Notes under the pieces: generated by a model
Databases searched by the model: none
Told to the model about the DNA's origin: nothing
What the model saw: only the letters and a program-made list of their open reading frames with translations
Shown here: piece after piece, positions 1-64,000 of the stretch
Layout of the letters: each line of letters opens with the position of its first letter
Position numbering within the stretch: position 1 is the first letter of the stretch
Source: Candidatus Thiodiazotropha sp. (ex Epidulcina cf. delphinae)
GTDB lineage: Bacteria > Pseudomonadota > Gammaproteobacteria > Chromatiales > Chromatiaceae
NCBI GenBank assembly: GCA_025656455.1
Contig: JAHXHS010000016.1
Location: 1-64,000, forward strand
Direction of reading: 5' to 3'
DNA length: 64,000 nucleotides
Program-made: the position numbers and the translations under genes

Positions 1-137
1 TTCACCTTCAGAAGGGCGTTGTTTCCAACGGTCTTCGGTTCCGCCGTGAGCGCAACACTCAATACGGGTGGGTGGTTAACCCTTTCCCGACCGGGACTTT
101 CACCCTGCAAGATGCACCAAGCTTCGCTTGGCGCTCT
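1..137 (-). ncRNA. Probable 5' end of a group II intron (truncated by window edge)
   Basis: Read on the minus strand from about 137 leftwards, the sequence begins GAGCGCC, followed by a hairpin with CCAAGC/GCTTGG arms and then GTGCATC. This resembles the usual group II intron start (GUGYG, first hairpin). A GGGTGAAAGTCCC block follows, which is typical of bacterial group II intron domain I. No long ORF reads through. The junction falls inside the right core of the neighbouring attC site, where integron-associated group II introns are known to insert, although the classical group IIC-attC orientation is opposite to the cassettes and here it is the same. The intron body and any reverse transcriptase would lie left of the window. 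A non-coding cassette start is the alternative. Confidence 0.4.
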
Positions 138-214
138 AACGACAAGCGTAACTGGCGCATTTGAAAGGAGCGCAGCGACTGAAAAATGCGTCCATGTTTA
201 CGCGCTTGTTAGGC
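134..214 (-). repeat. Integron attC recombination site
   Basis: On the minus strand the site starts with GCCTAAC (208-214, a perfect RYYYAAC box) followed by AAGCGCG, and ends with CGCTTGT and GTTAGAG (134-140, GTTRRRY except the last base). Between them is an imperfect inverted repeat (ATGGACGCATTT against AAATGCGCCAGT) flanking a GCTGCG-rich tip. Length, the near-palindromic layout and the position just after the stop codon of the leftward cassette gene all fit an attC site recognised by an IntI integrase as folded single-stranded DNA. Confidence 0.82.
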
Positions 215-240
215 ATGATTCATAAATACTGGGGACGTGC

Positions 241-861
241 TTATTCTATACATTCATTAACCTCGCTTCCTTGCTTGTGTTTGTTTAAGTTCTCATCCAT
301 CTCTTGTTTCTGTCTAACACAATGAGCTGCCAGAATATTATAGATTTCATCCTTTTTTTCTTGATCAGGAATATCCGACTGCATGATGTTTTCTAATTCA
401 TGTTTAAGTGTCATGCCATTAAGCTTATAAATTGGATATAGATTTGTAATATGTGGAACCTTTGGAAATAGGGTCGTGAACTTAAACCAAGATTCATTTG
501 TTGCCCGAATTGTGTCTTGAATGAAGTACTCTATGTTTTCTTGCCGCCTACCATCTATTTTTTGACTTAAATAGTAGTGCAATTTATAAAGATCTCTATC
601 GAGACCTAGGTAAGCTAGTCTAGCCACTTGTTCGTCAGTACACATGCGGGTTTCAGGACGAAGATCATTCTCTAAACGATCATAAGTGTCAGAAAGAGAT
701 CTATAATCCTTTTCTAGTAGGTCATACTTGCTCTGAAAATATTCATCCCTTTTTCGATCTCGAAAAAAAACAAAATAAATAACCAGTACTACCGCAAGAC
801 CGAATGTGCTGAGGAAATTAATAAAAGATTGATTACCAAAAAGATCAGTGATAACGCTCAT
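241..861 (-). CDS. Integron cassette protein: membrane-anchored coiled-coil protein of unknown function
   Basis: This is the only complete gene between the attI-like core and attC, so it is the first cassette of the integron. I choose the ATG at 861 because TTGGAG lies eight bases upstream; an in-frame ATG at 900 lacks a ribosome site. The 206-residue product has one hydrophobic segment near residues 14-32 (about FLSTFGLAVVLVIYFVFF) followed by basic residues, then a charged, heptad-like stretch (SKYDLLEKDYRSLSDTYDRL) and a mostly helical C-terminal half. It probably sits in the inner membrane with its bulk in the cytoplasm. I do not recognise a family. Base composition is much more AT-rich than the rest of the window, as expected of a horizontally acquired cassette. 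Transcription would come from a Pc-like promoter between it and intI. Confidence 0.75.
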   Translation of the reverse strand: MSVITDLFGNQSFINFLSTFGLAVVLVIYFVFFRDRKRDEYFQSKYDLLEKDYRSLSDTYDRLENDLRPETRMCTDEQVARLAYLGLDRDLYKLHYYLSQKIDGRRQENIEYFIQDTIRATNESWFKFTTLFPKVPHITNLYPIYKLNGMTLKHELENIMQSDIPDQEKKDEIYNILAAHCVRQKQEMDENLNKHKQGSEVNECIE

Positions 862-950
862 ACTAGTTCTCCAACAGATTTCTATATATTGTATGAACAA
901 CCATTTTTCTTATAATCCTAAATCATTTTGCCTTTGCAGCATATTAAGAG

Positions 951-964
951 GCCTAACTATAGTT
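951..964 (-). other. attI-like core site next to the integrase
   Basis: GCCTAAC on the plus strand (951-957) is a perfect GTTRRRY core when read on the minus strand and marks the left end of the first cassette, 150 bases upstream of intI. It forms part of a 14-base perfect palindrome, CTAACTATAGTTAG (953-966 region). The position fits attI in a standard integron, where the cassette is joined next to, and reads away from, the integrase gene. The outer integrase-binding sites of attI are not evident to me. Confidence 0.6.
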
Positions 965-1039
965 AGATGACCTAAAAGTCGTGTTGTAACACGTCACTGT
1001 GACACCTAATCCCAAGGTTTCGTTTATAAGTACTTGATT

Positions 1040-1107
1040 AAAAGTTCTCATAATGTATTATACCGATATTATACAACCTAAATGGAATTTGAAAAAGGAC
1101 TGCCGCA
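1040..1107. promoter_or_regulatory. Divergent promoter region of intI and the cassette array (candidate)
   Basis: This AT-rich stretch contains two TATAAT motifs on the minus strand (in the inverted TATTATACCGATATTATAC block around 1057-1075). Either could be the -10 of a leftward Pc promoter for the cassette. For the rightward integrase an AAAGGA ribosome site lies eight bases before the ATG at 1108. No LexA box (CTGT-N8-ACAG) is visible, so SOS control of intI is not supported by the sequence. Confidence 0.35.
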
Positions 1108-2121
1108 ATGAGAAAGGAACCTCGCCTGCTTGATCGTGTTCGCGCCGCTATTCGGAAAAAAGGGTATAGCATCCGTACTGAACAGGCTTATGTCGATTGG
1201 ATTCGACGCTTTATCCTGTTCCATGACAAGCGTCACCCCATCGAAATGGAGAAGGCCGAGATAGAGGCATTTCTGTCGCATCTGGCCGTCAACAGAAACG
1301 TGGCGGCTTCCACGCAGAATCAGGCGCTCAGTGCACTCCTTTTCCTCTATCGCGAGGCGCTCGAACGGGATCTGCCCTGGCTCGACAATGTCACGCGAGC
1401 GAAAAAGCCGCGTCGTTTGCCGGTGGTTCTTAGCGCTGACGAGGTGGGTGGGCTGCTCAAAAAGCTCTCCGGGACCCAGTGGCTGATGGCGAGCCTGCTT
1501 TACGGTTCCGGGCTGCGACTGCTCGAATGCCTGCGGTTGCGGGTGCATGATATCGAGTTCGATAGGCGGCAGATCCTGGTCCGCAATGGGAAGGGGGGCA
1601 AGGACCGGGTGACGGTGCTGCCGGACCCGGCGGCCGAGACGTTGCGGCGCCAGATTGAACGGGTGCGAATCATCCATGAGGAGGATATCTCAGGTGGCTT
1701 TGGTGAAGTCTACCTCCCTTTTGCGCTGGAAAGAAAGTATCCCAATGCCGCCAGAACCTTCGGGTGGCAGTATGTTTTCCCGGCTGACAAGCTTTCGAGG
1801 GACCCCCGAAGCGGTAAGACCCGCCGCCATCACCTCGGTGAAGCGGTCTTGCAGCGTGCCATTAAACAGGCCGTGCGGGATGCGGGTATTGAAAAGCCGG
1901 CTTCGTGTCACTCACTTCGGCACTCGTTTGCGACCCATCTGTTGGAGCGGGGCCAGGATATCCGTACGGTGCAGGAGCTGCTCGGCCACAAGGATATCCG
2001 CACGACGCAGATCTATACACATATCATGGGGCGGGGCGCCTTGGGCGTGTCGAGCCCTTTAGAGCGGTTGCTGTCTGGCAGATTCGATGGTGGTTGTTTA
2101 CGGGCTGGTATGAGAGCCTAA
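1108..2121 (+). CDS. intI: Integron integrase (IntI-type tyrosine recombinase)
   Basis: The 337-residue product catalyses cassette recombination between attI and attC sites. It has an N-terminal SAM-like core-binding domain (about residues 5-90) and a tyrosine-recombinase catalytic domain. The catalytic set can be read: R137 (GSGLRLLE), H268 and R271 (CHSLRHSF), H294 (LLGHKD) and Y303 (TTQIYTH). The feature separating IntI from XerC/D is present, namely an extra segment around residues 195-245 with [19 protein letters not shown] and SRDPRSG motifs. The length is the same as class 1 IntI. It reads away from the cassette and attI core, the standard integron geometry. No frameshift or missing residue is seen, so it is probably active. 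Confidence 0.93.
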
Positions 2122-2435
2122 TCGGACATCCTTCATATTTCGATTAACTTTGAGTAAGTGTCCGCTTAAAAACAGTCTCAAGATCAAGGTGAAACGGATA
2201 ACCATCCTCCCTCTGCCCAATCCCGCCCCGGCGCGAGCGTGAAGCGCAGGTGAAACCGATCAAGCGGGCCTGAGTGTGTGCGAAGCGAGGATATTACGGA
2301 CCTGGAGCAGGAATAGCCGTTAAGTCAGGTAGCCGCTTCGCGTCAACCTGACCTACGATCACTACTACGAAAATTCGTAGGTCATGTTGCGCAGCTACGT
2401 GACATCACCATCCACGCGACATCCCGGTCACGCAA
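2122..2435. other. Intergenic region between intI and the RAYT; REP hairpins at its right end
   Basis: No gene is supported here. The left two thirds (2122-2320) show no recognisable signal. The right third holds the REP element pair annotated separately. Confidence 0.6.
2324..2404. repeat. REP element pair, copy 1
   Basis: Two hairpins lie side by side. The first runs from TCAGGTAGCCGC to GTCAACCTGACCTACGA (2324-2358); the second has GTAGGTCATGTTGC with CAGCTACGTGAC (2377-2403). The same two units recur as a pair at 37957-38028 and 45794-45866, and the first unit recurs alone at 2990-3023. Flanking a RAYT gene is the classic arrangement for REP sequences mobilised by such transposases. Confidence 0.75.
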
Positions 2436-2948
2436 TCACTCTGGAACCAAGCCTTCGATGCCTCTCGGCATCGTTTCTCCCCACCCCGCCAAATACATAC
2501 CCCGTTGAAAGTATTCGCCAAAGGATGACCAGCGATAATCCGCCACGGCCTTTGCCAAGCCATGTTTGACAGGATTGTAATGAATGTAATCCAGATGACG
2601 TTGCAGATCATTGTCATTCCGGATGATGTGATCCCAATAACGACGCTGCCAAACATGCCCTGTGGCATGCCACTCAACACGAGGAAAACGCCTCGCAAAC
2701 CGCAGCTTCACCGATTGCATAATGCGAGGAAATGATCCAGGAGTCTGTGGCAGGATGAGCTAGTGAAAATGTTCCTCAAGAATCGCATAACCAACCATGC
2801 GAAACGGCCATTCACCCTTGACCTCCCGCATTACCGACAACAGCAGCGCTTTGTGTTCATCGCATTTGAGATAGGGTTGTCGCCGGTGACAAACGGCGGT
2901 AATGAAAATAGGCGCATGATGAACGAAATAGCGTCGGATACGTGTCAT
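2436..2948 (-). pseudogene. REP-associated tyrosine transposase (RAYT, Y1/IS200-like), interrupted by an amber codon
   Basis: Two leftward segments in the same frame form one RAYT. The N-terminal part (start ATG at 2948 preceded by GGAGGG) has FVHHAPIFITAVCHRR and ends in AILEEHFH, the HUH-type metal-binding motif. A TAG at 2760-2762 follows immediately, and the frame continues with LILPQTPGSFPRIMQSVK, WQRRYWDHIIRN and HLDYIHYNPVKHGL, all RAYT hallmarks. Family members usually have Trp right after HFH, so a single TGG-to-TAG change explains the break. The whole reading length of about 170 residues is normal. It is probably inactive unless the codon is suppressed. REP hairpins lie on both sides. 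Confidence 0.82.
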
Positions 2949-2989
2949 TAGCCCTCCATGGCGGGTATTAAAGGTCTGGTCATTGTTTG

Positions 2990-3023
2990 TCAGGTAGCCG
3001 CTCTGCGTCAACCTGACCTACGA
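2990..3023. repeat. REP element, copy 2 (single unit)
   Basis: TCAGGTAGCCGC followed by GCGTCAACCTGACCTACGA repeats the first hairpin of the pair at 2324-2404 with a two-base change in the loop. It lies just upstream of the RAYT start, so the transposase gene is bracketed by REP units in the same orientation. It slightly overlaps the 3' end of the neighbouring nucleotidyltransferase gene. Confidence 0.75.
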
Positions 3024-3809
3024 TGCTGTATTTTGCAATCCCTCAATCTTTTTCATGCAGGCTTCCCGGGAAATGGATTTGAGAATTTGGATCCGCTCTG
3101 CCAGGGTGGTTAGTTCCGCTTCCGAGATGCGGTAGCGCTTGCTATACCGCGCATCGACATAGGCCCGGCGCAGCAGGTCGAAGAGGTGCTTTTCCGTTTT
3201 GCCGTCATTGGGAAAGATGGCGGCGAAACGGTGGTCGAAGCCGGCGGCTTGTTGAAACAGTTTTTCCATGTCGTGCTCCTTGGGGCGGTAGCCGGTATGC
3301 ACGAGCAGCAGGCAGGTGATGTAGCGTTCGGCGGATTGGTGGAGTTGAAATGCTGCGATCTTGTTCAATCCTGACTTAAACGCGGCCTCGTACATTTCGA
3401 AAAAGCCATCCGCACTCTCCATCCACTCCTGAAAATACTCCCGCGCATGCCGCAACATGACCTCGGGCGGCAGCTCCTTGGGCGGCCGGGCCAGTTTGTA
3501 GCGCTTGGCGTTGTGGAGCATGTAGCCCTCCTTCAGGATGTCCATGAAGAAGAAACGGCGCTCGGCGAGCATCTGGTTGACGTGCTGGATGGTGTGGACG
3601 ATGTAGTTGACGCGGGTGCCGTGCCGGCCGGGTTGCAGGGCTGCCTTGAGGTCGTTGTCGTAGGCGATGTCGCGCTCGTCGCCTTTGTCGGCGGTGACGA
3701 TGAGGATGTCGAAATCGGAGCGGTATTCGTAGGTGATGTGGTCCTCTTCGTATTGGTCTTCCACCCAGTCGCCCCGGGCGTGGGAGCCGAAGAGGATGAT
3801 CATCTCCAT
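3018..3809 (-). CDS. Fused nucleotidyltransferase (MNT) and HEPN-domain protein
   Basis: The start ATG is preceded by AGGAG at good spacing. The 263-residue protein has an N-terminal polymerase-beta-like nucleotidyltransferase domain (residues 1-110) with GSHARGD at 8-14 and the acidic pair in SDFDILIV around 31-38; an acidic insert separates these two motifs. A HEPN domain follows (about 125-255), with AAFQLHQSAERYITCLLL and YRPKEHDMEKLFQQA resembling the substrate-binding HEPN class. MNT and HEPN proteins usually occur as separate toxin-antitoxin-like partners in which the MNT adds AMP to the HEPN toxin; single-chain fusions exist but their role is unclear. The domain begins only seven residues before the GS motif, shorter than usual. 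It overlaps the REP unit at its 3' end and lies beside the integron. Confidence 0.8.
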   Translation of the reverse strand: MEMIILFGSHARGDWVEDQYEEDHITYEYRSDFDILIVTADKGDERDIAYDNDLKAALQPGRHGTRVNYIVHTIQHVNQMLAERRFFFMDILKEGYMLHNAKRYKLARPPKELPPEVMLRHAREYFQEWMESADGFFEMYEAAFKSGLNKIAAFQLHQSAERYITCLLLVHTGYRPKEHDMEKLFQQAAGFDHRFAAIFPNDGKTEKHLFDLLRRAYVDARYSKRYRISEAELTTLAERIQILKSISREACMKKIEGLQNTAS

Positions 3810-4083
3810 GGTGTTATCTCCTGACAGTCGTTCCCTGTACGCGGGGCCTTTCCGTTACGGCGATGCGCGTACTTCGTCCTATCAGGTGCGGTGGGTTTAT
3901 TCCCCGTGGGTATCGCGGGTCTGCTATTACGCCCCCGCCCAGCCTTGACGCCGGGCGCTATAACCGCCTGAGACAGGGTGCATCCTAGCGAAATGCAGGA
4001 GATTGTGGAAGAGGGAGCGCTACAAGGCTCAGGGGCAATAAATGCTACAATACTAAAACCCACCCCGCTGGCGACGGCTTCAC

Positions 4084-5283
4084 CTAACCCCCTCCCGCCT
4101 GGGCCGTCACTGTGAATCCAGGCCAAACCTGCGCCTCGCCATTCACCCCGATGCTGCGCGCCCGGCCGTTGGTCTTGGCGGTATACATGCGGTGATCGGC
4201 CAGTTCCACCTGGGATTTCCAGTCACTGAGCTTGTCCTCCTGGACCTCGGCGATGCCGATGCTGGCGGTGACGGGCTCTCCCTCGGGACGCTCGCCGACG
4301 CCTGCGCGCATAATCCGGCCAACGACCTCGTTCGCCTCGTTGGGATCGGCCGTCGGCAGAACGACGATAAACTCCTCGCCGCCCCAGCGAATGACGCTGT
4401 CGCCCTTGCGCACACTCTTGCAGAGTTGCTGGGCCGCGGCTTTCAGCACGCCGTCCCCCGCTTCATGCCCATAGGTGTCGTTGATGGCTTTGAAGTTGTC
4501 GAGATCGAAGTAGAGGATGGAGAGCGATGCCTGGTGCATCGACGCCAGGCGAAACTGCAGCTCAAGCATTTCGATGCCGGCGCGGCGGGTGAGCATGCCG
4601 GTCAGGACATCGTAGCTGGCATGGCTCACTTGTGAGAGCATGTAGCGCAACTGGCTGAGCGCGGAGAACAGCGCCACCCCGAGAATCAGCACCAGCAGCC
4701 AGAGGGTGGAGACCGCCTGGGGTATCTCGGCGGCCGTCTGCGGATAGGCGGTGAAGGCGGCCACCAGGAACATCGGCAGGGCGTACACCAGAAACTCCGC
4801 CAGGGTCAACGGGAACAGGGTCAGGCCGGCTACCATCACGAACGGCAACAGGGCATAGAGCTCCGCGAAGATCTGCTCGGTCCCGTGCAAGTCGTATGCC
4901 CCTATCAAGTGTGCGGACGCGAGGTAAAAAAGCGGCGTCACCGCCAGCATGCCGGCCAGCAGGCTGCGCGCCCGTTTCAGGGAGGGATCCTTGTACGCCT
5001 GCCAGGCAATGACGACAAAGGCCGCGGAGGCTAGCAACCGAATCAGCAGCAACCCATTCCATAGTTCGCCCGGCAGAAAGATAATGTCGACCACCGACCA
5101 GAGCGGCACCAGCACCGCGAACAGCACACTGAAGAAATAGACCCGGCTCTGTACGATAGCCGAGCGATGGCGGGAGATGGACAACCCATGCTCCTTGGTG
5201 GTGAACAACTCGAAGAGCTGATCGGCCGTATAGATACCTAGCGATTCACTGAGTGATATATACATGCTGGCGATAAACTTCAT
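4084..5283 (-). CDS. Membrane-bound diguanylate cyclase (GGDEF)
   Basis: The protein makes cyclic di-GMP from two GTP. The N-terminal half has about six hydrophobic segments (for example FFSVLFAVLVPLWSVVDII and LWLLVLILGVALFSAL), an inner-membrane sensory module of no family I can name. The C-terminal GGDEF domain contains DLDNFKAINDTYGHEAGD, the signature as GGEEF near residue 301, and an RKGD (RxxD) inhibitory site just before it, so product inhibition is expected. I choose the ATG at 5283; the longer frame would start with GTG at 5298. It stands alone and reads away from the acyltransferase gene. Confidence 0.88.
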   Translation of the reverse strand: MKFIASMYISLSESLGIYTADQLFELFTTKEHGLSISRHRSAIVQSRVYFFSVLFAVLVPLWSVVDIIFLPGELWNGLLLIRLLASAAFVVIAWQAYKDPSLKRARSLLAGMLAVTPLFYLASAHLIGAYDLHGTEQIFAELYALLPFVMVAGLTLFPLTLAEFLVYALPMFLVAAFTAYPQTAAEIPQAVSTLWLLVLILGVALFSALSQLRYMLSQVSHASYDVLTGMLTRRAGIEMLELQFRLASMHQASLSILYFDLDNFKAINDTYGHEAGDGVLKAAAQQLCKSVRKGDSVIRWGGEEFIVVLPTADPNEANEVVGRIMRAGVGERPEGEPVTASIGIAEVQEDKLSDWKSQVELADHRMYTAKTNGRARSIGVNGEAQVWPGFTVTAQAGGG

Positions 5284-5589
5284 TCCATTTATTCCCACAT
5301 CATTGTGGACGACAATATATCGCCTGTTGAGGCAATTGCTTAACCCCTATCCGGCCCGTTCATGACTCAGATCAAATTCTCCCCGATTAAAGGAAAAAGT
5401 CATCTGATTATTTGTGTCATGGCGCAGAAATGGCTATTGTTAAAGGCAGTCAATGCGCATTTCACCTGAAAAATCAGGCCTGACGGAACTGAAACCGCCC
5501 CAAACCAGGTCAGGGCTGATTCGGCAAGGCCTATGATCTGCGCAGTAGATTGGACTGGCTGAAACCCCTTTACGACCATGGAGTGATAC

Positions 5590-6366
5590 ATGGAGAGTCT
5601 TGCTGAGAACTTTTCACGCTACTTTCGTCCCCGCTACGCTGTCACCCGACACCAACAGCGATACAGTTACACCATCCGATACCAGGTATATGCCGAAGAG
5701 CTGGGCTGGGAGCCCCTGAACGACCACCGGCTCGAAATGGATGATTGCGACGACTACGCCCACCACTGTCTGTTGGAACACAAACGCACCGGCGATATTG
5801 CCGGAAGCGTTCGCCTGGTGGTGCCCCCGGCAGGCCAGCACGACGTCTGTCTACCCTATCAATTGCATGGTATCTCTTCCATCAACTCCGACAGACTGAG
5901 CAAATACTCGCCCGACAAGATCGGCGAGATATCGAGACTGGCGGTGCTGAACAGTTTCCGTCGCCGACCCAATGAGACGGGCAAGCCGTTTATCCTCGGC
6001 AAACACAACACCAACACGATCTTTACCGAAAAGGAGAAGCGTAACTTTCCCAACATCTCCATCGGTCTCTACCTTTCCGCCATTGCCATGGTGGATCTGT
6101 GCAATCTCGATCTGGCGCTGGTGGTGATGGAGCCCAGGCTGCAACGCCATTTAAAACGCTTCGGACTGTTTTTTCATCAAATCAGCAACCCCTTCGAATT
6201 CAGAGGCCAGCGGGCGCTGTTCGAATTGCCGGGCAACAAGCTGACCAACCACATGAACCCGCAAATCAAGGCCCTCTACGACTTGATCTACGAGGACCTC
6301 GCGGAACAACCCTGGTACATGCCACAGGAGAGACCCCCCATACATCAATTCAATGAACCGGTTTGA
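5590..6366 (+). CDS. PEP-CTERM/exosortase-associated GNAT-type acyltransferase
   Basis: The 258-residue protein resembles the acyltransferase family that accompanies PEP-CTERM/exosortase systems (distant kin of N-acyl-homoserine-lactone synthases). Features are TIRYQVYAEELGWEP near residue 30, EISRLAVLNSFRRRP near 118-132 (the GNAT core), and SIGLYLSAIAMVDLCNLDLALVVMEPRL near 157-184. GGAG lies six bases before the chosen ATG. The substrate is not known for this family; a role in modifying exopolysaccharide or sorted proteins is often proposed. Its stop overlaps the start of the downstream E1-like gene by 14 bases, implying coupled translation. A PEP-CTERM substrate is encoded at 46.4-47.0 kb; no exosortase is in this window. 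Confidence 0.8.
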   Translation: MESLAENFSRYFRPRYAVTRHQQRYSYTIRYQVYAEELGWEPLNDHRLEMDDCDDYAHHCLLEHKRTGDIAGSVRLVVPPAGQHDVCLPYQLHGISSINSDRLSKYSPDKIGEISRLAVLNSFRRRPNETGKPFILGKHNTNTIFTEKEKRNFPNISIGLYLSAIAMVDLCNLDLALVVMEPRLQRHLKRFGLFFHQISNPFEFRGQRALFELPGNKLTNHMNPQIKALYDLIYEDLAEQPWYMPQERPPIHQFNEPV

Positions 6367-7294
6367 CTACCAAACCGCCTTCTCGCGCAACATCGGCTGG
6401 GTCAGCGAGGCAGAACAACAACGCCTGCGCAACACCCGGGTTGCGATTGCCGGCATGGGGGGGGTCGGCGGCAGTCACTTGCTGACCCTGACCCGCCTGG
6501 GTGTGGGCCGTTTCAACCTGGCCGACTTCGACACCTTTGCGGTGGAGAACTTCAACCGTCAGGCGGGGGCCAATCTCAACACGGTCGACCGGCCCAAGCT
6601 CGATTGCCTGATCGAGATGGCGCTGTCGATCAACCCCACACTGCAGATCGAATCCTATGCGCAAGGGGTGGAGCCGGATCAGGCGGAGCCGTTCCTCATA
6701 GGTTGCGATCTCTATCTCGACGGGCTCGATTTCTTCGCCATGCCCGCCAGGCGCGCTGTCTTTGCCGCCTGCGAACGGCTCGGCATCCCGGCAGTGACGG
6801 CCGCACCCTTGGGAATGGGTACGGCGCTGCTCAGCTTCCTCCCGGGGAGGACCTCTTTCGAGGATTACTTCCGACTGGAGGGATATGACGAGTATCAGCA
6901 ATACCTGCGCTTTCTCGTGGGCCTGGCGCCGGGGAGACTCCACGCCGGCTATCTGGTGATGCCGGACCGCATCGACCTGGTAGCCAAGAGGGGCCCGTCC
7001 ACCCCCATGGGATGCGAACTCTGCGCCGGTTTCGCCGCCACCCAGGCGCTTAAACTCCTGTTGGGAAGGGGGAAGGTCCTGCCTGCTCCCTGGGGGCTGC
7101 AGTTCGACGCCTACCGGAACCGGTTGCGGCGCACCTGGCGGCCGGGCGGCAACCGGCACCCGCTGCAACGCCTGGCGATCCGGCTGGGCGGGCAGGGGCT
7201 GGCCAAACAGCTCGACGCCGCTCGTGACAGGCGGGGAGACTCGCGCGCTGAGACCCCTGGCATGGATTCAGTCAATGACCCAGGGTATGAATAA
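6353..7294 (+). CDS. E1-like ThiF/MoeB/HesA-family adenylyltransferase
   Basis: E1-like enzymes adenylate the C-terminus of ubiquitin-like proteins or other carboxylates. The Rossmann nucleotide site GMGGVGG is at residues 34-40, followed by DFDTFAVENFNRQ (58-70), which holds the ATP-contacting residues, and GLDFFAMPARRAVFAAC (125-140). One CxxC pair (C221, C224) is present, but the second zinc CxxC pair and an obvious catalytic cysteine after the crossover loop are not seen, so sulfur-carrier activation is uncertain. The 3' end overlaps the convergent PAS gene by 23 bases. It overlaps the PEP-CTERM acyltransferase by 14 bases, which suggests that the two act together. No ubiquitin-like protein gene is nearby. 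Confidence 0.82.
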   Translation: MNRFDYQTAFSRNIGWVSEAEQQRLRNTRVAIAGMGGVGGSHLLTLTRLGVGRFNLADFDTFAVENFNRQAGANLNTVDRPKLDCLIEMALSINPTLQIESYAQGVEPDQAEPFLIGCDLYLDGLDFFAMPARRAVFAACERLGIPAVTAAPLGMGTALLSFLPGRTSFEDYFRLEGYDEYQQYLRFLVGLAPGRLHAGYLVMPDRIDLVAKRGPSTPMGCELCAGFAATQALKLLLGRGKVLPAPWGLQFDAYRNRLRRTWRPGGNRHPLQRLAIRLGGQGLAKQLDAARDRRGDSRAETPGMDSVNDPGYE

Positions 7295-7796
7295 ACTCTT
7301 CATAGGTCGTGCCTTTGCTCGTTAAGAGCTCGACCAGCCATGACATTGAGGCGTCAGGCGCGTCCCTGGGGCCGGCCTGTTGTTCGATGCGCAGCATCTC
7401 CTGATAGACGGGGATGACAGCCTGTATGCCTTCGCGGCTGGGTTTACGGCGTACTGAAAAATAACCTGTCGGCTGACCGTCGACATCGTGATCTACCGTG
7501 ACATTGGCAAACACCCAATAGTAGTCCCCGGTCTTTGCCAAGTTCTTGACATAGGCAAAACACTCCTCGCCTGACTCGATGGTATTCCAGAGCAGACGGA
7601 ACACGCCGCGCGGCATGTCGGGATGGCGAATGATGTTGTGCTGCACGTCCAGCAATTCGGACTCAGTATATCTTGCGATCTTCATGAACACCCGGTTTGC
7701 ATAGGTGATGCGTCCTTTCAGATCGGTCTTGGAGACGATGAAATCGTTATCGTCCATGACGATTTCATGATCGGTGGGCAATATTGCATGCTTCAT
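7272..7796 (-). CDS. PAS-domain redox or aerotaxis sensor (Aer N-terminal type)
   Basis: The 174-residue soluble protein is almost entirely a PAS domain of the aerotaxis class: SKTDLKGRITYANRVF, IIRHPDMPRGVFRLLW, and KTGDYYWVFANVTVDHD (residues 22-115), which in Aer binds FAD. There is no membrane segment or signalling domain. A GAGGG ribosome site precedes the ATG, and it lies 11 bases downstream of the chemoreceptor gene on the same strand. The pair therefore looks like an Aer receptor split over two genes, with this protein as sensor. The cofactor is inferred from family resemblance only. Its end overlaps the convergent E1-like gene. Confidence 0.85.
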   Translation of the reverse strand: MKHAILPTDHEIVMDDNDFIVSKTDLKGRITYANRVFMKIARYTESELLDVQHNIIRHPDMPRGVFRLLWNTIESGEECFAYVKNLAKTGDYYWVFANVTVDHDVDGQPTGYFSVRRKPSREGIQAVIPVYQEMLRIEQQAGPRDAPDASMSWLVELLTSKGTTYEEFIHTLGH

Positions 7797-7807
7797 TTAC
7801 GCACCCT

Positions 7808-9244
7808 CTAGCCGTGTTTTTCGGTAATCATGGCATCGATGCGATCCATCACTTGATCACTGGAATGTTCCATCTCCTTGTAAGTCTCGAATATCTTGGC
7901 CTGCAGTTCTTGATCCTTCTGCCACTCCTGGGTGAGGTATTCAAGTGCGGCATGGCCCGCCTTATGGACCTCTGCGTGCGGCGATTCAAGTTCCCTGAAG
8001 GCCGATAGCCGGCCAAACGTCTCTTTGCCGGTTCCTTCATAGTACCACTTGCCGAGGCGGCAGCCGTGGTGGTCCACCATGACGGCCTGGGCATCTGCAT
8101 TGTCCGTGCCTGCATGAAACGATTTGTAGGCCTTTTGTTTGTAAATCATGTGGTCCACCTTGACCAGTGAGGCATAGCAGATATCGTGGGCGAAATCGAC
8201 GGAGGTATAAGTCGTTTGCGCCTGCTCGGCAAAGACATTGAAATCGGTATTCATCGCCTCCACGGCGGTTTGTACGCTGTTGGCCATCTCCAGCATTTTG
8301 CTTGAGTTGGTCTGCATGGCCGTCGTCTCGCCCTGAAAGGTGGTGACCACTGCGCGAATCTCGTCCGTCGCCTTTTTGGTGCTCTTCGCCAGTTTCTTGA
8401 CCTCATCCGCCACCACGGCAAAGCCGCGACCGTGTTCACCCGCCCTGGCCGCTTCTATGGAGGCGTTCAAGGCCAGGAGGTTGGTTTTGTCGGCAATCTC
8501 GCTGATCATGCCGAGGATACCGGTTATCTCGTCACTCATGGCGTTGAGCTTGTCCATGGTCTGGTGACTTTGCTCGATCATGCCGAGGGTTTGGGTCTGG
8601 GAATCGAGCACCTGGGAGACGGCCCCCTGACTCTCCTGGGCCTTCTGCATATTGTCGGTGGCGATCTGGGAGACTTTCTGCATCTCGTTGGTGATATGCG
8701 CCAGATCATTCTGGCTCAGCAGCAGGTTGTTCATGGTCTGATTGGTATTCAGTTCCTGCAGCTTGGCGGCCATCTCGTTACGTTTGATAAAGCTCGCATT
8801 GTCAGCCATGGCGTCCAGGGAATCGTTGATGCGCGCAAGACTCTTTCCCAACTCGCCATCCATGCCCGCAGGCAGCGTACGCCGATAGTAACGGCCCTGG
8901 GAGACCAGTTCGAAGCTGGTCTTTACCTCGCGGAAAAAGGTCTCTAACTGATCCAGGGATTCATTCAGATTCCAGGCAATGCGTCCCATCTCACCCGTCC
9001 AGGGAACATGGGTGATGCGTGAGCCAAACTGGCCTTCGAGCATTTCACGCAGCACTTCGTCTATCCGCTTGATGACGAAAAAAGGCATCTTCATGCGATG
9101 GCTGATGACCGATCCGACTATCAGGGTAAGTGCTGGAAACAGCCACAACCAGTGACGGTATCCATCCATCATGAGAACCGACAGGATACTGAAGAGATTC
9201 AGCAGTACGAAAACTGCCACATAGCGGTGTAACCTAGCTTGCAT
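7808..9244 (-). CDS. Methyl-accepting chemotaxis protein with C-terminal CZB zinc-binding domain
   Basis: The 478-residue receptor has two close N-terminal membrane segments (about residues 8-24 and 31-47) with almost no periplasmic loop, a HAMP-like linker, and a signalling hairpin whose tip reads [23 protein letters not shown]-terminal CZB domain contains KVDHMIYK, the [13 protein letters not shown] core and [14 protein letters not shown] domains bind zinc and can sense hypochlorite through the cysteine. Lack of a periplasmic ligand domain suggests cytoplasmic or membrane-redox sensing, with input from the downstream PAS protein. It starts the MCP-PAS operon. Confidence 0.92.
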
Positions 9245-9986
9245 GGTTCACAAACCTTTGTTCAGTGATGGCATGACACAAATACTCTACGGTTGCCTTG
9301 ATGGCATCCCCGGAGCCCGCCCGTTTTTTTTCGCCCTTCACCGCTGTGTGAAGCGTTGCGAAAAATAGATGCCAGCTTCCTGACTTGGTTTCCGCCTGAC
9401 AAATATGTATGAATACCCGGTTTGTGGAGGTTGTCCTCTCCTTAGGGGCGGCATTTCGTCATCATGGCGCTCAGCCTTACCTCCAGAACTGTTATTGCTA
9501 TCTGGTTTTCATACCCCATCCCTTGGATATTTACGCGAATAAACGTCCGGTCGGTCATCTTAGGGCCTGTTATTAACCTAGTACCTTGATAGGCCATGTT
9601 CAACTATCGTACGCTAGGTTAATAGCGCTAATACTATATCGCCAGATTCAGCGGAACCTTTAGAACCCGCTGCGAATTGAGCCGCATCCGCTATTTTGGA
9701 CATCAGGGAGAAGAACGGGGTAAGTATCAACCCGTGCTTTTTTTCGCCTGCACGTCGCCATCCTATTTTAAATCGGTGCGGCAGGGCCGCACCCTACGCT
9801 TTGAATCCTCGTTTAGCACATCTGGCTAAATGTCTCTCGTCGAGTTCACCAAGAGCGCATTCTCTGAGAATCCGTTGCGGGCTTGGCGAGAATTTCTTTT
9901 GCTCTTATGATCTCTGCAAGGGTCCTGTTACTATTGACTGGGTTGCTATCAGGAATGACATTGCGCCAATACTCAAAGGAGGAAAG
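9245..9986. other. 742-base intergenic region with several inverted repeats
   Basis: No gene is supported; the in-frame extension of the downstream SIMPL gene lacks a ribosome site and family similarity. The stretch contains the inverted repeat at 9571-9624, a GGTGCGGC-AGG-GCCGCACC hairpin at 9775-9793, and a fragment around 9878-9910 (GGGCTTGGCGAGAATTTC) that resembles the inner part of the 196-base tandem repeat at 45.9 kb. Confidence 0.55.
9571..9624. repeat. Inverted repeat TATTAACCTAG ... CTAGGTTAATA
   Basis: Perfect 11-base arms are separated by about 32 bases in the gap between the chemoreceptor and the SIMPL protein gene. It is not followed by a T tract on either strand, so a protein-binding site or repeat remnant is more likely than a terminator. 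Confidence 0.5.
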
Positions 9987-10697
9987 ATGTCCAGAAATAC
10001 CACCCGTCGCTGCATAGGCTTTGCCCTTGTCTGCCTGATGTGGGCGTCCCAACCCCTGGTGTCGGGGGAACAGGATCCTCGCTACGATCTGGTCAAGCTG
10101 AGCGCGCAGGCCTCCGCGGAGGTGGACAACGATACCCTGATCGCCGTGCTGTATGCGCAAAAGGAGGGCAAGGATCTCACCCAGTTGACCGGCAACGTCA
10201 ATCGTTTGATCGCCCAAGGGGTCGATATGGCAAAGCGCGGTAAGGGCGTCAAGGTCCAGACCCTTGGTTACCAGACCTTCCCCATTTATCAGCAACAGCG
10301 TCTTTCCGGCTGGCGTGTGCGCCAATCGATCCGTCTGGAGAGCCGGCAGAGTGACAGGCTGAGCGAACTGCTGAGCAGACTGCAATCGAGCCTGGCCCTG
10401 GAGTCGGTCAGCTATGCCATCTCTCCCGAACGCCGCAGGGAGACGGAGGATAACCTGACAAAACAGGCCATAGACGCCTTTCGCCAACGGGCGAAGCTGA
10501 TCACCCATCAGTTGGGCCGCGGCCAATACCGGCTGGTGGAGATGACCGTGCAGACTTCCGGCCAGGCGGTCCAGCCGTTGCGCATGCGCGCCAGCATGAT
10601 GGCCATGGAGGGCGCCTCCGCCGCACCGACCCTGGAGGCCGGCAGCCGCACCGTGCAGGTCGAGATCACCGGGAGCATCGAGTTGCAGATTGAGTAA
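9987..10697 (+). CDS. Secreted SIMPL-domain (DUF541) protein
   Basis: I start at the ATG at 9987, which has AAAGGAGG directly upstream; the open frame extends further upstream without support. The 236-residue product has a signal peptide (basic MSRNTTRR, hydrophobic FALVCLMWASQPLV, cut near SGEQ) and a SIMPL/DUF541 domain, recognisable by VKLSAQASAEVDNDTL at the start, the KGVKVQTLGYQTFPIY segment and VEITGSIELQ at the end. SIMPL proteins are periplasmic or outer-membrane proteins of unclear, often stress-related function; the family resembles oligomeric lipoprotein-like assemblies. It is convergent with the kinase operon and appears to be a single-gene unit. Confidence 0.8.
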   Translation: MSRNTTRRCIGFALVCLMWASQPLVSGEQDPRYDLVKLSAQASAEVDNDTLIAVLYAQKEGKDLTQLTGNVNRLIAQGVDMAKRGKGVKVQTLGYQTFPIYQQQRLSGWRVRQSIRLESRQSDRLSELLSRLQSSLALESVSYAISPERRRETEDNLTKQAIDAFRQRAKLITHQLGRGQYRLVEMTVQTSGQAVQPLRMRASMMAMEGASAAPTLEAGSRTVQVEITGSIELQIE

Positions 10698-10764
10698 AGA
10701 TATAATCCGTCAACCAAGCTGATTCGCTTTTTGTTCCCTCTTCCTCTGGATTGAAGGAGAAAAC

Positions 10765-10794
10765 ATTTGCGTTTATTCGCGTTCATTTGCGGAC
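10765..10794. repeat. Dispersed 30-base repeat, copy 1
   Basis: The sequence runs from ATTTGCGTTTATTCGCG to TTCATTTGCGGAC. Its reverse complement matches 42601-42630 base for base, and close relatives lie at 26389-26406, 26437-26456, 33735-33764 and 42739-42768, all between genes. Here it separates the convergent SIMPL and kinase genes. Confidence 0.75.
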
Positions 10795-10828
10795 CCATTA
10801 CACCCGGTCAAGGGATAGGCCAATAAGT

Positions 10829-13800
10829 TTATTCCAGATATTCCACCTGGGATGAGAGTATTCGCCGAACCGCCGTCATCAGTGCGGATCCGTCGACGGG
10901 TTTCTGCAACAGCTCCGCAATCCTCAGGTCTTGCAACAACTGTGGAGTGATGACCTTGCTGTAACCGCTACAGAGCACCACCGGCACCTCGCAACCCATG
11001 GCGCGCAGCGCCTGTACGAACTCGGCGCCGCTCATGCCGGGCATGGATTGATCGCTGACAACCAGATCGTACGCCTCGGATGTCTGGGCGATGCGCCCCA
11101 GGGCCTGCACCCCGGTGCCGCAGCAGTCCACCTCGGCCCCACTGTTGCTCAGCAACTCGTCCAGATAGGTCTGGATCTGAGTCTCGTCATCCACCACCAG
11201 CACCTTCCTGCCATCCAGACTGAACGCCTCGTCGTCGCCGGCCGACCGCCCGCTCTCCATCTGGTCTGTCACGGACTCCCGGATCGGAGGCAGCAGGATC
11301 TGGAAACAGGAGCCCTGGCCCGGCGTGGACTCGACCAGCACGTGGCCGCCATAGGTCTCGACGATGCCCCGCACCACCGCCAATCCCATGCCCGATCCCT
11401 CACCCACCTCCTTGCTGGTGACAAAGGGCTGGAAGATATCCTCTAGCAGCGCTTGCGGGACGCCACGGCCTGAGTCGCTGACCCGAATGCACACCCACTC
11501 TCCTTGCAGCGCCTGACGACAAACGCTACAACTCCTGCCAGACCCTGAACAGAGGGACACGCCGATCGTGATGATACCCGATTCCTCAATGGCATCCCTG
11601 GCATTGATGCAGAGATTCATCAGTAGCTGCTGCACATGCAGCGGATCTATCCTGACACTGGGGGAGTGTTGCGGCAGCTCGGTGCGAATCTCCACCATCG
11701 CCGGCAGCATCGGCCGGAGCATCTTCAACACCTCCTTGATCAGGGGAGCCAGCACCACCTGCTTGGCCGATGCCGTGGTATCCCCACGACTGAAAATCAA
11801 CAACTGCCGCACCAGATTGCGCGCCCTGCCGCCGGCGATCTCGATCTGCTGCAGATACTCTTTCAGCTTCTCGTTTTCGCCGCCGAAGCGGTCCTGGGCC
11901 AACTCGGTGAAGCCGAGGATGCTGCCGAGGATATTGTTGAAATCATGGGCGATGCCGCCGGTGAGTTGCCCAACCGCCTCCATTTTCTGAGTACTGATCA
12001 AGGCCTGCTGCAAACGGCGCGCCTCGGAGATATCGCTGACCAGCGCCATCGCCCCGGCGTATTGTCCGTCGTCATCGTAGAGGGGATCGGCGGTAAGAGA
12101 GACCCAAAGCTCCGAACCGTTCTTGCGTAGAAAGCGAAAGTCGTGTCTTTCCGATTCACCCTGCTGTCTCGCTACCAATTTTTTTTCTGCGATCGCCCGG
12201 CCCTGCTCATCCATGAAACTGAACAGATGCCTGCCCAACATCTCCTCCTCGGTATGTCCCAGCATGACCGCCATCCGGGGATTGACAAACTGGGTCTCTC
12301 CCTGGGCGTCGATCACCCAGATCCCCTCGTGCGCCGTCTCGACGATCTGTCGGTACTTCTCTTCACTGAGACGCAGAGCCTTTTCCCCCTCGACACGCTC
12401 ACTCACGTCCCGCTGCGAACTCATATAGGCGATCACCTTGCCGTGATCGTCCTTCAAGGGGGAGATCTGGTGCTGGCAGACAAACAGTGTCCCGTCCTTG
12501 CGCCGATTCAACAGTTCCCGGTTTACCTGACGCCCCGCCCGGAGCCGTTGATAGATCTGTGGATGGATCGCCTCGGCATTCGCTTCCCCATTGAGCAATT
12601 CAGGCTTCTTGCCGCGCAGGTCATCGAGTGTATAACCGTACAGCTTGTGAAAGGCTTCATTGATATAGGTAATACGAAACTCGATATCGGTCAGCAGGAT
12701 CGCATCCACCGACTGCTCAACGATCTCCGACAACCGCCAACGCTCCTCCTCCGCCGCCTTTTGCGCGGTGATATCGACCATCACCCCCACCAAGGTGACC
12801 GGCCTCTCCCCTTCCAGGATCACGCTGGTGATGTCATGCAGCCAAACCACCCGGCCGTCGGCGGCGATCATGCGATAGTCGAAGCTGTGATCCTGCCGAT
12901 TCCGGGTGGCGGTGAGACAATAGTTCGGCGCCCAACCCCGATCCTCAGGATGGATGCGCGAAACCCAGAAGTCGACCTCGTCCAACCACTGTTGAACCGG
13001 ATAGCCGAGGATGGTTTCGGCCTCTTGACTGACAAAGGTGAACTGAAAGGTCTCGGCGTCCACTGAAAAGAGAATCGCGGAGGTTGACTCCACCAGGGAG
13101 CGGTATTGCCGCTCCTGCTCCCTGAGCTGCTCTTCGAGCCGTTTCCGACGGCTGATATCCACCAGGGTGCTGATCAATATCCGCCGCCCCTTGATTTCCA
13201 TACTACTGGCATCGACCAATACCGGAAGTTGCGAACCGCCTTTTGTACGCAGCACCGATTCGAATCTAGCCTTGCCCTTTGCCGCAATGTGCCGCCACTG
13301 CTCGTCAAACCACTCCGCGGAGGCGTTGACGACCAACTCCCGCAGACGAAGCTGCCGGAGTTCGTCCCGCGCATAGCCAAGCATGGCCTTTCCGGTGGCA
13401 TTGAGATCCAGTATGGCGCCATCCTTCTCATCGAGGATGCCGACGCCTATCGGGGCATTGTCAAAGATGGCGCGAAATTTCTTCTCGCTCTCATGCAGGG
13501 CCTGCTCGGCAAGGTGGCGCTGGGTAATGTCACGCACCGTGATCAACACCCCGGTGATGCGACCCTCCTCATCCCGGTAGGGATTGTGGCTGGCCTCGAC
13601 ATAGAGCCGCTTGCCGGGATAGTCAACGCAGGTGACGTCAAAGTGGACCGCCTCGCCGGCGAAACACCTGGCCAGATGCGGGGCCGAGACCTCTTCGAAG
13701 AACGCCTGACCCACCACTTCCGAGATATGCGCCCCGATCACCTGATCGCTCTTTTTCTGCCACAATTCGAGGTAGACGTCGTTCGCCGCCCGGTAGACAT

Positions 13801-14701
13801 AGTCGCGGTCGATGAAGACCAACGCATCGCTACTGGCGGATACCATCTCTGCGTAACGGCGCAGCTCCTTTTCGTAGCGCACCCGTTCGGTGACATCCTG
13901 GAGGGCCGTCAGATAGCCCTGCAATGCGCCATGCCGGTCATACAGGGGAGACACCTGGATCTCACACTGGATCCATTCACCCTCTTTTTTGCTCAGATCA
14001 ACGATCACCCCACCACCGAGCGGGTTCTGGTAGAGCTGCCGTCCGGCCTGTTCGAAGGCCTCTTCGTCCGCATAGAACATGCGCGGGGTGTTGCCGAGCA
14101 TCTCCTCTGCCGAGTAACCGAGCAGATGGTAGACGGCGCTGCTCACCTTGGTGATGCGTCTCTCCCGATCCAGGACTGCCACGGCAAACGGCAACTGGCG
14201 AAAAATGCCGTCCAGCAATTCAACGTATTTCCCTAGCCCGACCTTTGCGCACTGGGAATCAGAGGCATCGTAAGTTGCCATGTCGAACAGGCCGGAGGGC
14301 TGTTCGGCCAACACATCGGCTTTGCCTGCGTCGGTGATGTCGCGCACAAGCATCATGAAGGCCGGGGTTTGATCAGGGGATGCCGGCACGGACCGAAGCT
14401 TCAACTGGAGACAACGGCTGCCAACTTCGCTCCCAAGTCGCAGTTCGCGTTCCATGCCGCTCCCGGCGCCTTCCTCCTCCAATGCCTGCATCAGTGGCGC
14501 ACAGGGCGTCTGTCGCAGCATCGATATTGGCTCGCCGACTGCAACCGATTCGGGGAGCTGTAACAGGCGTCTGCAGCTATCGCTCAGGGCGGTAATCCTT
14601 CCCCCGCTGCTCCAGGCAATCAGACCGACCCCCTCCAGTTCGTCCAGCAAGACGTCGAGGAGTATCCCTGCATCCTGGTCCTGAAACGATCGACTTGACA
14701 T
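10829..14701 (-). CDS. Hybrid histidine kinase with seven PAS domains and a receiver
   Basis: This 1290-residue soluble kinase has seven PAS repeats (cores near residues 25, 173, 294, 419, 542, 666 and 793), a HisKA domain with the phospho-accepting H919 (GGIAHDFNN), an HATPase domain (N box near CINARDAIEE 1031-1040, G box SGMGLAVV near 1104) and a C-terminal receiver with D1217 (LVVSDQSMPG). A CxxC pair (C1058, C1061) sits in the HATPase domain between the N and G1 boxes. There is no membrane segment, so signals are cytoplasmic or come from partners. AAGGAGGA precedes the ATG, 15 bases after the previous gene. It is the last gene of the five-gene leftward signalling operon. No HPt or output domain is present. 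Confidence 0.92.
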   Translation of the reverse strand: MSSRSFQDQDAGILLDVLLDELEGVGLIAWSSGGRITALSDSCRRLLQLPESVAVGEPISMLRQTPCAPLMQALEEEGAGSGMERELRLGSEVGSRCLQLKLRSVPASPDQTPAFMMLVRDITDAGKADVLAEQPSGLFDMATYDASDSQCAKVGLGKYVELLDGIFRQLPFAVAVLDRERRITKVSSAVYHLLGYSAEEMLGNTPRMFYADEEAFEQAGRQLYQNPLGGGVIVDLSKKEGEWIQCEIQVSPLYDRHGALQGYLTALQDVTERVRYEKELRRYAEMVSASSDALVFIDRDYVYRAANDVYLELWQKKSDQVIGAHISEVVGQAFFEEVSAPHLARCFAGEAVHFDVTCVDYPGKRLYVEASHNPYRDEEGRITGVLITVRDITQRHLAEQALHESEKKFRAIFDNAPIGVGILDEKDGAILDLNATGKAMLGYARDELRQLRLRELVVNASAEWFDEQWRHIAAKGKARFESVLRTKGGSQLPVLVDASSMEIKGRRILISTLVDISRRKRLEEQLREQERQYRSLVESTSAILFSVDAETFQFTFVSQEAETILGYPVQQWLDEVDFWVSRIHPEDRGWAPNYCLTATRNRQDHSFDYRMIAADGRVVWLHDITSVILEGERPVTLVGVMVDITAQKAAEEERWRLSEIVEQSVDAILLTDIEFRITYINEAFHKLYGYTLDDLRGKKPELLNGEANAEAIHPQIYQRLRAGRQVNRELLNRRKDGTLFVCQHQISPLKDDHGKVIAYMSSQRDVSERVEGEKALRLSEEKYRQIVETAHEGIWVIDAQGETQFVNPRMAVMLGHTEEEMLGRHLFSFMDEQGRAIAEKKLVARQQGESERHDFRFLRKNGSELWVSLTADPLYDDDGQYAGAMALVSDISEARRLQQALISTQKMEAVGQLTGGIAHDFNNILGSILGFTELAQDRFGGENEKLKEYLQQIEIAGGRARNLVRQLLIFSRGDTTASAKQVVLAPLIKEVLKMLRPMLPAMVEIRTELPQHSPSVRIDPLHVQQLLMNLCINARDAIEESGIITIGVSLCSGSGRSCSVCRQALQGEWVCIRVSDSGRGVPQALLEDIFQPFVTSKEVGEGSGMGLAVVRGIVETYGGHVLVESTPGQGSCFQILLPPIRESVTDQMESGRSAGDDEAFSLDGRKVLVVDDETQIQTYLDELLSNSGAEVDCCGTGVQALGRIAQTSEAYDLVVSDQSMPGMSGAEFVQALRAMGCEVPVVLCSGYSKVITPQLLQDLRIAELLQKPVDGSALMTAVRRILSSQVEYLE

Positions 14702-14716
14702 CTGAGTCCTCCTTCT

Positions 14717-17700
14717 TCAGGTTTGATGCCCTTCCCGGGTACTATCTAACGGAATCAGAGACTCCACGGCCTGTCGTAACGCTTGAATATCGATGGGCTT
14801 CTCCAGGTAGCGTTGAATGCCGAACCGGCTGGCGCTCGCCTCGTCCACCTGGTCACTATGGCCGGTACAGAGTATCACCGGCAGTCCGGGGCGCAGTTGT
14901 CTGGCCTCTTTCAGCAATTCGGTGCCGGTGAGTCCCGGCATGGTCTGGTCGACAATCATCAAGTCATAGGCGTGTTGCGGATCCTCGAGCAGCTTGAGAG
15001 CCTGCCGGCTCTCCGTCAATCCATGCACCCGAAGACCGCTCTCCTCAAGGATCTCCCGCAGCAACAGCACGATGCCTGGCTCGTCGTCCACCACCAGGAC
15101 ATCCCCCGAGAGTCGCCTGTGGACTCCCTCCTCTTCCAGCTTCAGCGCCTCGGCCTGCGGAGGCTCAGGGGCCTCTAGCGGCGGAAACATCAGCCGGATC
15201 ACCGTACCCTGACCCGGTTTGCTGCGTATCATCACATGGCCGCCGTGGCGCTCCATCAGCCCCTGCACCACCGACAGTCCCAAGCCGGTTCCCTTACCCA
15301 CCGGTTTGGTGGTGAAAAAGGGCTCGAATACCCGTTCCATATGGTCGGGGGCGATTCCCTCACCCGTATCCGTGACCTTCAACTCCACCCAACTGCCGCG
15401 CAGTTTGGTATGACAGGTGTCGCACTCGCTCTTCACCTGATCCACCTGTCGCAAGTCGAGGGTGATCTTTCCCTTTCCCCGCATGGCATCGCGGGCGTTG
15501 ACAAAGAGATTCATCAGGATCTGCTGCAGCTCGCCGGCATTCATCTGCACATCCTGCACCCCTGACCCGGCTTGGTAGTCGATCTTGATGCTGGAGGGCA
15601 GGGTAGCGCGCGCCAGGGTGACTATCTCTTCCACCAGCGGCTTCAGCAGGGTACGCATCGGCGCTGCCTCTTCGCTGCGACTGAAGGTGAGCATCTGGCG
15701 CACCATATCCTTGGACTGCTCGCCCGCCTGCTCGATATGGCGCAGATACTCCAGCAACTTCTCATCCCCATCGCCACCGAGCCTGGCCCTCATCAGGGCG
15801 GCATGCCCGAGTATCACCGCCAGCATATTGTTGAATTCGTGGGCGACGCCCCCGGTGAGCTGGCCCAGCGCCTCCATCTTGCGGGCATGCTGCAGCTCCC
15901 TCTCAATACGGGTGCGCTCCTGTTCACTCTCTTTCTGGGTGGTGATATCGAGTAGATATCCGTGCAGCACGCTGACCTCTCCCACCGCATCACGAATCAC
16001 CCGGGTGAAATCGTAAAAGACCCGGTACTCGCCATCGGCGCGGCGCAATCGGTACTCCTGCTCGAAATCGACGCGCCCGTCAGCGATATACCGGCTGACC
16101 TCGTCCGCCACCCGCTTCAGGTCCTGCGGGTGGACCAGGTCGGCGAAATTCACCCGCCCCTGGATGAATTCCTCAGTGTGGTATCCCAATTCCAATTTGA
16201 CATTCTCGGTACAGAACTCAACCGGCCAGCCGGGCTTGGGCAGCCAACGAAACACCATCGCGGGACCACCGGTGAAGAGTTCCCGCTCTTCGCTCAAGGC
16301 CCGGTTGGCCGCCAGCAGGTCGAGCCCAGCCTGCTTGCGCTGAGAGATATCGTCCACCATCCAGATGACACCCTTGCCGAGATCCGCCGGCAATTGCGTA
16401 TCCAGCGCCTTGCCGGATAGCTGGCACCAGACAGGCGTCCCATCCTTGCGCCGCAATGGATGCTCCACACAGACCGCCTGATGGTCGGCCAGGATGTCAT
16501 GGTATGCCTTGCTGAACTGACGGAAGCCTTCGGCCGAGAGATAGAGCTGCCCCGCGCTGACCCTCTGCAATTCACCGGGCTCGTCGTAGCCGAGGATCTC
16601 CGCTAGGCGCTGATTACCGTTAGCGAACCTGTCTCCCATGAGCAGCATGATGCCAACCTGGGAGTTTTCGAAGATCGCCAATAGCTGTGCTTCGCTGTCA
16701 CGTATGCGCTGCTCTGTTTCGCGGCGCCTGCTGATGTCGGTGTGGGTGCCGATCATGCGCAAAGGCCTGCCCTGTTCGTCCCGACTGACCGTGACGCCTC
16801 GAGCAAGGATCCACTTGTAATCGCCCTCCTTGCAAAGCAGTCGATGCTCGACGGCGTACTCGTTTTGATTGCCTTCGAGGTAACCTCGCAAGGCCTGCTC
16901 GACCCTTGCCCTGTCCTCCGGGTGGATCAGGGAGTCCCATCCCTCGAAATCATTACAGATTTCATCCTCCCGGTAGCCGAGCATCCCCTTCCATCGCCTG
17001 GAAAAGAAGCTTTTTCCGCTCTGCACATTCCAGTCCCACACCCCGTCTCCCGCCCCCTCGAGGGCATATTTCCAGCGAAATTCACTGGCCGCCAACTGTA
17101 CGGTCTGTTGTTTCAGCAGACGGTTCTTTTCGTTCTCTCTGCGCTCCGCCTCCTTAAGATCGGTGATGTCCTCTTTCACTGCCAGCAAATGGGTGACCTT
17201 TCCCCGCTCATCGGTGATTCCCTGAATCACAGCCCGCTCCCAGTAGAAGACGCCGTCCTTGCGGCGGTTGTGCAGCGTACCCGTCCAGCAACCGCCGGAG
17301 AGGATCCTCTCCCACAATTCCCGATAGGTCTGTTGCGGTGTCTCGCCCGATTTCAGCAGACGGGGATTCCTGCCCCGCACCTCCTCCATGCTGTAACCGC
17401 TAACCTGGGTGAATTGGGTGTTGACGTATTCGATGCGCCCTTGAGTGTCGGTGATCATCACCGAAGCCGGACTCTGCTCCATCGCCTGTGACAGCAGTTT
17501 GAGATAAGCATCTCTCTGTCCGTTATGCATCAGCCCCGCACCCAACTCGTGCGCGCCTCCATGCGGTTCGTCATCTGCCTGTCCGGTGTGAGCCCGATCG
17601 GCGGAGGCCTTTACCTCTCCTATCGCTTTCCGCTGCAGCTGTTTGTCCAGGCGATCTATCTTGTTGCCGCCTTCCACCCCTGCCCAATGCAACGCCAACT

Positions 17701-18052
17701 GGACGGCGTGCGCCAGCTCTTGTGGCCCAACATCCCGTTTGACATAGCCGCAAGGCAGGGTGTGCAGGATGCGTCTCAGCGTTCCGATATCCGCGGCCTT
17801 GTCAACGATGAAAATCACCGGGATGGCGCACAGCTGCCACAACCTGATGGCGACCCGCTGGGCGTCGATATCGGGCTCGACGGAGAACGGCAGCACGACC
17901 AGATCGGGGGCCAGCCGTTTCGTCGCCTGTACGACGCCTTTGCCCGCAAGGGATGCATGAGTGACTCGATAGCCCTCATCCTCGAGGATTGATTCGAATA
18001 GATCCCTGGTATCGGATTCATCCTCCCTATGCAGAAAATGGATTTGTTTCAT
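14717..18052 (-). CDS. Hybrid histidine kinase with N-terminal pseudo-receiver, four PAS domains and a receiver
   Basis: The 1111-residue protein opens with a receiver-like fold (residues 1-122: HREDESDTRDLFESIL, PDLVVLPFSVEP) in which the phosphorylatable aspartate is absent, so it is probably a pseudo-receiver. Four PAS domains follow (about 185-300, 325-445, 455-575, 590-705), then HisKA with H738 (GGVAHEFNN), HATPase, and a C-terminal receiver with D1035 (LMIVDQTMPG). A CxxC pair (C877, C880) lies in the HATPase domain at the same place as in the neighbouring kinases. It is soluble. It lies 45 bases after the preceding kinase gene and 15 before the next. No output domain is present. Confidence 0.92.
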   Translation of the reverse strand: MKQIHFLHREDESDTRDLFESILEDEGYRVTHASLAGKGVVQATKRLAPDLVVLPFSVEPDIDAQRVAIRLWQLCAIPVIFIVDKAADIGTLRRILHTLPCGYVKRDVGPQELAHAVQLALHWAGVEGGNKIDRLDKQLQRKAIGEVKASADRAHTGQADDEPHGGAHELGAGLMHNGQRDAYLKLLSQAMEQSPASVMITDTQGRIEYVNTQFTQVSGYSMEEVRGRNPRLLKSGETPQQTYRELWERILSGGCWTGTLHNRRKDGVFYWERAVIQGITDERGKVTHLLAVKEDITDLKEAERRENEKNRLLKQQTVQLAASEFRWKYALEGAGDGVWDWNVQSGKSFFSRRWKGMLGYREDEICNDFEGWDSLIHPEDRARVEQALRGYLEGNQNEYAVEHRLLCKEGDYKWILARGVTVSRDEQGRPLRMIGTHTDISRRRETEQRIRDSEAQLLAIFENSQVGIMLLMGDRFANGNQRLAEILGYDEPGELQRVSAGQLYLSAEGFRQFSKAYHDILADHQAVCVEHPLRRKDGTPVWCQLSGKALDTQLPADLGKGVIWMVDDISQRKQAGLDLLAANRALSEERELFTGGPAMVFRWLPKPGWPVEFCTENVKLELGYHTEEFIQGRVNFADLVHPQDLKRVADEVSRYIADGRVDFEQEYRLRRADGEYRVFYDFTRVIRDAVGEVSVLHGYLLDITTQKESEQERTRIERELQHARKMEALGQLTGGVAHEFNNMLAVILGHAALMRARLGGDGDEKLLEYLRHIEQAGEQSKDMVRQMLTFSRSEEAAPMRTLLKPLVEEIVTLARATLPSSIKIDYQAGSGVQDVQMNAGELQQILMNLFVNARDAMRGKGKITLDLRQVDQVKSECDTCHTKLRGSWVELKVTDTGEGIAPDHMERVFEPFFTTKPVGKGTGLGLSVVQGLMERHGGHVMIRSKPGQGTVIRLMFPPLEAPEPPQAEALKLEEEGVHRRLSGDVLVVDDEPGIVLLLREILEESGLRVHGLTESRQALKLLEDPQHAYDLMIVDQTMPGLTGTELLKEARQLRPGLPVILCTGHSDQVDEASASRFGIQRYLEKPIDIQALRQAVESLIPLDSTREGHQT

Positions 18053-18096
18053 GTTGCATCATCGTCGCTTGATTTCTCTTAAACCATGGATTCAGG

Positions 18097-21000
18097 TCAA
18101 ATCCTGCCCAGGCTGCTAACCAGCACGTCGATCAGATCGGCTGGCATCAAAGGCTTTTCCAGATAATGGTCGACGCCTTGGGCCGACGCATTTTCCTCGT
18201 TCACGCGCTCGCTATAACCGGTACAAAGCACCACCGGCAGATCCTCCCTCGCGCTTCTGACCTGTTCGATCAGTTCAAGACCGGTAAGCCCCGGCATCGC
18301 TTGATCGGTAATCAGCAGGTCAAAGGCTTCGGGGGATTGGGAAAACCGCTGCAGCGCCTTGGCGCTGTCGGTGAAGGCCTCGACGCTCAACCCCTGCATC
18401 TCAAGGAAATCCTTCAGAAACAGGACGATCGCCGACTCGTCATCGACCAGCAGCACCCGCCTCCTGGGAGGGAATCGAGGCCCGTGAGCGTCAGCATCGG
18501 TGTGGGCGATCGACTGAGATTCCCCATCATCAGAATAGGGCAGGAAAAAGAGCCTGAAGCGGGTCCCGGCATCCGTGCCTGTCTCGACCTTCACATGAGC
18601 CTGATAACCTCGCAACAGCCTCTGCACAGCAGCCAATCCCATCCCGCCCGGTCTCTCCCCTGACGGTTTGGTGGTGAATAAAGGATCGAACAGCTTACTG
18701 AGATCATCCTTTGCAATCCCTGGACCGTTATCAGTAACGCACAACTCTACTCGATCGCCGATCACGGTGGCGCCGCATGCGTTGCACGCCAGGTCGAGAC
18801 CCTGCCTGAAACTCAGCTCAACGGCAATCTCACCCTTATCGCCCAATGCGTCCTTGGCATTGATGCAGAGATTCATCAGGATCTGATTGAGGTGGACCGG
18901 ATCGATCAACACCTTCGGCAGGGTCGCCTCGCAATGGGTTTCGATGCGGATACCCACCGGCAGTGTGGCGCGCAGCAGCTTTAGCGTCTCCGCGACCAAC
19001 TGCGACATATCCTGTGGCGTCGCCTCCCGGTTTGAATCGCCCCGGCTGACGGCGATGAGCCGGGCGACCAGATCGCGCCCCCGTGTCGCAGCATCGCTGA
19101 TACCCCGCAGATAGGTCTGTAACTTCTCCTGTGACAGGGCATCGGATCGCCTGGCCAGATCGGCAAACCCCAGAATGGGGGCGAGGATATTGTTCAGATC
19201 GTGAACCACGCCACCGGTCAGTTCACCGATGGCCTCGAGTTTCTGGGCCTGGCGCATGGCTTCCAGGGCGCGCTCCCGCTCTTGTTCGGCCTGCTTCCGC
19301 CGGGTAATGTCCTGGATGGTGCCGATCACCTTGAACGGTTGGCCGCGCTGTGCATGAATACGCCCGCAACCGATCACATGGCGAATTTCGCCATCCGGGG
19401 TGATGATGCGATGTTGGTGTACGAACTCTGCCAGTTGGCCGCTTTTAACGGCCTCTTTGTTCTGCAGCATCCGCGACCTGTCATCCGGGTGGCAGCGCTC
19501 CAACAGCAACCCGAAGTCGGGCTCGGTCACCGTCTCATCGACACCGAGGATTTGGTAGATGACCTCCGACCAGCGCATGCGATCCGTCTCCGGATCATAG
19601 GCCCAGGAACCCAGGTTCGAGATCCGCTCCGCATTCTCGAGAATCAGCAAGGTCTCCTGCAGCTCCTTGCGGGCGCGATGCTCCGCGGTGATGTCCCGCC
19701 CCACACCGATCAACCCCATTACCTTGTCATCAGGCCCACGATAGGGTGTCTTTACGATATCCAACAACACCTTGCGGCCGTCCGGATACTCCATCCACGC
19801 TTCACTGCGCATGGGCATGCCACTGCTTAGAATCTGTTTGTCCTGCTCATGAAACATCTGTGCCTGGGCCACTGGCAGGATATCCTGGTCGCTGCTGCCA
19901 ACCATTTTGCTCTCCGGGATCGCGACCAGGCTTTCGAACGCCTTGTTGCAACCCAGATAGATCTGCGCCTTGTCCTTGAAAAAGATCAGATCCGGGATGG
20001 TATCGATCAGGGTGCGCAGCAGGGCGCGATCGCTGACCAGACTCTGTTCTACCCGGCGGCGCATGATCTCCCGATCGAGGCCATCAAGGGCGAAACTGAG
20101 ATCGGACGCCATCTCCCGCAATAGCCGCAGACTGTCCTCCTCCACCAGCCCCGCATCATCCGACATCACCACCAGACCGCCGATATGGGCGCCGCCACGG
20201 CGCACCGGAAACGCCGCGCCCGCGCTAAAGCCGTTCAGTTGCGCCTCTGAAAACCAATGGTTGTCACGAAGGCCGTGGTCAGCGAAATTGACGATCGACT
20301 CCTCCCCGGATTTGACGGCCGACGCCAAGGGATCGTTCTCCAATCCAATATGCTTGCGCACCGTCTCCAGCCAACCGGCCTCATCCCCTGCGATGTGTGC
20401 GATCTTCAGGGCATTGGTGCCCCTATCCACAAAGCCGATCCATACCAGCTTGATGCCGGCGTTGACCGCCACTTCACAGACATTGCTCAACAGCATCGCC
20501 TCATCAGCCACCCGCACGATCGACTGATTGGTATCACTGAGGGCTTGGTAGAGTATGCGCTGGCGCACCAATGCGGCATGGCGCCGCGAGAGCTCCTGCC
20601 CCATGAAGTTGAAACTGTGGGCCAACTCCGCCAATTCACGGCCGCCCCGCGCCTTCAGCCGCTGCCCGGTATTGCCTGCGGCCACCCGCCTGGCGGCCGC
20701 GGAGAGGCGCAGCAGGGGCCGGGTGACGGATCGATCGATCCAGAACCAGAGTATGAGAGAGAAGATCAGCACCAGGGTCACTGCCGCCGAGGTCTGGGTG
20801 ATCGCGGCTTGGTAGTGTTTCTCAAGCGCCTCGTGCAGATCGAGTTCGAGAAACAGCCAGCCACTGTTCGCCGACCCGTTCGCTCGCATCTCGGCGGTGA
20901 TCGGTATCGGCTGGTAAGCCGCCACCCGGGTCCCTTCCTTCTCGAGGCGCACCAGGCGCTGCTTGCCGGTCGGCCATTGGGCGGCCTGTAGGGGATCGAT

Positions 21001-21327
21001 CTCCGTCAGTCTGTTTCCGACCCATGCTTCCCTGGAGGCGAGAAACACCCTTCCCCCCTCGTCGAGAGCAAAGGCGCGATAAAAACAGGGAAAGGCCTCC
21101 ACGCCGGCCATCGCTTGGCGGGTCATCTCGGTCTGTCCGTGCGCCAAACCAAGGCTGATGAGCCGGTGGAGGCTGTCGATAGCGATCTCGGCGCGCTGCT
21201 GATAATGGGCCTGCAATGCCTTTCGCTCCACATGGTAGTGCCAGAATGAGAGGGACAATATCAGCGATACGGTAAAGAGCAGCAACGCCAGGGGTATCAA
21301 CCAGCGTAAGGATATCCTGTCAATCAT
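18097..21327 (-). CDS. Membrane-bound hybrid histidine kinase with HAMP, GAF, two PAS domains and a receiver
   Basis: I start at the ATG at 21327, whose ATGA overlaps the stop of the GGDEF-EAL gene; the frame is open further upstream inside that gene. The 1076-residue protein has a membrane helix (10-28), a periplasmic sensor of about 150 residues, a second helix (181-198), HAMP (199-250), a GAF domain (about 260-415), PAS domains (about 430-550 and 560-680), HisKA with H709 (GGVVHDLNN), HATPase with the shared CxxC pair (C848, C851) and a receiver with D1008 (LLITDQAMPG). It is the only membrane-spanning kinase of the three and so the likely entry point for an external signal. Confidence 0.92.
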   Translation of the reverse strand: MIDRISLRWLIPLALLLFTVSLILSLSFWHYHVERKALQAHYQQRAEIAIDSLHRLISLGLAHGQTEMTRQAMAGVEAFPCFYRAFALDEGGRVFLASREAWVGNRLTEIDPLQAAQWPTGKQRLVRLEKEGTRVAAYQPIPITAEMRANGSANSGWLFLELDLHEALEKHYQAAITQTSAAVTLVLIFSLILWFWIDRSVTRPLLRLSAAARRVAAGNTGQRLKARGGRELAELAHSFNFMGQELSRRHAALVRQRILYQALSDTNQSIVRVADEAMLLSNVCEVAVNAGIKLVWIGFVDRGTNALKIAHIAGDEAGWLETVRKHIGLENDPLASAVKSGEESIVNFADHGLRDNHWFSEAQLNGFSAGAAFPVRRGGAHIGGLVVMSDDAGLVEEDSLRLLREMASDLSFALDGLDREIMRRRVEQSLVSDRALLRTLIDTIPDLIFFKDKAQIYLGCNKAFESLVAIPESKMVGSSDQDILPVAQAQMFHEQDKQILSSGMPMRSEAWMEYPDGRKVLLDIVKTPYRGPDDKVMGLIGVGRDITAEHRARKELQETLLILENAERISNLGSWAYDPETDRMRWSEVIYQILGVDETVTEPDFGLLLERCHPDDRSRMLQNKEAVKSGQLAEFVHQHRIITPDGEIRHVIGCGRIHAQRGQPFKVIGTIQDITRRKQAEQERERALEAMRQAQKLEAIGELTGGVVHDLNNILAPILGFADLARRSDALSQEKLQTYLRGISDAATRGRDLVARLIAVSRGDSNREATPQDMSQLVAETLKLLRATLPVGIRIETHCEATLPKVLIDPVHLNQILMNLCINAKDALGDKGEIAVELSFRQGLDLACNACGATVIGDRVELCVTDNGPGIAKDDLSKLFDPLFTTKPSGERPGGMGLAAVQRLLRGYQAHVKVETGTDAGTRFRLFFLPYSDDGESQSIAHTDADAHGPRFPPRRRVLLVDDESAIVLFLKDFLEMQGLSVEAFTDSAKALQRFSQSPEAFDLLITDQAMPGLTGLELIEQVRSAREDLPVVLCTGYSERVNEENASAQGVDHYLEKPLMPADLIDVLVSSLGRI

Positions 21328-24170
21328 TGTGTCCCGCGCCCCTGCCGTTCGGTCTGATCCGCGGTAAACGCTTGACAGAATTTCACGAAGTCGTCGATCG
21401 GCAACGGATGGCTGTAATAGTACCCCTGGATATGATTGCATCCCCGATCCATCAGCCACTGCCGCTCCTCGGCCCGTTCGACGCCCTCGGCGGTGACCGC
21501 CAGTTGTTGGATCCTGGCCATCGCCAGAACGGTTTCGACAATGGCTGCATTGTGCGGATCGCCGTCCACGCCGATGATGAACGAACGGTCGATTTTCAAT
21601 CGTCCCACCGGCAACCGTTTCAAATAGGCCAGGGAGGAGAAACCCGTGCCAAAGTCATCGATGGCAAAGCGAATGCCCATCTCCTTGGCGGCGCTCATCT
21701 TCTCCACCGCCTCTTCCAGGTCATCGAGGAGCAGGTTCTCGGTGATCTCCAACTCGATACGATGGACCGGAACCCTGAATTCACCCATCAGCGCCTTAAG
21801 CCGGGAGAGAAAATCGGCACTGCGAAAATGGCGCGGGCTGATGTTGATGGCCAGACACTCCAGTCCCTGGCAGGGCAGATCCTTGAGCATCCGTTTCAGG
21901 ATCCGAAAGCCTTCGCGCAAGGTCCACTCACCGATTTCGCTGATCAATCCCAACTCCTCGGCATGGGGAATGAATGCCGAAGGCGTGAGCAGTCCGCGAG
22001 AAGGGTGGTGCCACCGAATCAACGCCTCCGCGCCGACGATACACTCGTACTGGGCGTCGATCTGGGGTTGCAGGTAGAGTTCCAACTGCCCCTGCTCGAC
22101 CGCCATGCGCAACTCCTTGCCGACCCGCAGCCGATCGTTGACCTCCGCCTGCATGCTGGGATGAAAAAAACGTATCGTATTGCGGCCTGCCGCTTTCGCC
22201 CGGTACATGGCGGTATCCGCCTGTTTCAACAATTCGTCGGCATCCATGCCTTCCGCGGGAAAGAGCACGATGCCGATACTCGTCGTGGTGACATATTCAT
22301 GCCCGTCCAGCACCACCGGCTGATTGAGGGCCTGACGTATCTTCTCCGCCACATCGCGGGCAACCGCACAGGCCTGATTGGCGTCTCCGGCAAGCAGCGG
22401 CAGCACCACCACGAACTCATCGCCACCGAGACGGGAGACGATATCCTCTTTGCGCAGGGTGCGATTCAGACGCTCCGCAACCCGGCACAGCAGGGTATCT
22501 CCGGCCATATGACCCATGGAGTCGTTGATATTCTTGAAATTGTCCAGATCCATGAAGAGCACGGCGCTATACTTATTGCGGCGCTGCGAAAGCGAGATCA
22601 TCGTCGCCAGCTCGGTGCGAAGCAGCACCCGGTTGGGCAGGTTGGTCAGGTCGTCATACAGCACCCGCCGATGGAACTGCTCCTCGGCAACCCTGCGATC
22701 CGTGATGTCCCGGGCGATGACGATAAACAGGCGTTGCGATTGGACATGGGTCTCGGTCATGGTCAATTCCAGGGGAAAGGACTCCTGATTGAAACGTTGT
22801 GCGGTATATTCGCGGCGGATATTGAGCGGCGTCCCATCGTCCCTGGTAAAGTTCTTGCGCATCAATCCCTTGAGTTCCGCATAGCCATCCGGCAGCAGGG
22901 CCTCCAGCCGGACCCGGCTGAATGCCGCTTCGGTGCAGGCGAACATACGCAAGGTGGCCGAATTGAAGGACTCGACCCGGCCGTTGGCATCGAAGGTCAG
23001 AATCGCATCCGGCGCGGTTTCCATCACGGCCTGCAGCCTGGCGCCCAGGTTGTTGGCGGATTTCAGGTTTTCCTGCCTGATCAGCGAGAGCCTGGCATAG
23101 AGCAACGAGAAAACCGCCAATAACAGGCTGACGCCCGTTCCTACCGCGTATGCGATGGCATGGGGGACCGCCCGGGTCTGTTTTATCTCCTCTTTCGAGA
23201 AACGGACCAGCAGGGTCCACTCCCTGACCGAAGGGAGATTCAATCCGTCGTTATCGTCTGCCGGAAAGGCCAATCTCTGAAAAGCGAAGATGTCTCCCCG
23301 CGCTTCAAACGCGCCGGCATCCGATTGCTGCATTCGCTGCCAGACAGCGGGAAACCGGTCCTGGAATCTCACGGCTCTCTCTGTCCCCGGATACATGAAG
23401 CCCCACTCATGGGAGGCATCCAATCCGCGCAGATAGTAGCCGTCGGCATTCAGCATCAACAGCCTGCCCTTGCTCTGGCCGATATGGACGGTATGTTGCT
23501 GCAACAGATCCTTGGCAAGGAAGTTGAGGATCAGCAAACCGCGTCTCTCTCCCTCGAAAAATACCGGTGAAGCGACTCGCAACATGGGTTTGACGGGCAT
23601 TTCGATGCGGTTGTTTTCCACATTCAGATCCAACGGGGAGGCATAGATCTCTCCCTGATCGAGTTGAATGCCCTCCTTGAAGTAGTAGCGATGGGCCTTT
23701 GACTGCAACGTCTCTGAAGATTCGGCGCGAACCTCCTTCCCGTCATAGTTGATACGCACCCGCTCCATGCCCTGGACATCGAGAAAACGCACCTGATCAT
23801 AGATGCGTTTGCTGGCGGTGAAGTAAGACCAGGCCAGCCGCAGCTTTGCCAGTGAGCCTTCATCTCCGCGCCGGAGCCATGTCATCAGCTCCTCATGACC
23901 GACCAGGATACGCAAATCCTCGATAATGCCGTTGAGTTCGTGCCGCCAGGCATTTTCGATGGCGTGCAGCTCCACCACACCGGCATCCTGAAGCCGTTGC
24001 ACGACCGCCTCGTCCTGCACCCGGATCACAAAAAAGAGCGCTCCCCAGATCAGCAGCAACAAGGGCAGCAAAATCGCCAAAGCGTATTGGGCAACAGCGC
24101 TGAAGGCCAAATTTGCATCCGCGGCTGCCAACGGTCTTTGTTTGCGCTTGATGGGGAGCTTGACACTCAT
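21324..24170 (-). CDS. Membrane c-di-GMP enzyme: Cache-PAS-GGDEF-EAL protein
   Basis: I choose the ATG at 24170, with GGAG nine bases upstream, over the ATG at 24221, which has no ribosome site. The 948-residue protein has a membrane helix (about 31-49), a periplasmic double-Cache-like sensor (50-330), a second helix (340-358), a PAS domain (370-492), a GGDEF domain with intact GGDEF at 582-586 and an RKED inhibitory site at 573-576, and an EAL domain with E715-A-L and the DDFGTG loop near 838. Both active sites look intact, so it could make and break c-di-GMP. It is second in the five-gene operon and overlaps the following kinase by ATGA. Confidence 0.92.
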   Translation of the reverse strand: MSVKLPIKRKQRPLAAADANLAFSAVAQYALAILLPLLLLIWGALFFVIRVQDEAVVQRLQDAGVVELHAIENAWRHELNGIIEDLRILVGHEELMTWLRRGDEGSLAKLRLAWSYFTASKRIYDQVRFLDVQGMERVRINYDGKEVRAESSETLQSKAHRYYFKEGIQLDQGEIYASPLDLNVENNRIEMPVKPMLRVASPVFFEGERRGLLILNFLAKDLLQQHTVHIGQSKGRLLMLNADGYYLRGLDASHEWGFMYPGTERAVRFQDRFPAVWQRMQQSDAGAFEARGDIFAFQRLAFPADDNDGLNLPSVREWTLLVRFSKEEIKQTRAVPHAIAYAVGTGVSLLLAVFSLLYARLSLIRQENLKSANNLGARLQAVMETAPDAILTFDANGRVESFNSATLRMFACTEAAFSRVRLEALLPDGYAELKGLMRKNFTRDDGTPLNIRREYTAQRFNQESFPLELTMTETHVQSQRLFIVIARDITDRRVAEEQFHRRVLYDDLTNLPNRVLLRTELATMISLSQRRNKYSAVLFMDLDNFKNINDSMGHMAGDTLLCRVAERLNRTLRKEDIVSRLGGDEFVVVLPLLAGDANQACAVARDVAEKIRQALNQPVVLDGHEYVTTTSIGIVLFPAEGMDADELLKQADTAMYRAKAAGRNTIRFFHPSMQAEVNDRLRVGKELRMAVEQGQLELYLQPQIDAQYECIVGAEALIRWHHPSRGLLTPSAFIPHAEELGLISEIGEWTLREGFRILKRMLKDLPCQGLECLAINISPRHFRSADFLSRLKALMGEFRVPVHRIELEITENLLLDDLEEAVEKMSAAKEMGIRFAIDDFGTGFSSLAYLKRLPVGRLKIDRSFIIGVDGDPHNAAIVETVLAMARIQQLAVTAEGVERAEERQWLMDRGCNHIQGYYYSHPLPIDDFVKFCQAFTADQTERQGRGTQ

Positions 24171-24252
24171 CGCAGCCTGCTCCCCCGATGCGCCCTCGCA
24201 GCCGGAATCGTCAGCAGGCATTGGTAATGCGTAATCTCACTCATCCGGCTCT

Positions 24253-24852
24253 CTAGCCCTCGGGATGGCGGGCTTCGCCCGCCATCCCGAGATCTTCCAG
24301 ATCCAGGGCGCGCAACAATTGGGACCGGGTAAAGGGCTTTTCCAGACAGACCTCGGCCCCTGCCTGGAGGATGCGTTCGACATTCTCCCGGGAGTAGTAG
24401 CCTGTCATGGCGATCACCCGAATCAGCCTCGTCTCCGGATCCGTCCGCAAGCGGCGACAGACGGAAAACCCATCCATCCCTGGCAGTATCAGGTCCAGCA
24501 ACACGATCTGCGGTCGATACTTCTGCAACAGCCTTCCGGCCTCAAAGCCATCGTTTGCGATATGGACCTGGTAGCCTGGCTGGCTGGCCGTCAATGCTTC
24601 ATAGAGAAAATCCGAGAACTGGCGGTCATCCTCTACCACCAGAATAGGCTGCAGCGTCTCCCTGGGTGGGAACAGGGTCATACCGCGACTGCGGGCGAAA
24701 CGTTTGATCTCCGAATAGGTAAAACGACGGTGACCGCCCAAGGTGAGATGGGCTCGCAGCAACCCCTTTCGCGCCCACTTGCTGACGGTGATGGGAGAGA
24801 CCCCCAGTAACAAGGCGGCATCAGAGGGTGCGAGTAGTTTCCGTTGTGCCAT
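24253..24852 (-). CDS. HTH (MerR/excisionase-like) DNA-binding domain fused to a receiver
   Basis: The 199-residue protein begins with a winged-helix MerR/BldC-like DNA-binding domain (residues 6-55: SDAALLLGVSPITVSKWARKG, then GGHRRFTYSEI), followed by a complete receiver (68-190) with acidic pocket E75-D76-D77-type residues, phospho-acceptor D120 (VLLDLILPGMDG), T150 and K172. The order HTH then receiver is the reverse of most response regulators. It is the first gene of the signalling operon and its only DNA-binding product, so it is the natural end point for phosphate from the three hybrid kinases, which lack outputs. That wiring is inference. A possible self-regulatory inverted repeat lies upstream at 24890-24916. 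Confidence 0.88.
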   Translation of the reverse strand: MAQRKLLAPSDAALLLGVSPITVSKWARKGLLRAHLTLGGHRRFTYSEIKRFARSRGMTLFPPRETLQPILVVEDDRQFSDFLYEALTASQPGYQVHIANDGFEAGRLLQKYRPQIVLLDLILPGMDGFSVCRRLRTDPETRLIRVIAMTGYYSRENVERILQAGAEVCLEKPFTRSQLLRALDLEDLGMAGEARHPEG

Positions 24853-25180
24853 GGCGGAAGTCCGGGTTGGGGCTCCCTGCCAGTAACGACTGGATCAAAT
24901 GGATCGTTTTGATCAGATTTAATTCTAGACCAAGTTGTCGCTGTTTTCCTTATTACTCATAGGGAAATCGATTTCTGAACAGCCTCCGATCCTGAACCGC
25001 TTCCCTCAGTCTGAACCGTACCGGATTGGTCTGTGTCGCGGCCTTCTGCTCAGCCACAGACACCTTCCTGGGATAAGCGTTAGCCGTAGCGATTAAATAT
25101 CCGGTATCCCCAGCCGATAACCACACAAGATATGTGTGGAATATTGGGTTTTTCTATCGTGACATAAGGGCAAGACAACC
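24853..25180. promoter_or_regulatory. Divergent control region between the signalling operon and the soluble chemoreceptor
   Basis: No gene is present. The region must hold the promoters of both neighbours. The clearest signal is an imperfect inverted repeat, CTGGATCAAA (24890-24899) against TTTTGATCAG (24907-24916), 40 bases upstream of the HTH-receiver gene. It is a plausible operator for that protein. I could not pick a convincing -35/-10 pair. Confidence 0.4.
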
Positions 25181-26311
25181 ATGTTCGGATTCAGCAGCAA
25201 AAAAACAATCGACCGGTACACTGCACAGATTTTGCGGCAGGAGACCCAAGTGCAAACACTCGAATCAGAGCTTTCATCCCTGCGGGAGGAGAATGCTCAG
25301 CTTCGACGGCAGTTGGATGACTGCGCCTCGGCGCGGCGGATTCAGGACCGGCTGCTGGGCAACTTCGTGGTGCTGGGGGATTCGTTCAACGAACTGCAGC
25401 AATCGCTGATGAACACCGCCACGGCCATGAAGGACGAGAAACGGAGCGCCATCAAAGGCTCGGAGATATCCGCCCAGGCCATAGCCGGTGTGGAGACCAT
25501 GAACGATGGCATCGAAAACGTCACCCGCATTTCGCAAGAGAGTTCGAACAGCGTCGTCAAACTGGGCGGCATCGCAGACAATATCAGTAACTTCGTCAGC
25601 ATCATTCAAGGCATTTCGGAACAGACCAACCTGCTGGCGCTTAACGCCGCCATCGAGGCTGCCCGCGCCGGTGATACGGGGCGTGGTTTTGCGGTGGTGG
25701 CCGATGAGGTCCGCAGTCTGGCGGGCAGGACCCGGGAGGCGACGAGCGAGATCGCCAACCTGGTGGAGACCATCACCCTAGAGACCAAGAAGTCGATGGA
25801 AACCATGACCTCGGCGATGGATGTAACGACCAGTTTTCACAACCAAGTCTCGCAATCCATCGAAATGATCAATCAGCAGTTCGACCTCTCCAAATCCATG
25901 GAGCAGACCATCTCATCCGTCTCCCTGCGCACCTTTGTGGAGTTGGCCAAACTCGATCACCTGATCTTCAAGTTCGGTATCTACAAGGTCTTTCTGGGAC
26001 TCTCCGATCTCACCGCGGAATCCCTCACTGACCACACAAGCTGCCGTCTGGGAAAATGGTACTACCAGGGCGAGGGGGTCGCCTGTTTCTCCCAGCTGCC
26101 TGCCTACCAGGATATCGAGGCGCCGCACCTACAAGTCCACAAGCATGGCAAGCAGGCCTTGCACCACTATTGGAATGGCGAGAAGGCGGCCGGCATCGAG
26201 GCCGTGTCAAAGATGGAAGAGGCCAGCATGGAGGTGCTTAGCCAACTAGAAAAGCTGGCGCGGGAGGGCGAGTCGGAATCCCACATTCTCTGCACGGATG
26301 AAGCGCACTAA
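25181..26311 (+). CDS. Soluble chemoreceptor with CZB zinc-binding domain
   Basis: The 376-residue protein has no membrane segment. An N-terminal coiled coil ([19 protein letters not shown], about residues 25-50) leads into a short receptor signalling domain with the tip [24 protein letters not shown] near 145-168. The C-terminal CZB domain has [20 protein letters not shown] and [13 protein letters not shown] receptors of this kind often regulate c-di-GMP enzymes rather than classical chemotaxis, which fits the GGDEF-EAL gene next door, but the link is inferred. The ATG is nine bases after AAGGG. It diverges from the signalling operon. Confidence 0.9.
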
Positions 26312-26388
26312 CCCGAGGACAACAGCTCTTCCTCCGCTCAGGTGGGTAGTAGAAAGCGTATAAACAGGCCGCCAATGGACGCCAATCA

Positions 26389-26456
26389 CCGCAAATGAAC
26401 GCAAATGGTTTCTCCCTCAATCCGGTGGGTTGAGGCATTCGCGTTCATTTGCGGAC
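26389..26456. repeat. Dispersed repeat, copies 2a/2b as an inverted pair
   Basis: CCGCAAATGAACGCAAAT (26389-26406) and ATTCGCGTTCATTTGCGGAC (26437-26456) are opposite-facing partial copies of the 30-base repeat, separated by 30 bases, and could fold as a hairpin. The site lies between the chemoreceptor and the 3' end of sufE. Confidence 0.65.
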
Positions 26457-26558
26457 AATCAACCATGAACCGGAACACTAAACCGCGATGACGATGATTA
26501 ACCCACCCGATCAGGAGAAGCACAGGAAAAATGGCGGCTGTACAGTGACCCCCTTGCC

Positions 26559-27005
26559 CTATCCGGTTTTCTGACCGACCTGAGGTTGGAGGTCGCTTAA
26601 GGCAGTGGCCCGCTCGATCATTTTTTCCACGATGGCGTAGATCCCGACATGCCGGCTCGGGCTGAGGTGTTCTTCGAGCTGCAGGCGTTTGAACAGTTCG
26701 TCGACATCCATATCTTGAATCTCGCGCAGCGGGCGATCGGAAAGAAGATCGATCAGCAATGCCAGCACTCCCTTGATGATCGCCGTATCGCAATCTCCCA
26801 CGAAGCGGATCAGCACCGGGTCATCCTCGACGCTCTGCGCCGCCACATGCACCCGGCTCATACAAGGCCTGACCCAGTTCTCCTCGGTCTTCAGTTCATC
26901 CGCCATTGGCGGCAGATGCTCGCCCAGCTCCATCAGGTATTGATAGCGCGCATCCCAATCATCGAGAAATTCGAAAATATCTACGATCTCGTTGATGTCA
27001 CTCAT
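26559..27005 (-). CDS. sufE: SufE sulfur acceptor for iron-sulfur cluster assembly
   Basis: SufE takes persulfide sulfur from the cysteine desulfurase SufS and passes it to SufB. The 148-residue product has the usual length and the catalytic cysteine in the VRPCMSRVHV motif, followed by FVGDCDTAIIKGVLALLIDLLS, typical of SufE. The start ATG overlaps the sufT stop as TGATG; a longer in-frame extension inside sufT is ignored. It is last in the suf operon. Its partner sufS is not in the cluster. Confidence 0.92.
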   Translation of the reverse strand: MSDINEIVDIFEFLDDWDARYQYLMELGEHLPPMADELKTEENWVRPCMSRVHVAAQSVEDDPVLIRFVGDCDTAIIKGVLALLIDLLSDRPLREIQDMDVDELFKRLQLEEHLSPSRHVGIYAIVEKMIERATALSDLQPQVGQKTG

Positions 27006-27343
27006 CACAGTAATCCCAACTGCAACAGCGCCTCTTCGCTCATGCGCTCCTGGGTCCAGGGCGGATGCCATACCAATCTGACCCTGGCGTCGCTGACTCC
27101 AGGTACCGTATCAATTACCCGGCCGACTTCGTAAGGCAAGGTTCCCGCCACCGGACAAGCCGGAGCGGTGAGGGTCATCTCGACCTCCACCCTGCCTTGC
27201 CCGTCAACCTCCAACCGGTAGATCAGGCCCAGATCATAGATATTGACCGGTATCTCCGGATCAAAGACCGTACGCAGGGCGTCGATCAGCGCCTCCCGGG
27301 TGGGGACGTTGTTGCTGGCTTGTGTTGTTAACGGATTGTTCAT
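27005..27343 (-). CDS. sufT: SufT, MIP18-family (DUF59) iron-sulfur maturation protein
   Basis: The protein helps deliver assembled clusters to target proteins. The DUF59 fold is clear: DALRTVFDPEIPVNIYDLGL at the start, then MTLTAPACPVAG with the conserved cysteine, and the C-terminal VRLVWHPPWTQERMSEEAL. I use the ATG at 27343 (113 aa); an in-frame TTG at 27355 would add four residues, and neither has a strong ribosome site. It follows sufD after a palindromic repeat and overlaps sufE by one base. Confidence 0.9.
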   Translation of the reverse strand: MNNPLTTQASNNVPTREALIDALRTVFDPEIPVNIYDLGLIYRLEVDGQGRVEVEMTLTAPACPVAGTLPYEVGRVIDTVPGVSDARVRLVWHPPWTQERMSEEALLQLGLL

Positions 27344-27360
27344 GGCTTGAAACAAGGGGA

Positions 27361-27478
27361 GAATGAATTTTGAGTTTTGAATGTTGAATAGCGGTGTTCG
27401 CTACGCTCACGCTAATTTAAAATAACGTGCGCTTAGCGCACTCATTTATTCAAAATTCAAAATTCATAACTCATAACT
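27361..27478. repeat. Palindromic element between sufD and sufT
   Basis: The outer arms are TTTTGAGTTTTGAATGTTG (left) and ATTCAAAATTCAAAATTCAT (right), facing each other; between them are smaller hairpins including GTGCGCTTAGCGCAC. The element at 29548-29672 has the same plan and nearly the same inner hairpins. It fills the whole junction where sufS would be expected. A small non-autonomous palindromic element is the best description. Confidence 0.7.
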
Positions 27479-28781
27479 ACTCTTCCAACCTCTGTCCGAT
27501 CACCTCACTCAACTGCTCCCTCAGGGACGCGGATTGAAACCGCTCGACGATTTCATTGGCGAAACCCTGGCACAACAATCGCCTCGCCTGGCCTTCGTCG
27601 AAGCCCCGGGAGCGTAAATAGAATATTGCCTGGTCATCCAACTGGCCGATGCTCGCACCATGACTGCACTGCACGTCATCGGCATGGATCAGCAACTGGG
27701 GCTTAGCGTCGACCTCGGCCCTGCGGGAGAGCATCAGGTTGGCGTTACTCAGGTGGGCATTGCTTCCCTGAGCCTGTTCGCGCACCTGGATCAGACCATC
27801 GAAAACCGCTTTTCCCCCACCATGCAGGATACCTTTGAAGTTCTCTCGGCTGTCGCAGTACGGCACCGCATGATCCAGGTCGAGGTGGAAATCGGTTAGC
27901 TGGCCCTCTCCTGCCAGATAGAGGCCGTCGAGTTCGCAGTTGGCGCCAGGTTCGGCGAAACGGCAGTGAACCCTGGTGCGCGACCAGGCACCGCCGACCG
28001 CGGCATTGACCCCCTGATAATCCGCTTCACCCTGCAGGCCCAGGTGGATGTCGCACAGATGGTAGGCCTGAGCGCTCTCCTGTTGTATCCGCTGGTGGAC
28101 CAGGCTCGCCCGCTCCGCCAGGGTGATTTCGCACACCAGATTGTTGAAATAGGCCGTTTCGCCGTCCATCGCCAGATAACGCTCCACCAGATTGGCGGAG
28201 GCGTCCGCTTCCAACATCACCAGATGGCGGGGGCACATGGCGCGTCCCGTCGCGCCTTTGCCGGCCAGATGCAATAGTTCGATAGGCTGTTGCACAGTGA
28301 CGCCGGCGGAAACACGAATCACCGCGCCATCCTGTAGGGCCGCTAAATTCAACGCTTCGAAACCGTGATCGCCCAACCCGGAGAGTGAGCCCACCGCCTC
28401 AAGCACCTGCCTGTCGCCGACAGCCATGGCCTCGCGCAAACTGCCGACCCTGACCCCCACTAACCCGGTATCGGAGAGATCGGCTTGATAGAGACCGTCG
28501 ACGAATACCAGGCGCGCCGCCGTCGGTTCCCGGAGAAACCGGCGCATCACCGCATGCCGGGGAAACGCATCAAACCTGTCCGTCAACTCAAAACCCTGTC
28601 GCATCAGACCCTCGATACCGGTGTAACGCCACGCTTCGGTACGGGAATGGGGAAAACCGAGTTCCGCAAAATGCCTCACCGCCGCCTGCCGCCGACCGGT
28701 GAGCCAGTCTCCATCTGACCCATGCCGACTGTCGATATAGCGCATTGCTGTCTGCTGGTAATGACGAATCAGCTGATTCAT
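27477..28781 (-). CDS. sufD: SufD subunit of the SufBCD scaffold
   Basis: SufD pairs with SufB on the SufC ATPase dimer to build Fe-S clusters. The 434-residue length is normal. SufD features include RTEAWRYTGIEGL near the N-terminus, the beta-helix core, and the C-terminal SNANLMLSRRAEVDAKPQLLIHADDVQCSHGASIGQLDD with the family-conserved cysteine and histidine. The ATG overlaps the sufC stop as ATGA, so translation is probably coupled. Confidence 0.95.
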   Translation of the reverse strand: MNQLIRHYQQTAMRYIDSRHGSDGDWLTGRRQAAVRHFAELGFPHSRTEAWRYTGIEGLMRQGFELTDRFDAFPRHAVMRRFLREPTAARLVFVDGLYQADLSDTGLVGVRVGSLREAMAVGDRQVLEAVGSLSGLGDHGFEALNLAALQDGAVIRVSAGVTVQQPIELLHLAGKGATGRAMCPRHLVMLEADASANLVERYLAMDGETAYFNNLVCEITLAERASLVHQRIQQESAQAYHLCDIHLGLQGEADYQGVNAAVGGAWSRTRVHCRFAEPGANCELDGLYLAGEGQLTDFHLDLDHAVPYCDSRENFKGILHGGGKAVFDGLIQVREQAQGSNAHLSNANLMLSRRAEVDAKPQLLIHADDVQCSHGASIGQLDDQAIFYLRSRGFDEGQARRLLCQGFANEIVERFQSASLREQLSEVIGQRLEE

Positions 28782-29530
28782 GCGGCGACCTCATCCAACA
28801 ACCAGCCATAACCCTTTGCCTCGAGCTCTCGTGCAAGCTCCATGCCGCCGGAACGGACGATGCGCCCCTCGGCCAGAACATGCACGTGATCGGGCTCGAG
28901 ATAGTCGAGCAGACGTTGATAATGGGTCACCACAATCATCGCCCGTTGCGGCGAACGCAACCTGTTGACACCGTCGGCCACGCTGCGCAGGGCATCGATA
29001 TCCAACCCGGAGTCGGTCTCGTCCAGGATCGCCAAAAGAGGTTCAAGGAGGGCCATTTGCAGGATTTCGTTGCGCTTCTTCTCACCACCGGAGAATCCCG
29101 CATTGACCGAGCGTTTCAACAGCCTCTCGTCGAGTTTCACCAGTTTCGCCTTCTCTCGCACCAATTTCATGAACGAGACCGCATCCATCGCCTCCTTGCC
29201 CTGGGACTTGCGCCTGGTATTCATCGCCTCCCTCATGAAGATCATATTGTTGACCCCGGGGAGTTCCATCGGGTACTGCATAGCGAGAAACAGACCCTGC
29301 CGAGCTCGTTCCTCGATCTCCATCTCCAGCAGATCCCGCCCCATATAATGGACTTCGCCATCGGTCACCGTATAGCCGTCCCGCCCCGCCAGAATATGCG
29401 CCAGGGTGCTTTTACCGGAGCCGTTGGGCCCCATCACCGCATGCACCTCCCCCGCCCTGACCTCCAAATCGACGCCTTTCAGAATCGCCTTACCGTCGAC
29501 ACTGGCGCTCAAATGCTTAATCGATAACAT
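28778..29530 (-). CDS. sufC: SufC ATPase of the SufBCD complex
   Basis: SufC is an ABC-type ATPase driving conformational changes in SufBCD. Motifs are all present: Walker A GPNGSGKST near residue 35, the ABC signature FSGGEKKR near 145, Walker B LAILDETDSGLD near 170, and the switch histidine in MIVVTHYQRLL. I use the ATG at 29530, eight bases after GAGG; the frame also opens with a TTG two codons earlier. It is separated from sufB by a palindromic element and overlaps sufD. Confidence 0.95.
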   Translation of the reverse strand: MLSIKHLSASVDGKAILKGVDLEVRAGEVHAVMGPNGSGKSTLAHILAGRDGYTVTDGEVHYMGRDLLEMEIEERARQGLFLAMQYPMELPGVNNMIFMREAMNTRRKSQGKEAMDAVSFMKLVREKAKLVKLDERLLKRSVNAGFSGGEKKRNEILQMALLEPLLAILDETDSGLDIDALRSVADGVNRLRSPQRAMIVVTHYQRLLDYLEPDHVHVLAEGRIVRSGGMELARELEAKGYGWLLDEVAA

Positions 29531-29547
29531 CGCCAAAACCTCTTTAC

Positions 29548-29672
29548 TTAATTTTGAATTTTGAATGTTGAATTTTGAATTTCGGTGCTCGCTTCGCTCG
29601 CGAACTATTCAAAAAAACCGTGCGCATAGCGCACTCATCCCATTCAAAATTCAACATTCAAAATTCATAATT
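29548..29672. repeat. Palindromic element between sufB and sufC
   Basis: Left arm TTTTGAATTTTGAATGTTG, right arm ATTCAAAATTCAACATTC; inner hairpins include CGGTGCTCGCTTCGCTCG and GTGCGCATAGCGCAC. It is a close relative of the element at 27361-27478 (both end GCGCACTCAT then the right arm). It occupies the entire sufB-sufC gap, so the operon transcript would carry a strong stem here. Confidence 0.7.
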
Positions 29673-31116
29673 ACCCCACCGCGCCTTCCAGACTCACGGC
29701 AAGCAGCTTCTGTGCCTCGACCGCGAACTCCATGGGCAGTTCGTTGAATACCTGTTTGCAGAATCCGTTGATGATCATCGATACCGCATCCTCTTGCGAC
29801 AAGCCTCGCTGCCGGCAGTAGAAGAGCTGCTCTTCGCTCACCTTCGAGGTGGTCGCCTCATGCTCTACCTTGGCCGTGGGATTCTTTACCTCGATATAGG
29901 GAAAGGTGTGGGCGGCACAACGATCGCCGATCAACAAGGAGTCGCATTGGGAATGATTGCGGGCATTCTCGGCCTTGGCCGCCACTCGCACCAGACCACG
30001 ATAGGCATTGCTGCCGTGCATGGCCGAAATACCCTTGGAGACAATGGTGCTACGGCTGTTTTCACCCAGATGGATCATCTTGGTGCCGGTATCCGCCTGC
30101 TGGTGCCCTTTGGTCACCGCCACGGAGTAGAATTCGCCAACCGTATCCTTGCCACGCAGGATACAGCTGGGATATTTCCAGGTTACCGCAGAACCGGTCT
30201 CCACCTGGGTCCAGGAGATATGCGAGCGATCACCGTGACACTCACCCCGCTTGGTAACGAAATTGTAGATGCCGCCACGCCCTTGGTCGTCCCCTGGATA
30301 CCAGTTTTGCACGGTGGAGTATTTGATCCGCGCATCCTCCATCGCCACCAATTCCACCACCGCCGCATGCAACTGGTTCTCGTCGCGCATCGGCGCCGTG
30401 CAGCCCTCCAGATAGCTGACCCGACTCCCTGCCTCGGCAACGATCAGGGTGCGCTCGAACTGACCGGTCTTCGCCTCGTTGATGCGAAAATAGGTCGAGA
30501 GCTCCATCGGGCAGCTCACCCCCTTGGGGATATAGACGAAGGTCCCGTCGCTGAAGACCGCGCTGTTGAGGGCTGCGAAGAAATTATCCTTATGGGGCAC
30601 CACCGAACCCATGTACTGACGCACCAGGTCGGGATACTCGCGTACTGCCTCAGACATGGCGCAGAAAATCACCCCAGCCTCTGCCAGGGTCTCGCGAAAG
30701 GTGGTGGCCACCGAAACACTGTCAAACACCGCATCCACCGCCACCCCGGCCAGGGTCTTCTGCTCTTCGATGGGGATCCCCAGTTTCTCGTAAGTGGCCA
30801 GCAGTTCGGGATCGACCTCGTCCAGACTGGCCAGCTGTGGCTTCTTTTTCGGCGAAGAGAAGTAGGAGATGGCCTGAAAATCGATCGGCGGATGCCTGAC
30901 GGCCGCCCACTCGGGCTCCCGCATGGTCAACCAGTAACGATAGGCCGTCAGGCGCTTCTCCAGCATCCACGCCGGCTCACCCTTGCGCGATGAAATGGTG
31001 CGAATCACTGCCTCGTCCAGGCCAGGCGGCAAGGTATCCGACTCGATTTGAGTCACGAAACCCTGGGCATACTCCCCACCCATGAGCGCTTCTACTTCGG
31101 TATTGGACGATCCCAT
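29671..31116 (-). CDS. sufB: SufB subunit of the SufBCD scaffold
   Basis: SufB is the main scaffold on which the Fe-S cluster forms. The 481-residue protein (start ATG at 31116, GGAG seven bases upstream) has the typical segments [80 protein letters not shown] and [15 protein letters not shown]. The frame is open upstream to a GTG at 31263, but that stretch has no SufB similarity. An IscR-type site and promoter lie upstream. It is the first gene of the operon. Confidence 0.95.
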
Positions 31117-31300
31117 GAAATGACTCCGATTAACCCGCATCCGCAACCATGCCCTGGATGATGTGCTGGGTGTTATCAACCCGATCTGAACGACTGCCGC
31201 GTGGCCAGCATCCACGGTGAAACAACCGATCATTTGCTTGCCATTGGCCACCCAGTCGGCCACTGAAAATCTATAACATAGTAATATAGTCAGGTATTAA
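31117..31300 (-). promoter_or_regulatory. suf operon control region with IscR type-1-like site
   Basis: On the minus strand, 31297-31273 begins ATACCTGACT, a perfect match to the left half of the E. coli IscR type-1 consensus (ATASYYGACT), and the right half ends GTTAT, only partly matching. A TTGCAA and a TATATT about 15 bases apart overlap the site and could be the -35/-10, so binding would block transcription. The remaining 150 bases form a long leader to sufB with no recognisable regulator gene. No iscR or sufR gene is in the window. Confidence 0.5.
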
Positions 31301-31466
31301 GATTTGCAAGCGTCTTTCCCAACCGGTTTTCAGGGAAATTATTCCATGAAAATGCTCAAGGAATGGATAATTCCGCTTGATAATCAATGACTAATAAAAG
31401 CAGTACGCAGAATTTGAAGCTCTTCTCTACCCCATGCGAACGAGGGTTTCCCGGGCGCTTCGAAGG

Positions 31467-32162
31467 TCACTGCTCTAGGATCGATTTCACCCCATCCGAA
31501 ATCAAACGTTCGTAGTGGAATTTATTCTTGCCGTCGATGGAGACGCCCAACCCGCTCATCATGGTGAATAGATCGTCGATAATGATTTCGGAGATATGCT
31601 GTCCGTCCTGAAGGGAACTTTCCAGATCATTGTTCATCGCCAACATGCAGGCAAGGGCGCCGATGACATTCAGCATATCCCCCTCGCCATCCGGGGAAGG
31701 CCTCGGTTTGGCCGTCTCTTCCTCTCCCAAACCGGTATGAATGCCGTACAGATCGTAGATGCGCCTTATATCCGAGCGGTGGAAGCAGAGGCTCTTCGGA
31801 TAGTTGTACTCATTCTCCCCCTGTCCCATATCCGCCCCTACAAGGAGTTCATCGTCGAAGACCAGAAACTTCTGCAACAGATCCTCTCTCACTTCACCGT
31901 TGATGACGAGATGGCGGTCGATAAGGGCGCTGCTGCAAGTCACCGGCATCCCCCGTTTGAGTTCGTTCACGTCCGCTTGATAGAGCCTGATATAACCATC
32001 TACATAGACCCGCTCAAAGGATCGCTCCTCCACCTCCACGGAGGCGAATCCCGAAAAGTGGAAGTAGATCTCCTCTATCTCACGCAGGACTTTTTCGTCG
32101 CCCACCTGCTTACACGCGTCATCCCAACTATAGAAAACCGCTTCGTCTTTCACGATTGACAT
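31467..32162 (-). CDS. Acidic hypothetical protein
   Basis: I do not recognise this 231-residue protein. The ATG at 32162 has AAGGA seven bases upstream; a longer frame starting at 32201 lacks one. It has no signal peptide or membrane helix. It is acidic, with a mixed alpha/beta N-terminal part (SVEVEERSFERVYVDGYIRLY), a Gly/Glu/Pro-rich linker (ETAKPRPSPDGEGDM, about 158-172) and a helical C-terminal third (LNVIGALACMLAMNN, IIIDDLFTMMSGLG). It lies between the suf operon and sdaA with its own spacing on both sides, so it is probably a single gene. No function can be assigned. Confidence 0.7.
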   Translation of the reverse strand: MSIVKDEAVFYSWDDACKQVGDEKVLREIEEIYFHFSGFASVEVEERSFERVYVDGYIRLYQADVNELKRGMPVTCSSALIDRHLVINGEVREDLLQKFLVFDDELLVGADMGQGENEYNYPKSLCFHRSDIRRIYDLYGIHTGLGEEETAKPRPSPDGEGDMLNVIGALACMLAMNNDLESSLQDGQHISEIIIDDLFTMMSGLGVSIDGKNKFHYERLISDGVKSILEQ

Positions 32163-32290
32163 GCTGCGTCCTTCTCCATCTCGTTCGAACACTTGCGGCA
32201 TTTCCCAGATCCGCTAGAAGAACTATTCATTTTAAACGCTCTGCGAATTTTCGAAAAAGATAAAATGAGACGGGATCGGCAAGATTTGCA

Positions 32291-33667
32291 TCAACATTCA
32301 ACCAGATTGACCGCCAACCCGCCCCTGGAGGTCTCTTTATATTTGGTCTGCATGTCGGCTCCCGTCTCTCGCATGGTCTTTATCACCTTATCCAGCGAGA
32401 CAAAGTGGGATCCGTCTCCCCGCAGGGCCAGGCGCGCCGCATTGATGGCCTTCACGGCGCCCATTGCATTTCGTTCGATACAGGGCACCTGCACCAGGCC
32501 ACCCACCGGATCGCAGGTCAGCCCCAGATTGTGCTCCATACCGATCTCGGCGGCATTCTCGACTTGTCGAGGCGTACCGCCCAACACCTCGGTCAGCGCC
32601 CCGGCCGCCATGGAGCAGGCCGCGCCCACCTCTCCCTGACATCCCACCTCGGCGCCTGAGATCGAGGCATTGACCTTGTAGAGAATGCCGATGGCCCCGG
32701 CACAGAGCAGAAAACGCATCACGCCCTCTTCGCTGGCGCCCGGCGAAAAGCGCCAATAGTAGTGCATTACCGCGGGTATGACCCCGGCAGCGCCATTGGT
32801 CGGGGCGGTCACTATCCGGCCTCCGGCGGCATTCTCTTCGTTGACCGCCAGGGCGAATAGATTGACCCAGTCCATGGTGCCCAACGGAACCCGGTTGAGT
32901 TCAGACTCGTTACGCAGTTGGCGATACAGCCTCGGGGCGCGCCGCTTGACCTTGAGTCCGCCCGGCAGCACCCCCTCGGTGGCGCAACCCGACTCGACAG
33001 ATTGCTGCATGACCCGCCAGATCCTCATCAGACCGTCGCGTATCGCCTGCTCATCGCGCCATGCTTTTTCATTCTCGAACATCAGCTGGCTGATGGAGAG
33101 TCCGTACTCCTCAGACAGCGCCAACAGCTCCTCGCCGCTGCTGAACGGATAGTTGAGGGGGGTCTTGTCCTCGACCGTAAGCAGTTCTCCCTGGGCGTTC
33201 TCCTGTACTACGAATCCTCCGCCCACCGAATAGAAACGCTGTTGTTGCAACGACTCGCCGTTGGCGTCCAGGGCACTGAAATACATACCGTTGGTGTGAT
33301 AGCTCAACTGCTTGCGCCGGTGGAACAGCAGATCCTTTTCGGCATCGAAATTCAGTGATTTCCCACCGAGAAGCGTTAGTCTTTTTTGTTCACGGATTGT
33401 CCCGATGCGCTGCGGTACGGTATCGACCGATACACTCGCAGGCTCTTCACCCATCAAGCCGAGCATTAGCGCTTTGTCCGTGCCATGCCCCTTTCCCGTC
33501 GCGCCCAGCGAACCGAACAGTTCGATACGCAAACGGGCCGTGGTCGCCAGTCGGCCGGATTCGTCCAAGCGCTGTATAAACAGCTTGGCCGCAAGCATCG
33601 GACCCACTGTGTGGGAGCTGGATGGACCAATGCCAATCTTGAAGAGATCGAACACGCTAACCGCCAT
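32291..33667 (-). CDS. sdaA: L-serine ammonia-lyase, iron-sulfur dependent
   Basis: The enzyme converts L-serine to pyruvate and ammonia. The 458-residue single-chain (bacterial SdaA) form is complete: N-terminal [20 protein letters not shown], and the C-terminal catalytic domain with [17 protein letters not shown] and [17 protein letters not shown], which supply cysteines for the [4Fe-4S] cluster. GAGG lies eight bases before the ATG. The need for a labile cluster makes its closeness to the suf operon noteworthy, although the hypothetical gene lies between. A copy of the dispersed repeat lies upstream. Confidence 0.95.
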
Positions 33668-33734
33668 CAGGGATACCTCTTACCCGGACCGGGATGCCGG
33701 GGCTTCAATATAGCAGAAGTTACACTTGAAATTA

Positions 33735-33764
33735 GTCCGCAAATTAACGCGAATTAACGCAAAT
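33735..33764. repeat. Dispersed 30-base repeat, copy 3
   Basis: GTCCGCAAATTAACGCG continuing to AATTAACGCAAAT is in the same orientation as 42601-42630, with three differences. It lies between sdaA and the bacteriohemerythrin gene. Confidence 0.7.
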
Positions 33765-33838
33765 GGATCTATCTCAGAAACATTGCCCGGTGATTGAAGA
33801 CTATCAAGACGCCGTGGAGGACGGATATTTCATCCGGG

Positions 33839-34252
33839 TTATCGCCGTTCCATATAGCGTGCAATTGCCTGATCGCTGTCAATGACATGATCGATCAACC
33901 AGTGTTTGAGGGATTTCAGGGTTTCGAGATCGAATGCTCTTTTTCCCGCTTCGATCTCTCTGATGAGCACCCTGAGTTCCGCCTGCAACAAGGCATGCTC
34001 ACGGTGATGACTCACCCGGGCGGGATAGTCATGTTCGAGCATGAATGCCTCCTCATCCCTAAAATGGCGCCGGGTCTCTTCCTGGAGTTTCAACACAAGG
34101 TCCATCGCGTCACTCCCGTTAGCGAAGGGCTGTTGCGACGTATCCAGTGAAGCTGCGATCCTGTTCACCAGATCCACCAGCTCCAGATGTTGCTGATCGA
34201 TCAGACCTATCCCGAGAAACCAGTCGTCACGCCACTCAAGAAATGCTTTCAT
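33839..34252 (-). CDS. Bacteriohemerythrin (di-iron oxygen-binding protein)
   Basis: The 137-residue single-domain protein binds O2 at a non-haem di-iron centre. The metal ligands can be followed: H in GLIDQQHLELVDLVN, the RRHFRDEEAFM pair (His and Glu), HHREHALL, and the C-terminal LKHWLIDHVIDSD with His and Asp. Length is typical. Roles proposed for such proteins are O2 storage or delivery and protection of oxygen-sensitive enzymes, which would suit a microaerophile. GGGAA precedes the ATG. It appears to be transcribed alone. Confidence 0.92.
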   Translation of the reverse strand: MKAFLEWRDDWFLGIGLIDQQHLELVDLVNRIAASLDTSQQPFANGSDAMDLVLKLQEETRRHFRDEEAFMLEHDYPARVSHHREHALLQAELRVLIREIEAGKRAFDLETLKSLKHWLIDHVIDSDQAIARYMERR

Positions 34253-34375
34253 CGATAGATTCCCGAATCGTCACATTCGAAGTGCTCCTGCTATCCCCAA
34301 TATTGCACTAAACCGGCACAAATCAAGTCCATGACAGCCGCAACAGGGAAAAACCGTGAATTTGTCCGGTCGGGG

Positions 34376-35275
34376 TTAATACCCGCCTGGATGGGGAGAC
34401 TGTTTTCCCAGCCGGATGAATTGTCGTAGATAGGGGATATCGGCGTCTTCACCACGAAAGGCCGCATAGAGCTTGCGCCGGACCCCAGCCTTGCCGAGAC
34501 GCACCGATCTCAGCGGCAGCTCGCGGCTCACCCGGTCCGCCAACCATCCGGGCAAGGCGCATACCCCGCGATCGAAACTCACCAACTGCAACATGATCTC
34601 AATGGATTCGATCTGCTTGTGTCTGCCTGGCCTGACAGCGGCCGGCCAAAGAAACCGGGTCAGAATATCCAGCCGCTGCGGCTCTACCGGAAAAGTGATC
34701 AGGGTCTCCCGGGCCAAATGCTCCGGCTCCACCCAGGCGCGTTCACCCAGGGGGTGCGAATCCGCCACCAGCAGGACCAGCTCATAGTCGAACAGGGACT
34801 CATAGCCCAGTCCGGGATGATCGACCCTGTCCGGCGTGATCAGCATATCGATATGGCGATTCGACAACCCTTCGATGCCGGTGAATTTGAATTGATGAAA
34901 GATATCCACCTCCACATCCGCAGCTGTTTTCAGGTACTCGGCCATGACCCCGGTCAACCACTCGTAACAGGGATAGCACTCCACCCCGATGCGCAATATC
35001 CCCTGTTTACCCTCTGCGTAGGCCTTGAGTGTCCGTTCGCTCTGCTCAAGCAGGGGCAGGATCTTTTTCGCAGCCGCCAGCAGATGATCCCCCGCCCGGG
35101 TCAGCCTCAACCTTCGCCCCTCCTTCTCCCAGATGGGGATACCCAGCTTTTTTTCCAGATGGCGTATTTGGTGTGACAGCGCGGACTGGCTCAGACAGAG
35201 GGCGTTGGCGGCCTCTGTCAAGGTCCCATGGCGCTTAAGCGCAGCCACGATCCTGAGATGAATCGGTTCGATCAT
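34376..35275 (-). CDS. metR: MetR, LysR-type activator of methionine biosynthesis
   Basis: The 299-residue protein has an N-terminal LysR winged HTH (LTEAANALCLSQSALSHQIRHLEKKLG, residues 19-45) and a periplasmic-binding-protein-like effector domain (about 90-295); GVECYPCYEWLTGVM and VDIFHQFKFTGIEGLSNRHIDMLITPD are typical of MetR, which uses homocysteine as co-activator. It is divergent from metE with 102 bases between the starts, the classical arrangement for mutual control. The intergenic TGAGTAAATCTCA is a likely binding site. Confidence 0.93.
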   Translation of the reverse strand: MIEPIHLRIVAALKRHGTLTEAANALCLSQSALSHQIRHLEKKLGIPIWEKEGRRLRLTRAGDHLLAAAKKILPLLEQSERTLKAYAEGKQGILRIGVECYPCYEWLTGVMAEYLKTAADVEVDIFHQFKFTGIEGLSNRHIDMLITPDRVDHPGLGYESLFDYELVLLVADSHPLGERAWVEPEHLARETLITFPVEPQRLDILTRFLWPAAVRPGRHKQIESIEIMLQLVSFDRGVCALPGWLADRVSRELPLRSVRLGKAGVRRKLYAAFRGEDADIPYLRQFIRLGKQSPHPGGY

Positions 35276-35377
35276 TTATGAGTAAATCTCATGAATATTA
35301 AGAAAAACATCATTATATTTTCATGGTTCAACAAAATACAATCCCGCTTACCATTCATATCGGACAAGGCAAGGACC
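35276..35377. promoter_or_regulatory. metR-metE divergent control region
   Basis: TGAGTAAATCTCA (35279-35291) is a perfect dyad of the TGA-N7-TCA type and resembles the E. coli MetR box (TGAA-N5-TTCA). It lies directly at the metR start, so it could serve auto-repression. A GAAAAACATCATTATATTTT stretch offers an AT-rich promoter for metE. No cobalamin or SAM riboswitch structure is visible in the short leader. Confidence 0.5.
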
Positions 35378-37702
35378 ATGGCTACCACGCACAACCTGGG
35401 ATTCCCGCGCATCGGCGCCAAGCGGCAGTTGAAATTCGCTCTCGAGGCCTATTGGCGGGGCGATTTCAATGAAGCGGATCTGCAACAGGCCGCGGCACTG
35501 CGACGGCAGGAGAGTTGGCAGTTTCAGCACCATCTGGACTGGCAGACGGTCGGCGATTTTTCGCTCTACGATCATGTCCTCGACTGCAGTCTCATGCTGG
35601 GCAATCTGCCGCCCCGTTTTAGGCGAAACAGTGGTGTCACTCCCCTTGACAACTACTTTCGCGTAGCCCGAGGGCGTTCCACCGATGAGACGCCCCCCGC
35701 CGTGGCCGCTGAAATGACCAAGTGGTTCGATACCAACTACCACTACATCGTCCCCGAATTTCTCCGGGACACCCAGTTCCGCCTGCACCCCGACACGCTG
35801 CTCTCCCAGCTTGCGGAGGCCGGCGCAGACGGTCATCAGGTCAAACCGGTCATCCTGGGTCCGGTCACCTACCTCTGGTTGGGCAAGAACAAGGATGGCG
35901 GTAACAGACTCGATCTGCTGGAAAGACTACTGCCGGTCTATGATGAGCTGCTGACCAGGCTTGCCGAGGCCGGGGCGGAGTGGGTGCAGATCGACGAGCC
36001 GATTCTGGTGACGGAACTTCCGGCGGCATGGCAGCACGCCCTGCGCATGACCTATTATCAACTCCAAGCCTGTCCGGTGAAACTGCTGCTGACCACCTAT
36101 TTCGGGCAACTGCGGGAGAATCTGCAGTTGGCTTGCGAACTGCCGGTGGCCGGCCTGCATATCGACGCCTGCCGTCATAGGGACGAGGTCGAGCAGGTCA
36201 TCGATTGGCTGCCGACACATAAGAGCCTCTCCCTGGGCATCATCGATGGGCGCAATATCTGGAAGAGCGATCTACATGACTTGCTGGATTGGTTGGAACC
36301 CATCCACGCCCGTCTCAAGGCGCGTCTTTGGCTGGCTCCGTCATGCTCGCTGCTGCATCTGCCTGTCGACCTGGAGAGCGAAACCGAACTCGATGCCGAG
36401 ATCGGCGCCTGGCTCAGCTTTGCCCGGCAGAAGCTGATCGAGCTGCAGATAATCGCCACCGCTTTGAATCAAGGCCGTGAAGCGGTGGCGCAGGCGCTGT
36501 CGGACAACGTCGAATCGATATCGGCGAGACAGCAGTCGCAGCGGGCGCATAGACCGGCGGTTCACCAGCGCCTGGCCGGGATCACCCAGTCCATGGCGCA
36601 ACGCCAAAGTCCCTATGGGAGCCGCCGTCAGCGCCAACGCGAATCACTCCAACTACCGTTGTTCCCCACCACCACCATCGGTTCATTTCCGCAGACCACA
36701 CAGATCCGCCAATGCCGCCGTGACTATCGCAACGGCAGGATCACCGCGGATGCATACCGTGCCGCCATGCAGCAGGAGATAGCCTATTGCATCAGGCAGC
36801 AGGAGACGATCGGGCTGGACGTACTGGCCCACGGCGAAGCGGAGCGCAACGACATGGTGGAGTACTTCGGCGAACAGCTCAACGGCTTCGCCTTCACCCG
36901 CCATGGCTGGGTGCAATCCTACGGTTCCCGTTGCGTGAAGCCGCCGATCATCTATGGCGATATCGAGCGCCCGAACAGCATCACCCTCGACTGGATCGGG
37001 TATGCCCAATCTCTCACCGAAAAGCCGGTAAAGGGCATGCTCACCGGCCCGGTAACCATGCTCAACTGGTCCTTTGTGCGGGACGATCAACCCCGGGCAA
37101 ACACCTGCCTGCAACTGGCCCTCGCCCTGCGCGACGAGGTGCTGGAGTTGGAGCAGGCGGGCATCCGCATCATCCAGATCGATGAAGCCGCCCTGCGGGA
37201 GGGACTGCCCCTAAGGCGCAGCGAATGGCATGCCTATCTCGATTGGGCGGTGCAGGCCTTCCGGATCACCGCCAACGGCGTGCAGGACGCTACCCAGATC
37301 CATACCCACATGTGCTATTCGGCGTTCAATGACATTATCGAGGCCATTGCCTCAATGGATGCGGATGTGATTACCATCGAGACCTCCCGCTCCGACATGG
37401 AGCTGCTGGATGTGTTCGAGGCGTTCGACTATCCCAATGAGATCGGCCCGGGCGTCTACGATATCCACACCCCGAACATCCCCGGCACGCAGAGCATACT
37501 GAAGCTGATGCAACAGGCGATGAAACGCATTCCCCCCGAGCGGTTGTGGATCAACCCGGACTGCGGTCTGAAGACCCGCCAGTGGCGGGAGGTGATCCCG
37601 GCCCTGGAAAACATGCTGCAGGCGGCCCGAATCCTGCGAGAAAAATCGCAACTTCATGAAAAATCCTCTAACATGGAGGCCACTTCTGAATCCTTAGGAT
37701 AA
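35378..37702 (+). CDS. metE: MetE, cobalamin-independent methionine synthase
   Basis: The enzyme transfers a methyl group from 5-methyltetrahydropteroyl-triglutamate to homocysteine. I start at the ATG at 35378 ([20 protein letters not shown], the conserved N-terminus), shortly after AAGGA, giving 774 residues; the frame opens 29 codons earlier without support. Zinc ligands are seen in [10 protein letters not shown] and [11 protein letters not shown], and the substrate segments TTIGSFPQT and [20 protein letters not shown] are intact. It is controlled by the divergent metR. A small membrane-protein gene starts five bases after its stop. Confidence 0.96.
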
Positions 37703-37707
37703 TCCAC

Positions 37708-37929
37708 TTGAACAAACGCAGACCTTTTCAAAAAGCCTTGATGGCGATTGCCGCCATCTCCTATCTCGCAGGCATGGGATGCGGGGTTGCCGCCTTCTAT
37801 TTCGGGAAAGGAAGCGGTGATCCCATCGCCGCCAGCCTGATGGCCAGCGTGGTGTTCTTTGCCGGGGTAGGGATTGTGCTGCAAGTCATTGGCAGCACGA
37901 ATCTTCCCAACCTGAAGATCGAAAGATAG
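37708..37929 (+). CDS. Small two-helix membrane protein
   Basis: The 73-residue product starts at a TTG with AGGA at suitable distance, five bases after metE. Two hydrophobic helices (about residues 9-31 and 40-60) flank a short GKGSGDP loop, with a basic N-terminus (MNKRRPFQK). I do not recognise a family. Cotranscription with metE is likely from the spacing, but no functional link can be claimed. Confidence 0.6.
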   Translation: MNKRRPFQKALMAIAAISYLAGMGCGVAAFYFGKGSGDPIAASLMASVVFFAGVGIVLQVIGSTNLPNLKIER

Positions 37930-37956
37930 CGATACATGCCGCAACCTGTCATGAGT

Positions 37957-38028
37957 CGTAGGTCAGGTTGACGCGGAGCGGCTACCTGACTCAATGGGGG
38001 CGTCACGTAGCTTCGCAACGTGACCTAC
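37957..38028. repeat. REP element pair, copy 3
   Basis: The first hairpin (37957-37990: GTAGGTCAGGTTGACGCG then AGCGGCTACCTGAC) is the reverse complement of the unit at 2324-2358. The second (38002-38028: GTCACGTAGCTTCGCAACGTGAC then CTAC) matches the second unit of copy 1. It lies between two convergent genes, a typical REP position. Confidence 0.8.
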
Positions 38029-38084
38029 GGGTTTCTAAAGTTTTCTAAACTCTAAATGGTTTTTCCGATCGGATCATCCTCGCA

Positions 38085-38594
38085 TCAGCGCGCCGCACAG
38101 CCAAACCCTCCCTTGTCGGGAAAAGCGCCGCAACGTACCCCGTGACTGAATCGGGCGCCCTCCAGCAACACACCGATCAAATCGACGAACTCCAGGGCAA
38201 AATCAACATCCAGATGGCTGAGGTCCGCCCAGCGCAGGTCCGCCCCCATTAAGTGTGTCTCACTGAGATCGACACCCGTCAGTCGCGATCCCTGTAGAAT
38301 CGCACCCTCAAGATGGCTCTTGGTCAGACGGGCCTGGCGAAGGTCCGCGCCTGTCAGGTCGGCATAGCGTAAATTCGCCCCACGCAGGTCGACCCCCTTC
38401 AAACCGGCCCAGCGGAGTTTTGCGCCCTTGAGTTCGACACCACTCAAATCGGCGCCTTCCAGATTGCAGCCGTTGCATTCACTCGATGTATGCAAACGTT
38501 CGAGGTCGCTCTTATCCCAGGCAGCGAGGGGGGATACGACCATCGCCAGCAGACCGGCCAGTGTCGCGATCAGTTCCCATCGGTAATCTCTCAT
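38085..38594 (-). CDS. Exported pentapeptide-repeat protein
   Basis: The ATG at 38594 follows GGGGAC; a TTG four codons earlier is less likely. The 169-residue protein has an N-terminal signal sequence or anchor (IATLAGLLAMVVSPLAAW) and then about 14 consecutive A(D/N)Lxx repeats (residues 45-140: CNLEGADLSGVELKGAKLRW and onward), which form a right-handed quadrilateral beta-helix. A cysteine-bearing entry (SSECNGC) is common in exported members. The function is unknown; the family is structural. It is a single gene, facing the REP pair. Confidence 0.85.
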   Translation of the reverse strand: MRDYRWELIATLAGLLAMVVSPLAAWDKSDLERLHTSSECNGCNLEGADLSGVELKGAKLRWAGLKGVDLRGANLRYADLTGADLRQARLTKSHLEGAILQGSRLTGVDLSETHLMGADLRWADLSHLDVDFALEFVDLIGVLLEGARFSHGVRCGAFPDKGGFGCAAR

Positions 38595-39165
38595 TGTTGT
38601 CCCCAATCGGTGGCCTCTACGGGATTTGACCTGCCCGCAGGCCCGATATCCCCATCTGAGCCGATCGACTCCCCTTCATATCCCAGGGTTTTTTGGGTTA
38701 ATCGTTCCTCGGTACACGCCGGAAATAAACGCCGTACAAGTACGCCTAATATGGTGATATTGGCGGGGTGGTAGGGCCAGGCAACGGAATGGAGCCGGGG
38801 TAGTTTTCGCGCCGCTGGGATAACCTGAAAAAAGCCTCTCTCCTGGTATGGTTTTGCCTCGACCGGCTGGCGGAGCGCGTAATTTTCGTCTATGTTAAGA
38901 GCTAATCAGCGTGAATTTCCGGCCCTCGCTTGCTGGCGGAATCGCCTTGAATAAGTTAAAGAATAATGGCAGATGAGCACAATTCAAACGCCCATATGAC
39001 CCTGGGCATTTCGGCATCCGTCAAAAAGCCCGATAACCGGGCTGGAAGGGCTTGGCCGGATTTGCCCCACAGGTCCGCCCAACGCCGCTTAGCTTCCCTA
39101 TCACAGCCGAACAACTCAAAGGCTGCCGCACTAACAACAAATCAATCCTACCCGGAGGTCATTCG
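38595..39165. other. 571-base intergenic region upstream of the TRAP transporter
   Basis: No gene is supported. A hairpin AGCCCG-ATAAC-CGGGCT (39031-39048 region) has a T run only on the minus strand, so it could end leftward transcription, but no leftward gene precedes it. The promoter of the divergent pentapeptide gene and of the transporter must lie here; I could not place a convincing -35/-10 or -24/-12. Confidence 0.5.
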
Positions 39166-40137
39166 ATGTTGATGAAACACAGATCGATACTGGTCGGCGG
39201 CATTGCCGCCCTGACCCTGTTGCTGGCTTTTGCCGGCAGCGCTAACGCCGCCAAACGCCTGGTATTCAGCGGTGGACCCGCCGGCGGCACTTTTCAGGTG
39301 GTCGCCAATGCGGTCCAGGTCTACGGACCGGTGAAAAAATCCAAGAACTTTAAGTTAAAGGCCCAATCTTCCGCCGGCTCGGTGGAAAACCTGCGTAAGG
39401 TAAACAAAGGCCGCGCCCATTTCGGGGTCGTCTATTCCGGCCATGTCTACCTGGGACGCCAAGGCAAATTGAAAAACGACACCAAGAAATACGAAGACGT
39501 ACTGGCCGTCTCCTATCTCTACGGCGCCCCAGCCCAACTGGTCACTAAAAAGGGTTCCGGCATCAAAAGCGTAAAGGACCTGAAAGGCAAGAAAGTCGGC
39601 GTCGGCAATGCCGGTTCCGGGGCCTTTGCCAACTGTGAACTGTTCTTCAGCCACATGGGGGTCTGGGACAGCGTCGAACGCAATGCCATGGGCTACAATG
39701 ACGCCGCGGCCGCCTTCGGCAACAACCAGCTCGATGCTTTCTGGCTGTTCACGGCATTCCCCAGCGGCGCGGTGATCATGGCCGCCCAGACCAATGACAT
39801 CGAACTGGTGAACGTGGGCAAGGATGCCGAGGAGAGCGGCTTCTTTGACGCATACCCCTATTTCACCAAGCTCGCCGTGCCTGCCGGCACTTACAAGGGC
39901 GTGGACAAAGACTCTCCCTCGTTCCAGGACTCCTCACTTTGGGTGGCCAATGCCAAGGTGCCTGACGATGTGGTCTACGATCTTCTCTCCATGATCTACA
40001 CGGAAGAGGGCCTGGCTCACATGCGGGCCCAGAAAAAGACCTTCAAGGAGATGGCCATCGAGACCGGAATCAACGGTATCGTAACGCCACTCCACCCAGG
40101 GGCGGAAAAGTTCTGGAAGGAGAAAGGCCTACTCTGA
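39166..40137 (+). CDS. TAXI-family TRAP transporter solute-binding protein
   Basis: This periplasmic receptor feeds the TRAP permease encoded next. The ATG at 39166 has GGAGG eight bases upstream and begins a clear signal peptide (MLMKHRSILVGGIAALTLLLAFAGSANA). The mature protein opens with KRLVFSGGPAGGTFQVVANAV, the TAXI signature, and contains SAGSVENLRKVNKGRAHFGVVYSG and LKGKKVGVGNAGSGAFANCE. The ligand is not predictable from sequence; TAXI proteins studied so far bind glutamate or related dicarboxylates, but coverage is thin. It is separated from the permease by a strong stem-loop. Confidence 0.93.
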   Translation: MLMKHRSILVGGIAALTLLLAFAGSANAAKRLVFSGGPAGGTFQVVANAVQVYGPVKKSKNFKLKAQSSAGSVENLRKVNKGRAHFGVVYSGHVYLGRQGKLKNDTKKYEDVLAVSYLYGAPAQLVTKKGSGIKSVKDLKGKKVGVGNAGSGAFANCELFFSHMGVWDSVERNAMGYNDAAAAFGNNQLDAFWLFTAFPSGAVIMAAQTNDIELVNVGKDAEESGFFDAYPYFTKLAVPAGTYKGVDKDSPSFQDSSLWVANAKVPDDVVYDLLSMIYTEEGLAHMRAQKKTFKEMAIETGINGIVTPLHPGAEKFWKEKGLL

Positions 40138-40150
40138 ATCATTCAAGCAA

Positions 40151-40188
40151 CGCCGAAACAGGGAATCTCCGAATGACCTGTTTCGGCG
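40151..40188 (+). terminator. Stem-loop between TRAP receptor and permease genes (attenuator-like)
   Basis: Perfect 12-base arms CGCCGAAACAGG and CCTGTTTCGGCG enclose a 14-base loop, followed by TACTCTTTTC. It begins 13 bases after the receptor stop. Such a partial terminator would allow much more receptor than permease to be made. Confidence 0.7.
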
Positions 40189-40198
40189 TACTCTTTTC

Positions 40199-40220
40199 TA
40201 GGGCCTGTTAACAGGCCCTA
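40199..40220. repeat. 22-base perfect palindrome before the TRAP permease gene
   Basis: TAGGGCCTGTT followed by AACAGGCCCTA is a perfect palindrome ending 16 bases before the permease ATG, immediately after the attenuator-like stem. It could be an operator or, in RNA, a hairpin close to the ribosome site. Confidence 0.65.
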
Positions 40221-40236
40221 ACTTGCGGACGTCCTG

Positions 40237-41964
40237 ATGCTCTACGAGAAACTCCATCGAATCGAGCAGGTGCTGTTCGATGCCATGGCGCTGATACTGG
40301 TGCTTTTCTACTCCTATTCGGCCGTGCTGGAACCCGTCGCCACCCAGTACCACCGCGGGATCTATATCATCATCACCTATATTCTGGTGTTCATGCTCTA
40401 CCGCACCCCCACGGCCTGGGGCCGGCTGTGGGACTACACCCTGATCGCCGCCTCGATCGCCAGCATCGGCTACTGGGTCGTCAACTTCGAGGCCATTAAT
40501 TATCGCGCCGGGGCTGAAACCGAACTGGATAAGTGGATCGCCATGGTGGGAGTGCTGATCGGCGTCGAACTGGCCCGCCGGGTGGTCGGCAGTGTATTCG
40601 TCATCATCGGCGCCATCATGTTGCTGTATGGGGTATACGGCGAATATGCCCCCGAGATGATCTCCCATGCCGGCGACACCTTTCCCGATCTCTGCACCAG
40701 CATCTTTTATAAGAGCGACGGCGTATTCGGCATTATGGCCAATGTATTGGCCACCTATATCATCCTGTTCGTGATCTTCGGCGCCTTTCTGGAGAAGAGC
40801 GGCGCCCAGCGCTTCTTCATCGATTTCCCCCTTGCCGCCGTGGGCCACAAGATCGGCGGCCCAGCCAAGGTATCGGTCATTGCCAGCGGGCTGTTCGGCT
40901 CCATCTCAGGGAGCGCCATCGCCAACACCGTATCCACCGGCGCGTTCACCATCCCGATGATGAAAAAGGCCGGTTTCCGCCCTCACGTGGCCGGCGGTAT
41001 CGAACCCGCCGCCTCGATCGGCGGCATGTTCATGCCGCCGATCATGGGCGCGGGCGGTTTCATCATGGCAGAGCTGACCGGCGTGCCCTACTCCCAGATC
41101 ATGCTGGTGGCGATCTTTCCGGCCATGATGTACTTCTTCAGTGTCTTCGTCATGGTCCACTACGAGGCCAAGCGCTTTAATATCGTGGGTGAGAAGTCCA
41201 AGGAGAGCGCCAAGGAGATCCTTAAAAAAGAGTGGTTCTACATACTGCCCCTGGTGATGATCACCATCTTCATGCTGTTGGGCTACTCACCCGGTTACTC
41301 CGCCATCCTGGGCATCGTCACCTGTATCGCCGTCAGCTGGTTCCGCAAGGACACCCGCATCGATCTTAAAGGTTTCCTGGACGCATCACGCGCGGGGGCG
41401 GAGTCGAGTTTGAAGATCGGCGCCACGGTGGGTGTGATCGGCATCATCATCGGCGTGCTCACCTACAGCGGCCTGGTGCTGACCTTTGCCGATATCGTCA
41501 TCGAACTGGCGGATGGCGAGTTGTGGCTGACCATCCTGCTGATCGCCCTGGCCTCGCTGATTCTCGGTATGGGCGTACCGGTAACCGCCGCCTATCTGAT
41601 CACCGCCGTGGTCGCGGTGCCCGCCTTGACTGAACTGGGCGTCAATCCCATTGCCGCGCACATGATCGTCTACTGGCTGTCCCAGGACTCGAACATCACC
41701 CCGCCGGTGTGCATCGCCGCTTTCGCTGGCGCAACCATCGCCAAGGCGAATATGTGGAAGACCGCGTTCACCTCCTTCAAATTCGCCAAGTTCCTCTACC
41801 TGGGTCCCTTCCTGTTCGGCTATGTGCCCGGTTTCTCCCTGAACGGCAGCACCACAGACATCGTAGTGACCTTCATATTGATTCTGTTCGGCACCTATGG
41901 CTATTCTTGGCTGCTGAGCGGCATCTGGCTGGACTGGTTCAAAAAAGCACCGGCAAAACCTTAG
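40237..41964 (+). CDS. TAXI-type TRAP transporter permease (fused small and large subunits)
   Basis: The 575-residue inner-membrane protein combines the four-helix DctQ-like part (N-terminal 150 residues) and the DctM-like transport part in one chain, as usual for TAXI systems. Landmarks are GLFGSISGSAIANTVSTGAF, IEPAASIGGMFMPPIMGAGG and SLILGMGVPVTAAYLITAV, the DctM substrate and ion path. Transport is expected to be driven by Na+ or H+ gradients. It lies downstream of the binding-protein gene and just ahead of a UspA-family gene, the same order as in teaABCD-like loci. Confidence 0.93.
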   Translation: MLYEKLHRIEQVLFDAMALILVLFYSYSAVLEPVATQYHRGIYIIITYILVFMLYRTPTAWGRLWDYTLIAASIASIGYWVVNFEAINYRAGAETELDKWIAMVGVLIGVELARRVVGSVFVIIGAIMLLYGVYGEYAPEMISHAGDTFPDLCTSIFYKSDGVFGIMANVLATYIILFVIFGAFLEKSGAQRFFIDFPLAAVGHKIGGPAKVSVIASGLFGSISGSAIANTVSTGAFTIPMMKKAGFRPHVAGGIEPAASIGGMFMPPIMGAGGFIMAELTGVPYSQIMLVAIFPAMMYFFSVFVMVHYEAKRFNIVGEKSKESAKEILKKEWFYILPLVMITIFMLLGYSPGYSAILGIVTCIAVSWFRKDTRIDLKGFLDASRAGAESSLKIGATVGVIGIIIGVLTYSGLVLTFADIVIELADGELWLTILLIALASLILGMGVPVTAAYLITAVVAVPALTELGVNPIAAHMIVYWLSQDSNITPPVCIAAFAGATIAKANMWKTAFTSFKFAKFLYLGPFLFGYVPGFSLNGSTTDIVVTFILILFGTYGYSWLLSGIWLDWFKKAPAKP

Positions 41965-41981
41965 TATAGGACACTACACAA

Positions 41982-42527
41982 GTGAGCCCCGACATGCCCA
42001 GTAATAAAAAGCTGCCCCGCATCGGCTACAAGAAGATCCTCTACACCACGGACCTTTCCGAAGAGGGGCGCCAGGCCTTCCCCCATGCCGCCAGCCTGGC
42101 CAATATCTACGGCGCGCAACTTACCGTTTTCCATGTCGTGGAGTCGCCCGAGTTCGAAAAATTTCTCGTCGGCTACATCAACGAGGAGCTGTGGGACGAG
42201 ATCAGGGCGCGTAATCTCGAGGAGGCCAGGGATATCCTGGTCCAGCGGAAACGGGAGGACACGGCGATCAAAAACAGTATCCAGCAATTATGCGAGAATA
42301 CCCTGGAGGAGAACGCATCCGCCCCCTATGTTGCCTATGAACTGGTGGTGGACCTGGGCGACCCGGGGGACCGGATCATAGAACAGGCCCACGCCGGCGG
42401 CTACGACCTGGTGGTCATCGGCAAACGCGGTCGTGGGATCATGCGCGGCGGGCTGTTGGGCGAAACCGCGCGCCGGGTGATCCGTCACTGCAAGGTGCCC
42501 GTGTTGGTGGTACCGATCACCTCATAA
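41982..42527 (+). CDS. UspA-family protein associated with the TRAP transporter
   Basis: A single universal-stress domain of about 180 residues: YKKILYTTDLSEEGRQAFPHAASLA at the start, VVDLGDPGDRIIEQA, and the ATP-loop-like VIGKRGRGIMRGGLLGET near the end. The loop has the spacing G-2x-G-9x-G but Glu where Ser/Thr normally follows the last Gly, so ATP binding may be weaker or absent. The frame starts at a GTG (41982, AGGA eleven bases upstream) or at an ATG four codons on. Closeness to the permease recalls TeaD, a Usp that regulates a TRAP transporter; a regulatory role is inferred from this. Confidence 0.85.
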   Translation: MSPDMPSNKKLPRIGYKKILYTTDLSEEGRQAFPHAASLANIYGAQLTVFHVVESPEFEKFLVGYINEELWDEIRARNLEEARDILVQRKREDTAIKNSIQQLCENTLEENASAPYVAYELVVDLGDPGDRIIEQAHAGGYDLVVIGKRGRGIMRGGLLGETARRVIRHCKVPVLVVPITS

Positions 42528-42600
42528 ACCAGGGGCAGCTCTTCCCCTATTTGAGTCAGTAAATAACGTCAAACCCATCGACTCGTTTTAAGCGGAATTT

Positions 42601-42768
42601 GTCCGCAAATGAACGCGAATAAACGCAAATTCGTCTTCCATGATCTTATGCCGCAGCCTTAGCCCGAACGTTTCACCCAGGAACTTGACCGTCGCACCAA
42701 GCTCATTGTCCAGGGACCGATAGGGTGAAAGGCATCCTATTTGCGTTCATTCGCGTTCATTTGCGGAC
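42601..42768. repeat. Dispersed repeat, copies 4 and 5 as an inverted pair around 108 bases
   Basis: 42601-42630 (GTCCGCAAATGAACGCGAAT continuing to AAACGCAAAT) and 42739-42768 (its reverse complement, one base different) flank a 108-base stretch with no good gene. The layout is that of a small palindromic element with 30-base terminal inverted repeats. Confidence 0.7.
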
Positions 42769-42810
42769 CCATCATGCTGGATCTTATCAGCGCGCCTTTC
42801 AAACGATAAA

Positions 42811-44526
42811 TCAGGATGCCGCGCGCTTCGAACCACTCTGGAAAGACGCCATTTCGAGGATGTCCCGAATCGACTCGGCCGAATGGCGAATGGCATTGAT
42901 GACACTCTCCGCTTCACCCTTGGGACCTTTATCCAGCAGTCGCTCTGCCTTCTCTACAACCCCGCTGTTGAGCCGGGAGATCTCCCGGTACTGTTCAGCA
43001 AGCAGTTCACGCCTGGACTGGATCGCGCCGCGCAGCTCCTTTTGCGCATCCACGAGCGCTTCACTGGATTTTGTATCTCCCGCCGATTCCGCCATCATCG
43101 CCTGTTCAAGCCCCTCACAAGCTTCGGCCTCCTGCATCGACATCTTCCACCAGGCGATAAAACGCGCCTTGTGATCCGCCATGGTGTTGACCGATTCCGC
43201 CATGGCATTGACCTCATCCCGCCCGTCAGGGACAAAGGGCATGCGATCCGCCGACTCCTCATAGGCCAGTTGATCCAGCAGCATCGCCATGCTTCGCAAC
43301 GGATGGACGATGCGCAAGGTGATGGTCACGGCGAAGAATACGCCCAGCAGGCTGGCTGCGGCGACAATCCACAACATGAGACGCTCATCCGCCCGGGTAG
43401 AGGCGGTGATATCAATCGCCATCTGATGCATCATCCGGTTGGCGCTGGCGACATTCTCTTCCACCAGGCGTGCTATTTCGGATACCGCCTGGCGCATCTC
43501 CTCAGTCAATCGATCGATACGTCTGTTCTGCTCCACCAGGGCCAGAAAATCCCTTTGATAGTTATCCATCAAACGCGTCAAACGGGCCTTCTCTTGCGCG
43601 GCTATCATCGATGCATCGACCTGGGTGTGGATGCGATCAAGCTCTTCCTGGGCCAGTTGCACATATTTTTCATCGCCCCGTAACAGGTAGTCCTTTTCCC
43701 GTCTTCTGAGCTGAAGAATGTTGTGCTCCAGGTCCGGCACATAGTGTGCGTTGAGAAGCGCCTCAAGCCGGTGCGCCGCTTGCCGGAAGGGTCCCTTTCC
43801 GCCATCGACGTCCCGCGCGGCTAACACCTCGTCCGCATAGGCCTCGAAGGCCTCTCGATAGGCCCCGATTTCCAGGAGAAAAAGCGCTTGGGCATCCGCC
43901 TCGAGCTCAGAATCGGCGACCCTCTCCTTGAACGCCTCGATCAGACTCAGGACCCGGGTTCGGTATTGCGCTTCGCGCCTGAGACCCAGGTCCTTTTCGC
44001 CACGCCGGATCTGCAGCAGTTGCATATAGAGGCGCCCAACCTTGTAACGGCCCGCCATCGCTTCCAATTCGTGGACCGCTTCACGGAAAGCGCCCTGCAA
44101 TCCGGCATTGTGGTCCAAGCCTTTTATTCGCCAGGCATCGACGATCATCAAAAAACGCTGATGATAGGCATTGGTGAGTTCCACGAACCGCGCCGCGGTC
44201 TGGGTCGCTTGTCCATCGATCCCGCCAAGCTCCTCGGCATCCCGTAGAACGGCCTTCACCTGTCGATCGACCTCCTCCACGGACATCTCGCCCCGATGGA
44301 TGAGGAAGTCCCTCTCCGCAAGCCGCGCCTCCAGCATGCTGTTCTCGATTGCCAGCGCATGACTCTTCTTCGCCCCAAAGACATCCAGGAGACGTTGGTA
44401 ATCGGCCAGCGACTGCCGCAGGGTGTCGTGGTACTGCCAAATCACCCCGAGAAAGAGCAAGCCGACAAGCCCGAAACCGAATCCGATCTTCTCGCCAATA
44501 CGTAATTTTCCGGCAAGTATGCTCAT
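42811..44526 (-). CDS. HBM-type membrane sensor with HAMP but no recognised output domain
   Basis: I start at the ATG at 44526 (AAGGGG upstream). The 571-residue protein has a membrane helix (about 13-31) and a large periplasmic helical bimodular (HBM-like) ligand region of about 330 residues, recognisable by repeated motifs of the type ARLAERDFLIHRG, RRGEKDLGLRRE and LRRREKDYLLRGDEKYVQ. A second helix follows (LWIVAAASLLGVFFAVTITL) and a HAMP segment (RIVHPLRSMAMLLDQLA). After HAMP comes only a helical tail of about 150 residues (MADHKARFIAWW, LRGAIQSRRELLAEQYREI) with no chemotaxis tip, kinase or GGDEF motif. It is a sensor with unknown output or a truncated receptor. It appears to be a single gene. 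Confidence 0.8.
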   Translation of the reverse strand: MSILAGKLRIGEKIGFGFGLVGLLFLGVIWQYHDTLRQSLADYQRLLDVFGAKKSHALAIENSMLEARLAERDFLIHRGEMSVEEVDRQVKAVLRDAEELGGIDGQATQTAARFVELTNAYHQRFLMIVDAWRIKGLDHNAGLQGAFREAVHELEAMAGRYKVGRLYMQLLQIRRGEKDLGLRREAQYRTRVLSLIEAFKERVADSELEADAQALFLLEIGAYREAFEAYADEVLAARDVDGGKGPFRQAAHRLEALLNAHYVPDLEHNILQLRRREKDYLLRGDEKYVQLAQEELDRIHTQVDASMIAAQEKARLTRLMDNYQRDFLALVEQNRRIDRLTEEMRQAVSEIARLVEENVASANRMMHQMAIDITASTRADERLMLWIVAAASLLGVFFAVTITLRIVHPLRSMAMLLDQLAYEESADRMPFVPDGRDEVNAMAESVNTMADHKARFIAWWKMSMQEAEACEGLEQAMMAESAGDTKSSEALVDAQKELRGAIQSRRELLAEQYREISRLNSGVVEKAERLLDKGPKGEAESVINAIRHSAESIRDILEMASFQSGSKRAAS

Positions 44527-44773
44527 TCCTCGCCCCTTGCATTGTTGGGTTAGTGAGAATTTGCTCCTTCTCCAACATAACAACCGTTTATGACAGTACT
44601 GTTACAGTCCCCAGGCCGTGGGCAAAGACCTGACCAACCGAGCGGTCAGGGGCTGTCTCTGCTTACAGCGTCCCTGGCTGGAAGTCGTAATTCCCTGAAG
44701 CAAACCGGTGGTCCGGTCATTATCGATCAGCTAAAATCTGTATTTAACCCCGCCATGGCGGAATTTCAACCTG

Positions 44774-45760
44774 ATGAGGAAACCCAACGTGTTTCGCAAA
44801 GAGCTCAAAGTCCTGGATTGCACCATTCGAGACGGTGGATTGATCAACAACTACCATTTCACCGACGACTTCGTGAAAGCGGTCTACCAAGCGGCTTGCG
44901 ATTCCGGGGTGGACATCATCGAACTGGGCAAGAGGCTCGCGGTAAGCGAAACGTATCCCCGGGAGAAGTTCGGCAAGTGGAACTTCTGCGATGACGATGA
45001 CCTTAAAATGATCATCGACTCCCATGCGTGTGAAAACAGCCCCTTGGTGGCGGTGATGTTCGACATCGGCCGGGTCGACGTCAACAGCCTGAAGCCGCGT
45101 GACCAGAGTCCCTTCGACATGGCCCGGGTGGCCTGTTACGTGCCCGACATCGACAAAGGGCTGGATCTGGTCAAGCGCTCCAAGGACATGGGTTACGAGA
45201 CCACCATCAACATCATGGCCTGCTCCGCCGCCATCCGCACCGAACTGATCGAAGCTCTGAACCAAGTGGAGGAGACCCCGGAACTCGACTACCTCTATCT
45301 GGTCGACAGCTACGGCGCCTTCTACTCAGAGCAAGTCACCGACTATCTGAACCTGTATAAGAAATACGCCCCGAGCAAGGAGCTGGGATTTCACGCCCAC
45401 AACAACCAGCAGTTGGCCTTCGCCAATACACAGCAGGCGATTATCGACGGGGTCAATCTATTGGATGCCACGGTCAACGGCATCGGCCGCGGTGCAGGCA
45501 ACTGCAATCTGGAGTTGCTGCTCAACTTCCTCAAGAATCCCAAGTTCGATGTAGGGCCTGTTTACAAGGCCATACAGGATGTTTTCGTTCCCCTGCGCAA
45601 AGAGATCGAGTGGGGTTTCAACGATATCTACGGCATCAGCGGGCATCTCAACCAGCACCCCCGCGCCGCCATGAAGTTGCGCGCGGACAAGGAACAGCGC
45701 GACCACTGTTACGATTTTCTGATTGAATCGAGTCGCCTCGACGACGGCATCATCTCCTGA
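44774..45760 (+). CDS. DRE-TIM metallolyase superfamily aldolase, substrate unknown
   Basis: The 328-residue protein has the DRE-TIM barrel signature LDCTIRDGG (residues 14-22) with metal-binding Asp, and the paired histidines in LGFHAHNNQQLAFANT near 205. GIGRGAGNCNLELLL resembles the conserved loop of HMG-CoA lyase and 4-hydroxy-2-oxovalerate aldolase relatives. It lacks the C-terminal communication domain of DmpG-type aldolases and the regulatory domain of isopropylmalate or citramalate synthases, so an unassigned aldolase is the safest call. It has no pathway neighbour. The start has only a weak ribosome site. Confidence 0.8.
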   Translation: MRKPNVFRKELKVLDCTIRDGGLINNYHFTDDFVKAVYQAACDSGVDIIELGKRLAVSETYPREKFGKWNFCDDDDLKMIIDSHACENSPLVAVMFDIGRVDVNSLKPRDQSPFDMARVACYVPDIDKGLDLVKRSKDMGYETTINIMACSAAIRTELIEALNQVEETPELDYLYLVDSYGAFYSEQVTDYLNLYKKYAPSKELGFHAHNNQQLAFANTQQAIIDGVNLLDATVNGIGRGAGNCNLELLLNFLKNPKFDVGPVYKAIQDVFVPLRKEIEWGFNDIYGISGHLNQHPRAAMKLRADKEQRDHCYDFLIESSRLDDGIIS

Positions 45761-45793
45761 TCGAATCCTTCTAGTGATATTGTCGAGTTCAAT

Positions 45794-45866
45794 CGTAGGT
45801 CAGGTTGACGCGGAGCGGCTACCTGACTCAAGGGGGGGTGTCACGTAGCTGCGCAACGTGGCCTAC
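45794..45866. repeat. REP element pair, copy 4
   Basis: GTAGGTCAGGTTGACGCG with AGCGGCTACCTGACTC (45794-45828) and GTCACGTAGCTGCGCAACGTG with GCCTAC (about 45839-45866) repeat the pair at 37957-38028 almost exactly, separated by a G-rich spacer (AAGGGGGGG). Confidence 0.8.
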
Positions 45867-45890
45867 GGGTTTTTAAACATTTAAACCGCA

Positions 45891-46270
45891 TTTAAACAGA
45901 CATCCACTCAAAATTACCTGAGATTTGAATGGGTGATGAGATCGATGCTGACAGCTCGCTGAGGTCATACGAGAAAAGGAAATTCTCGCCAAGATCGCAA
46001 AGCCCGCAAAGGAACCTCTGGCAATGTCTTCTTGGCGTACTTTGCGATCTTGGCGAGAGAAATTTTGCATGCCTAGCCAGTTGGAATTTAAACAGACATC
46101 CACTCAAAATTACCTGAGATTTGAATGGGTGATGAGATCGACGCTGACAGTTCGCTGAGGTCATACGAGGAAAGGAAATTCTCGCCAAGATCGCAAAGGA
46201 ACCTCCGGCAATGTCTTCTTGGCGTACTTTGCGATCTTGGCGAGAGAAATTTTGCATACCTGGCCAGTTG
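45891..46270. repeat. Tandem duplication of a 196-base unit containing an inverted repeat
   Basis: Unit 1 (45891-46086) starts TTTAAACAGACATCCACTC; unit 2 (46087-46270) starts with the same bases and differs by a 9-base deletion and a few substitutions. Each unit holds opposing arms TTCTCGCCAAGATCGCAAAG and CTTTGCGATCTTGGCGAGAG about 35 bases apart, able to form a long hairpin. Confidence 0.85.
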
Positions 46271-46305
46271 TATTGGCAGGCATAGTGCAGCAGGAGAAAA
46301 GCCAT

Positions 46306-46333
46306 AAAAAAAGGCCACCCCAACGGGGCGGCC
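46306..46333 (-). terminator. Rho-independent terminator of the PEP-CTERM gene
   Basis: On the minus strand GGCCGCCCC-GTT-GGGGTGGCC is followed by seven T residues, 38 bases after the PEP-CTERM stop codon. Confidence 0.9.
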
Positions 46334-46371
46334 TTCTAACACATAGTGTTTTTAACCCAGACCGGCCGGCT

Positions 46372-47028
46372 TCAGGGTTTTTGACGCCGTATGCGGGCAG
46401 CGCCCAAACCGATCAGGCCTAGCCCCATCAGCACCAGGGCACTGGGTTCCGGGACCGTTTCGAAGCGCTGGACGATGCGCTCGTCAAAACGCTGCTGGAC
46501 CTGTACCAGGGGCTGATTGTACTCCTGTCCGATAAAGATACCCATGCTTTCCTGTCCCAGGGAGTTAGGAATCATGTCACTGAACAAGCTACTGCCCAAC
46601 TCAAAGTCCAAAACGGCATAGATAGAGGTATCAATGCTGAAATCAAAGCCGTCATATCCGGGACCCGCATAGCCGTTAAAAGCGATAAAGTCCTGGTCGC
46701 TCCCAAGGAAATCAGTCACGTAAGAAACGCTGTCAGTTCCTTCGAACTGAATGACATCAACACTACCACTGACCAGATTCGTCAGTTCTATGGTTCCGAA
46801 CCAGTCGTAATACCCAGAGGTGCCGAAATCGTTGCCTGTCCAGCGAAGAGACCAGTTTTCATGAGTGGCGTCACTCCATAGGTAGTAGCCTGCTGCATTC
46901 AATGAGGCGTTTTCCGGATTGGTGCCAAAAGCCGCAATGGTATTTCCCGTATACAATGGGGTAGCCACTGAAAGAGTCGAGAAACTCAGTGCAGCTAGCC
47001 CAATAGCAGTCAAAATAATTTTATTCAT
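46372..47028 (-). CDS. PEP-CTERM sorting-domain protein
   Basis: The 218-residue exported protein has a signal peptide (MNKIILTAIGLAALSFSTLSVA) and a C-terminal sorting signal VPEPSALVLMGLGLIGLGAA then RIRRQKP, the motif recognised by exosortase. The body is acidic, rich in aromatic residues and Asn/Asp/Gly, lacks cysteine and has no catalytic motif I know. After sorting it would be released to the surface or exopolysaccharide matrix. I use the ATG at 47028; the frame extends upstream without support. It has its own strong terminator. The family acyltransferase is encoded 40 kb away at 5.6 kb; the exosortase must lie outside the window. Confidence 0.88.
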   Translation of the reverse strand: MNKIILTAIGLAALSFSTLSVATPLYTGNTIAAFGTNPENASLNAAGYYLWSDATHENWSLRWTGNDFGTSGYYDWFGTIELTNLVSGSVDVIQFEGTDSVSYVTDFLGSDQDFIAFNGYAGPGYDGFDFSIDTSIYAVLDFELGSSLFSDMIPNSLGQESMGIFIGQEYNQPLVQVQQRFDERIVQRFETVPEPSALVLMGLGLIGLGAARIRRQKP

Positions 47029-47455
47029 CAGATACATCTCGTTAATAAAATCAACACAATCACTCAGGTGCTCAGTAGAAGGCAGTTTCCATGCCATGTT
47101 TTTATCTTGTTGATATTTATGATGTTTTATATTTCCTCATGACCGGCTATATTGCGACTGTAAATACAGCCGACAGATTCAGGCTTTTTCCGGGAAATCA
47201 GAATCAACTTCCCGGTCTGGTCAGAAGATATCGACTAAAAAAGTAATGTTTTTTAGGTATCTAGTTGTTTTATAACAATAAATTAAATGTAAAGCAGACC
47301 GACGCCTTGCCCCTGACTCAGCGCTTTTTTTAAGTAAGGGCATGAATCCTCGCCGTATACGGGGCAAAGGATTCAGCGCCTGACCGGATCCCACCCCAGG
47401 CCAACGCCGGGGTGAGCATGCGGCATGACGAACGCCTTAGCCTAATGGGCGGAGA
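47029..47455. promoter_or_regulatory. Control region of the PEP-CTERM gene with three palindromes
   Basis: No gene is present. Inverted repeats include CTGTAAATACAG (about 47157-47168), CCGGGAA-N12-TTCCCGG (47190-47215) and CTAAAAAA-N6-TTTTTTAG (47235-47256); the last two are spaced like tandem regulatory sites upstream of the leftward gene. CACCCCAGGC/GCCGGGGTG (47392-47414) near the end of the peroxidase gene could be a weak terminator without a T run. Confidence 0.45.
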
Positions 47456-48610
47456 CTAGAAAAAGCCGTCCGTCAGTGTCTTCATGAAATTAACCAGATC
47501 GATGCGGTCCTGATCCGATAAATCTAATCCAACGAATGTACCGGCATTCATCTCGGCAGCAATATTGGCATCGTTGACTTCCGGGGTAATGAACAGATTG
47601 GCGACCTGGATATCATAGTGAAGCACTACCTCTTCAAGCGTCTCATACACACCGTTGTGCATATAGGGCGCCGTCAACTCAACATTGCGCAAGGTCGGGA
47701 CTTTGAATTTCCCCTGTTCGGTTGTCTGGTCGGCGGCGTCGATGGCGGCGCTATTCCCCAGACCTCCATCGACAAAGGTGTTGTCTGCGATATAGGCAGG
47801 ATTCTGTAAGTTTGTCGGTGTCCCGATGTTGTAGTACCGGAAGTTGGTGAAGATGGATTCCTCCGAGGTCTCCCCTACGGTATGGCAGTTAGCGCATTTT
47901 GCCGTTTCGGCGTCCTTGAACAGATCGAATCCCCGTTGCTCAGATGCCGACATGGTATATTGTCCGGCCAGGAAGGCGTCGAACTTGGAGGTGAATTTAT
48001 TCACTTCGGCCGAGGCCTCAAAAGCGGCAATGGCGGTGGCTATATTGTGATATGCCGTTGTCGTGTCACTAAAGGCGTCAGCGCCGAAAACCGCGATAAA
48101 GTCAGCGGCGTAGCTTGAATTCTGCACTTTACCCACCACTTCGGCCTCGGATGCATTATTCATCTCAACCGGGTTGAGGAAGGGCCCCTTGGCCTGTTCG
48201 ACCAGATCGATGGCGCGACCGTCCAGGAACTGACCGCCTTGATACTTCGAATCGGTCTCTGGCGTCTGGTCTTGGGCGGCAACCTTGCCAAACAGTGGCG
48301 TAAAGGAGGTGTAAGCGGATGTGGGCGCGTTGCGATCACCAAAGGCGCCGCCGACCGAACCCTCTGAGACGGGCGCGGTCACGCTCACCAGCGGATCGGC
48401 AAAGCCATTATCGGGATCGTGACAGGTAGCGCATGACTGATTACTACCGCTCGACAGATTGGTATCGAAAAACAGTTTTCTACCCAGTTCCGCCATCGAG
48501 GGTGTGACGGTTCCAGAATCACCGTCACCATCGCCTCCACCACCGCCGCCGCCACAGGCCACGGCTACCATCGCCACCACTATCGCAACACCCACTCGAT
48601 TCACTCTCAT
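47456..48610 (-). CDS. Di-haem cytochrome c peroxidase family lipoprotein
   Basis: The 384-residue protein has a lipobox (VAMVAVAC, cysteine near residue 19) followed by a Gly/Asp-rich tether, so it is a periplasm-facing or surface lipoprotein. Two haem-c motifs, CATCH and CANCH, are about 180 residues apart, as in the CcpA/MauG family that reduces H2O2 or performs related oxidations. The axial-ligand region YMHNGVYETLEEVVLHYD is typical of this family. I use the ATG at 48610 (GAGG nine bases upstream); other in-frame starts lie within five codons. It is a single gene. Confidence 0.9.
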   Translation of the reverse strand: MRVNRVGVAIVVAMVAVACGGGGGGGDGDGDSGTVTPSMAELGRKLFFDTNLSSGSNQSCATCHDPDNGFADPLVSVTAPVSEGSVGGAFGDRNAPTSAYTSFTPLFGKVAAQDQTPETDSKYQGGQFLDGRAIDLVEQAKGPFLNPVEMNNASEAEVVGKVQNSSYAADFIAVFGADAFSDTTTAYHNIATAIAAFEASAEVNKFTSKFDAFLAGQYTMSASEQRGFDLFKDAETAKCANCHTVGETSEESIFTNFRYYNIGTPTNLQNPAYIADNTFVDGGLGNSAAIDAADQTTEQGKFKVPTLRNVELTAPYMHNGVYETLEEVVLHYDIQVANLFITPEVNDANIAAEMNAGTFVGLDLSDQDRIDLVNFMKTLTDGFF

Positions 48611-49044
48611 CGCCATCAACCTCAATTAATCATTGTCTATTCGGAATATCCTTACTCAGATTCAGGTATCTGTTGAGGGGTATCGTTTGATTTCGGTCAA
48701 TTAATAAGGCATAGGCATTGAATTACCGGCAAGAGTGAGGGATACATCACATATTTCCGCAGTCCCATCGCCGGCTGCGGCGACGGTTTTAGCGAGTATT
48801 GCTCATGAAAAAGGGGGCGCGTCCTCACACCCGCACGAAGTGGATTCCTTATTGATGGCTGTGCGCCGGCCTGATAAGGCCTTGAATCAGGGCTGCCTCT
48901 CACTTTTCCGCAGCGGCACGCTGACATCGCCTCTTCGTGTCTCACCGCCTGAGGCGGTGGTTTACCTACATTGAATTAACGAAAAGGCGCATCATCCACC
49001 CTCTCCCTTGCCTTGAGGGTTTTCAGCTTCGGTCCATCGCGCCT
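48611..49044. other. 434-base intergenic region
   Basis: No gene is supported. A CACCGCC-TGA-GGCGGTG hairpin lies at 48943-48959 without a proper T run; it may be part of the 3' end of the DUF2057 gene transcript. The promoter of the peroxidase gene lies at the left end. Confidence 0.5.
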
Positions 49045-49653
49045 CTAATGCTGATTTCCAACTATCCAACTCATAAACGCCTGGCGCGTCTTTTTATCTG
49101 CCCGTAACCACCAGTATTTCAATTTTTCACCGGCCTTGGAGACGGCTTGCAATTCTGGCTTTTCCGCATTTTCCGCTTGCCCGGCCATCGATTGCCGATC
49201 CGCCGGTTTCGGAGTCATGCTCGTCTCACGCACCCATCTACCGAGTTGCTCTTCAGGCTTGTCGATGGCGATTGCTAGATTCTGATTATCAGCTTCATTA
49301 CGTATCCTGACCAGAGGATTCCTTACAAATGCCTCTCTGTCTCTGTACGCTTCCCTTGCTGGCTCAAGCTTGTATGTCTCACCGGCTTTCGTGTTTAGGG
49401 TAATAATGAAAGGCGGTGAATTCACCACCGTCTCATACCCAAGATCCGGATCCATCACCACATCCATGTAGCGCAAGGCGATTTTATGCACGCCTTCACT
49501 CAGTTCAACGGTATCGATGTGCGCCAGAAAAGAGCGCTCGGTCTGCTTGCCGTCGACAGCCAATAGCTCGAATATGTCAGGTATCACAAGCCGGGCCGCG
49601 CCAACCGGGGAGGCCAGCAGGCTCATCAACAGCAGCAAGAGTGTCTTTTTCAT
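49045..49653 (-). CDS. Exported DUF2057 (YccT/CsgI-like) family protein
   Basis: The 202-residue protein has a signal peptide (MKKTLLLLLMSLLASPVGA) and the DUF2057 domain: ARLVIPDIFELLAVDGK at the mature start, then VELSEGVHKIALRYMDV and SPPFIITLNTKAGETYKLEPA. E. coli YccT of this family was described as an inhibitor of curli formation; whether that applies here is unknown, as no curli gene is visible. The C-terminal 60 residues are a Lys/Glu-rich, Trp-containing tail (KYWWLRADKKTRQAFMSWIV). It lies downstream of the porin gene, separated by a terminator. Confidence 0.8.
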   Translation of the reverse strand: MKKTLLLLLMSLLASPVGAARLVIPDIFELLAVDGKQTERSFLAHIDTVELSEGVHKIALRYMDVVMDPDLGYETVVNSPPFIITLNTKAGETYKLEPAREAYRDREAFVRNPLVRIRNEADNQNLAIAIDKPEEQLGRWVRETSMTPKPADRQSMAGQAENAEKPELQAVSKAGEKLKYWWLRADKKTRQAFMSWIVGNQH

Positions 49654-49682
49654 AGCAATTTCCCGCTTATTCCCCCGAATGG

Positions 49683-49712
49683 AAAAGGCCCCGCAAAAAG
49701 AGAGGCGGGGCC
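49683..49712 (-). terminator. Rho-independent terminator of the porin gene
   Basis: On the minus strand GGCCCCGC, a ten-base loop, GCGGGGCC and TTTT, 30 bases after the porin stop and ahead of the DUF2057 gene. Confidence 0.88.
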
Positions 49713-49741
49713 CGCCAGTTTAACCCGCTCGCTGTCGTCGA

Positions 49742-50905
49742 CTAGAAAGCGTATTTAGCCGCAAACTGGACTCGATCCAGCTCACCTTCGTCACCGCTCT
49801 CTTTTTCAAGCTCGCCATGGAGATACATGACACCCAAAGTGATCTGCTTGACCGGTGTATACATCAGGTTAACCTGTATGCTGTTCGCGCTTTCATTGAG
49901 ACTCGCAGGCGCGGATGACGGATTATCCACTTCAACCAAGCTGTAAATCAGGTTTGATCGCCATTGACTGTTCCACATGTGACGGTAGGCGATAAATCCC
50001 GCCACGGATTCCACTGTTTCCAGATCACCGTTTCCCGGATCGATGACGGCATCGCGGACCACGCCCAAACTGGTATACCGGCCCATGCCGTCACCGTAAT
50101 TGACGGCAAACCGGATATCATCCCCATCCAACACCTTCACTTTACCGCTGACACCCAGACCCCAACCGTTGGTGGAATCATCCGTGGTGCCGTCATCGTA
50201 TTTGAGTTCACGCAACAGCGCGTTGAATCTGAGGTGGCCCCAGTCCATTTTCATTTTATAGTTTGCCGCGATATCCGGGACTGAATTGTCATCGTTTACA
50301 CCGGCATCGGTAAATGTCTCCGGATTTTCCAACGCCACTTGAAAACCATTGGCGCTATAGCGAACCATCGGTTGACGAATAAACACCGTGCCTTCGGGGG
50401 CGCCCAGAAAGTCCAGCGCATCGGGCAGCGCGGCGGTATCCATGAATGTTGACCATGTCTGACCGAACAGCCAATTGTCAAAGGTCAGCAGATAGTGGCG
50501 CAGGCGCGGTGAATAGCTGTTGCTTACCGCTTCATTGCCAAATCCGGTGGTCAGAAAATCCATTTCCAGCACCATGCCGAGGGCATAACCGCCGGCGGTG
50601 GTTTTGCCTTTAAAGTTGATACGGGATTCGCGTGCGGTCATATCGAACACCGTATCGCCGTCATCCCCGCCTGTCGGTATCGACGAAGGCAGATAGAATG
50701 TACGCCCGGTGCCTCCCGAACCGCCCGCCAGCGAGCCGCTATCGGTATCGGTCCACATGGCGCTTAATTTGGCATACCCACCGATGCTGAAATCGACACC
50801 ACCTCCGAAGACATCGCTGAAATTGTATGCCGACACACTCATCGGCAGCAGAGCCATGGCAGTCAATGCTCCAATCCTCGGCATTTTTTCACTCATATTG
50901 ATCAT
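49742..50905 (-). CDS. DcaP-like trimeric outer-membrane porin
   Basis: The 387-residue beta-barrel protein has a signal peptide (residues 1-26, ending MSVSA), then GGYAKLSAMW-type amphipathic strands and a C-terminal aromatic (AAKYAF) for outer-membrane assembly. DFLTTGFGNEAVSNSYSPRLRHYLLTFDNWLFGQTWSTFMD with ALPDALDFLGAPEG is the recognisable core of the DcaP family, porins for carboxylates and other anions. A good GAGGAG site lies eight bases before the ATG. It is a single-gene unit with its own terminator. Confidence 0.85.
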   Translation of the reverse strand: MINMSEKMPRIGALTAMALLPMSVSAYNFSDVFGGGVDFSIGGYAKLSAMWTDTDSGSLAGGSGGTGRTFYLPSSIPTGGDDGDTVFDMTARESRINFKGKTTAGGYALGMVLEMDFLTTGFGNEAVSNSYSPRLRHYLLTFDNWLFGQTWSTFMDTAALPDALDFLGAPEGTVFIRQPMVRYSANGFQVALENPETFTDAGVNDDNSVPDIAANYKMKMDWGHLRFNALLRELKYDDGTTDDSTNGWGLGVSGKVKVLDGDDIRFAVNYGDGMGRYTSLGVVRDAVIDPGNGDLETVESVAGFIAYRHMWNSQWRSNLIYSLVEVDNPSSAPASLNESANSIQVNLMYTPVKQITLGVMYLHGELEKESGDEGELDRVQFAAKYAF

Positions 50906-51277
50906 GATTAGCGCTCCTCACGTTTATTGCGTAAGTAGTTGTTATGGTTATATGTGTGTTGATGCAACTTGAGATGGCAGACATTCTCCCCAATCGGCCG
51001 GTTGATCTTTTTCGGTGTCGATACCTCCCGGTATATGAGATTGAATGGCTGTGGAACGACCCTATAGATACGTACTTATCACTGCTTCAGATGCAGCATA
51101 AGCAGGTAAACGGCTTTTTTACGCAGAGTTGATCTTTCAGAACAGATGGTTCCGGTGAGTCATGTGGCCTTTCAAGCCACACAGAAAACACAAAAATATC
51201 TTGTTAACGCCTTCTATGCAGCCAGATATGCCGCGCTTGGCATACCGTTCACAAGCGATCAGATTTCGGCATCACAG
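50906..51277. other. 372-base intergenic region between the porin and RND pump genes
   Basis: Contains the promoter of the leftward porin gene and the 3' end of the leftward RND operon. No gene, repeat or terminator stood out. Confidence 0.5.
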
Positions 51278-54200
51278 TCAGTGACTACGATCATCTTGCT
51301 CCAACAACTCCCGTTCGAGCCGCCGGGTGAGCTGTTTCGGAGACCCGGTATGCTTCGCCAGCAGATGGTAGGCCACCGGCACGATATACAGGGTGAAGAG
51401 TGTCGCGGCAATGACGCCAGCGAGAATGACGGTGCCGATCACGGTTCGGGTCTCGGACCCGGCGCCCGAGGAGAGCAGCAACGGCAGCGAGCCGGCCGCG
51501 GTGGTGATGCCGGTCATGACAATCGGCCGGAAACGGACATGGGCCGCTTCCATCAGCGCTTCACCGAACTCCCTACCCGCATCCCTGAGTTGATTGGCGA
51601 ATTCGACGATCAGGATGCCGTTCTTGGCGGCCAGGCCCACCAGCATGATGAGACCGATCTGGCTGTAGATATTGAGGGTCTGGTCGGTCAAGTAGAGACC
51701 GAGCAAGGCTCCCGCCATCGCCAGCGGCACCGTCAGCATGATGACGAAGGGATGCACCCAGCTTTCGAATTGGGCGGCCAGCACCAGGTAGACGACCACC
51801 ACCCCGAGCAGCAGCACGAACAGCACCGAACCACCCGCCGTCTTGTAGTCGCGGGACTGTCCCTTGTAGTCGATGATGACATGCGCAGGAAGCTGTTCGC
51901 GCACCAGACCTTCGAGGTAGCCCAGGGCCGCACCCAACGCCAGGCCATCTTTCAGGTTGGCCTCGATGGTGATGGCGCGCACCCGGTTGTAACGATTGAG
52001 CTTGATCGAGTCGGCGACCTCCTGCAGGCTGACCAGATTGGATAGCTGGATCAGTTCCCCGTTGGTATCGGAGCGCACATAGAGATGGCTCAGATCCGCA
52101 GGCGTCTGCTGATCAGACCGCTCACCTTCGAGAATGACATCGTACTCCTCGCCCTCTTCGATGTAGGTGGTCACTCGCCGTGAACCGAACATGGTCTCCA
52201 GGGTGCGGCCGATGCCCTCCACGGTGACGCCAAGCTGCGCCGCCCGGTCGTAATCGATCACCACCTTGAGCTGAGGCTTGGTCTCCTTGTAGTCCCAGTT
52301 GATACCTTGCAGGCCTGGATTATCTTCATTGATCTTTTCCAGCAGTATATCTCGCCACGCGGCCAGTTCCTGGTAAGTGCCGCCGCCGATCACGAACTGA
52401 ATCGGTTTCTGAATACGCCGACCGAAGCCCTGACGCATGACGGGAAAGGCCTTGACACCGGGCAGGTCCGACAGTTTTTTGCGCAACTCATCCATGATTA
52501 CCCAGGCGGAGCGGCGGGACTCCCAATCATTCAGCACATTGATAACGATGCCGCCGTTAAAGATGGCAAAGTTGCTGAAGGTCCGTGGCGCCCGCACCAG
52601 CAACCGGGTGATTTCGCCGGATTCGACATAGGACATCATGCGCTGTTCGATCTCATCCATGTAATCTTTCATGTAATCATAGGAGGCACCCTCCGGACCA
52701 TTCACGATAAGATAGAAGGCGCCCCGGTCTTCCTTGGGGGCATACTCGTCGGGAATACGTTCAAACAGCCAATAAGCCCCGCCCAATATCCCGCCAAACA
52801 GCAGCAGCATCAGCCAGACATGACGCATGGCGCCACTCAGGGTCTTGATGTAGAAATCCCGGACACGACCGAACAGCCAGTCCACACCGTGACTGAGGCT
52901 GGCCCGGTTGCTATGGCTGGACGGCAGGATCTGTGAGGCCAGCATGGGTGAAAGGGAGAGCGCCACCAGGCTGGAAAAGCTCACTGCGGCCGCCATGGTC
53001 AAAGCGAACTCGGAGAAGAGCCGGCCGATGTCTCCGCCAAGAAAGGCAATCGGGGTAAACACGGAGACCAGGACCACGGTGGTGGAAATCACCGCAAAAG
53101 CAACCTGCCGCGCTCCCCGGAAGGCGGCCACCAGCCGCGACTCGCCATACACCTCCATGCGGCGATGGATGTTCTCCAGCATGACAATCGCATCGTCCAC
53201 CACCAGGCCGATGGCCAGCACCAACGCCAGCAGGGTCAGAATGTTGATGGTAAAGCCGAGCATCAACAACACCAGAAAAGTGGCCACCAGTGAGACCGGC
53301 ACCGCCACCGCCGGCACGATCATCGCCCGCACGCTGCCGAGAAACAGGAAGATCACCAGCACCACCAGGGCAATGGCGATAGACAGGGTCTTGTAAACTT
53401 CGGCGATAGCCCCTTTGATGAAGACCGAACTGTCGAAGCTCTGCTTGATCTCCATCCCTTCGGGCAGTGTGGCGTTGACCCTCGTCATCTCGGCCTTGGC
53501 CGCCACGGCCACGGTCAGGGTATTGGCGGTAGACTGCTTGATGATACCGATGCCCACCATCGGCACCCCGTTGCCCCGGAAGAAGGTGCGGGTCTCCTCA
53601 GCGCCCTTTTCCACCCGCGCCACTTCGCCGAGGCGCACCAGATAACCGTCATCTCCCCGCGCCAGGACCAGTTTGGCGAAGTCCTCCGCGGTACGGAACG
53701 TCCGATCGACCCGCACCGTGAAGACCCGGTCCACCGAATCGATGCTGCCCGCCGGCAACTCCAGGTTTCCGGCGCGCAGAGCCCGTTCCACATCCGCCAC
53801 CGTCAGCCCTCTCGCCGCAAGGGCCTGACGGTCGATCCAGATCCGCATCGCAAAGGTCTGGCCGCCGCCGACCCGCACCCGGGCTACACCATCGAGCACC
53901 GAGAACCGATCAACCAGGTAGCGTCGCGCATAATCCGACAGCTCCGGCACCGTCATCCGGTCACTGACCAGATTGAGCCACATGATCACGTCTTCGTTGC
54001 TGTCGACCTTCTGGATCTCCGGCGGCTCCGCTTCAAGCGGCAGATTGTCGAGGATTGCCGAGACCCGGTCCCGTACATCGTTGGCGGCGCCGTCGATATC
54101 CCGGTCCACGCCGAACTCGATGGTGACCACCGACCGGCCGTCCTCGCTCACCGAGGAGATAAAGCGGATACCCTCGACGCCTGAGATCCGGTCCTCAATC

Positions 54201-54397
54201 AACTGGGTGATACGGGTCTCAACCACATTCGCGGCTGCGCCGGGGTAGATAGTCTCAACCGAGACCACCGGCGAATCGATATCGGGATACTCGCGCAACG
54301 GCAACCGATCGAAGGCGACCAACCCGAAAGCAATCAGCAGCAGCGAAAGGACAGAGGCAAAGACCGGCCTTTTGACAGAGAGATCCGAGAGGATCAT
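51278..54397 (-). CDS. RND multidrug-type efflux pump (HAE1 family)
   Basis: The 1039-residue inner-membrane pump has the full RND layout: N-terminal helix with LSVKRPVFASVLSLLLIAFG, REYPDIDSPVVSVETIYPGA, two large periplasmic loops, and LALVLAIGLVVDDAIVMLENIHR, in which the paired aspartates of the proton relay are visible. The second repeat has QIGLIMLVGLAAKNGILIVEFANQ. The sequence belongs with proton-driven drug or lipid exporters rather than metal pumps. It is translated after, and overlaps by ATGA with, its adaptor. No outer-membrane channel gene accompanies it; a shared TolC is likely. Confidence 0.94.
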   Translation of the reverse strand: MILSDLSVKRPVFASVLSLLLIAFGLVAFDRLPLREYPDIDSPVVSVETIYPGAAANVVETRITQLIEDRISGVEGIRFISSVSEDGRSVVTIEFGVDRDIDGAANDVRDRVSAILDNLPLEAEPPEIQKVDSNEDVIMWLNLVSDRMTVPELSDYARRYLVDRFSVLDGVARVRVGGGQTFAMRIWIDRQALAARGLTVADVERALRAGNLELPAGSIDSVDRVFTVRVDRTFRTAEDFAKLVLARGDDGYLVRLGEVARVEKGAEETRTFFRGNGVPMVGIGIIKQSTANTLTVAVAAKAEMTRVNATLPEGMEIKQSFDSSVFIKGAIAEVYKTLSIAIALVVLVIFLFLGSVRAMIVPAVAVPVSLVATFLVLLMLGFTINILTLLALVLAIGLVVDDAIVMLENIHRRMEVYGESRLVAAFRGARQVAFAVISTTVVLVSVFTPIAFLGGDIGRLFSEFALTMAAAVSFSSLVALSLSPMLASQILPSSHSNRASLSHGVDWLFGRVRDFYIKTLSGAMRHVWLMLLLFGGILGGAYWLFERIPDEYAPKEDRGAFYLIVNGPEGASYDYMKDYMDEIEQRMMSYVESGEITRLLVRAPRTFSNFAIFNGGIVINVLNDWESRRSAWVIMDELRKKLSDLPGVKAFPVMRQGFGRRIQKPIQFVIGGGTYQELAAWRDILLEKINEDNPGLQGINWDYKETKPQLKVVIDYDRAAQLGVTVEGIGRTLETMFGSRRVTTYIEEGEEYDVILEGERSDQQTPADLSHLYVRSDTNGELIQLSNLVSLQEVADSIKLNRYNRVRAITIEANLKDGLALGAALGYLEGLVREQLPAHVIIDYKGQSRDYKTAGGSVLFVLLLGVVVVYLVLAAQFESWVHPFVIMLTVPLAMAGALLGLYLTDQTLNIYSQIGLIMLVGLAAKNGILIVEFANQLRDAGREFGEALMEAAHVRFRPIVMTGITTAAGSLPLLLSSGAGSETRTVIGTVILAGVIAATLFTLYIVPVAYHLLAKHTGSPKQLTRRLERELLEQDDRSH

Positions 54398-55491
54398 CTG
54401 TCACCCTTCGGTACTTTAACCGCGGGTTTTAGCAATTCCCGTATCGGCAGTTTACCGTCATCCGTCCCTTTGATGCGCACTGTCCCGTCCACCCGCGCCT
54501 TATCGGTGCCGTGGGTGATGATGCGATCGCCTGCCTGAAGTCCATCGGTCACCTCCACCTCCCCCGGGCGTCGGGAGCCGATGATGATTTTACGTTTCTC
54601 AACCCGGTTTTCTTCACCGGTCACGCGCAGCACAAACTGATCATTGCCCTTTGGCATCAGGGCCGACTCAGGAATCAACAGCGTACTGCGAGCGTTGCGT
54701 AACAGTTCAACGGTCATCAGCATGCCGGGTTTGAGAATCCGCTCCGGATTGGTAATGATGGCTCGCACCAGTACTGAACGATTGACCGGGTCGACGCGGC
54801 TGTCCACCACCTTCACCTCCCCATCGAAGATGCGCTCGCCATAGGCGCGGGTGCGGGCGCGGATCGGCAACCCCGGCCGCAGGCTGGCCAGGTAGGCGGA
54901 GGGAACGGCGAACTCCAGCTTCAATACGCGATCGTCATCCAGGGTGGTGATGGTATCCCCTATCTCCACCAGGGCGCCCACGCTGAGATTGCGTAGCCCC
55001 AAAACACCGGAGAAGGGGGCTTTGATCAGCCGGTCGGCCAGACGCGACTCGATGGCCGCCAAACGGGCGCGGGCGGTATCCACCTCTCGACGGCGCTGAT
55101 CGAGCAGCGACTGAGCCTCGATACCTTGAGACTCCAACCGTCTGACCCGATTGAACTGGCGCTTGGCCTCGTTGAGATTGGCGTGGGCCTCCTCCAGCAG
55201 GGCGTGTTCCTCATTACCGGTCATCTCCACCAGCACCTGCCCCGCCTCTACCCGCTGACCGTCATCGAAATGAATCGCCGTGACCGTCTCTGTCACGTTG
55301 ACCGTCAATTCCACCGACTCATTGGCCTTAAGCGTACCCAAGGCTTCGATGCGGTCGACGAAGTCACCTTCCTTTACCTCAGCGACAATCACTTGGGGAG
55401 CCGCTTTCACCTCCGGCCATGCCTGCGCCGGGAAAAGCAACATCGGCAACCAGCTGAAGAAACAAGCTAAACGGCATCTCGGTATGGGCAT
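54394..55491 (-). CDS. Periplasmic adaptor (membrane-fusion protein) of the RND pump
   Basis: The 365-residue protein has a signal sequence (ACFFSWLPMLLFPAQAW) and the usual adaptor parts: lipoyl halves (GDFVDRIEALGTLKANESVELTVNV and APFSGVLGLRNLSVGALVEIGD), a short helical hairpin (ALLEEAHANLNEAKRQFNRVRRL), a beta-barrel and a C-terminal membrane-proximal domain. It bridges the pump and an outer-membrane channel. First gene of a two-gene operon with the pump. Confidence 0.93.
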   Translation of the reverse strand: MPIPRCRLACFFSWLPMLLFPAQAWPEVKAAPQVIVAEVKEGDFVDRIEALGTLKANESVELTVNVTETVTAIHFDDGQRVEAGQVLVEMTGNEEHALLEEAHANLNEAKRQFNRVRRLESQGIEAQSLLDQRRREVDTARARLAAIESRLADRLIKAPFSGVLGLRNLSVGALVEIGDTITTLDDDRVLKLEFAVPSAYLASLRPGLPIRARTRAYGERIFDGEVKVVDSRVDPVNRSVLVRAIITNPERILKPGMLMTVELLRNARSTLLIPESALMPKGNDQFVLRVTGEENRVEKRKIIIGSRRPGEVEVTDGLQAGDRIITHGTDKARVDGTVRIKGTDDGKLPIRELLKPAVKVPKGDR

Positions 55492-56006
55492 TGGCTCTCT
55501 ATTTCCATTTTAATGGTTGCTATCCCGAACCTGGGTTGGTGGATCCGGGGATGCGACTCACAGAAGGCATGAAACCGCTTACCCATTGATTTGAGTAAGC
55601 TACCACCATTGTGAATCCCCTTATTTTGTGGTGAATTCGGTACTGCTGATGCTCATCCCCTTCGCTTTTACGAAACAGGTTTGAAAAGATGCATATTATC
55701 ATCATCCCTTTATAATCAACAGGATAAACAGTCTTTCCACGGGGTTGTATTTGCTGTGGTACGGCGGGTAATAAGCCAGCTGAATCGTCACTTGATGGGC
55801 ACCCGCAAGGACCACCAACCGCTTCAGCCATTGGGTGCGGCTAGCGGCAACTCAGCGTCTGAGTAACCCCATTCGGTATGCTGACGTAAACGGACTTCAT
55901 CAGCCGACAGGGGGGAATAAATACGGTTACCGCGGAAAATAGAATTCTCATACTTTCAGTTCCAAACCAATCCATCCACTACCGGTGTGATGAACTCAAA
56001 CACGGA
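55492..56006. other. 515-base intergenic region with an insertion-sequence remnant
   Basis: Apart from the ISAzo13-like fragment at about 55715-55850 I see no gene or strong signal. The right end lies just after the sensor kinase stop. Confidence 0.55.
55715..55850 (-). pseudogene. ISAzo13-family transposase fragment
   Basis: The minus strand encodes SRTQWLKRLVVLAGAHQ and then LAYYPPYHSKYNPVERLF, the conserved C-terminal catalytic region of ISAzo13-type transposases (normally ending NPIERCWG). A stop lies just upstream and the frame decays after VERLF, so only about 45 codons remain. No terminal inverted repeats could be identified. Confidence 0.7.
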
Positions 56007-57383
56007 TCAGCGGGCGTCGGAGAGCACACCGCTCGGAAGCCGAACTCTGACTGCCAAGCCACCCAGCTCCGAACGTTCCAGGCCGAATCCACCGCTATAC
56101 GCTGCGCATATGTCGCCGACTATTGCCAACCCAAGGCCTGACCCGGCAGTATGTTCGTCGAGCCGCAACCCGCGCTGGCCCAACCGGTCCAGTTCTTTCT
56201 CGGCGACGCCCGGGCCGTCATCTTCAATATCAATCAGCACAGATTCGCTTGAATACCTAGCCGTTATTTCCACCAGGGTTGTTGCCCACTTGCACGCGTT
56301 TTCCAACAAATTGCCGATCAGTTCCGCCAGGTAGTCATCCGGCATTGCAGCAACCGCCATCTCCGGAATTTCGACTCGCCAGGAAAGCAGCTGTCCTTTG
56401 GGCGTGCGCTGCAGCGTCCTCACCACGCCATCGACAACCGGCGTTACAGGTGTTTGGCGCGGGTTTGCCGTGCCTGCCGCTCGCAGGCGCGCTCGAATCA
56501 ACTCCCGGTCAACCCGCGAACGCATCACCTGCACCAGATGATCCAGATCGTCCGCAATGTCCGTATCGCCTTTTCGCCGCAGGCGCCGTGCATCCGCGCC
56601 TAATGCGGTCAGCGGAGTATTCAAGCCATGGGCCAGGTCCGCGGTCCAGGCGCGAGCGCTCTCCACCGCTTTATCGCGCGCCTCTAATAATTCGTTGATT
56701 TCATCAACCAGCGGTGAGACTTCATCCGGGTAGTCATTGGCCAGTCGGTTTGTCTGGCCTTCGCGAACAGCAAACACACCGCTCCGAACCCTTTTCAACG
56801 GCGAAAGCCCCATACGCACCTGCGCGTAGCTGGCCACGAGAAACGCCAGGGCCAGCAATCCGAGATACGGCAGGATGTCGGCAGTGAAAGCTTGGCGTGC
56901 CGCCAGCAGATCAGCCCTGTCTATGGCAACCGCCACTCGCAGGCGCCGCGCTTCGGTGCGCGGATGCAGGATGAACTGTTGCTCCCGCACCAGCAGTGAG
57001 TGTCCGGCGGGACCCTCCAGTTCGTGTCGGTGAACCACGCCGGGCCTGAGATCGTCGTCCGCTAGCGCCAACTGAAAATCCCACAGCGAACGCGAGCGCA
57101 GCAAGGTCGGACGCACTTCGTCCTGGATCTGCCAGTAACGTCCACTCAACGGCTGTTGAAAACTTGGGTTCGGTGAATTACCGGCCACATGGATATGCCC
57201 GTCATCGGTTAATTCGATATGGCCGACCAAGTATTTCAGGTGAATCCCCAACTCGGCGTCGAGCCGCCGTTCCACGTGGTGCTCGAACAAGGCGACCAGT
57301 CCGAAACCCGCCAGCGCCAACGCCACCGATACGGATAGCGCCGCTGCCGAAAGCAATCGGAAACGCAGCGACTGCAAGGTCAT
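56007..57383 (-). CDS. Sensor histidine kinase of the metal-efflux operon (PhoQ/QseC-like)
   Basis: The 458-residue kinase has a membrane helix (about 10-32), a periplasmic domain of about 130 residues, a second helix (LPYLGLLALAFLVASYAQV), HAMP, HisKA with an unusual H box (LAHGLNTPLTAL instead of HELRTPL, as in PhoQ-type kinases), and an HATPase domain with NLLENACKWA, DIEDDGPGV and GSGLGLAIV. It lies downstream of, and overlaps by ATGA with, the response regulator gene. It probably responds to periplasmic metal, inferred from the operon. Confidence 0.92.
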   Translation of the reverse strand: MTLQSLRFRLLSAAALSVSVALALAGFGLVALFEHHVERRLDAELGIHLKYLVGHIELTDDGHIHVAGNSPNPSFQQPLSGRYWQIQDEVRPTLLRSRSLWDFQLALADDDLRPGVVHRHELEGPAGHSLLVREQQFILHPRTEARRLRVAVAIDRADLLAARQAFTADILPYLGLLALAFLVASYAQVRMGLSPLKRVRSGVFAVREGQTNRLANDYPDEVSPLVDEINELLEARDKAVESARAWTADLAHGLNTPLTALGADARRLRRKGDTDIADDLDHLVQVMRSRVDRELIRARLRAAGTANPRQTPVTPVVDGVVRTLQRTPKGQLLSWRVEIPEMAVAAMPDDYLAELIGNLLENACKWATTLVEITARYSSESVLIDIEDDGPGVAEKELDRLGQRGLRLDEHTAGSGLGLAIVGDICAAYSGGFGLERSELGGLAVRVRLPSGVLSDAR

Positions 57384-58045
57384 GGCTCGGATTGCTTGAT
57401 GATGTAACCGAAACCTCGGCGGGTTTGGATCGATCCGCTACCCAGTTTGCGACGCACCCGCCCTACGAGGACCTCCACGGAGTTGGAGTCACGTTCGAAG
57501 CCCTGAGCATAAATTTGCTCGGTCAGTTCAGATTGGGAGACCACACGTCCTGCATGCAACATGAGATAGCTGACAAGTCGGTATTCGTGGGGTGACAAGT
57601 GAACGGGTTTACCGTCGACACTGATACGCAACTGCAAAGTATCCAGCGTGAGTACGCCGACCTGCATCTGAGAGCTGGACTTTCCGGCAGAGCGGCGGAT
57701 GACGGCGCGTAACCGGGCAAGCAACTCTTCCATCTGAAAGGGTTTGGAAAGATAGTCATCGGCACCCGCGTCGATACCTTTCACACGCTCATTCCAACGG
57801 CTGCGGGCCGTGAGTATCAATACTGGGAATTCCAGGCCTTCGGCGCGCCAGCGATTGAGCACGGACAGGCCGTCCATCCCGGGGAGTCCCAAGTCGAGAA
57901 TGACCGCTGAGTATGATTCCGTGCTGCCCTTGAACCAGGCCGCCTCGCCGTCACCGACCTGATCGACCAGATAGCCTTCGGTTTCCAGGGAAGCAGCGAT
58001 GTCCTCAATGATCCGCGGATCGTCTTCTACTATCAGTACTCGCAT
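57380..58045 (-). CDS. OmpR/PhoB-family response regulator of the metal-efflux operon
   Basis: The 221-residue protein has a receiver (residues 1-115) with the acidic pair in IVEDDPRI, phospho-acceptor Asp in VILDLGLPGMDG and Lys in YLSKPFQ, and a C-terminal winged helix (LSPHEYRLVSYLMLHAGRVV, DSNSVEVLVGRVRRKLG). It is expected to activate the upstream efflux genes. Start and stop overlap both neighbours (TGATG with PepSY, ATGA with the kinase). Confidence 0.94.
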   Translation of the reverse strand: MRVLIVEDDPRIIEDIAASLETEGYLVDQVGDGEAAWFKGSTESYSAVILDLGLPGMDGLSVLNRWRAEGLEFPVLILTARSRWNERVKGIDAGADDYLSKPFQMEELLARLRAVIRRSAGKSSSQMQVGVLTLDTLQLRISVDGKPVHLSPHEYRLVSYLMLHAGRVVSQSELTEQIYAQGFERDSNSVEVLVGRVRRKLGSGSIQTRRGFGYIIKQSEP

Positions 58046-58383
58046 CAGTCATCCGCCATCTGGATCAATTCGCCGGAACGGGCGTCCAAGTGAACCTTCT
58101 GCAACCTGCCCTGCGTATCGATGATCTTGAACTCGTAGACCCAGCGGTCGAATTCGTGTTCATACTCGACTGCAACAATCTGGCCCGGCGCGATTCTACG
58201 CAGGTGCTCGATGACCCGGGTCAGGGTCATCGCATCGCCCCGGTTTACCGCGCGGCGGGCTTGGTCATGCGAATTGTTCTCATCCTCCCACTCCGGATGG
58301 TCGGCCGTTGACTGTAACGGCAGGAGCAGCACGCCCGAAATCAGGGGCACAAGGAAAAGAACGACTTTCGACTCATGAAACAT
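58045..58383 (-). CDS. Exported PepSY-domain protein
   Basis: A 112-residue protein with a signal peptide (residues 1-26) and one PepSY domain: ARRAVNRGDAMTLTRVIEHL, VAVEYEHEFDRWVYEFKIID and KVHLDARSGELIQM. PepSY proteins often accompany two-component systems that sense metals or peptides and may act as periplasmic modulators of the kinase. It lies nine bases after the DUF3240 gene and overlaps the regulator gene. Confidence 0.9.
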   Translation of the reverse strand: MFHESKVVLFLVPLISGVLLLPLQSTADHPEWEDENNSHDQARRAVNRGDAMTLTRVIEHLRRIAPGQIVAVEYEHEFDRWVYEFKIIDTQGRLQKVHLDARSGELIQMADD

Positions 58384-58392
58384 CGTGCAAGC

Positions 58393-58698
58393 TCAATCCA
58401 GATGCCCGGATTCCAGTACCGGCACCAGCCAATAGTGCATACCGCTACCGAGGAAATCACGTCGGATTTCCCCGATCAGGTTCTCGGCCTGAGTCCGGGA
58501 AAGCAGTAGCTGGAACAAAATCTGCCGGCGTTTGCCCGCCACCTGTTCCGCCAGACTCATGGAGCGCTCGGAGCTGCCGTGGCCGAAAATCGGGTAGGTG
58601 GAGAATCCCATCACCGTATCGTGCACCAGCAGCCAATCGGTCACCGTATCTTCCACCGCTGGCGTAACCACCAGATTCAACAAACAATTTTCGGTCAT
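58393..58698 (-). CDS. DUF3240 family small protein
   Basis: The 101-residue cytoplasmic protein begins MTENCLLNLVVTPAVEDTVTDWLL, the DUF3240 signature, and ends with HYWLVPVLESGHLD. Members are usually found beside heavy-metal RND pumps, as here, one base after the pump gene. Function is unknown; the short alternating strand-helix pattern suggests a ferredoxin-like or PII-like fold, which I have not verified. GAGG lies five bases before its ATG. Confidence 0.82.
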   Translation of the reverse strand: MTENCLLNLVVTPAVEDTVTDWLLVHDTVMGFSTYPIFGHGSSERSMSLAEQVAGKRRQILFQLLLSRTQAENLIGEIRRDFLGSGMHYWLVPVLESGHLD

Positions 58699-58699
58699 T

Positions 58700-61600
58700 T
58701 CAGCCTCGTTCTTTTTCCTGGCCGAACCGACGGTACAGAATCGGCAACAGGACCAGAGTCAATGCGGTGGAAGTGATTAAGCCGCCGATTACCACAATGG
58801 CCAACGGCCGCTGAATCTCAGAGCCGGGCCCCTCCGCAAACAGGAGGGGAACAAGTCCGAAAGCCGCAATGTTGGCTGTCATCAGCACCGGTCGAAGACG
58901 ACGTTGAGCGCCCTCCACCACGACTTCGGCGATGGGTCTGCCGAGGGCGCTGAGCTGATTGAAATAAGTCACCATGACAATGCCGTTGAGCACCGCAATG
59001 CCTAACAGGGCAATGAAGCCTACCGAGGCCGGCACCGACAAATACTCACCGGTCAGCCACAGTGCAAGGATGCCACCGATCATGGCGAAGGGGATATTGG
59101 TCAGCACCAGCACCGCCTGGCGCACCGAACGAAAGGTGCTGAACAGCAGGAGAAAAATCAGCCCGATGGCCACCGGCACCACCAACGACAAGCGCTGCGC
59201 GGCACGCTGCTGATTTTCGAACTCGCCGCCCCACTCGTAGTAGTAGCCCGTGGGCAGCTTGACCTGTTCCGCCACCCGCTGCCGGGCTTCCTCAACGAAA
59301 CCCACCAGATCCCGGCCGCTGACATTGGCGATGACGACCGCCATTCGGTTGCCCCGCTCGCGCTGGATCGCCACCGGCCCTTCGGTTCGTTCCAGACTGA
59401 CCAGGTTCGACAACGGCACCCGCCTGCCGTCCGGCAAGATCAATTGCAGGGCACTGAAGACCGGCGCCGAACTACGCAGCTCCTCCGGTCCGCGGATCAC
59501 CAGTGGTATCCGCTTGGCTCCCTCATAGACGGTACCAACGTGGACGCCTTCTACTTGGGCTCGCAAAGTCTCAGCCAATGTATCCACGTCCAAGCCGAGC
59601 CTCCCTGCCGCCAGCGAATCGACCTTGAGCTGGTAGTACTGTGCACCCTCGTTGCGGGGAGTGAACACATCTTCGGCACCCCGGATGTCCTGTACCACAC
59701 TGACGATTTCGGCGGCGGTGCGGTTGAGGGCTTCTTGATCGTTGCCGAATATCTTTATGGCCAATTCCCCGCGCACCCCGGTGAGCATCTCGTCCACCCG
59801 CATTTCGATGGGCTGGGTGAAGGCGTAGTCCACGCCGGGAAAGTCATCCATGACTTCGCGGATAGCGTCAATGAGCGCATCCTTGCTCGCCATTCGCCAT
59901 TGATCTCTGGGTTTGAGCACCAGAAAGGAGTCGGTCTGGTTCAAGCCCATGGGATCCAAACCGAGCTCGTCCGAGCCCGTGCGGGCAACAATGCCGGTGA
60001 CCTCGGGAACCCGCGCCATGATGGCCTGCTGCACTTTCAAGTCGAGGGCGAGGGACTGCTCCAGATTGATTGACGGCAGTTTTTCCAACTGCACGATCAA
60101 ATCGCCCTCGTCCATGGATGGCATGAAGGCCTTGCCGACCTGAGTATACAAGCCACCGGCGGACACCAGCAAGGCCAGGGCCAAACCGATGACAATGCCG
60201 CCGTGACGCAGGCCCCAGTTCAGCGTAGGCAGGTAGATACGGCCGAGTAGCCGCACCAGCCAGGGATCGGCGTGACCGCCTCTGCGCAGCAGATACGAGG
60301 CCAGCACCGGAATCACCGTCAGAGACAGCACCAGCGAAGCGCCGAGCGCGAACACGATAGTCAACGCGACCGGCGTGAACAGCTTGCCTTCCAGTCCCTG
60401 CAAGGTCAGCAGCGGCAGGAACACGATAATGATAATCATGATCCCGGAGGTCATCGGCGTGGCGACTTCTTTGACCGCCCGATAGATCAAGTGCAGGCGC
60501 GGCAGCCGCGCCTCATCGCCGTGTTTGGCCAGAGAGGTGACCACGTTTTCCACCACCACAACGGCGGCGTCCACCAGCATGCCGATGGCAATGGCCAGGC
60601 CGCCCAGAGACATCAGGTTGGCCGACAGACCAAAAGTATTCATCAAGATGAAGGTGGCCAGCGCGGCCAGCGGCAGGATCAGCGCCACGGTAACGGCGGC
60701 CCGCAGATCACCCAGGAACAGCAGCAGCAGAATCAGCACCAGTACGATGGCTTCGGTGAGCGCCTTGGAGACCGTGCCCACGGCGCTTTCCACCAGGTTT
60801 CCGCGGTCATAGAACACCCGCACCTCGACCCCTTCCGGCAGGCTGGGCGCCAATTCATCCAGCTTGGCGCGTACACCCGACACCACCTGGCGGGCGTTGG
60901 CGCCGCGCAGGCCCAGTACCAAACCTTCGACGACCTCGCCGGCGCCGTCGTGGGTAACGGCCCCGTAACGAGTCAAGGCGCCGAGTTGTACATCGGCCAC
61001 GTCGCCGATCCGCACCGGCTGCGCCGGGTCGGGCCTGACCACGATGTCATTGATGTCTTGCAGCGTATCGATGCTGCCCTCGGTACGCACCAACAACACC
61101 TCTTCGCCTTCGTTCAGGCGGCCCGCACCGTCGTTGCGGTTGTTGCGCTCCAGTGCTTCGCGCAACTGGGCCAGACTGATGCCACGGGCAGTCAGACGAG
61201 CATTGTCCGGCACCACTTCAAAACTGCGCACCTGGCCGCCCAGGGCATTGACATCCGCCACGCCGGGTACGCCGCGCAGGGCCGGACGAATAACCCAGTC
61301 CAGCAGATCACGGCGCTGCATGATATCCAGTCCACCGCCTTCGATAGTGAACATGAACATCTCGCCCAGGGGCGTGGTCATGGGTGCGATACCACCGCTG
61401 ATGTCAGCCGGCAGGTCGTCCCAGATGGCACTCAGGCGCTCGCTCACCTGCTGTCGTGCCAAGTAAATATCCGTGCCTTCGGCAAAGTCTACCGTCACAT
61501 CCGTCAGCGCGTATTTAGTGACCGAGCGCAGCATGGTCTGCCGCGGAATGCCCAGCATTTCCACCTCGATGGGCGCGGTAATACGGGTTTCCACCTCGCC

Positions 61601-61780
61601 CGGCGTCATGCCCGGCGCCTTGACGATGATCTTCACTTGTGTGGTGGAAACATCGGGAAAAGCATCGATTGGCGTATTCTGAAAGGCGCGCAAGCCGCCG
61701 CCGATAAGCACCAGCACCGCCAACAGCACCAGCAGCCGCTGGGTCAGCGCCAGATGGATCAGGTTCGCCATACTCATCAC
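58700..61780 (-). CDS. Heavy-metal efflux RND pump (CzcA/CusA family)
   Basis: The 1026-residue pump has the HME-type RND layout: NTPIDAFPDVSTTQVKIIVKAPG near the start, and helix-4 signature GGLAIAIGMLVDAAVVVVENV. The AIG-x3-DAA-x3-VEN pattern is the one assigned to the monovalent-ion (Cu+/Ag+) HME4 class, whereas Zn/Co/Cd pumps have DFG-x3-DGA. Other segments (TGIVARTGSDELGLDPMGLNQTDSF) look more CzcA-like, so the metal is uncertain. It overlaps the adaptor gene by ATGA. Confidence 0.93.
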   Translation of the reverse strand: MMSMANLIHLALTQRLLVLLAVLVLIGGGLRAFQNTPIDAFPDVSTTQVKIIVKAPGMTPGEVETRITAPIEVEMLGIPRQTMLRSVTKYALTDVTVDFAEGTDIYLARQQVSERLSAIWDDLPADISGGIAPMTTPLGEMFMFTIEGGGLDIMQRRDLLDWVIRPALRGVPGVADVNALGGQVRSFEVVPDNARLTARGISLAQLREALERNNRNDGAGRLNEGEEVLLVRTEGSIDTLQDINDIVVRPDPAQPVRIGDVADVQLGALTRYGAVTHDGAGEVVEGLVLGLRGANARQVVSGVRAKLDELAPSLPEGVEVRVFYDRGNLVESAVGTVSKALTEAIVLVLILLLLFLGDLRAAVTVALILPLAALATFILMNTFGLSANLMSLGGLAIAIGMLVDAAVVVVENVVTSLAKHGDEARLPRLHLIYRAVKEVATPMTSGIMIIIIVFLPLLTLQGLEGKLFTPVALTIVFALGASLVLSLTVIPVLASYLLRRGGHADPWLVRLLGRIYLPTLNWGLRHGGIVIGLALALLVSAGGLYTQVGKAFMPSMDEGDLIVQLEKLPSINLEQSLALDLKVQQAIMARVPEVTGIVARTGSDELGLDPMGLNQTDSFLVLKPRDQWRMASKDALIDAIREVMDDFPGVDYAFTQPIEMRVDEMLTGVRGELAIKIFGNDQEALNRTAAEIVSVVQDIRGAEDVFTPRNEGAQYYQLKVDSLAAGRLGLDVDTLAETLRAQVEGVHVGTVYEGAKRIPLVIRGPEELRSSAPVFSALQLILPDGRRVPLSNLVSLERTEGPVAIQRERGNRMAVVIANVSGRDLVGFVEEARQRVAEQVKLPTGYYYEWGGEFENQQRAAQRLSLVVPVAIGLIFLLLFSTFRSVRQAVLVLTNIPFAMIGGILALWLTGEYLSVPASVGFIALLGIAVLNGIVMVTYFNQLSALGRPIAEVVVEGAQRRLRPVLMTANIAAFGLVPLLFAEGPGSEIQRPLAIVVIGGLITSTALTLVLLPILYRRFGQEKERG

Positions 61781-62850
61781 TCTTGTTCCGCCAGCGCTGC
61801 TTTGAGAGCAGCCGTGCCGCTCACCACCACCGGGTCACCGGCGTTCAGCGCCGTGCGGACCACCACTGTACCGGCTTCGCGGGAGACCACTTCCACCGGC
61901 ACCGGCTCGAAATCACCGGCACGCTCGGCGAACACCTGGTCACGGCCGTCGATGCGCAACACGGCCTGACTCGGTAGGCGCAGTTGGCCACCCCCGGTGC
62001 TCTGGCTCATGCGCGCCTCGACGAACTGGCCGGGGCGCAGTTTTTCAGCACCCTCTTTCACTTCCGCCCGAATCAGCACGCCCTGATCGGTGCCGTGGAC
62101 CATACGGCCAATGGTAATCACGCGCGCACGCAAACCGCTCGCGAGAATGACGGGGCTACCCTCGGTGATGCCCTCCAGGGCGTTGACCGGCACATGCACT
62201 TCGATCCACAAAGTGGACAGGTCGCCAACCCGATACAGCGGATCGGACGCCGCCAACCGCTGACCGGCAGTAGCAATTTGCTCCAGCACCACCCCGTCCA
62301 AAGGCGATTTGACTTGTAGCACAGCGCTCAGCTTCTGCTGCTGATCCAGCGCCTTGATGGCCCCGGCAGGCATACCGGCCAACGCCAATGTTTGGTGGTC
62401 TCGCTCCTCGGCAGTCCTGGCCTCACGGTGGGCGGCCCGGCTTTCCAGCAAACGGCGCTTGGCGACAATACCCTCGGCATGCAGCTTGCGGTCGCGAGCC
62501 AGGGTTTCACCGCTGAGTTGACGCCGGGTACGGGATTCAAGATAGGCCGCCTGAAGCGCCAGCAGCCTCCGGCTGCGGATCGTGACCAACGGCTGATCCT
62601 TTTTCACCGACTCACCCTCGGCCACCAAAAGCGCCTCCACCACCCCGTCCAGGGGCGCGCTGACCACCCGCAACTTGGCATTGGGCACACCGACCTTGGC
62701 CGGATAGGACTTGGACAAGGACTCCCGCACCGCTTGTACCGGCGCGGTGGCGATATCGAAGGCTGCCCGTTCCTGGGCGCTCAGGGTTAGCGTGGATTCG
62801 GCATGGGCCACCTGCCAGAAGAACAATAGCAACAACAATCGGATTTTCAT
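61777..62850 (-). CDS. Periplasmic adaptor of the heavy-metal efflux system (CzcB family)
   Basis: The 357-residue protein has a signal peptide (residues 1-17, ending QVAHA) and adaptor domains: lipoyl halves (RVVSAPLDGVVEALLVAEGESVKKDQPLVTI and KSPLDGVVLEQIATAGQRLAASDPL), a helical hairpin with RRLLESRAAHREARTAEERDHQTL, a beta-barrel and a membrane-proximal domain. No methionine cluster typical of CusB metal transfer was noticed. It overlaps the genes on both sides by ATGA. Confidence 0.93.
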   Translation of the reverse strand: MKIRLLLLLFFWQVAHAESTLTLSAQERAAFDIATAPVQAVRESLSKSYPAKVGVPNAKLRVVSAPLDGVVEALLVAEGESVKKDQPLVTIRSRRLLALQAAYLESRTRRQLSGETLARDRKLHAEGIVAKRRLLESRAAHREARTAEERDHQTLALAGMPAGAIKALDQQQKLSAVLQVKSPLDGVVLEQIATAGQRLAASDPLYRVGDLSTLWIEVHVPVNALEGITEGSPVILASGLRARVITIGRMVHGTDQGVLIRAEVKEGAEKLRPGQFVEARMSQSTGGGQLRLPSQAVLRIDGRDQVFAERAGDFEPVPVEVVSREAGTVVVRTALNAGDPVVVSGTAALKAALAEQE

Positions 62851-64000
62851 TGGGGCACAACTCCAAGGGCTTGATTCAAGCGGGCGACGGCCCGGGCGTG
62901 TTCGATGGCGCGGATTTCGGTGTCGTAACGGCCGCTGATAGCAGCATCCTGGGCTTGCAGCAGACGGACCAAGTCGGTCTCTCCCAGTTCGAAGGCCCGG
63001 CGGCTGAGCTTGAGGCTTTCCTCCGCCAGCACCTGCCGGCGCTGACTTCGCTGTCGGGCACCGCGGGTCCTATCGAGCGCCAAAACCGCGGACGTCAACG
63101 CCTCTTCCAGACCTACCCGAACACGCTCCCGTGCTGCCATCGCTGCGATCAGTTCCGCCTCTGCTTGGGCCATATCGGGGCCCGCGTGGGCCTCGCTGCC
63201 AAAGGGCAAACTGATTTGCGCCGCGACGAAAGAATCGTAATCCACGCCCGCCGCCGGCTTCTCGGAGCGCGCGCCCAACCATAAATTCGGGCCGGCGCGA
63301 CGATCCGCCTTGACCCGATCTCGATGGGCACGGGCGCGGGACACCGTAGCCTCCGCCTTTAGTAGCGCAGGATGATCGGCGGGAAGTTCTCGCGCCGGCG
63401 ACTCCGTCTCAGTTCGGCCTGGTTCGTTCGCCTCGGTACCCGTGTAGCGGATAAACAGGCTCCGTGCCTCGGAAAGCCGGCTGGAAGCCTGTTCCAGCGC
63501 GTCCACCCGTGCCAGCAGGTCTCTCTGTATCAGTACTGAATCGCTGCGAGGCAACTCGCCTGCGTTCACCCTCCGGGTCACGTCGTCAGCTAGTTGCCGG
63601 GCGACGCTGAGGGCGGATTCCGCCAGGCCGTGCTCATTGCGGGCCAGTTCCAGCCGCCAGAGCCGCTCGCGCACTTCACCGGCTATGTCCAGCCGGCGGG
63701 CACGGGTCATGGCGTCGGCAGCGTCCTGAGTACGGTCGGCCTCGCGCCGGTAGGTATCCGGCTGGCCCGGCCACCACAAGGGAAGTTCCGCACCACCCTC
63801 CCACTCGCGAAAGCCCTGGCCCTGGCCGCTGCCGATGGCATCGGTTTCGTGCTTGAGGGTGATACTTGGATCGGCCGCCAAAGGCTGGTCGGCCTTGCGA
63901 CGTATGGCATCCGCCAGACCACGCTCGGCTGATTCCAGCTGCCGGTCCGGATGACGCTGAACCGCCGCCTCAACCACTTCGGGCAAAGACAACGCTGCAG
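62847..64000 (-). CDS. Outer-membrane factor (CzcC/TolC family), 5' end outside window
   Basis: The frame stays open to the window edge (it reads AALSLPEVVEAAVQRHPD), so the signal peptide and start lie beyond 64000. The visible 380-odd residues show two OEP repeats, each with the TolC pattern: LSLPEVVEAAVQRHPD with long helices, and FELGETDLVRLLQAQDAAISGRYDTEI near the end. It forms the outer-membrane exit duct and is the first visible gene of the seven-gene efflux operon. Confidence 0.9.
   Translation of the reverse strand, partial: AALSLPEVVEAAVQRHPDRQLESAERGLADAIRRKADQPLAADPSITLKHETDAIGSGQGQGFREWEGGAELPLWWPGQPDTYRREADRTQDAADAMTRARRLDIAGEVRERLWRLELARNEHGLAESALSVARQLADDVTRRVNAGELPRSDSVLIQRDLLARVDALEQASSRLSEARSLFIRYTGTEANEPGRTETESPARELPADHPALLKAEATVSRARAHRDRVKADRRAGPNLWLGARSEKPAAGVDYDSFVAAQISLPFGSEAHAGPDMAQAEAELIAAMAARERVRVGLEEALTSAVLALDRTRGARQRSQRRQVLAEESLKLSRRAFELGETDLVRLLQAQDAAISGRYDTEIRAIEHARAVARLNQALGVVPQ

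Follow-up and report, generated by a model that had tools for sequence, protein, structure and literature searches.

The closest solved relative of the regulator described here, judged by the sequence of its helix–turn–helix (HTH), is BldC of Streptomyces (PDB codes: 6ama and 6amk), which consists of a 68-residue HTH alone, has the consensus AATTXXXX(C) and acts on many targets (PMC5859096). Each BldC protomer binds one 9-bp direct repeat, with the protomers arranged head-to-tail, and Trp31, His46, Arg47 and Arg48 touch the backbone and the minor groove (PMC5859096). For the receiver, the nearest solved structure is that of a MerR-family DNA-binding response regulator from Colwellia psychrerythraea (PDB code: 3cnb), which covers the receiver alone.

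The locus studied here lies in a 64,000-nucleotide stretch of DNA, hereafter the window, from a sulfur-oxidising symbiont-type bacterium of the Candidatus Thiodiazotropha lineage, whose genome is labelled G000. Five intact open reading frames (ORFs), all on the minus strand, together fill positions 10829–24852, with a repeat array upstream of the first:

24880..24915, minus strand: tandem 9-bp direct repeats, the candidate operator, TGATCAAAA CGATCCATT TGATCCAGT CGTTACTGG
24253..24852, minus strand: P0001, an HTH-receiver protein (HTH-REC) of 199 aa (Pfam HTH_17/MerR and Response_reg), with a BldC-type winged HTH at the N-terminus (residues ~5–58) and a canonical receiver (residues ~69–184)
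21324..24221, minus strand: P0002, 965 aa (Pfam HK_sensor_dom_bact (PF21623), PAS, GGDEF and EAL)
18097..21330, minus strand: P0003, a membrane protein (Pfam HAMP, GAF, two PAS, HisKA, HATPase_c and Response_reg)
14717..18052, minus strand: P0004, 1111 aa (Pfam N-terminal Response_reg, four PAS, HisKA, HATPase_c and a further Response_reg)
10829..14701, minus strand: P0005, 1290 aa (Pfam seven PAS, HisKA, HATPase_c and Response_reg)

The likely start of P0003 is the ATG at 21330 (1077 aa), the ORF list having the GTG at 21459 (1120 aa); the overlap with P0002 is 7 bp from the former and 136 bp if the latter is used. The remaining gaps are 31 bp (P0001–P0002), 44 bp (P0003–P0004) and 15 bp (P0004–P0005), a spacing of operon type that supports one compact operon. 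An earlier note on this DNA had described an HTH-receiver protein, a GGDEF-EAL protein and three hybrid kinases tightly packed on one strand, with one of the kinases in the membrane and two soluble with four and seven PAS domains, no HPt in the kinases and a single DNA-binding receiver protein; the ORF coordinates and the Pfam domain calls agree with that description throughout. Two details can be added. P0002, with its own predicted periplasmic sensor, is a second membrane protein, making two of the five, and at its N-terminus P0004 carries a second receiver, without the phospho-Asp (VVLPFS). The c-di-GMP motifs of P0002 (GGDEF, the RxxD I-site, EAL and DDFGTG) are intact, as they are in the related genome G136, and on these motifs the protein is predicted to be an active, bifunctional GGDEF-EAL enzyme.

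BldC is the best, and the only close, match of the P0001 HTH among solved structures (E 1e-8). We refer to it as a BldC-type HTH, and not as BldC, because its score against the NCBIfam model HTH_BldC is 48.7 bits, under the curated cut-off of 77. In the AF2 model (mean pLDDT 88.7), the receiver comes directly after the HTH and there is no coiled coil; P0001 is, therefore, modelled as a winged HTH homologous to that of BldC without the coiled coil of MerR proteins. The best Foldseek match of the model is the receiver 3cnb (E 2.6e-12). The contact residues of BldC map to W26, H41, R42 and R43, none of which varies among 23 HTH-RECs taken from Gammaproteobacteria and Hydrogenedentota, and the base-reading residues of BldC, Arg30 and Lys26, are replaced in P0001. 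Its receiver retains the acidic pair, Asp, Thr and Lys (in the motifs EDD, LLDL, MTG and EKP) of a response regulator. No paper describing MerR/BldC-type response regulators was found by title or abstract, within a partial coverage of the literature, and P0001 belongs to a little-described group of regulators, whose probable binding site is a row of 9-base repeats. The same genome encodes a second HTH-REC (45%; contig C26, 14006–14551, minus strand), whose neighbours encode a receiver protein of 334 aa and a PAS kinase of 1089 aa; other congeners have similar genes.

The array upstream of P0001 is kept in form in relatives; that of locus L003 equals that of L001 minus 18 bp, i.e. two units. 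When the 5-Mb genome G000 was scanned with the consensus, the sole unmismatched place was 24885–24915, in the promoter of P0001 itself, a uniqueness that concerns long arrays, as two-unit targets would escape the scan; the two matches with two mismatches both lie within an ORF. (A loose CGAT pattern was too unspecific as a genome search, giving 279 matches, and the tighter consensus was used instead.) A related pattern, allowing at most one mismatch, occurs at one place per genome in 8 of the 12 other genomes, adjoining the HTH-REC gene, with control counts of zero except for a single match in G188. Across a first set of loci, a period of 9 with a CGAT score of at least 13/16 was seen in 11 of 38 HTH-REC upstream regions versus 8 of 351 controls (Fisher p 8e-8), figures that are partly post hoc because the CGAT core was picked after viewing other first-set loci; the window and its relatives were where the period had first stood out. 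At any one period from 6 to 14 other than 9, at most 1 of the 38 promoters scored. A later, independent class-wide set, made up of 22 HTH-RECs belonging to other families and scored by the unchanged core and threshold, gave 6/22 at period 9 (p 5e-5) and 0/22 at periods 6–8 and 10–14. Some 70% of HTH-REC promoters fall under the array threshold, and the repeat of the window differs from the commoner CGAT repeat. P0001 is accompanied by a putative target made of 9-bp direct repeats, as in the BldC family.

A search for a sigma-70 promoter at the array of the window found none. A promoter-like sequence, TTGAA-N17-TAnnnT, is overlapped by the 9-bp array in one group of relatives only (six loci), a geometry resembling that of a repressor. 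Twelve HTH-REC homologs (37–41%), mostly from Hydrogenedentota, show no clear CGAT array of period 9 in those upstream regions that were read.

The repeats might instead serve some other regulator, or be a tandem repeat of mutational origin, with no relation to P0001. Slippage expands tandem repeats, and the unit sequences vary between genera; however, the period is that of the BldC footprint, it recurs across families, and it tracks the HTH-REC gene whatever its neighbours, such that we regard this explanation as quite unlikely.

As the unmismatched candidate operator is present only at the promoter of P0001, the sequence points to local autoregulation and leaves c-di-GMP as the outward signal; in this light P0001 has more the look of a thermostat for the operon than of a final output. 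We would give roughly even chances to the operon being a sensory cassette that is optional, regulates itself and acts through c-di-GMP, with the kinases tuning the autoregulator P0001. As a BldC-type response regulator, with a MerR-like winged HTH, devoid of the MerR coiled coil, ahead of a receiver, P0001 would line up head-to-tail on the 9-bp repeats that precede its own gene, and from there it would set transcription of the whole operon and perhaps that of the divergent chemoreceptor gene as well. The hybrid kinases, P0005 first, with P0004 and P0003 as added inputs, would alter the phosphorylation of the P0001 receiver, and hence array assembly. The outward signal would be c-di-GMP, which P0002 would make or degrade; the autoregulated promoter would determine how much P0002 there is, and its own periplasmic sensor and PAS domain how active it is. 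The sequence itself shows the domains and motifs, the gain and loss of the cassette, and the array with its one unmismatched place here and its return at other HTH-REC promoters; binding, phosphotransfer, the sign of the regulation and the direction of the c-di-GMP change are inferred.

The earlier note had suggested a multi-input sensory complex converging on one regulator and on c-di-GMP. The compact operon, the paralogous kinases and the single DNA-binding receiver are supported, whereas P0001 is probably not a global end point, given a sole unmismatched candidate operator at its own promoter. In the corresponding explanation, a multi-input phosphorelay would run from the three hybrid kinases to P0001, which would be the transcriptional end point of a wider regulon, the HPt being encoded elsewhere. 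The HisKA His, the N and G boxes of the HATPase domain and the receiver Asp are present in P0003, P0004 and P0005, as in hybrid histidine kinases. Their cores are mutual best matches in the genome (43% identity, then 40 and 29%) and could share one partner, and in other systems, such as Roc, HPt proteins serve hybrid kinases that end in a receiver (PMC12051241). Against this, the HPt of a four-step phosphorelay was found neither in the operon nor free: Pfam detects none in the five proteins, and all 20 Hpt matches in the genome are in frames of at least 565 aa, a search that a divergent HPt could escape. The phospho-His of P0003 is kept in the window and in G136 and is Arg in three relatives (G188, G194 and L119), which have a changed G2 box as well, so P0003 is not an obligate kinase; P0004 was not found in the operons of G188 or G208. 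Taken with the long-array operator confined to the promoter of P0001, these points make the phosphorelay unlikely.

P0005 is the counterpart of a 1769-aa PAS11 protein in G188 and G194 and of a 1765-aa protein in G184. It is collinear with the 1769-aa protein (11 PAS), with a kinase core 70% identical, and its PAS2 and PAS3 each match two PAS domains there. A reading of P0004 and P0005 as a split of that protein was considered and rejected: the collinearity is with P0005 by itself, and P0004 possesses a kinase core of its own (43%) and contributes only one matching PAS (to PAS10; 55%).

In all three kinases, a CxxC insert lies between the N box and the G1 box of the ATPase domain. Within the genome, it occurs in 3 of 12 readable kinase segments, all three from this operon; elsewhere it occurs in 11 of 17 kinase segments from other HTH-REC loci, in the one segment (1/1) from class-wide HTH-REC flanks and in none of five from control loci (0/5). 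Homology to P0004 underlies these counts, sequences that are related do not count as independent, and a Fisher value for them is purely descriptive. Kinases of this type recur beside HTH-REC genes in other genera, an observation that speaks for the phosphorelay. Loci with the insert in kinases beside HTH-REC genes include L004, L011, L131, L135, L138, L141 and L223. It is possibly a redox or metal site; titles and abstracts, within a partial coverage of the literature, yielded no paper describing CxxC in kinase ATPase domains. A more speculative reading, which we hold to be rather unlikely, is a response regulator family in which receiver phosphorylation would gate a BldC-like head-to-tail filament on a once-per-genome 9-bp array at its own promoter; paired with CxxC-insert hybrid kinases, it would give c-di-GMP operons an autoregulatory switch that redox state or metal could tune.

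Control without phosphotransfer also deserves consideration. In the PdeR/MlrA/DgcM arrangement of E. coli, a known c-di-GMP effector, PdeR binds the MerR-like MlrA and releases it as c-di-GMP rises; P0002 might likewise act as a trigger enzyme, binding P0001 and letting go when c-di-GMP rises. The genes for the MerR-like HTH protein and the PAS-GGDEF-EAL protein do adjoin, but P0001 has a full receiver with all of its catalytic residues, and several HTH-REC loci are without an adjoining GGDEF-EAL gene; this explanation is very unlikely indeed. Under the self-regulated cassette, which we prefer, P0001 would respond to the kinases.

The surroundings of the operon were compared with those in related records, which are Candidatus Thiodiazotropha metagenome-assembled genomes, G188 being placed in the window's own genus. 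The flanking features are as follows:

25181..26311, plus strand: MCPCZB2, a soluble MCP-CZB chemoreceptor, divergent from the operon; conserved flank
9696..10697, plus strand: SIMPL (DUF541) gene, the left border of the insertion site
7808..9244, minus strand: MCPCZB1, a second soluble MCP-CZB chemoreceptor, beyond SIMPL; conserved flank

The flanks also hold a SUF Fe-S cluster, and the chemoreceptors on both sides are a point absent from the earlier note; both are kept in congeners without the cassette, and MCPCZB2 could share the control region of the operon. Elsewhere in the window, 51278–55491 and 58700–62850 each contain a pair of ORFs of ~1030 and ~360 aa that are RND-efflux-like by layout alone.

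Among the relatives compared, the five-gene order was not found outside G000, and the conservation of full gene order raised in the earlier note does not hold. At the same site, G188 and G208 have a four-gene form without P0004, comprising HTH-REC, GGDEF-EAL, membrane kinase and one large PAS kinase. G136 keeps P0002 (81%) and a receiver-less P0003 (77%), with the HTH-REC only as a remnant, and G184 keeps only the 1765-aa counterpart of P0005, with no local HTH-REC. The site is empty in six congeners (G163, G203, G192, G007, G207 and G211), where MCPCZB2 and SufE come immediately after SIMPL. The fragments in G136 and G184 are complementary, as natural deletions at one site. As P0005 persists without HTH-REC in G184, and P0002 with a receiver-less P0003 in G136, the parts of the operon are not obligately linked.

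Such partial forms lend some weight to a loose collection, in which the GGDEF-EAL protein with the membrane kinase-like protein, the PAS-rich kinase(s) and the HTH-REC would be three modules with a common promoter and no dedicated pathway. In G136, the two retained genes have dN/dS values against the window of 0.24 (P0002) and 0.25 (P0003), with flanks at 0.13–0.29, and the kinases have duplicated PAS repeats and swapped them with one another. Yet the four genes of G188 and G208 are in identical order at an identical site, the 4994-bp contig of L003 has HTH-REC then GGDEF-EAL in order (followed by a 99-aa ORF, 4631–4930, without a domain call, and the contig end; the P0003 ortholog of that genome comes from a separate contig, C212, L119), and CxxC-type kinases recur next to HTH-REC genes in other genera. 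On balance, a loose collection is improbable. Trees of MCPCZB1 and SufD firmly pair G000 with G136, the sister of the window genome, and the SufD tree unites these two with G184 and G208 (support 88/89); this grouping fits one gain of the cassette and later losses, albeit without proving it.

The unusual-looking kinase cluster is reduced to parts that can be tested: the compact repeat array at the promoter, the small regulator with its two domains and the three kinases that might act on it. Moreover, the presence, erosion and absence of the cassette at one site in one genus provide natural deletions for comparing symbiont sensory lifestyles. If the array is an operator, the HTH-REC genes of many Gammaproteobacteria would gain a predicted binding site.

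Several known systems share parts of this arrangement. Adjacent LvrA and LvrB of Leptospira, a hybrid kinase and a hybrid response regulator that arose by gene duplication, are predicted to feed DNA-binding response regulators, and the abstract describing them mentions neither GGDEF-EAL nor a BldC-type regulator (PMC5863495). The Roc system of Pseudomonas aeruginosa (RocS1/S2, RocA1/A2 and RocR) is likewise a single network in which an EAL protein and a DNA-binding response regulator occur together with several related kinases; however, RocS1 and RocS2 are unorthodox kinases with their own HPt and RocR has a receiver (PMC12051241), whereas the window operon is without HPt and P0002 without a receiver. 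CckA/VirA-like hybrid kinases (PRK13557 and PRK13837) have the HisKA-HATPase-REC core in common with the operon kinases, but the matches to these models are all under the curated cut-offs, and all three operon kinases have the CxxC insert. The C. psychrerythraea regulator (3cnb) is the best match to the full P0001 receiver (sequence E 9e-27). Lastly, BldC and P0001 have in common the closest HTH sequence, the wing with the backbone-contact residues, and 9-bp direct repeats, which for P0001 form a candidate promoter-bound array (PMC5859096). Unlike BldC, P0001 has its HTH fused to a receiver, its base-reading residues and its repeat differ, and its sole unmismatched array is at its own gene; if that array is an operator, the mode of DNA binding known from BldC, an HTH on its own, would here be seen to work under the control of a receiver.
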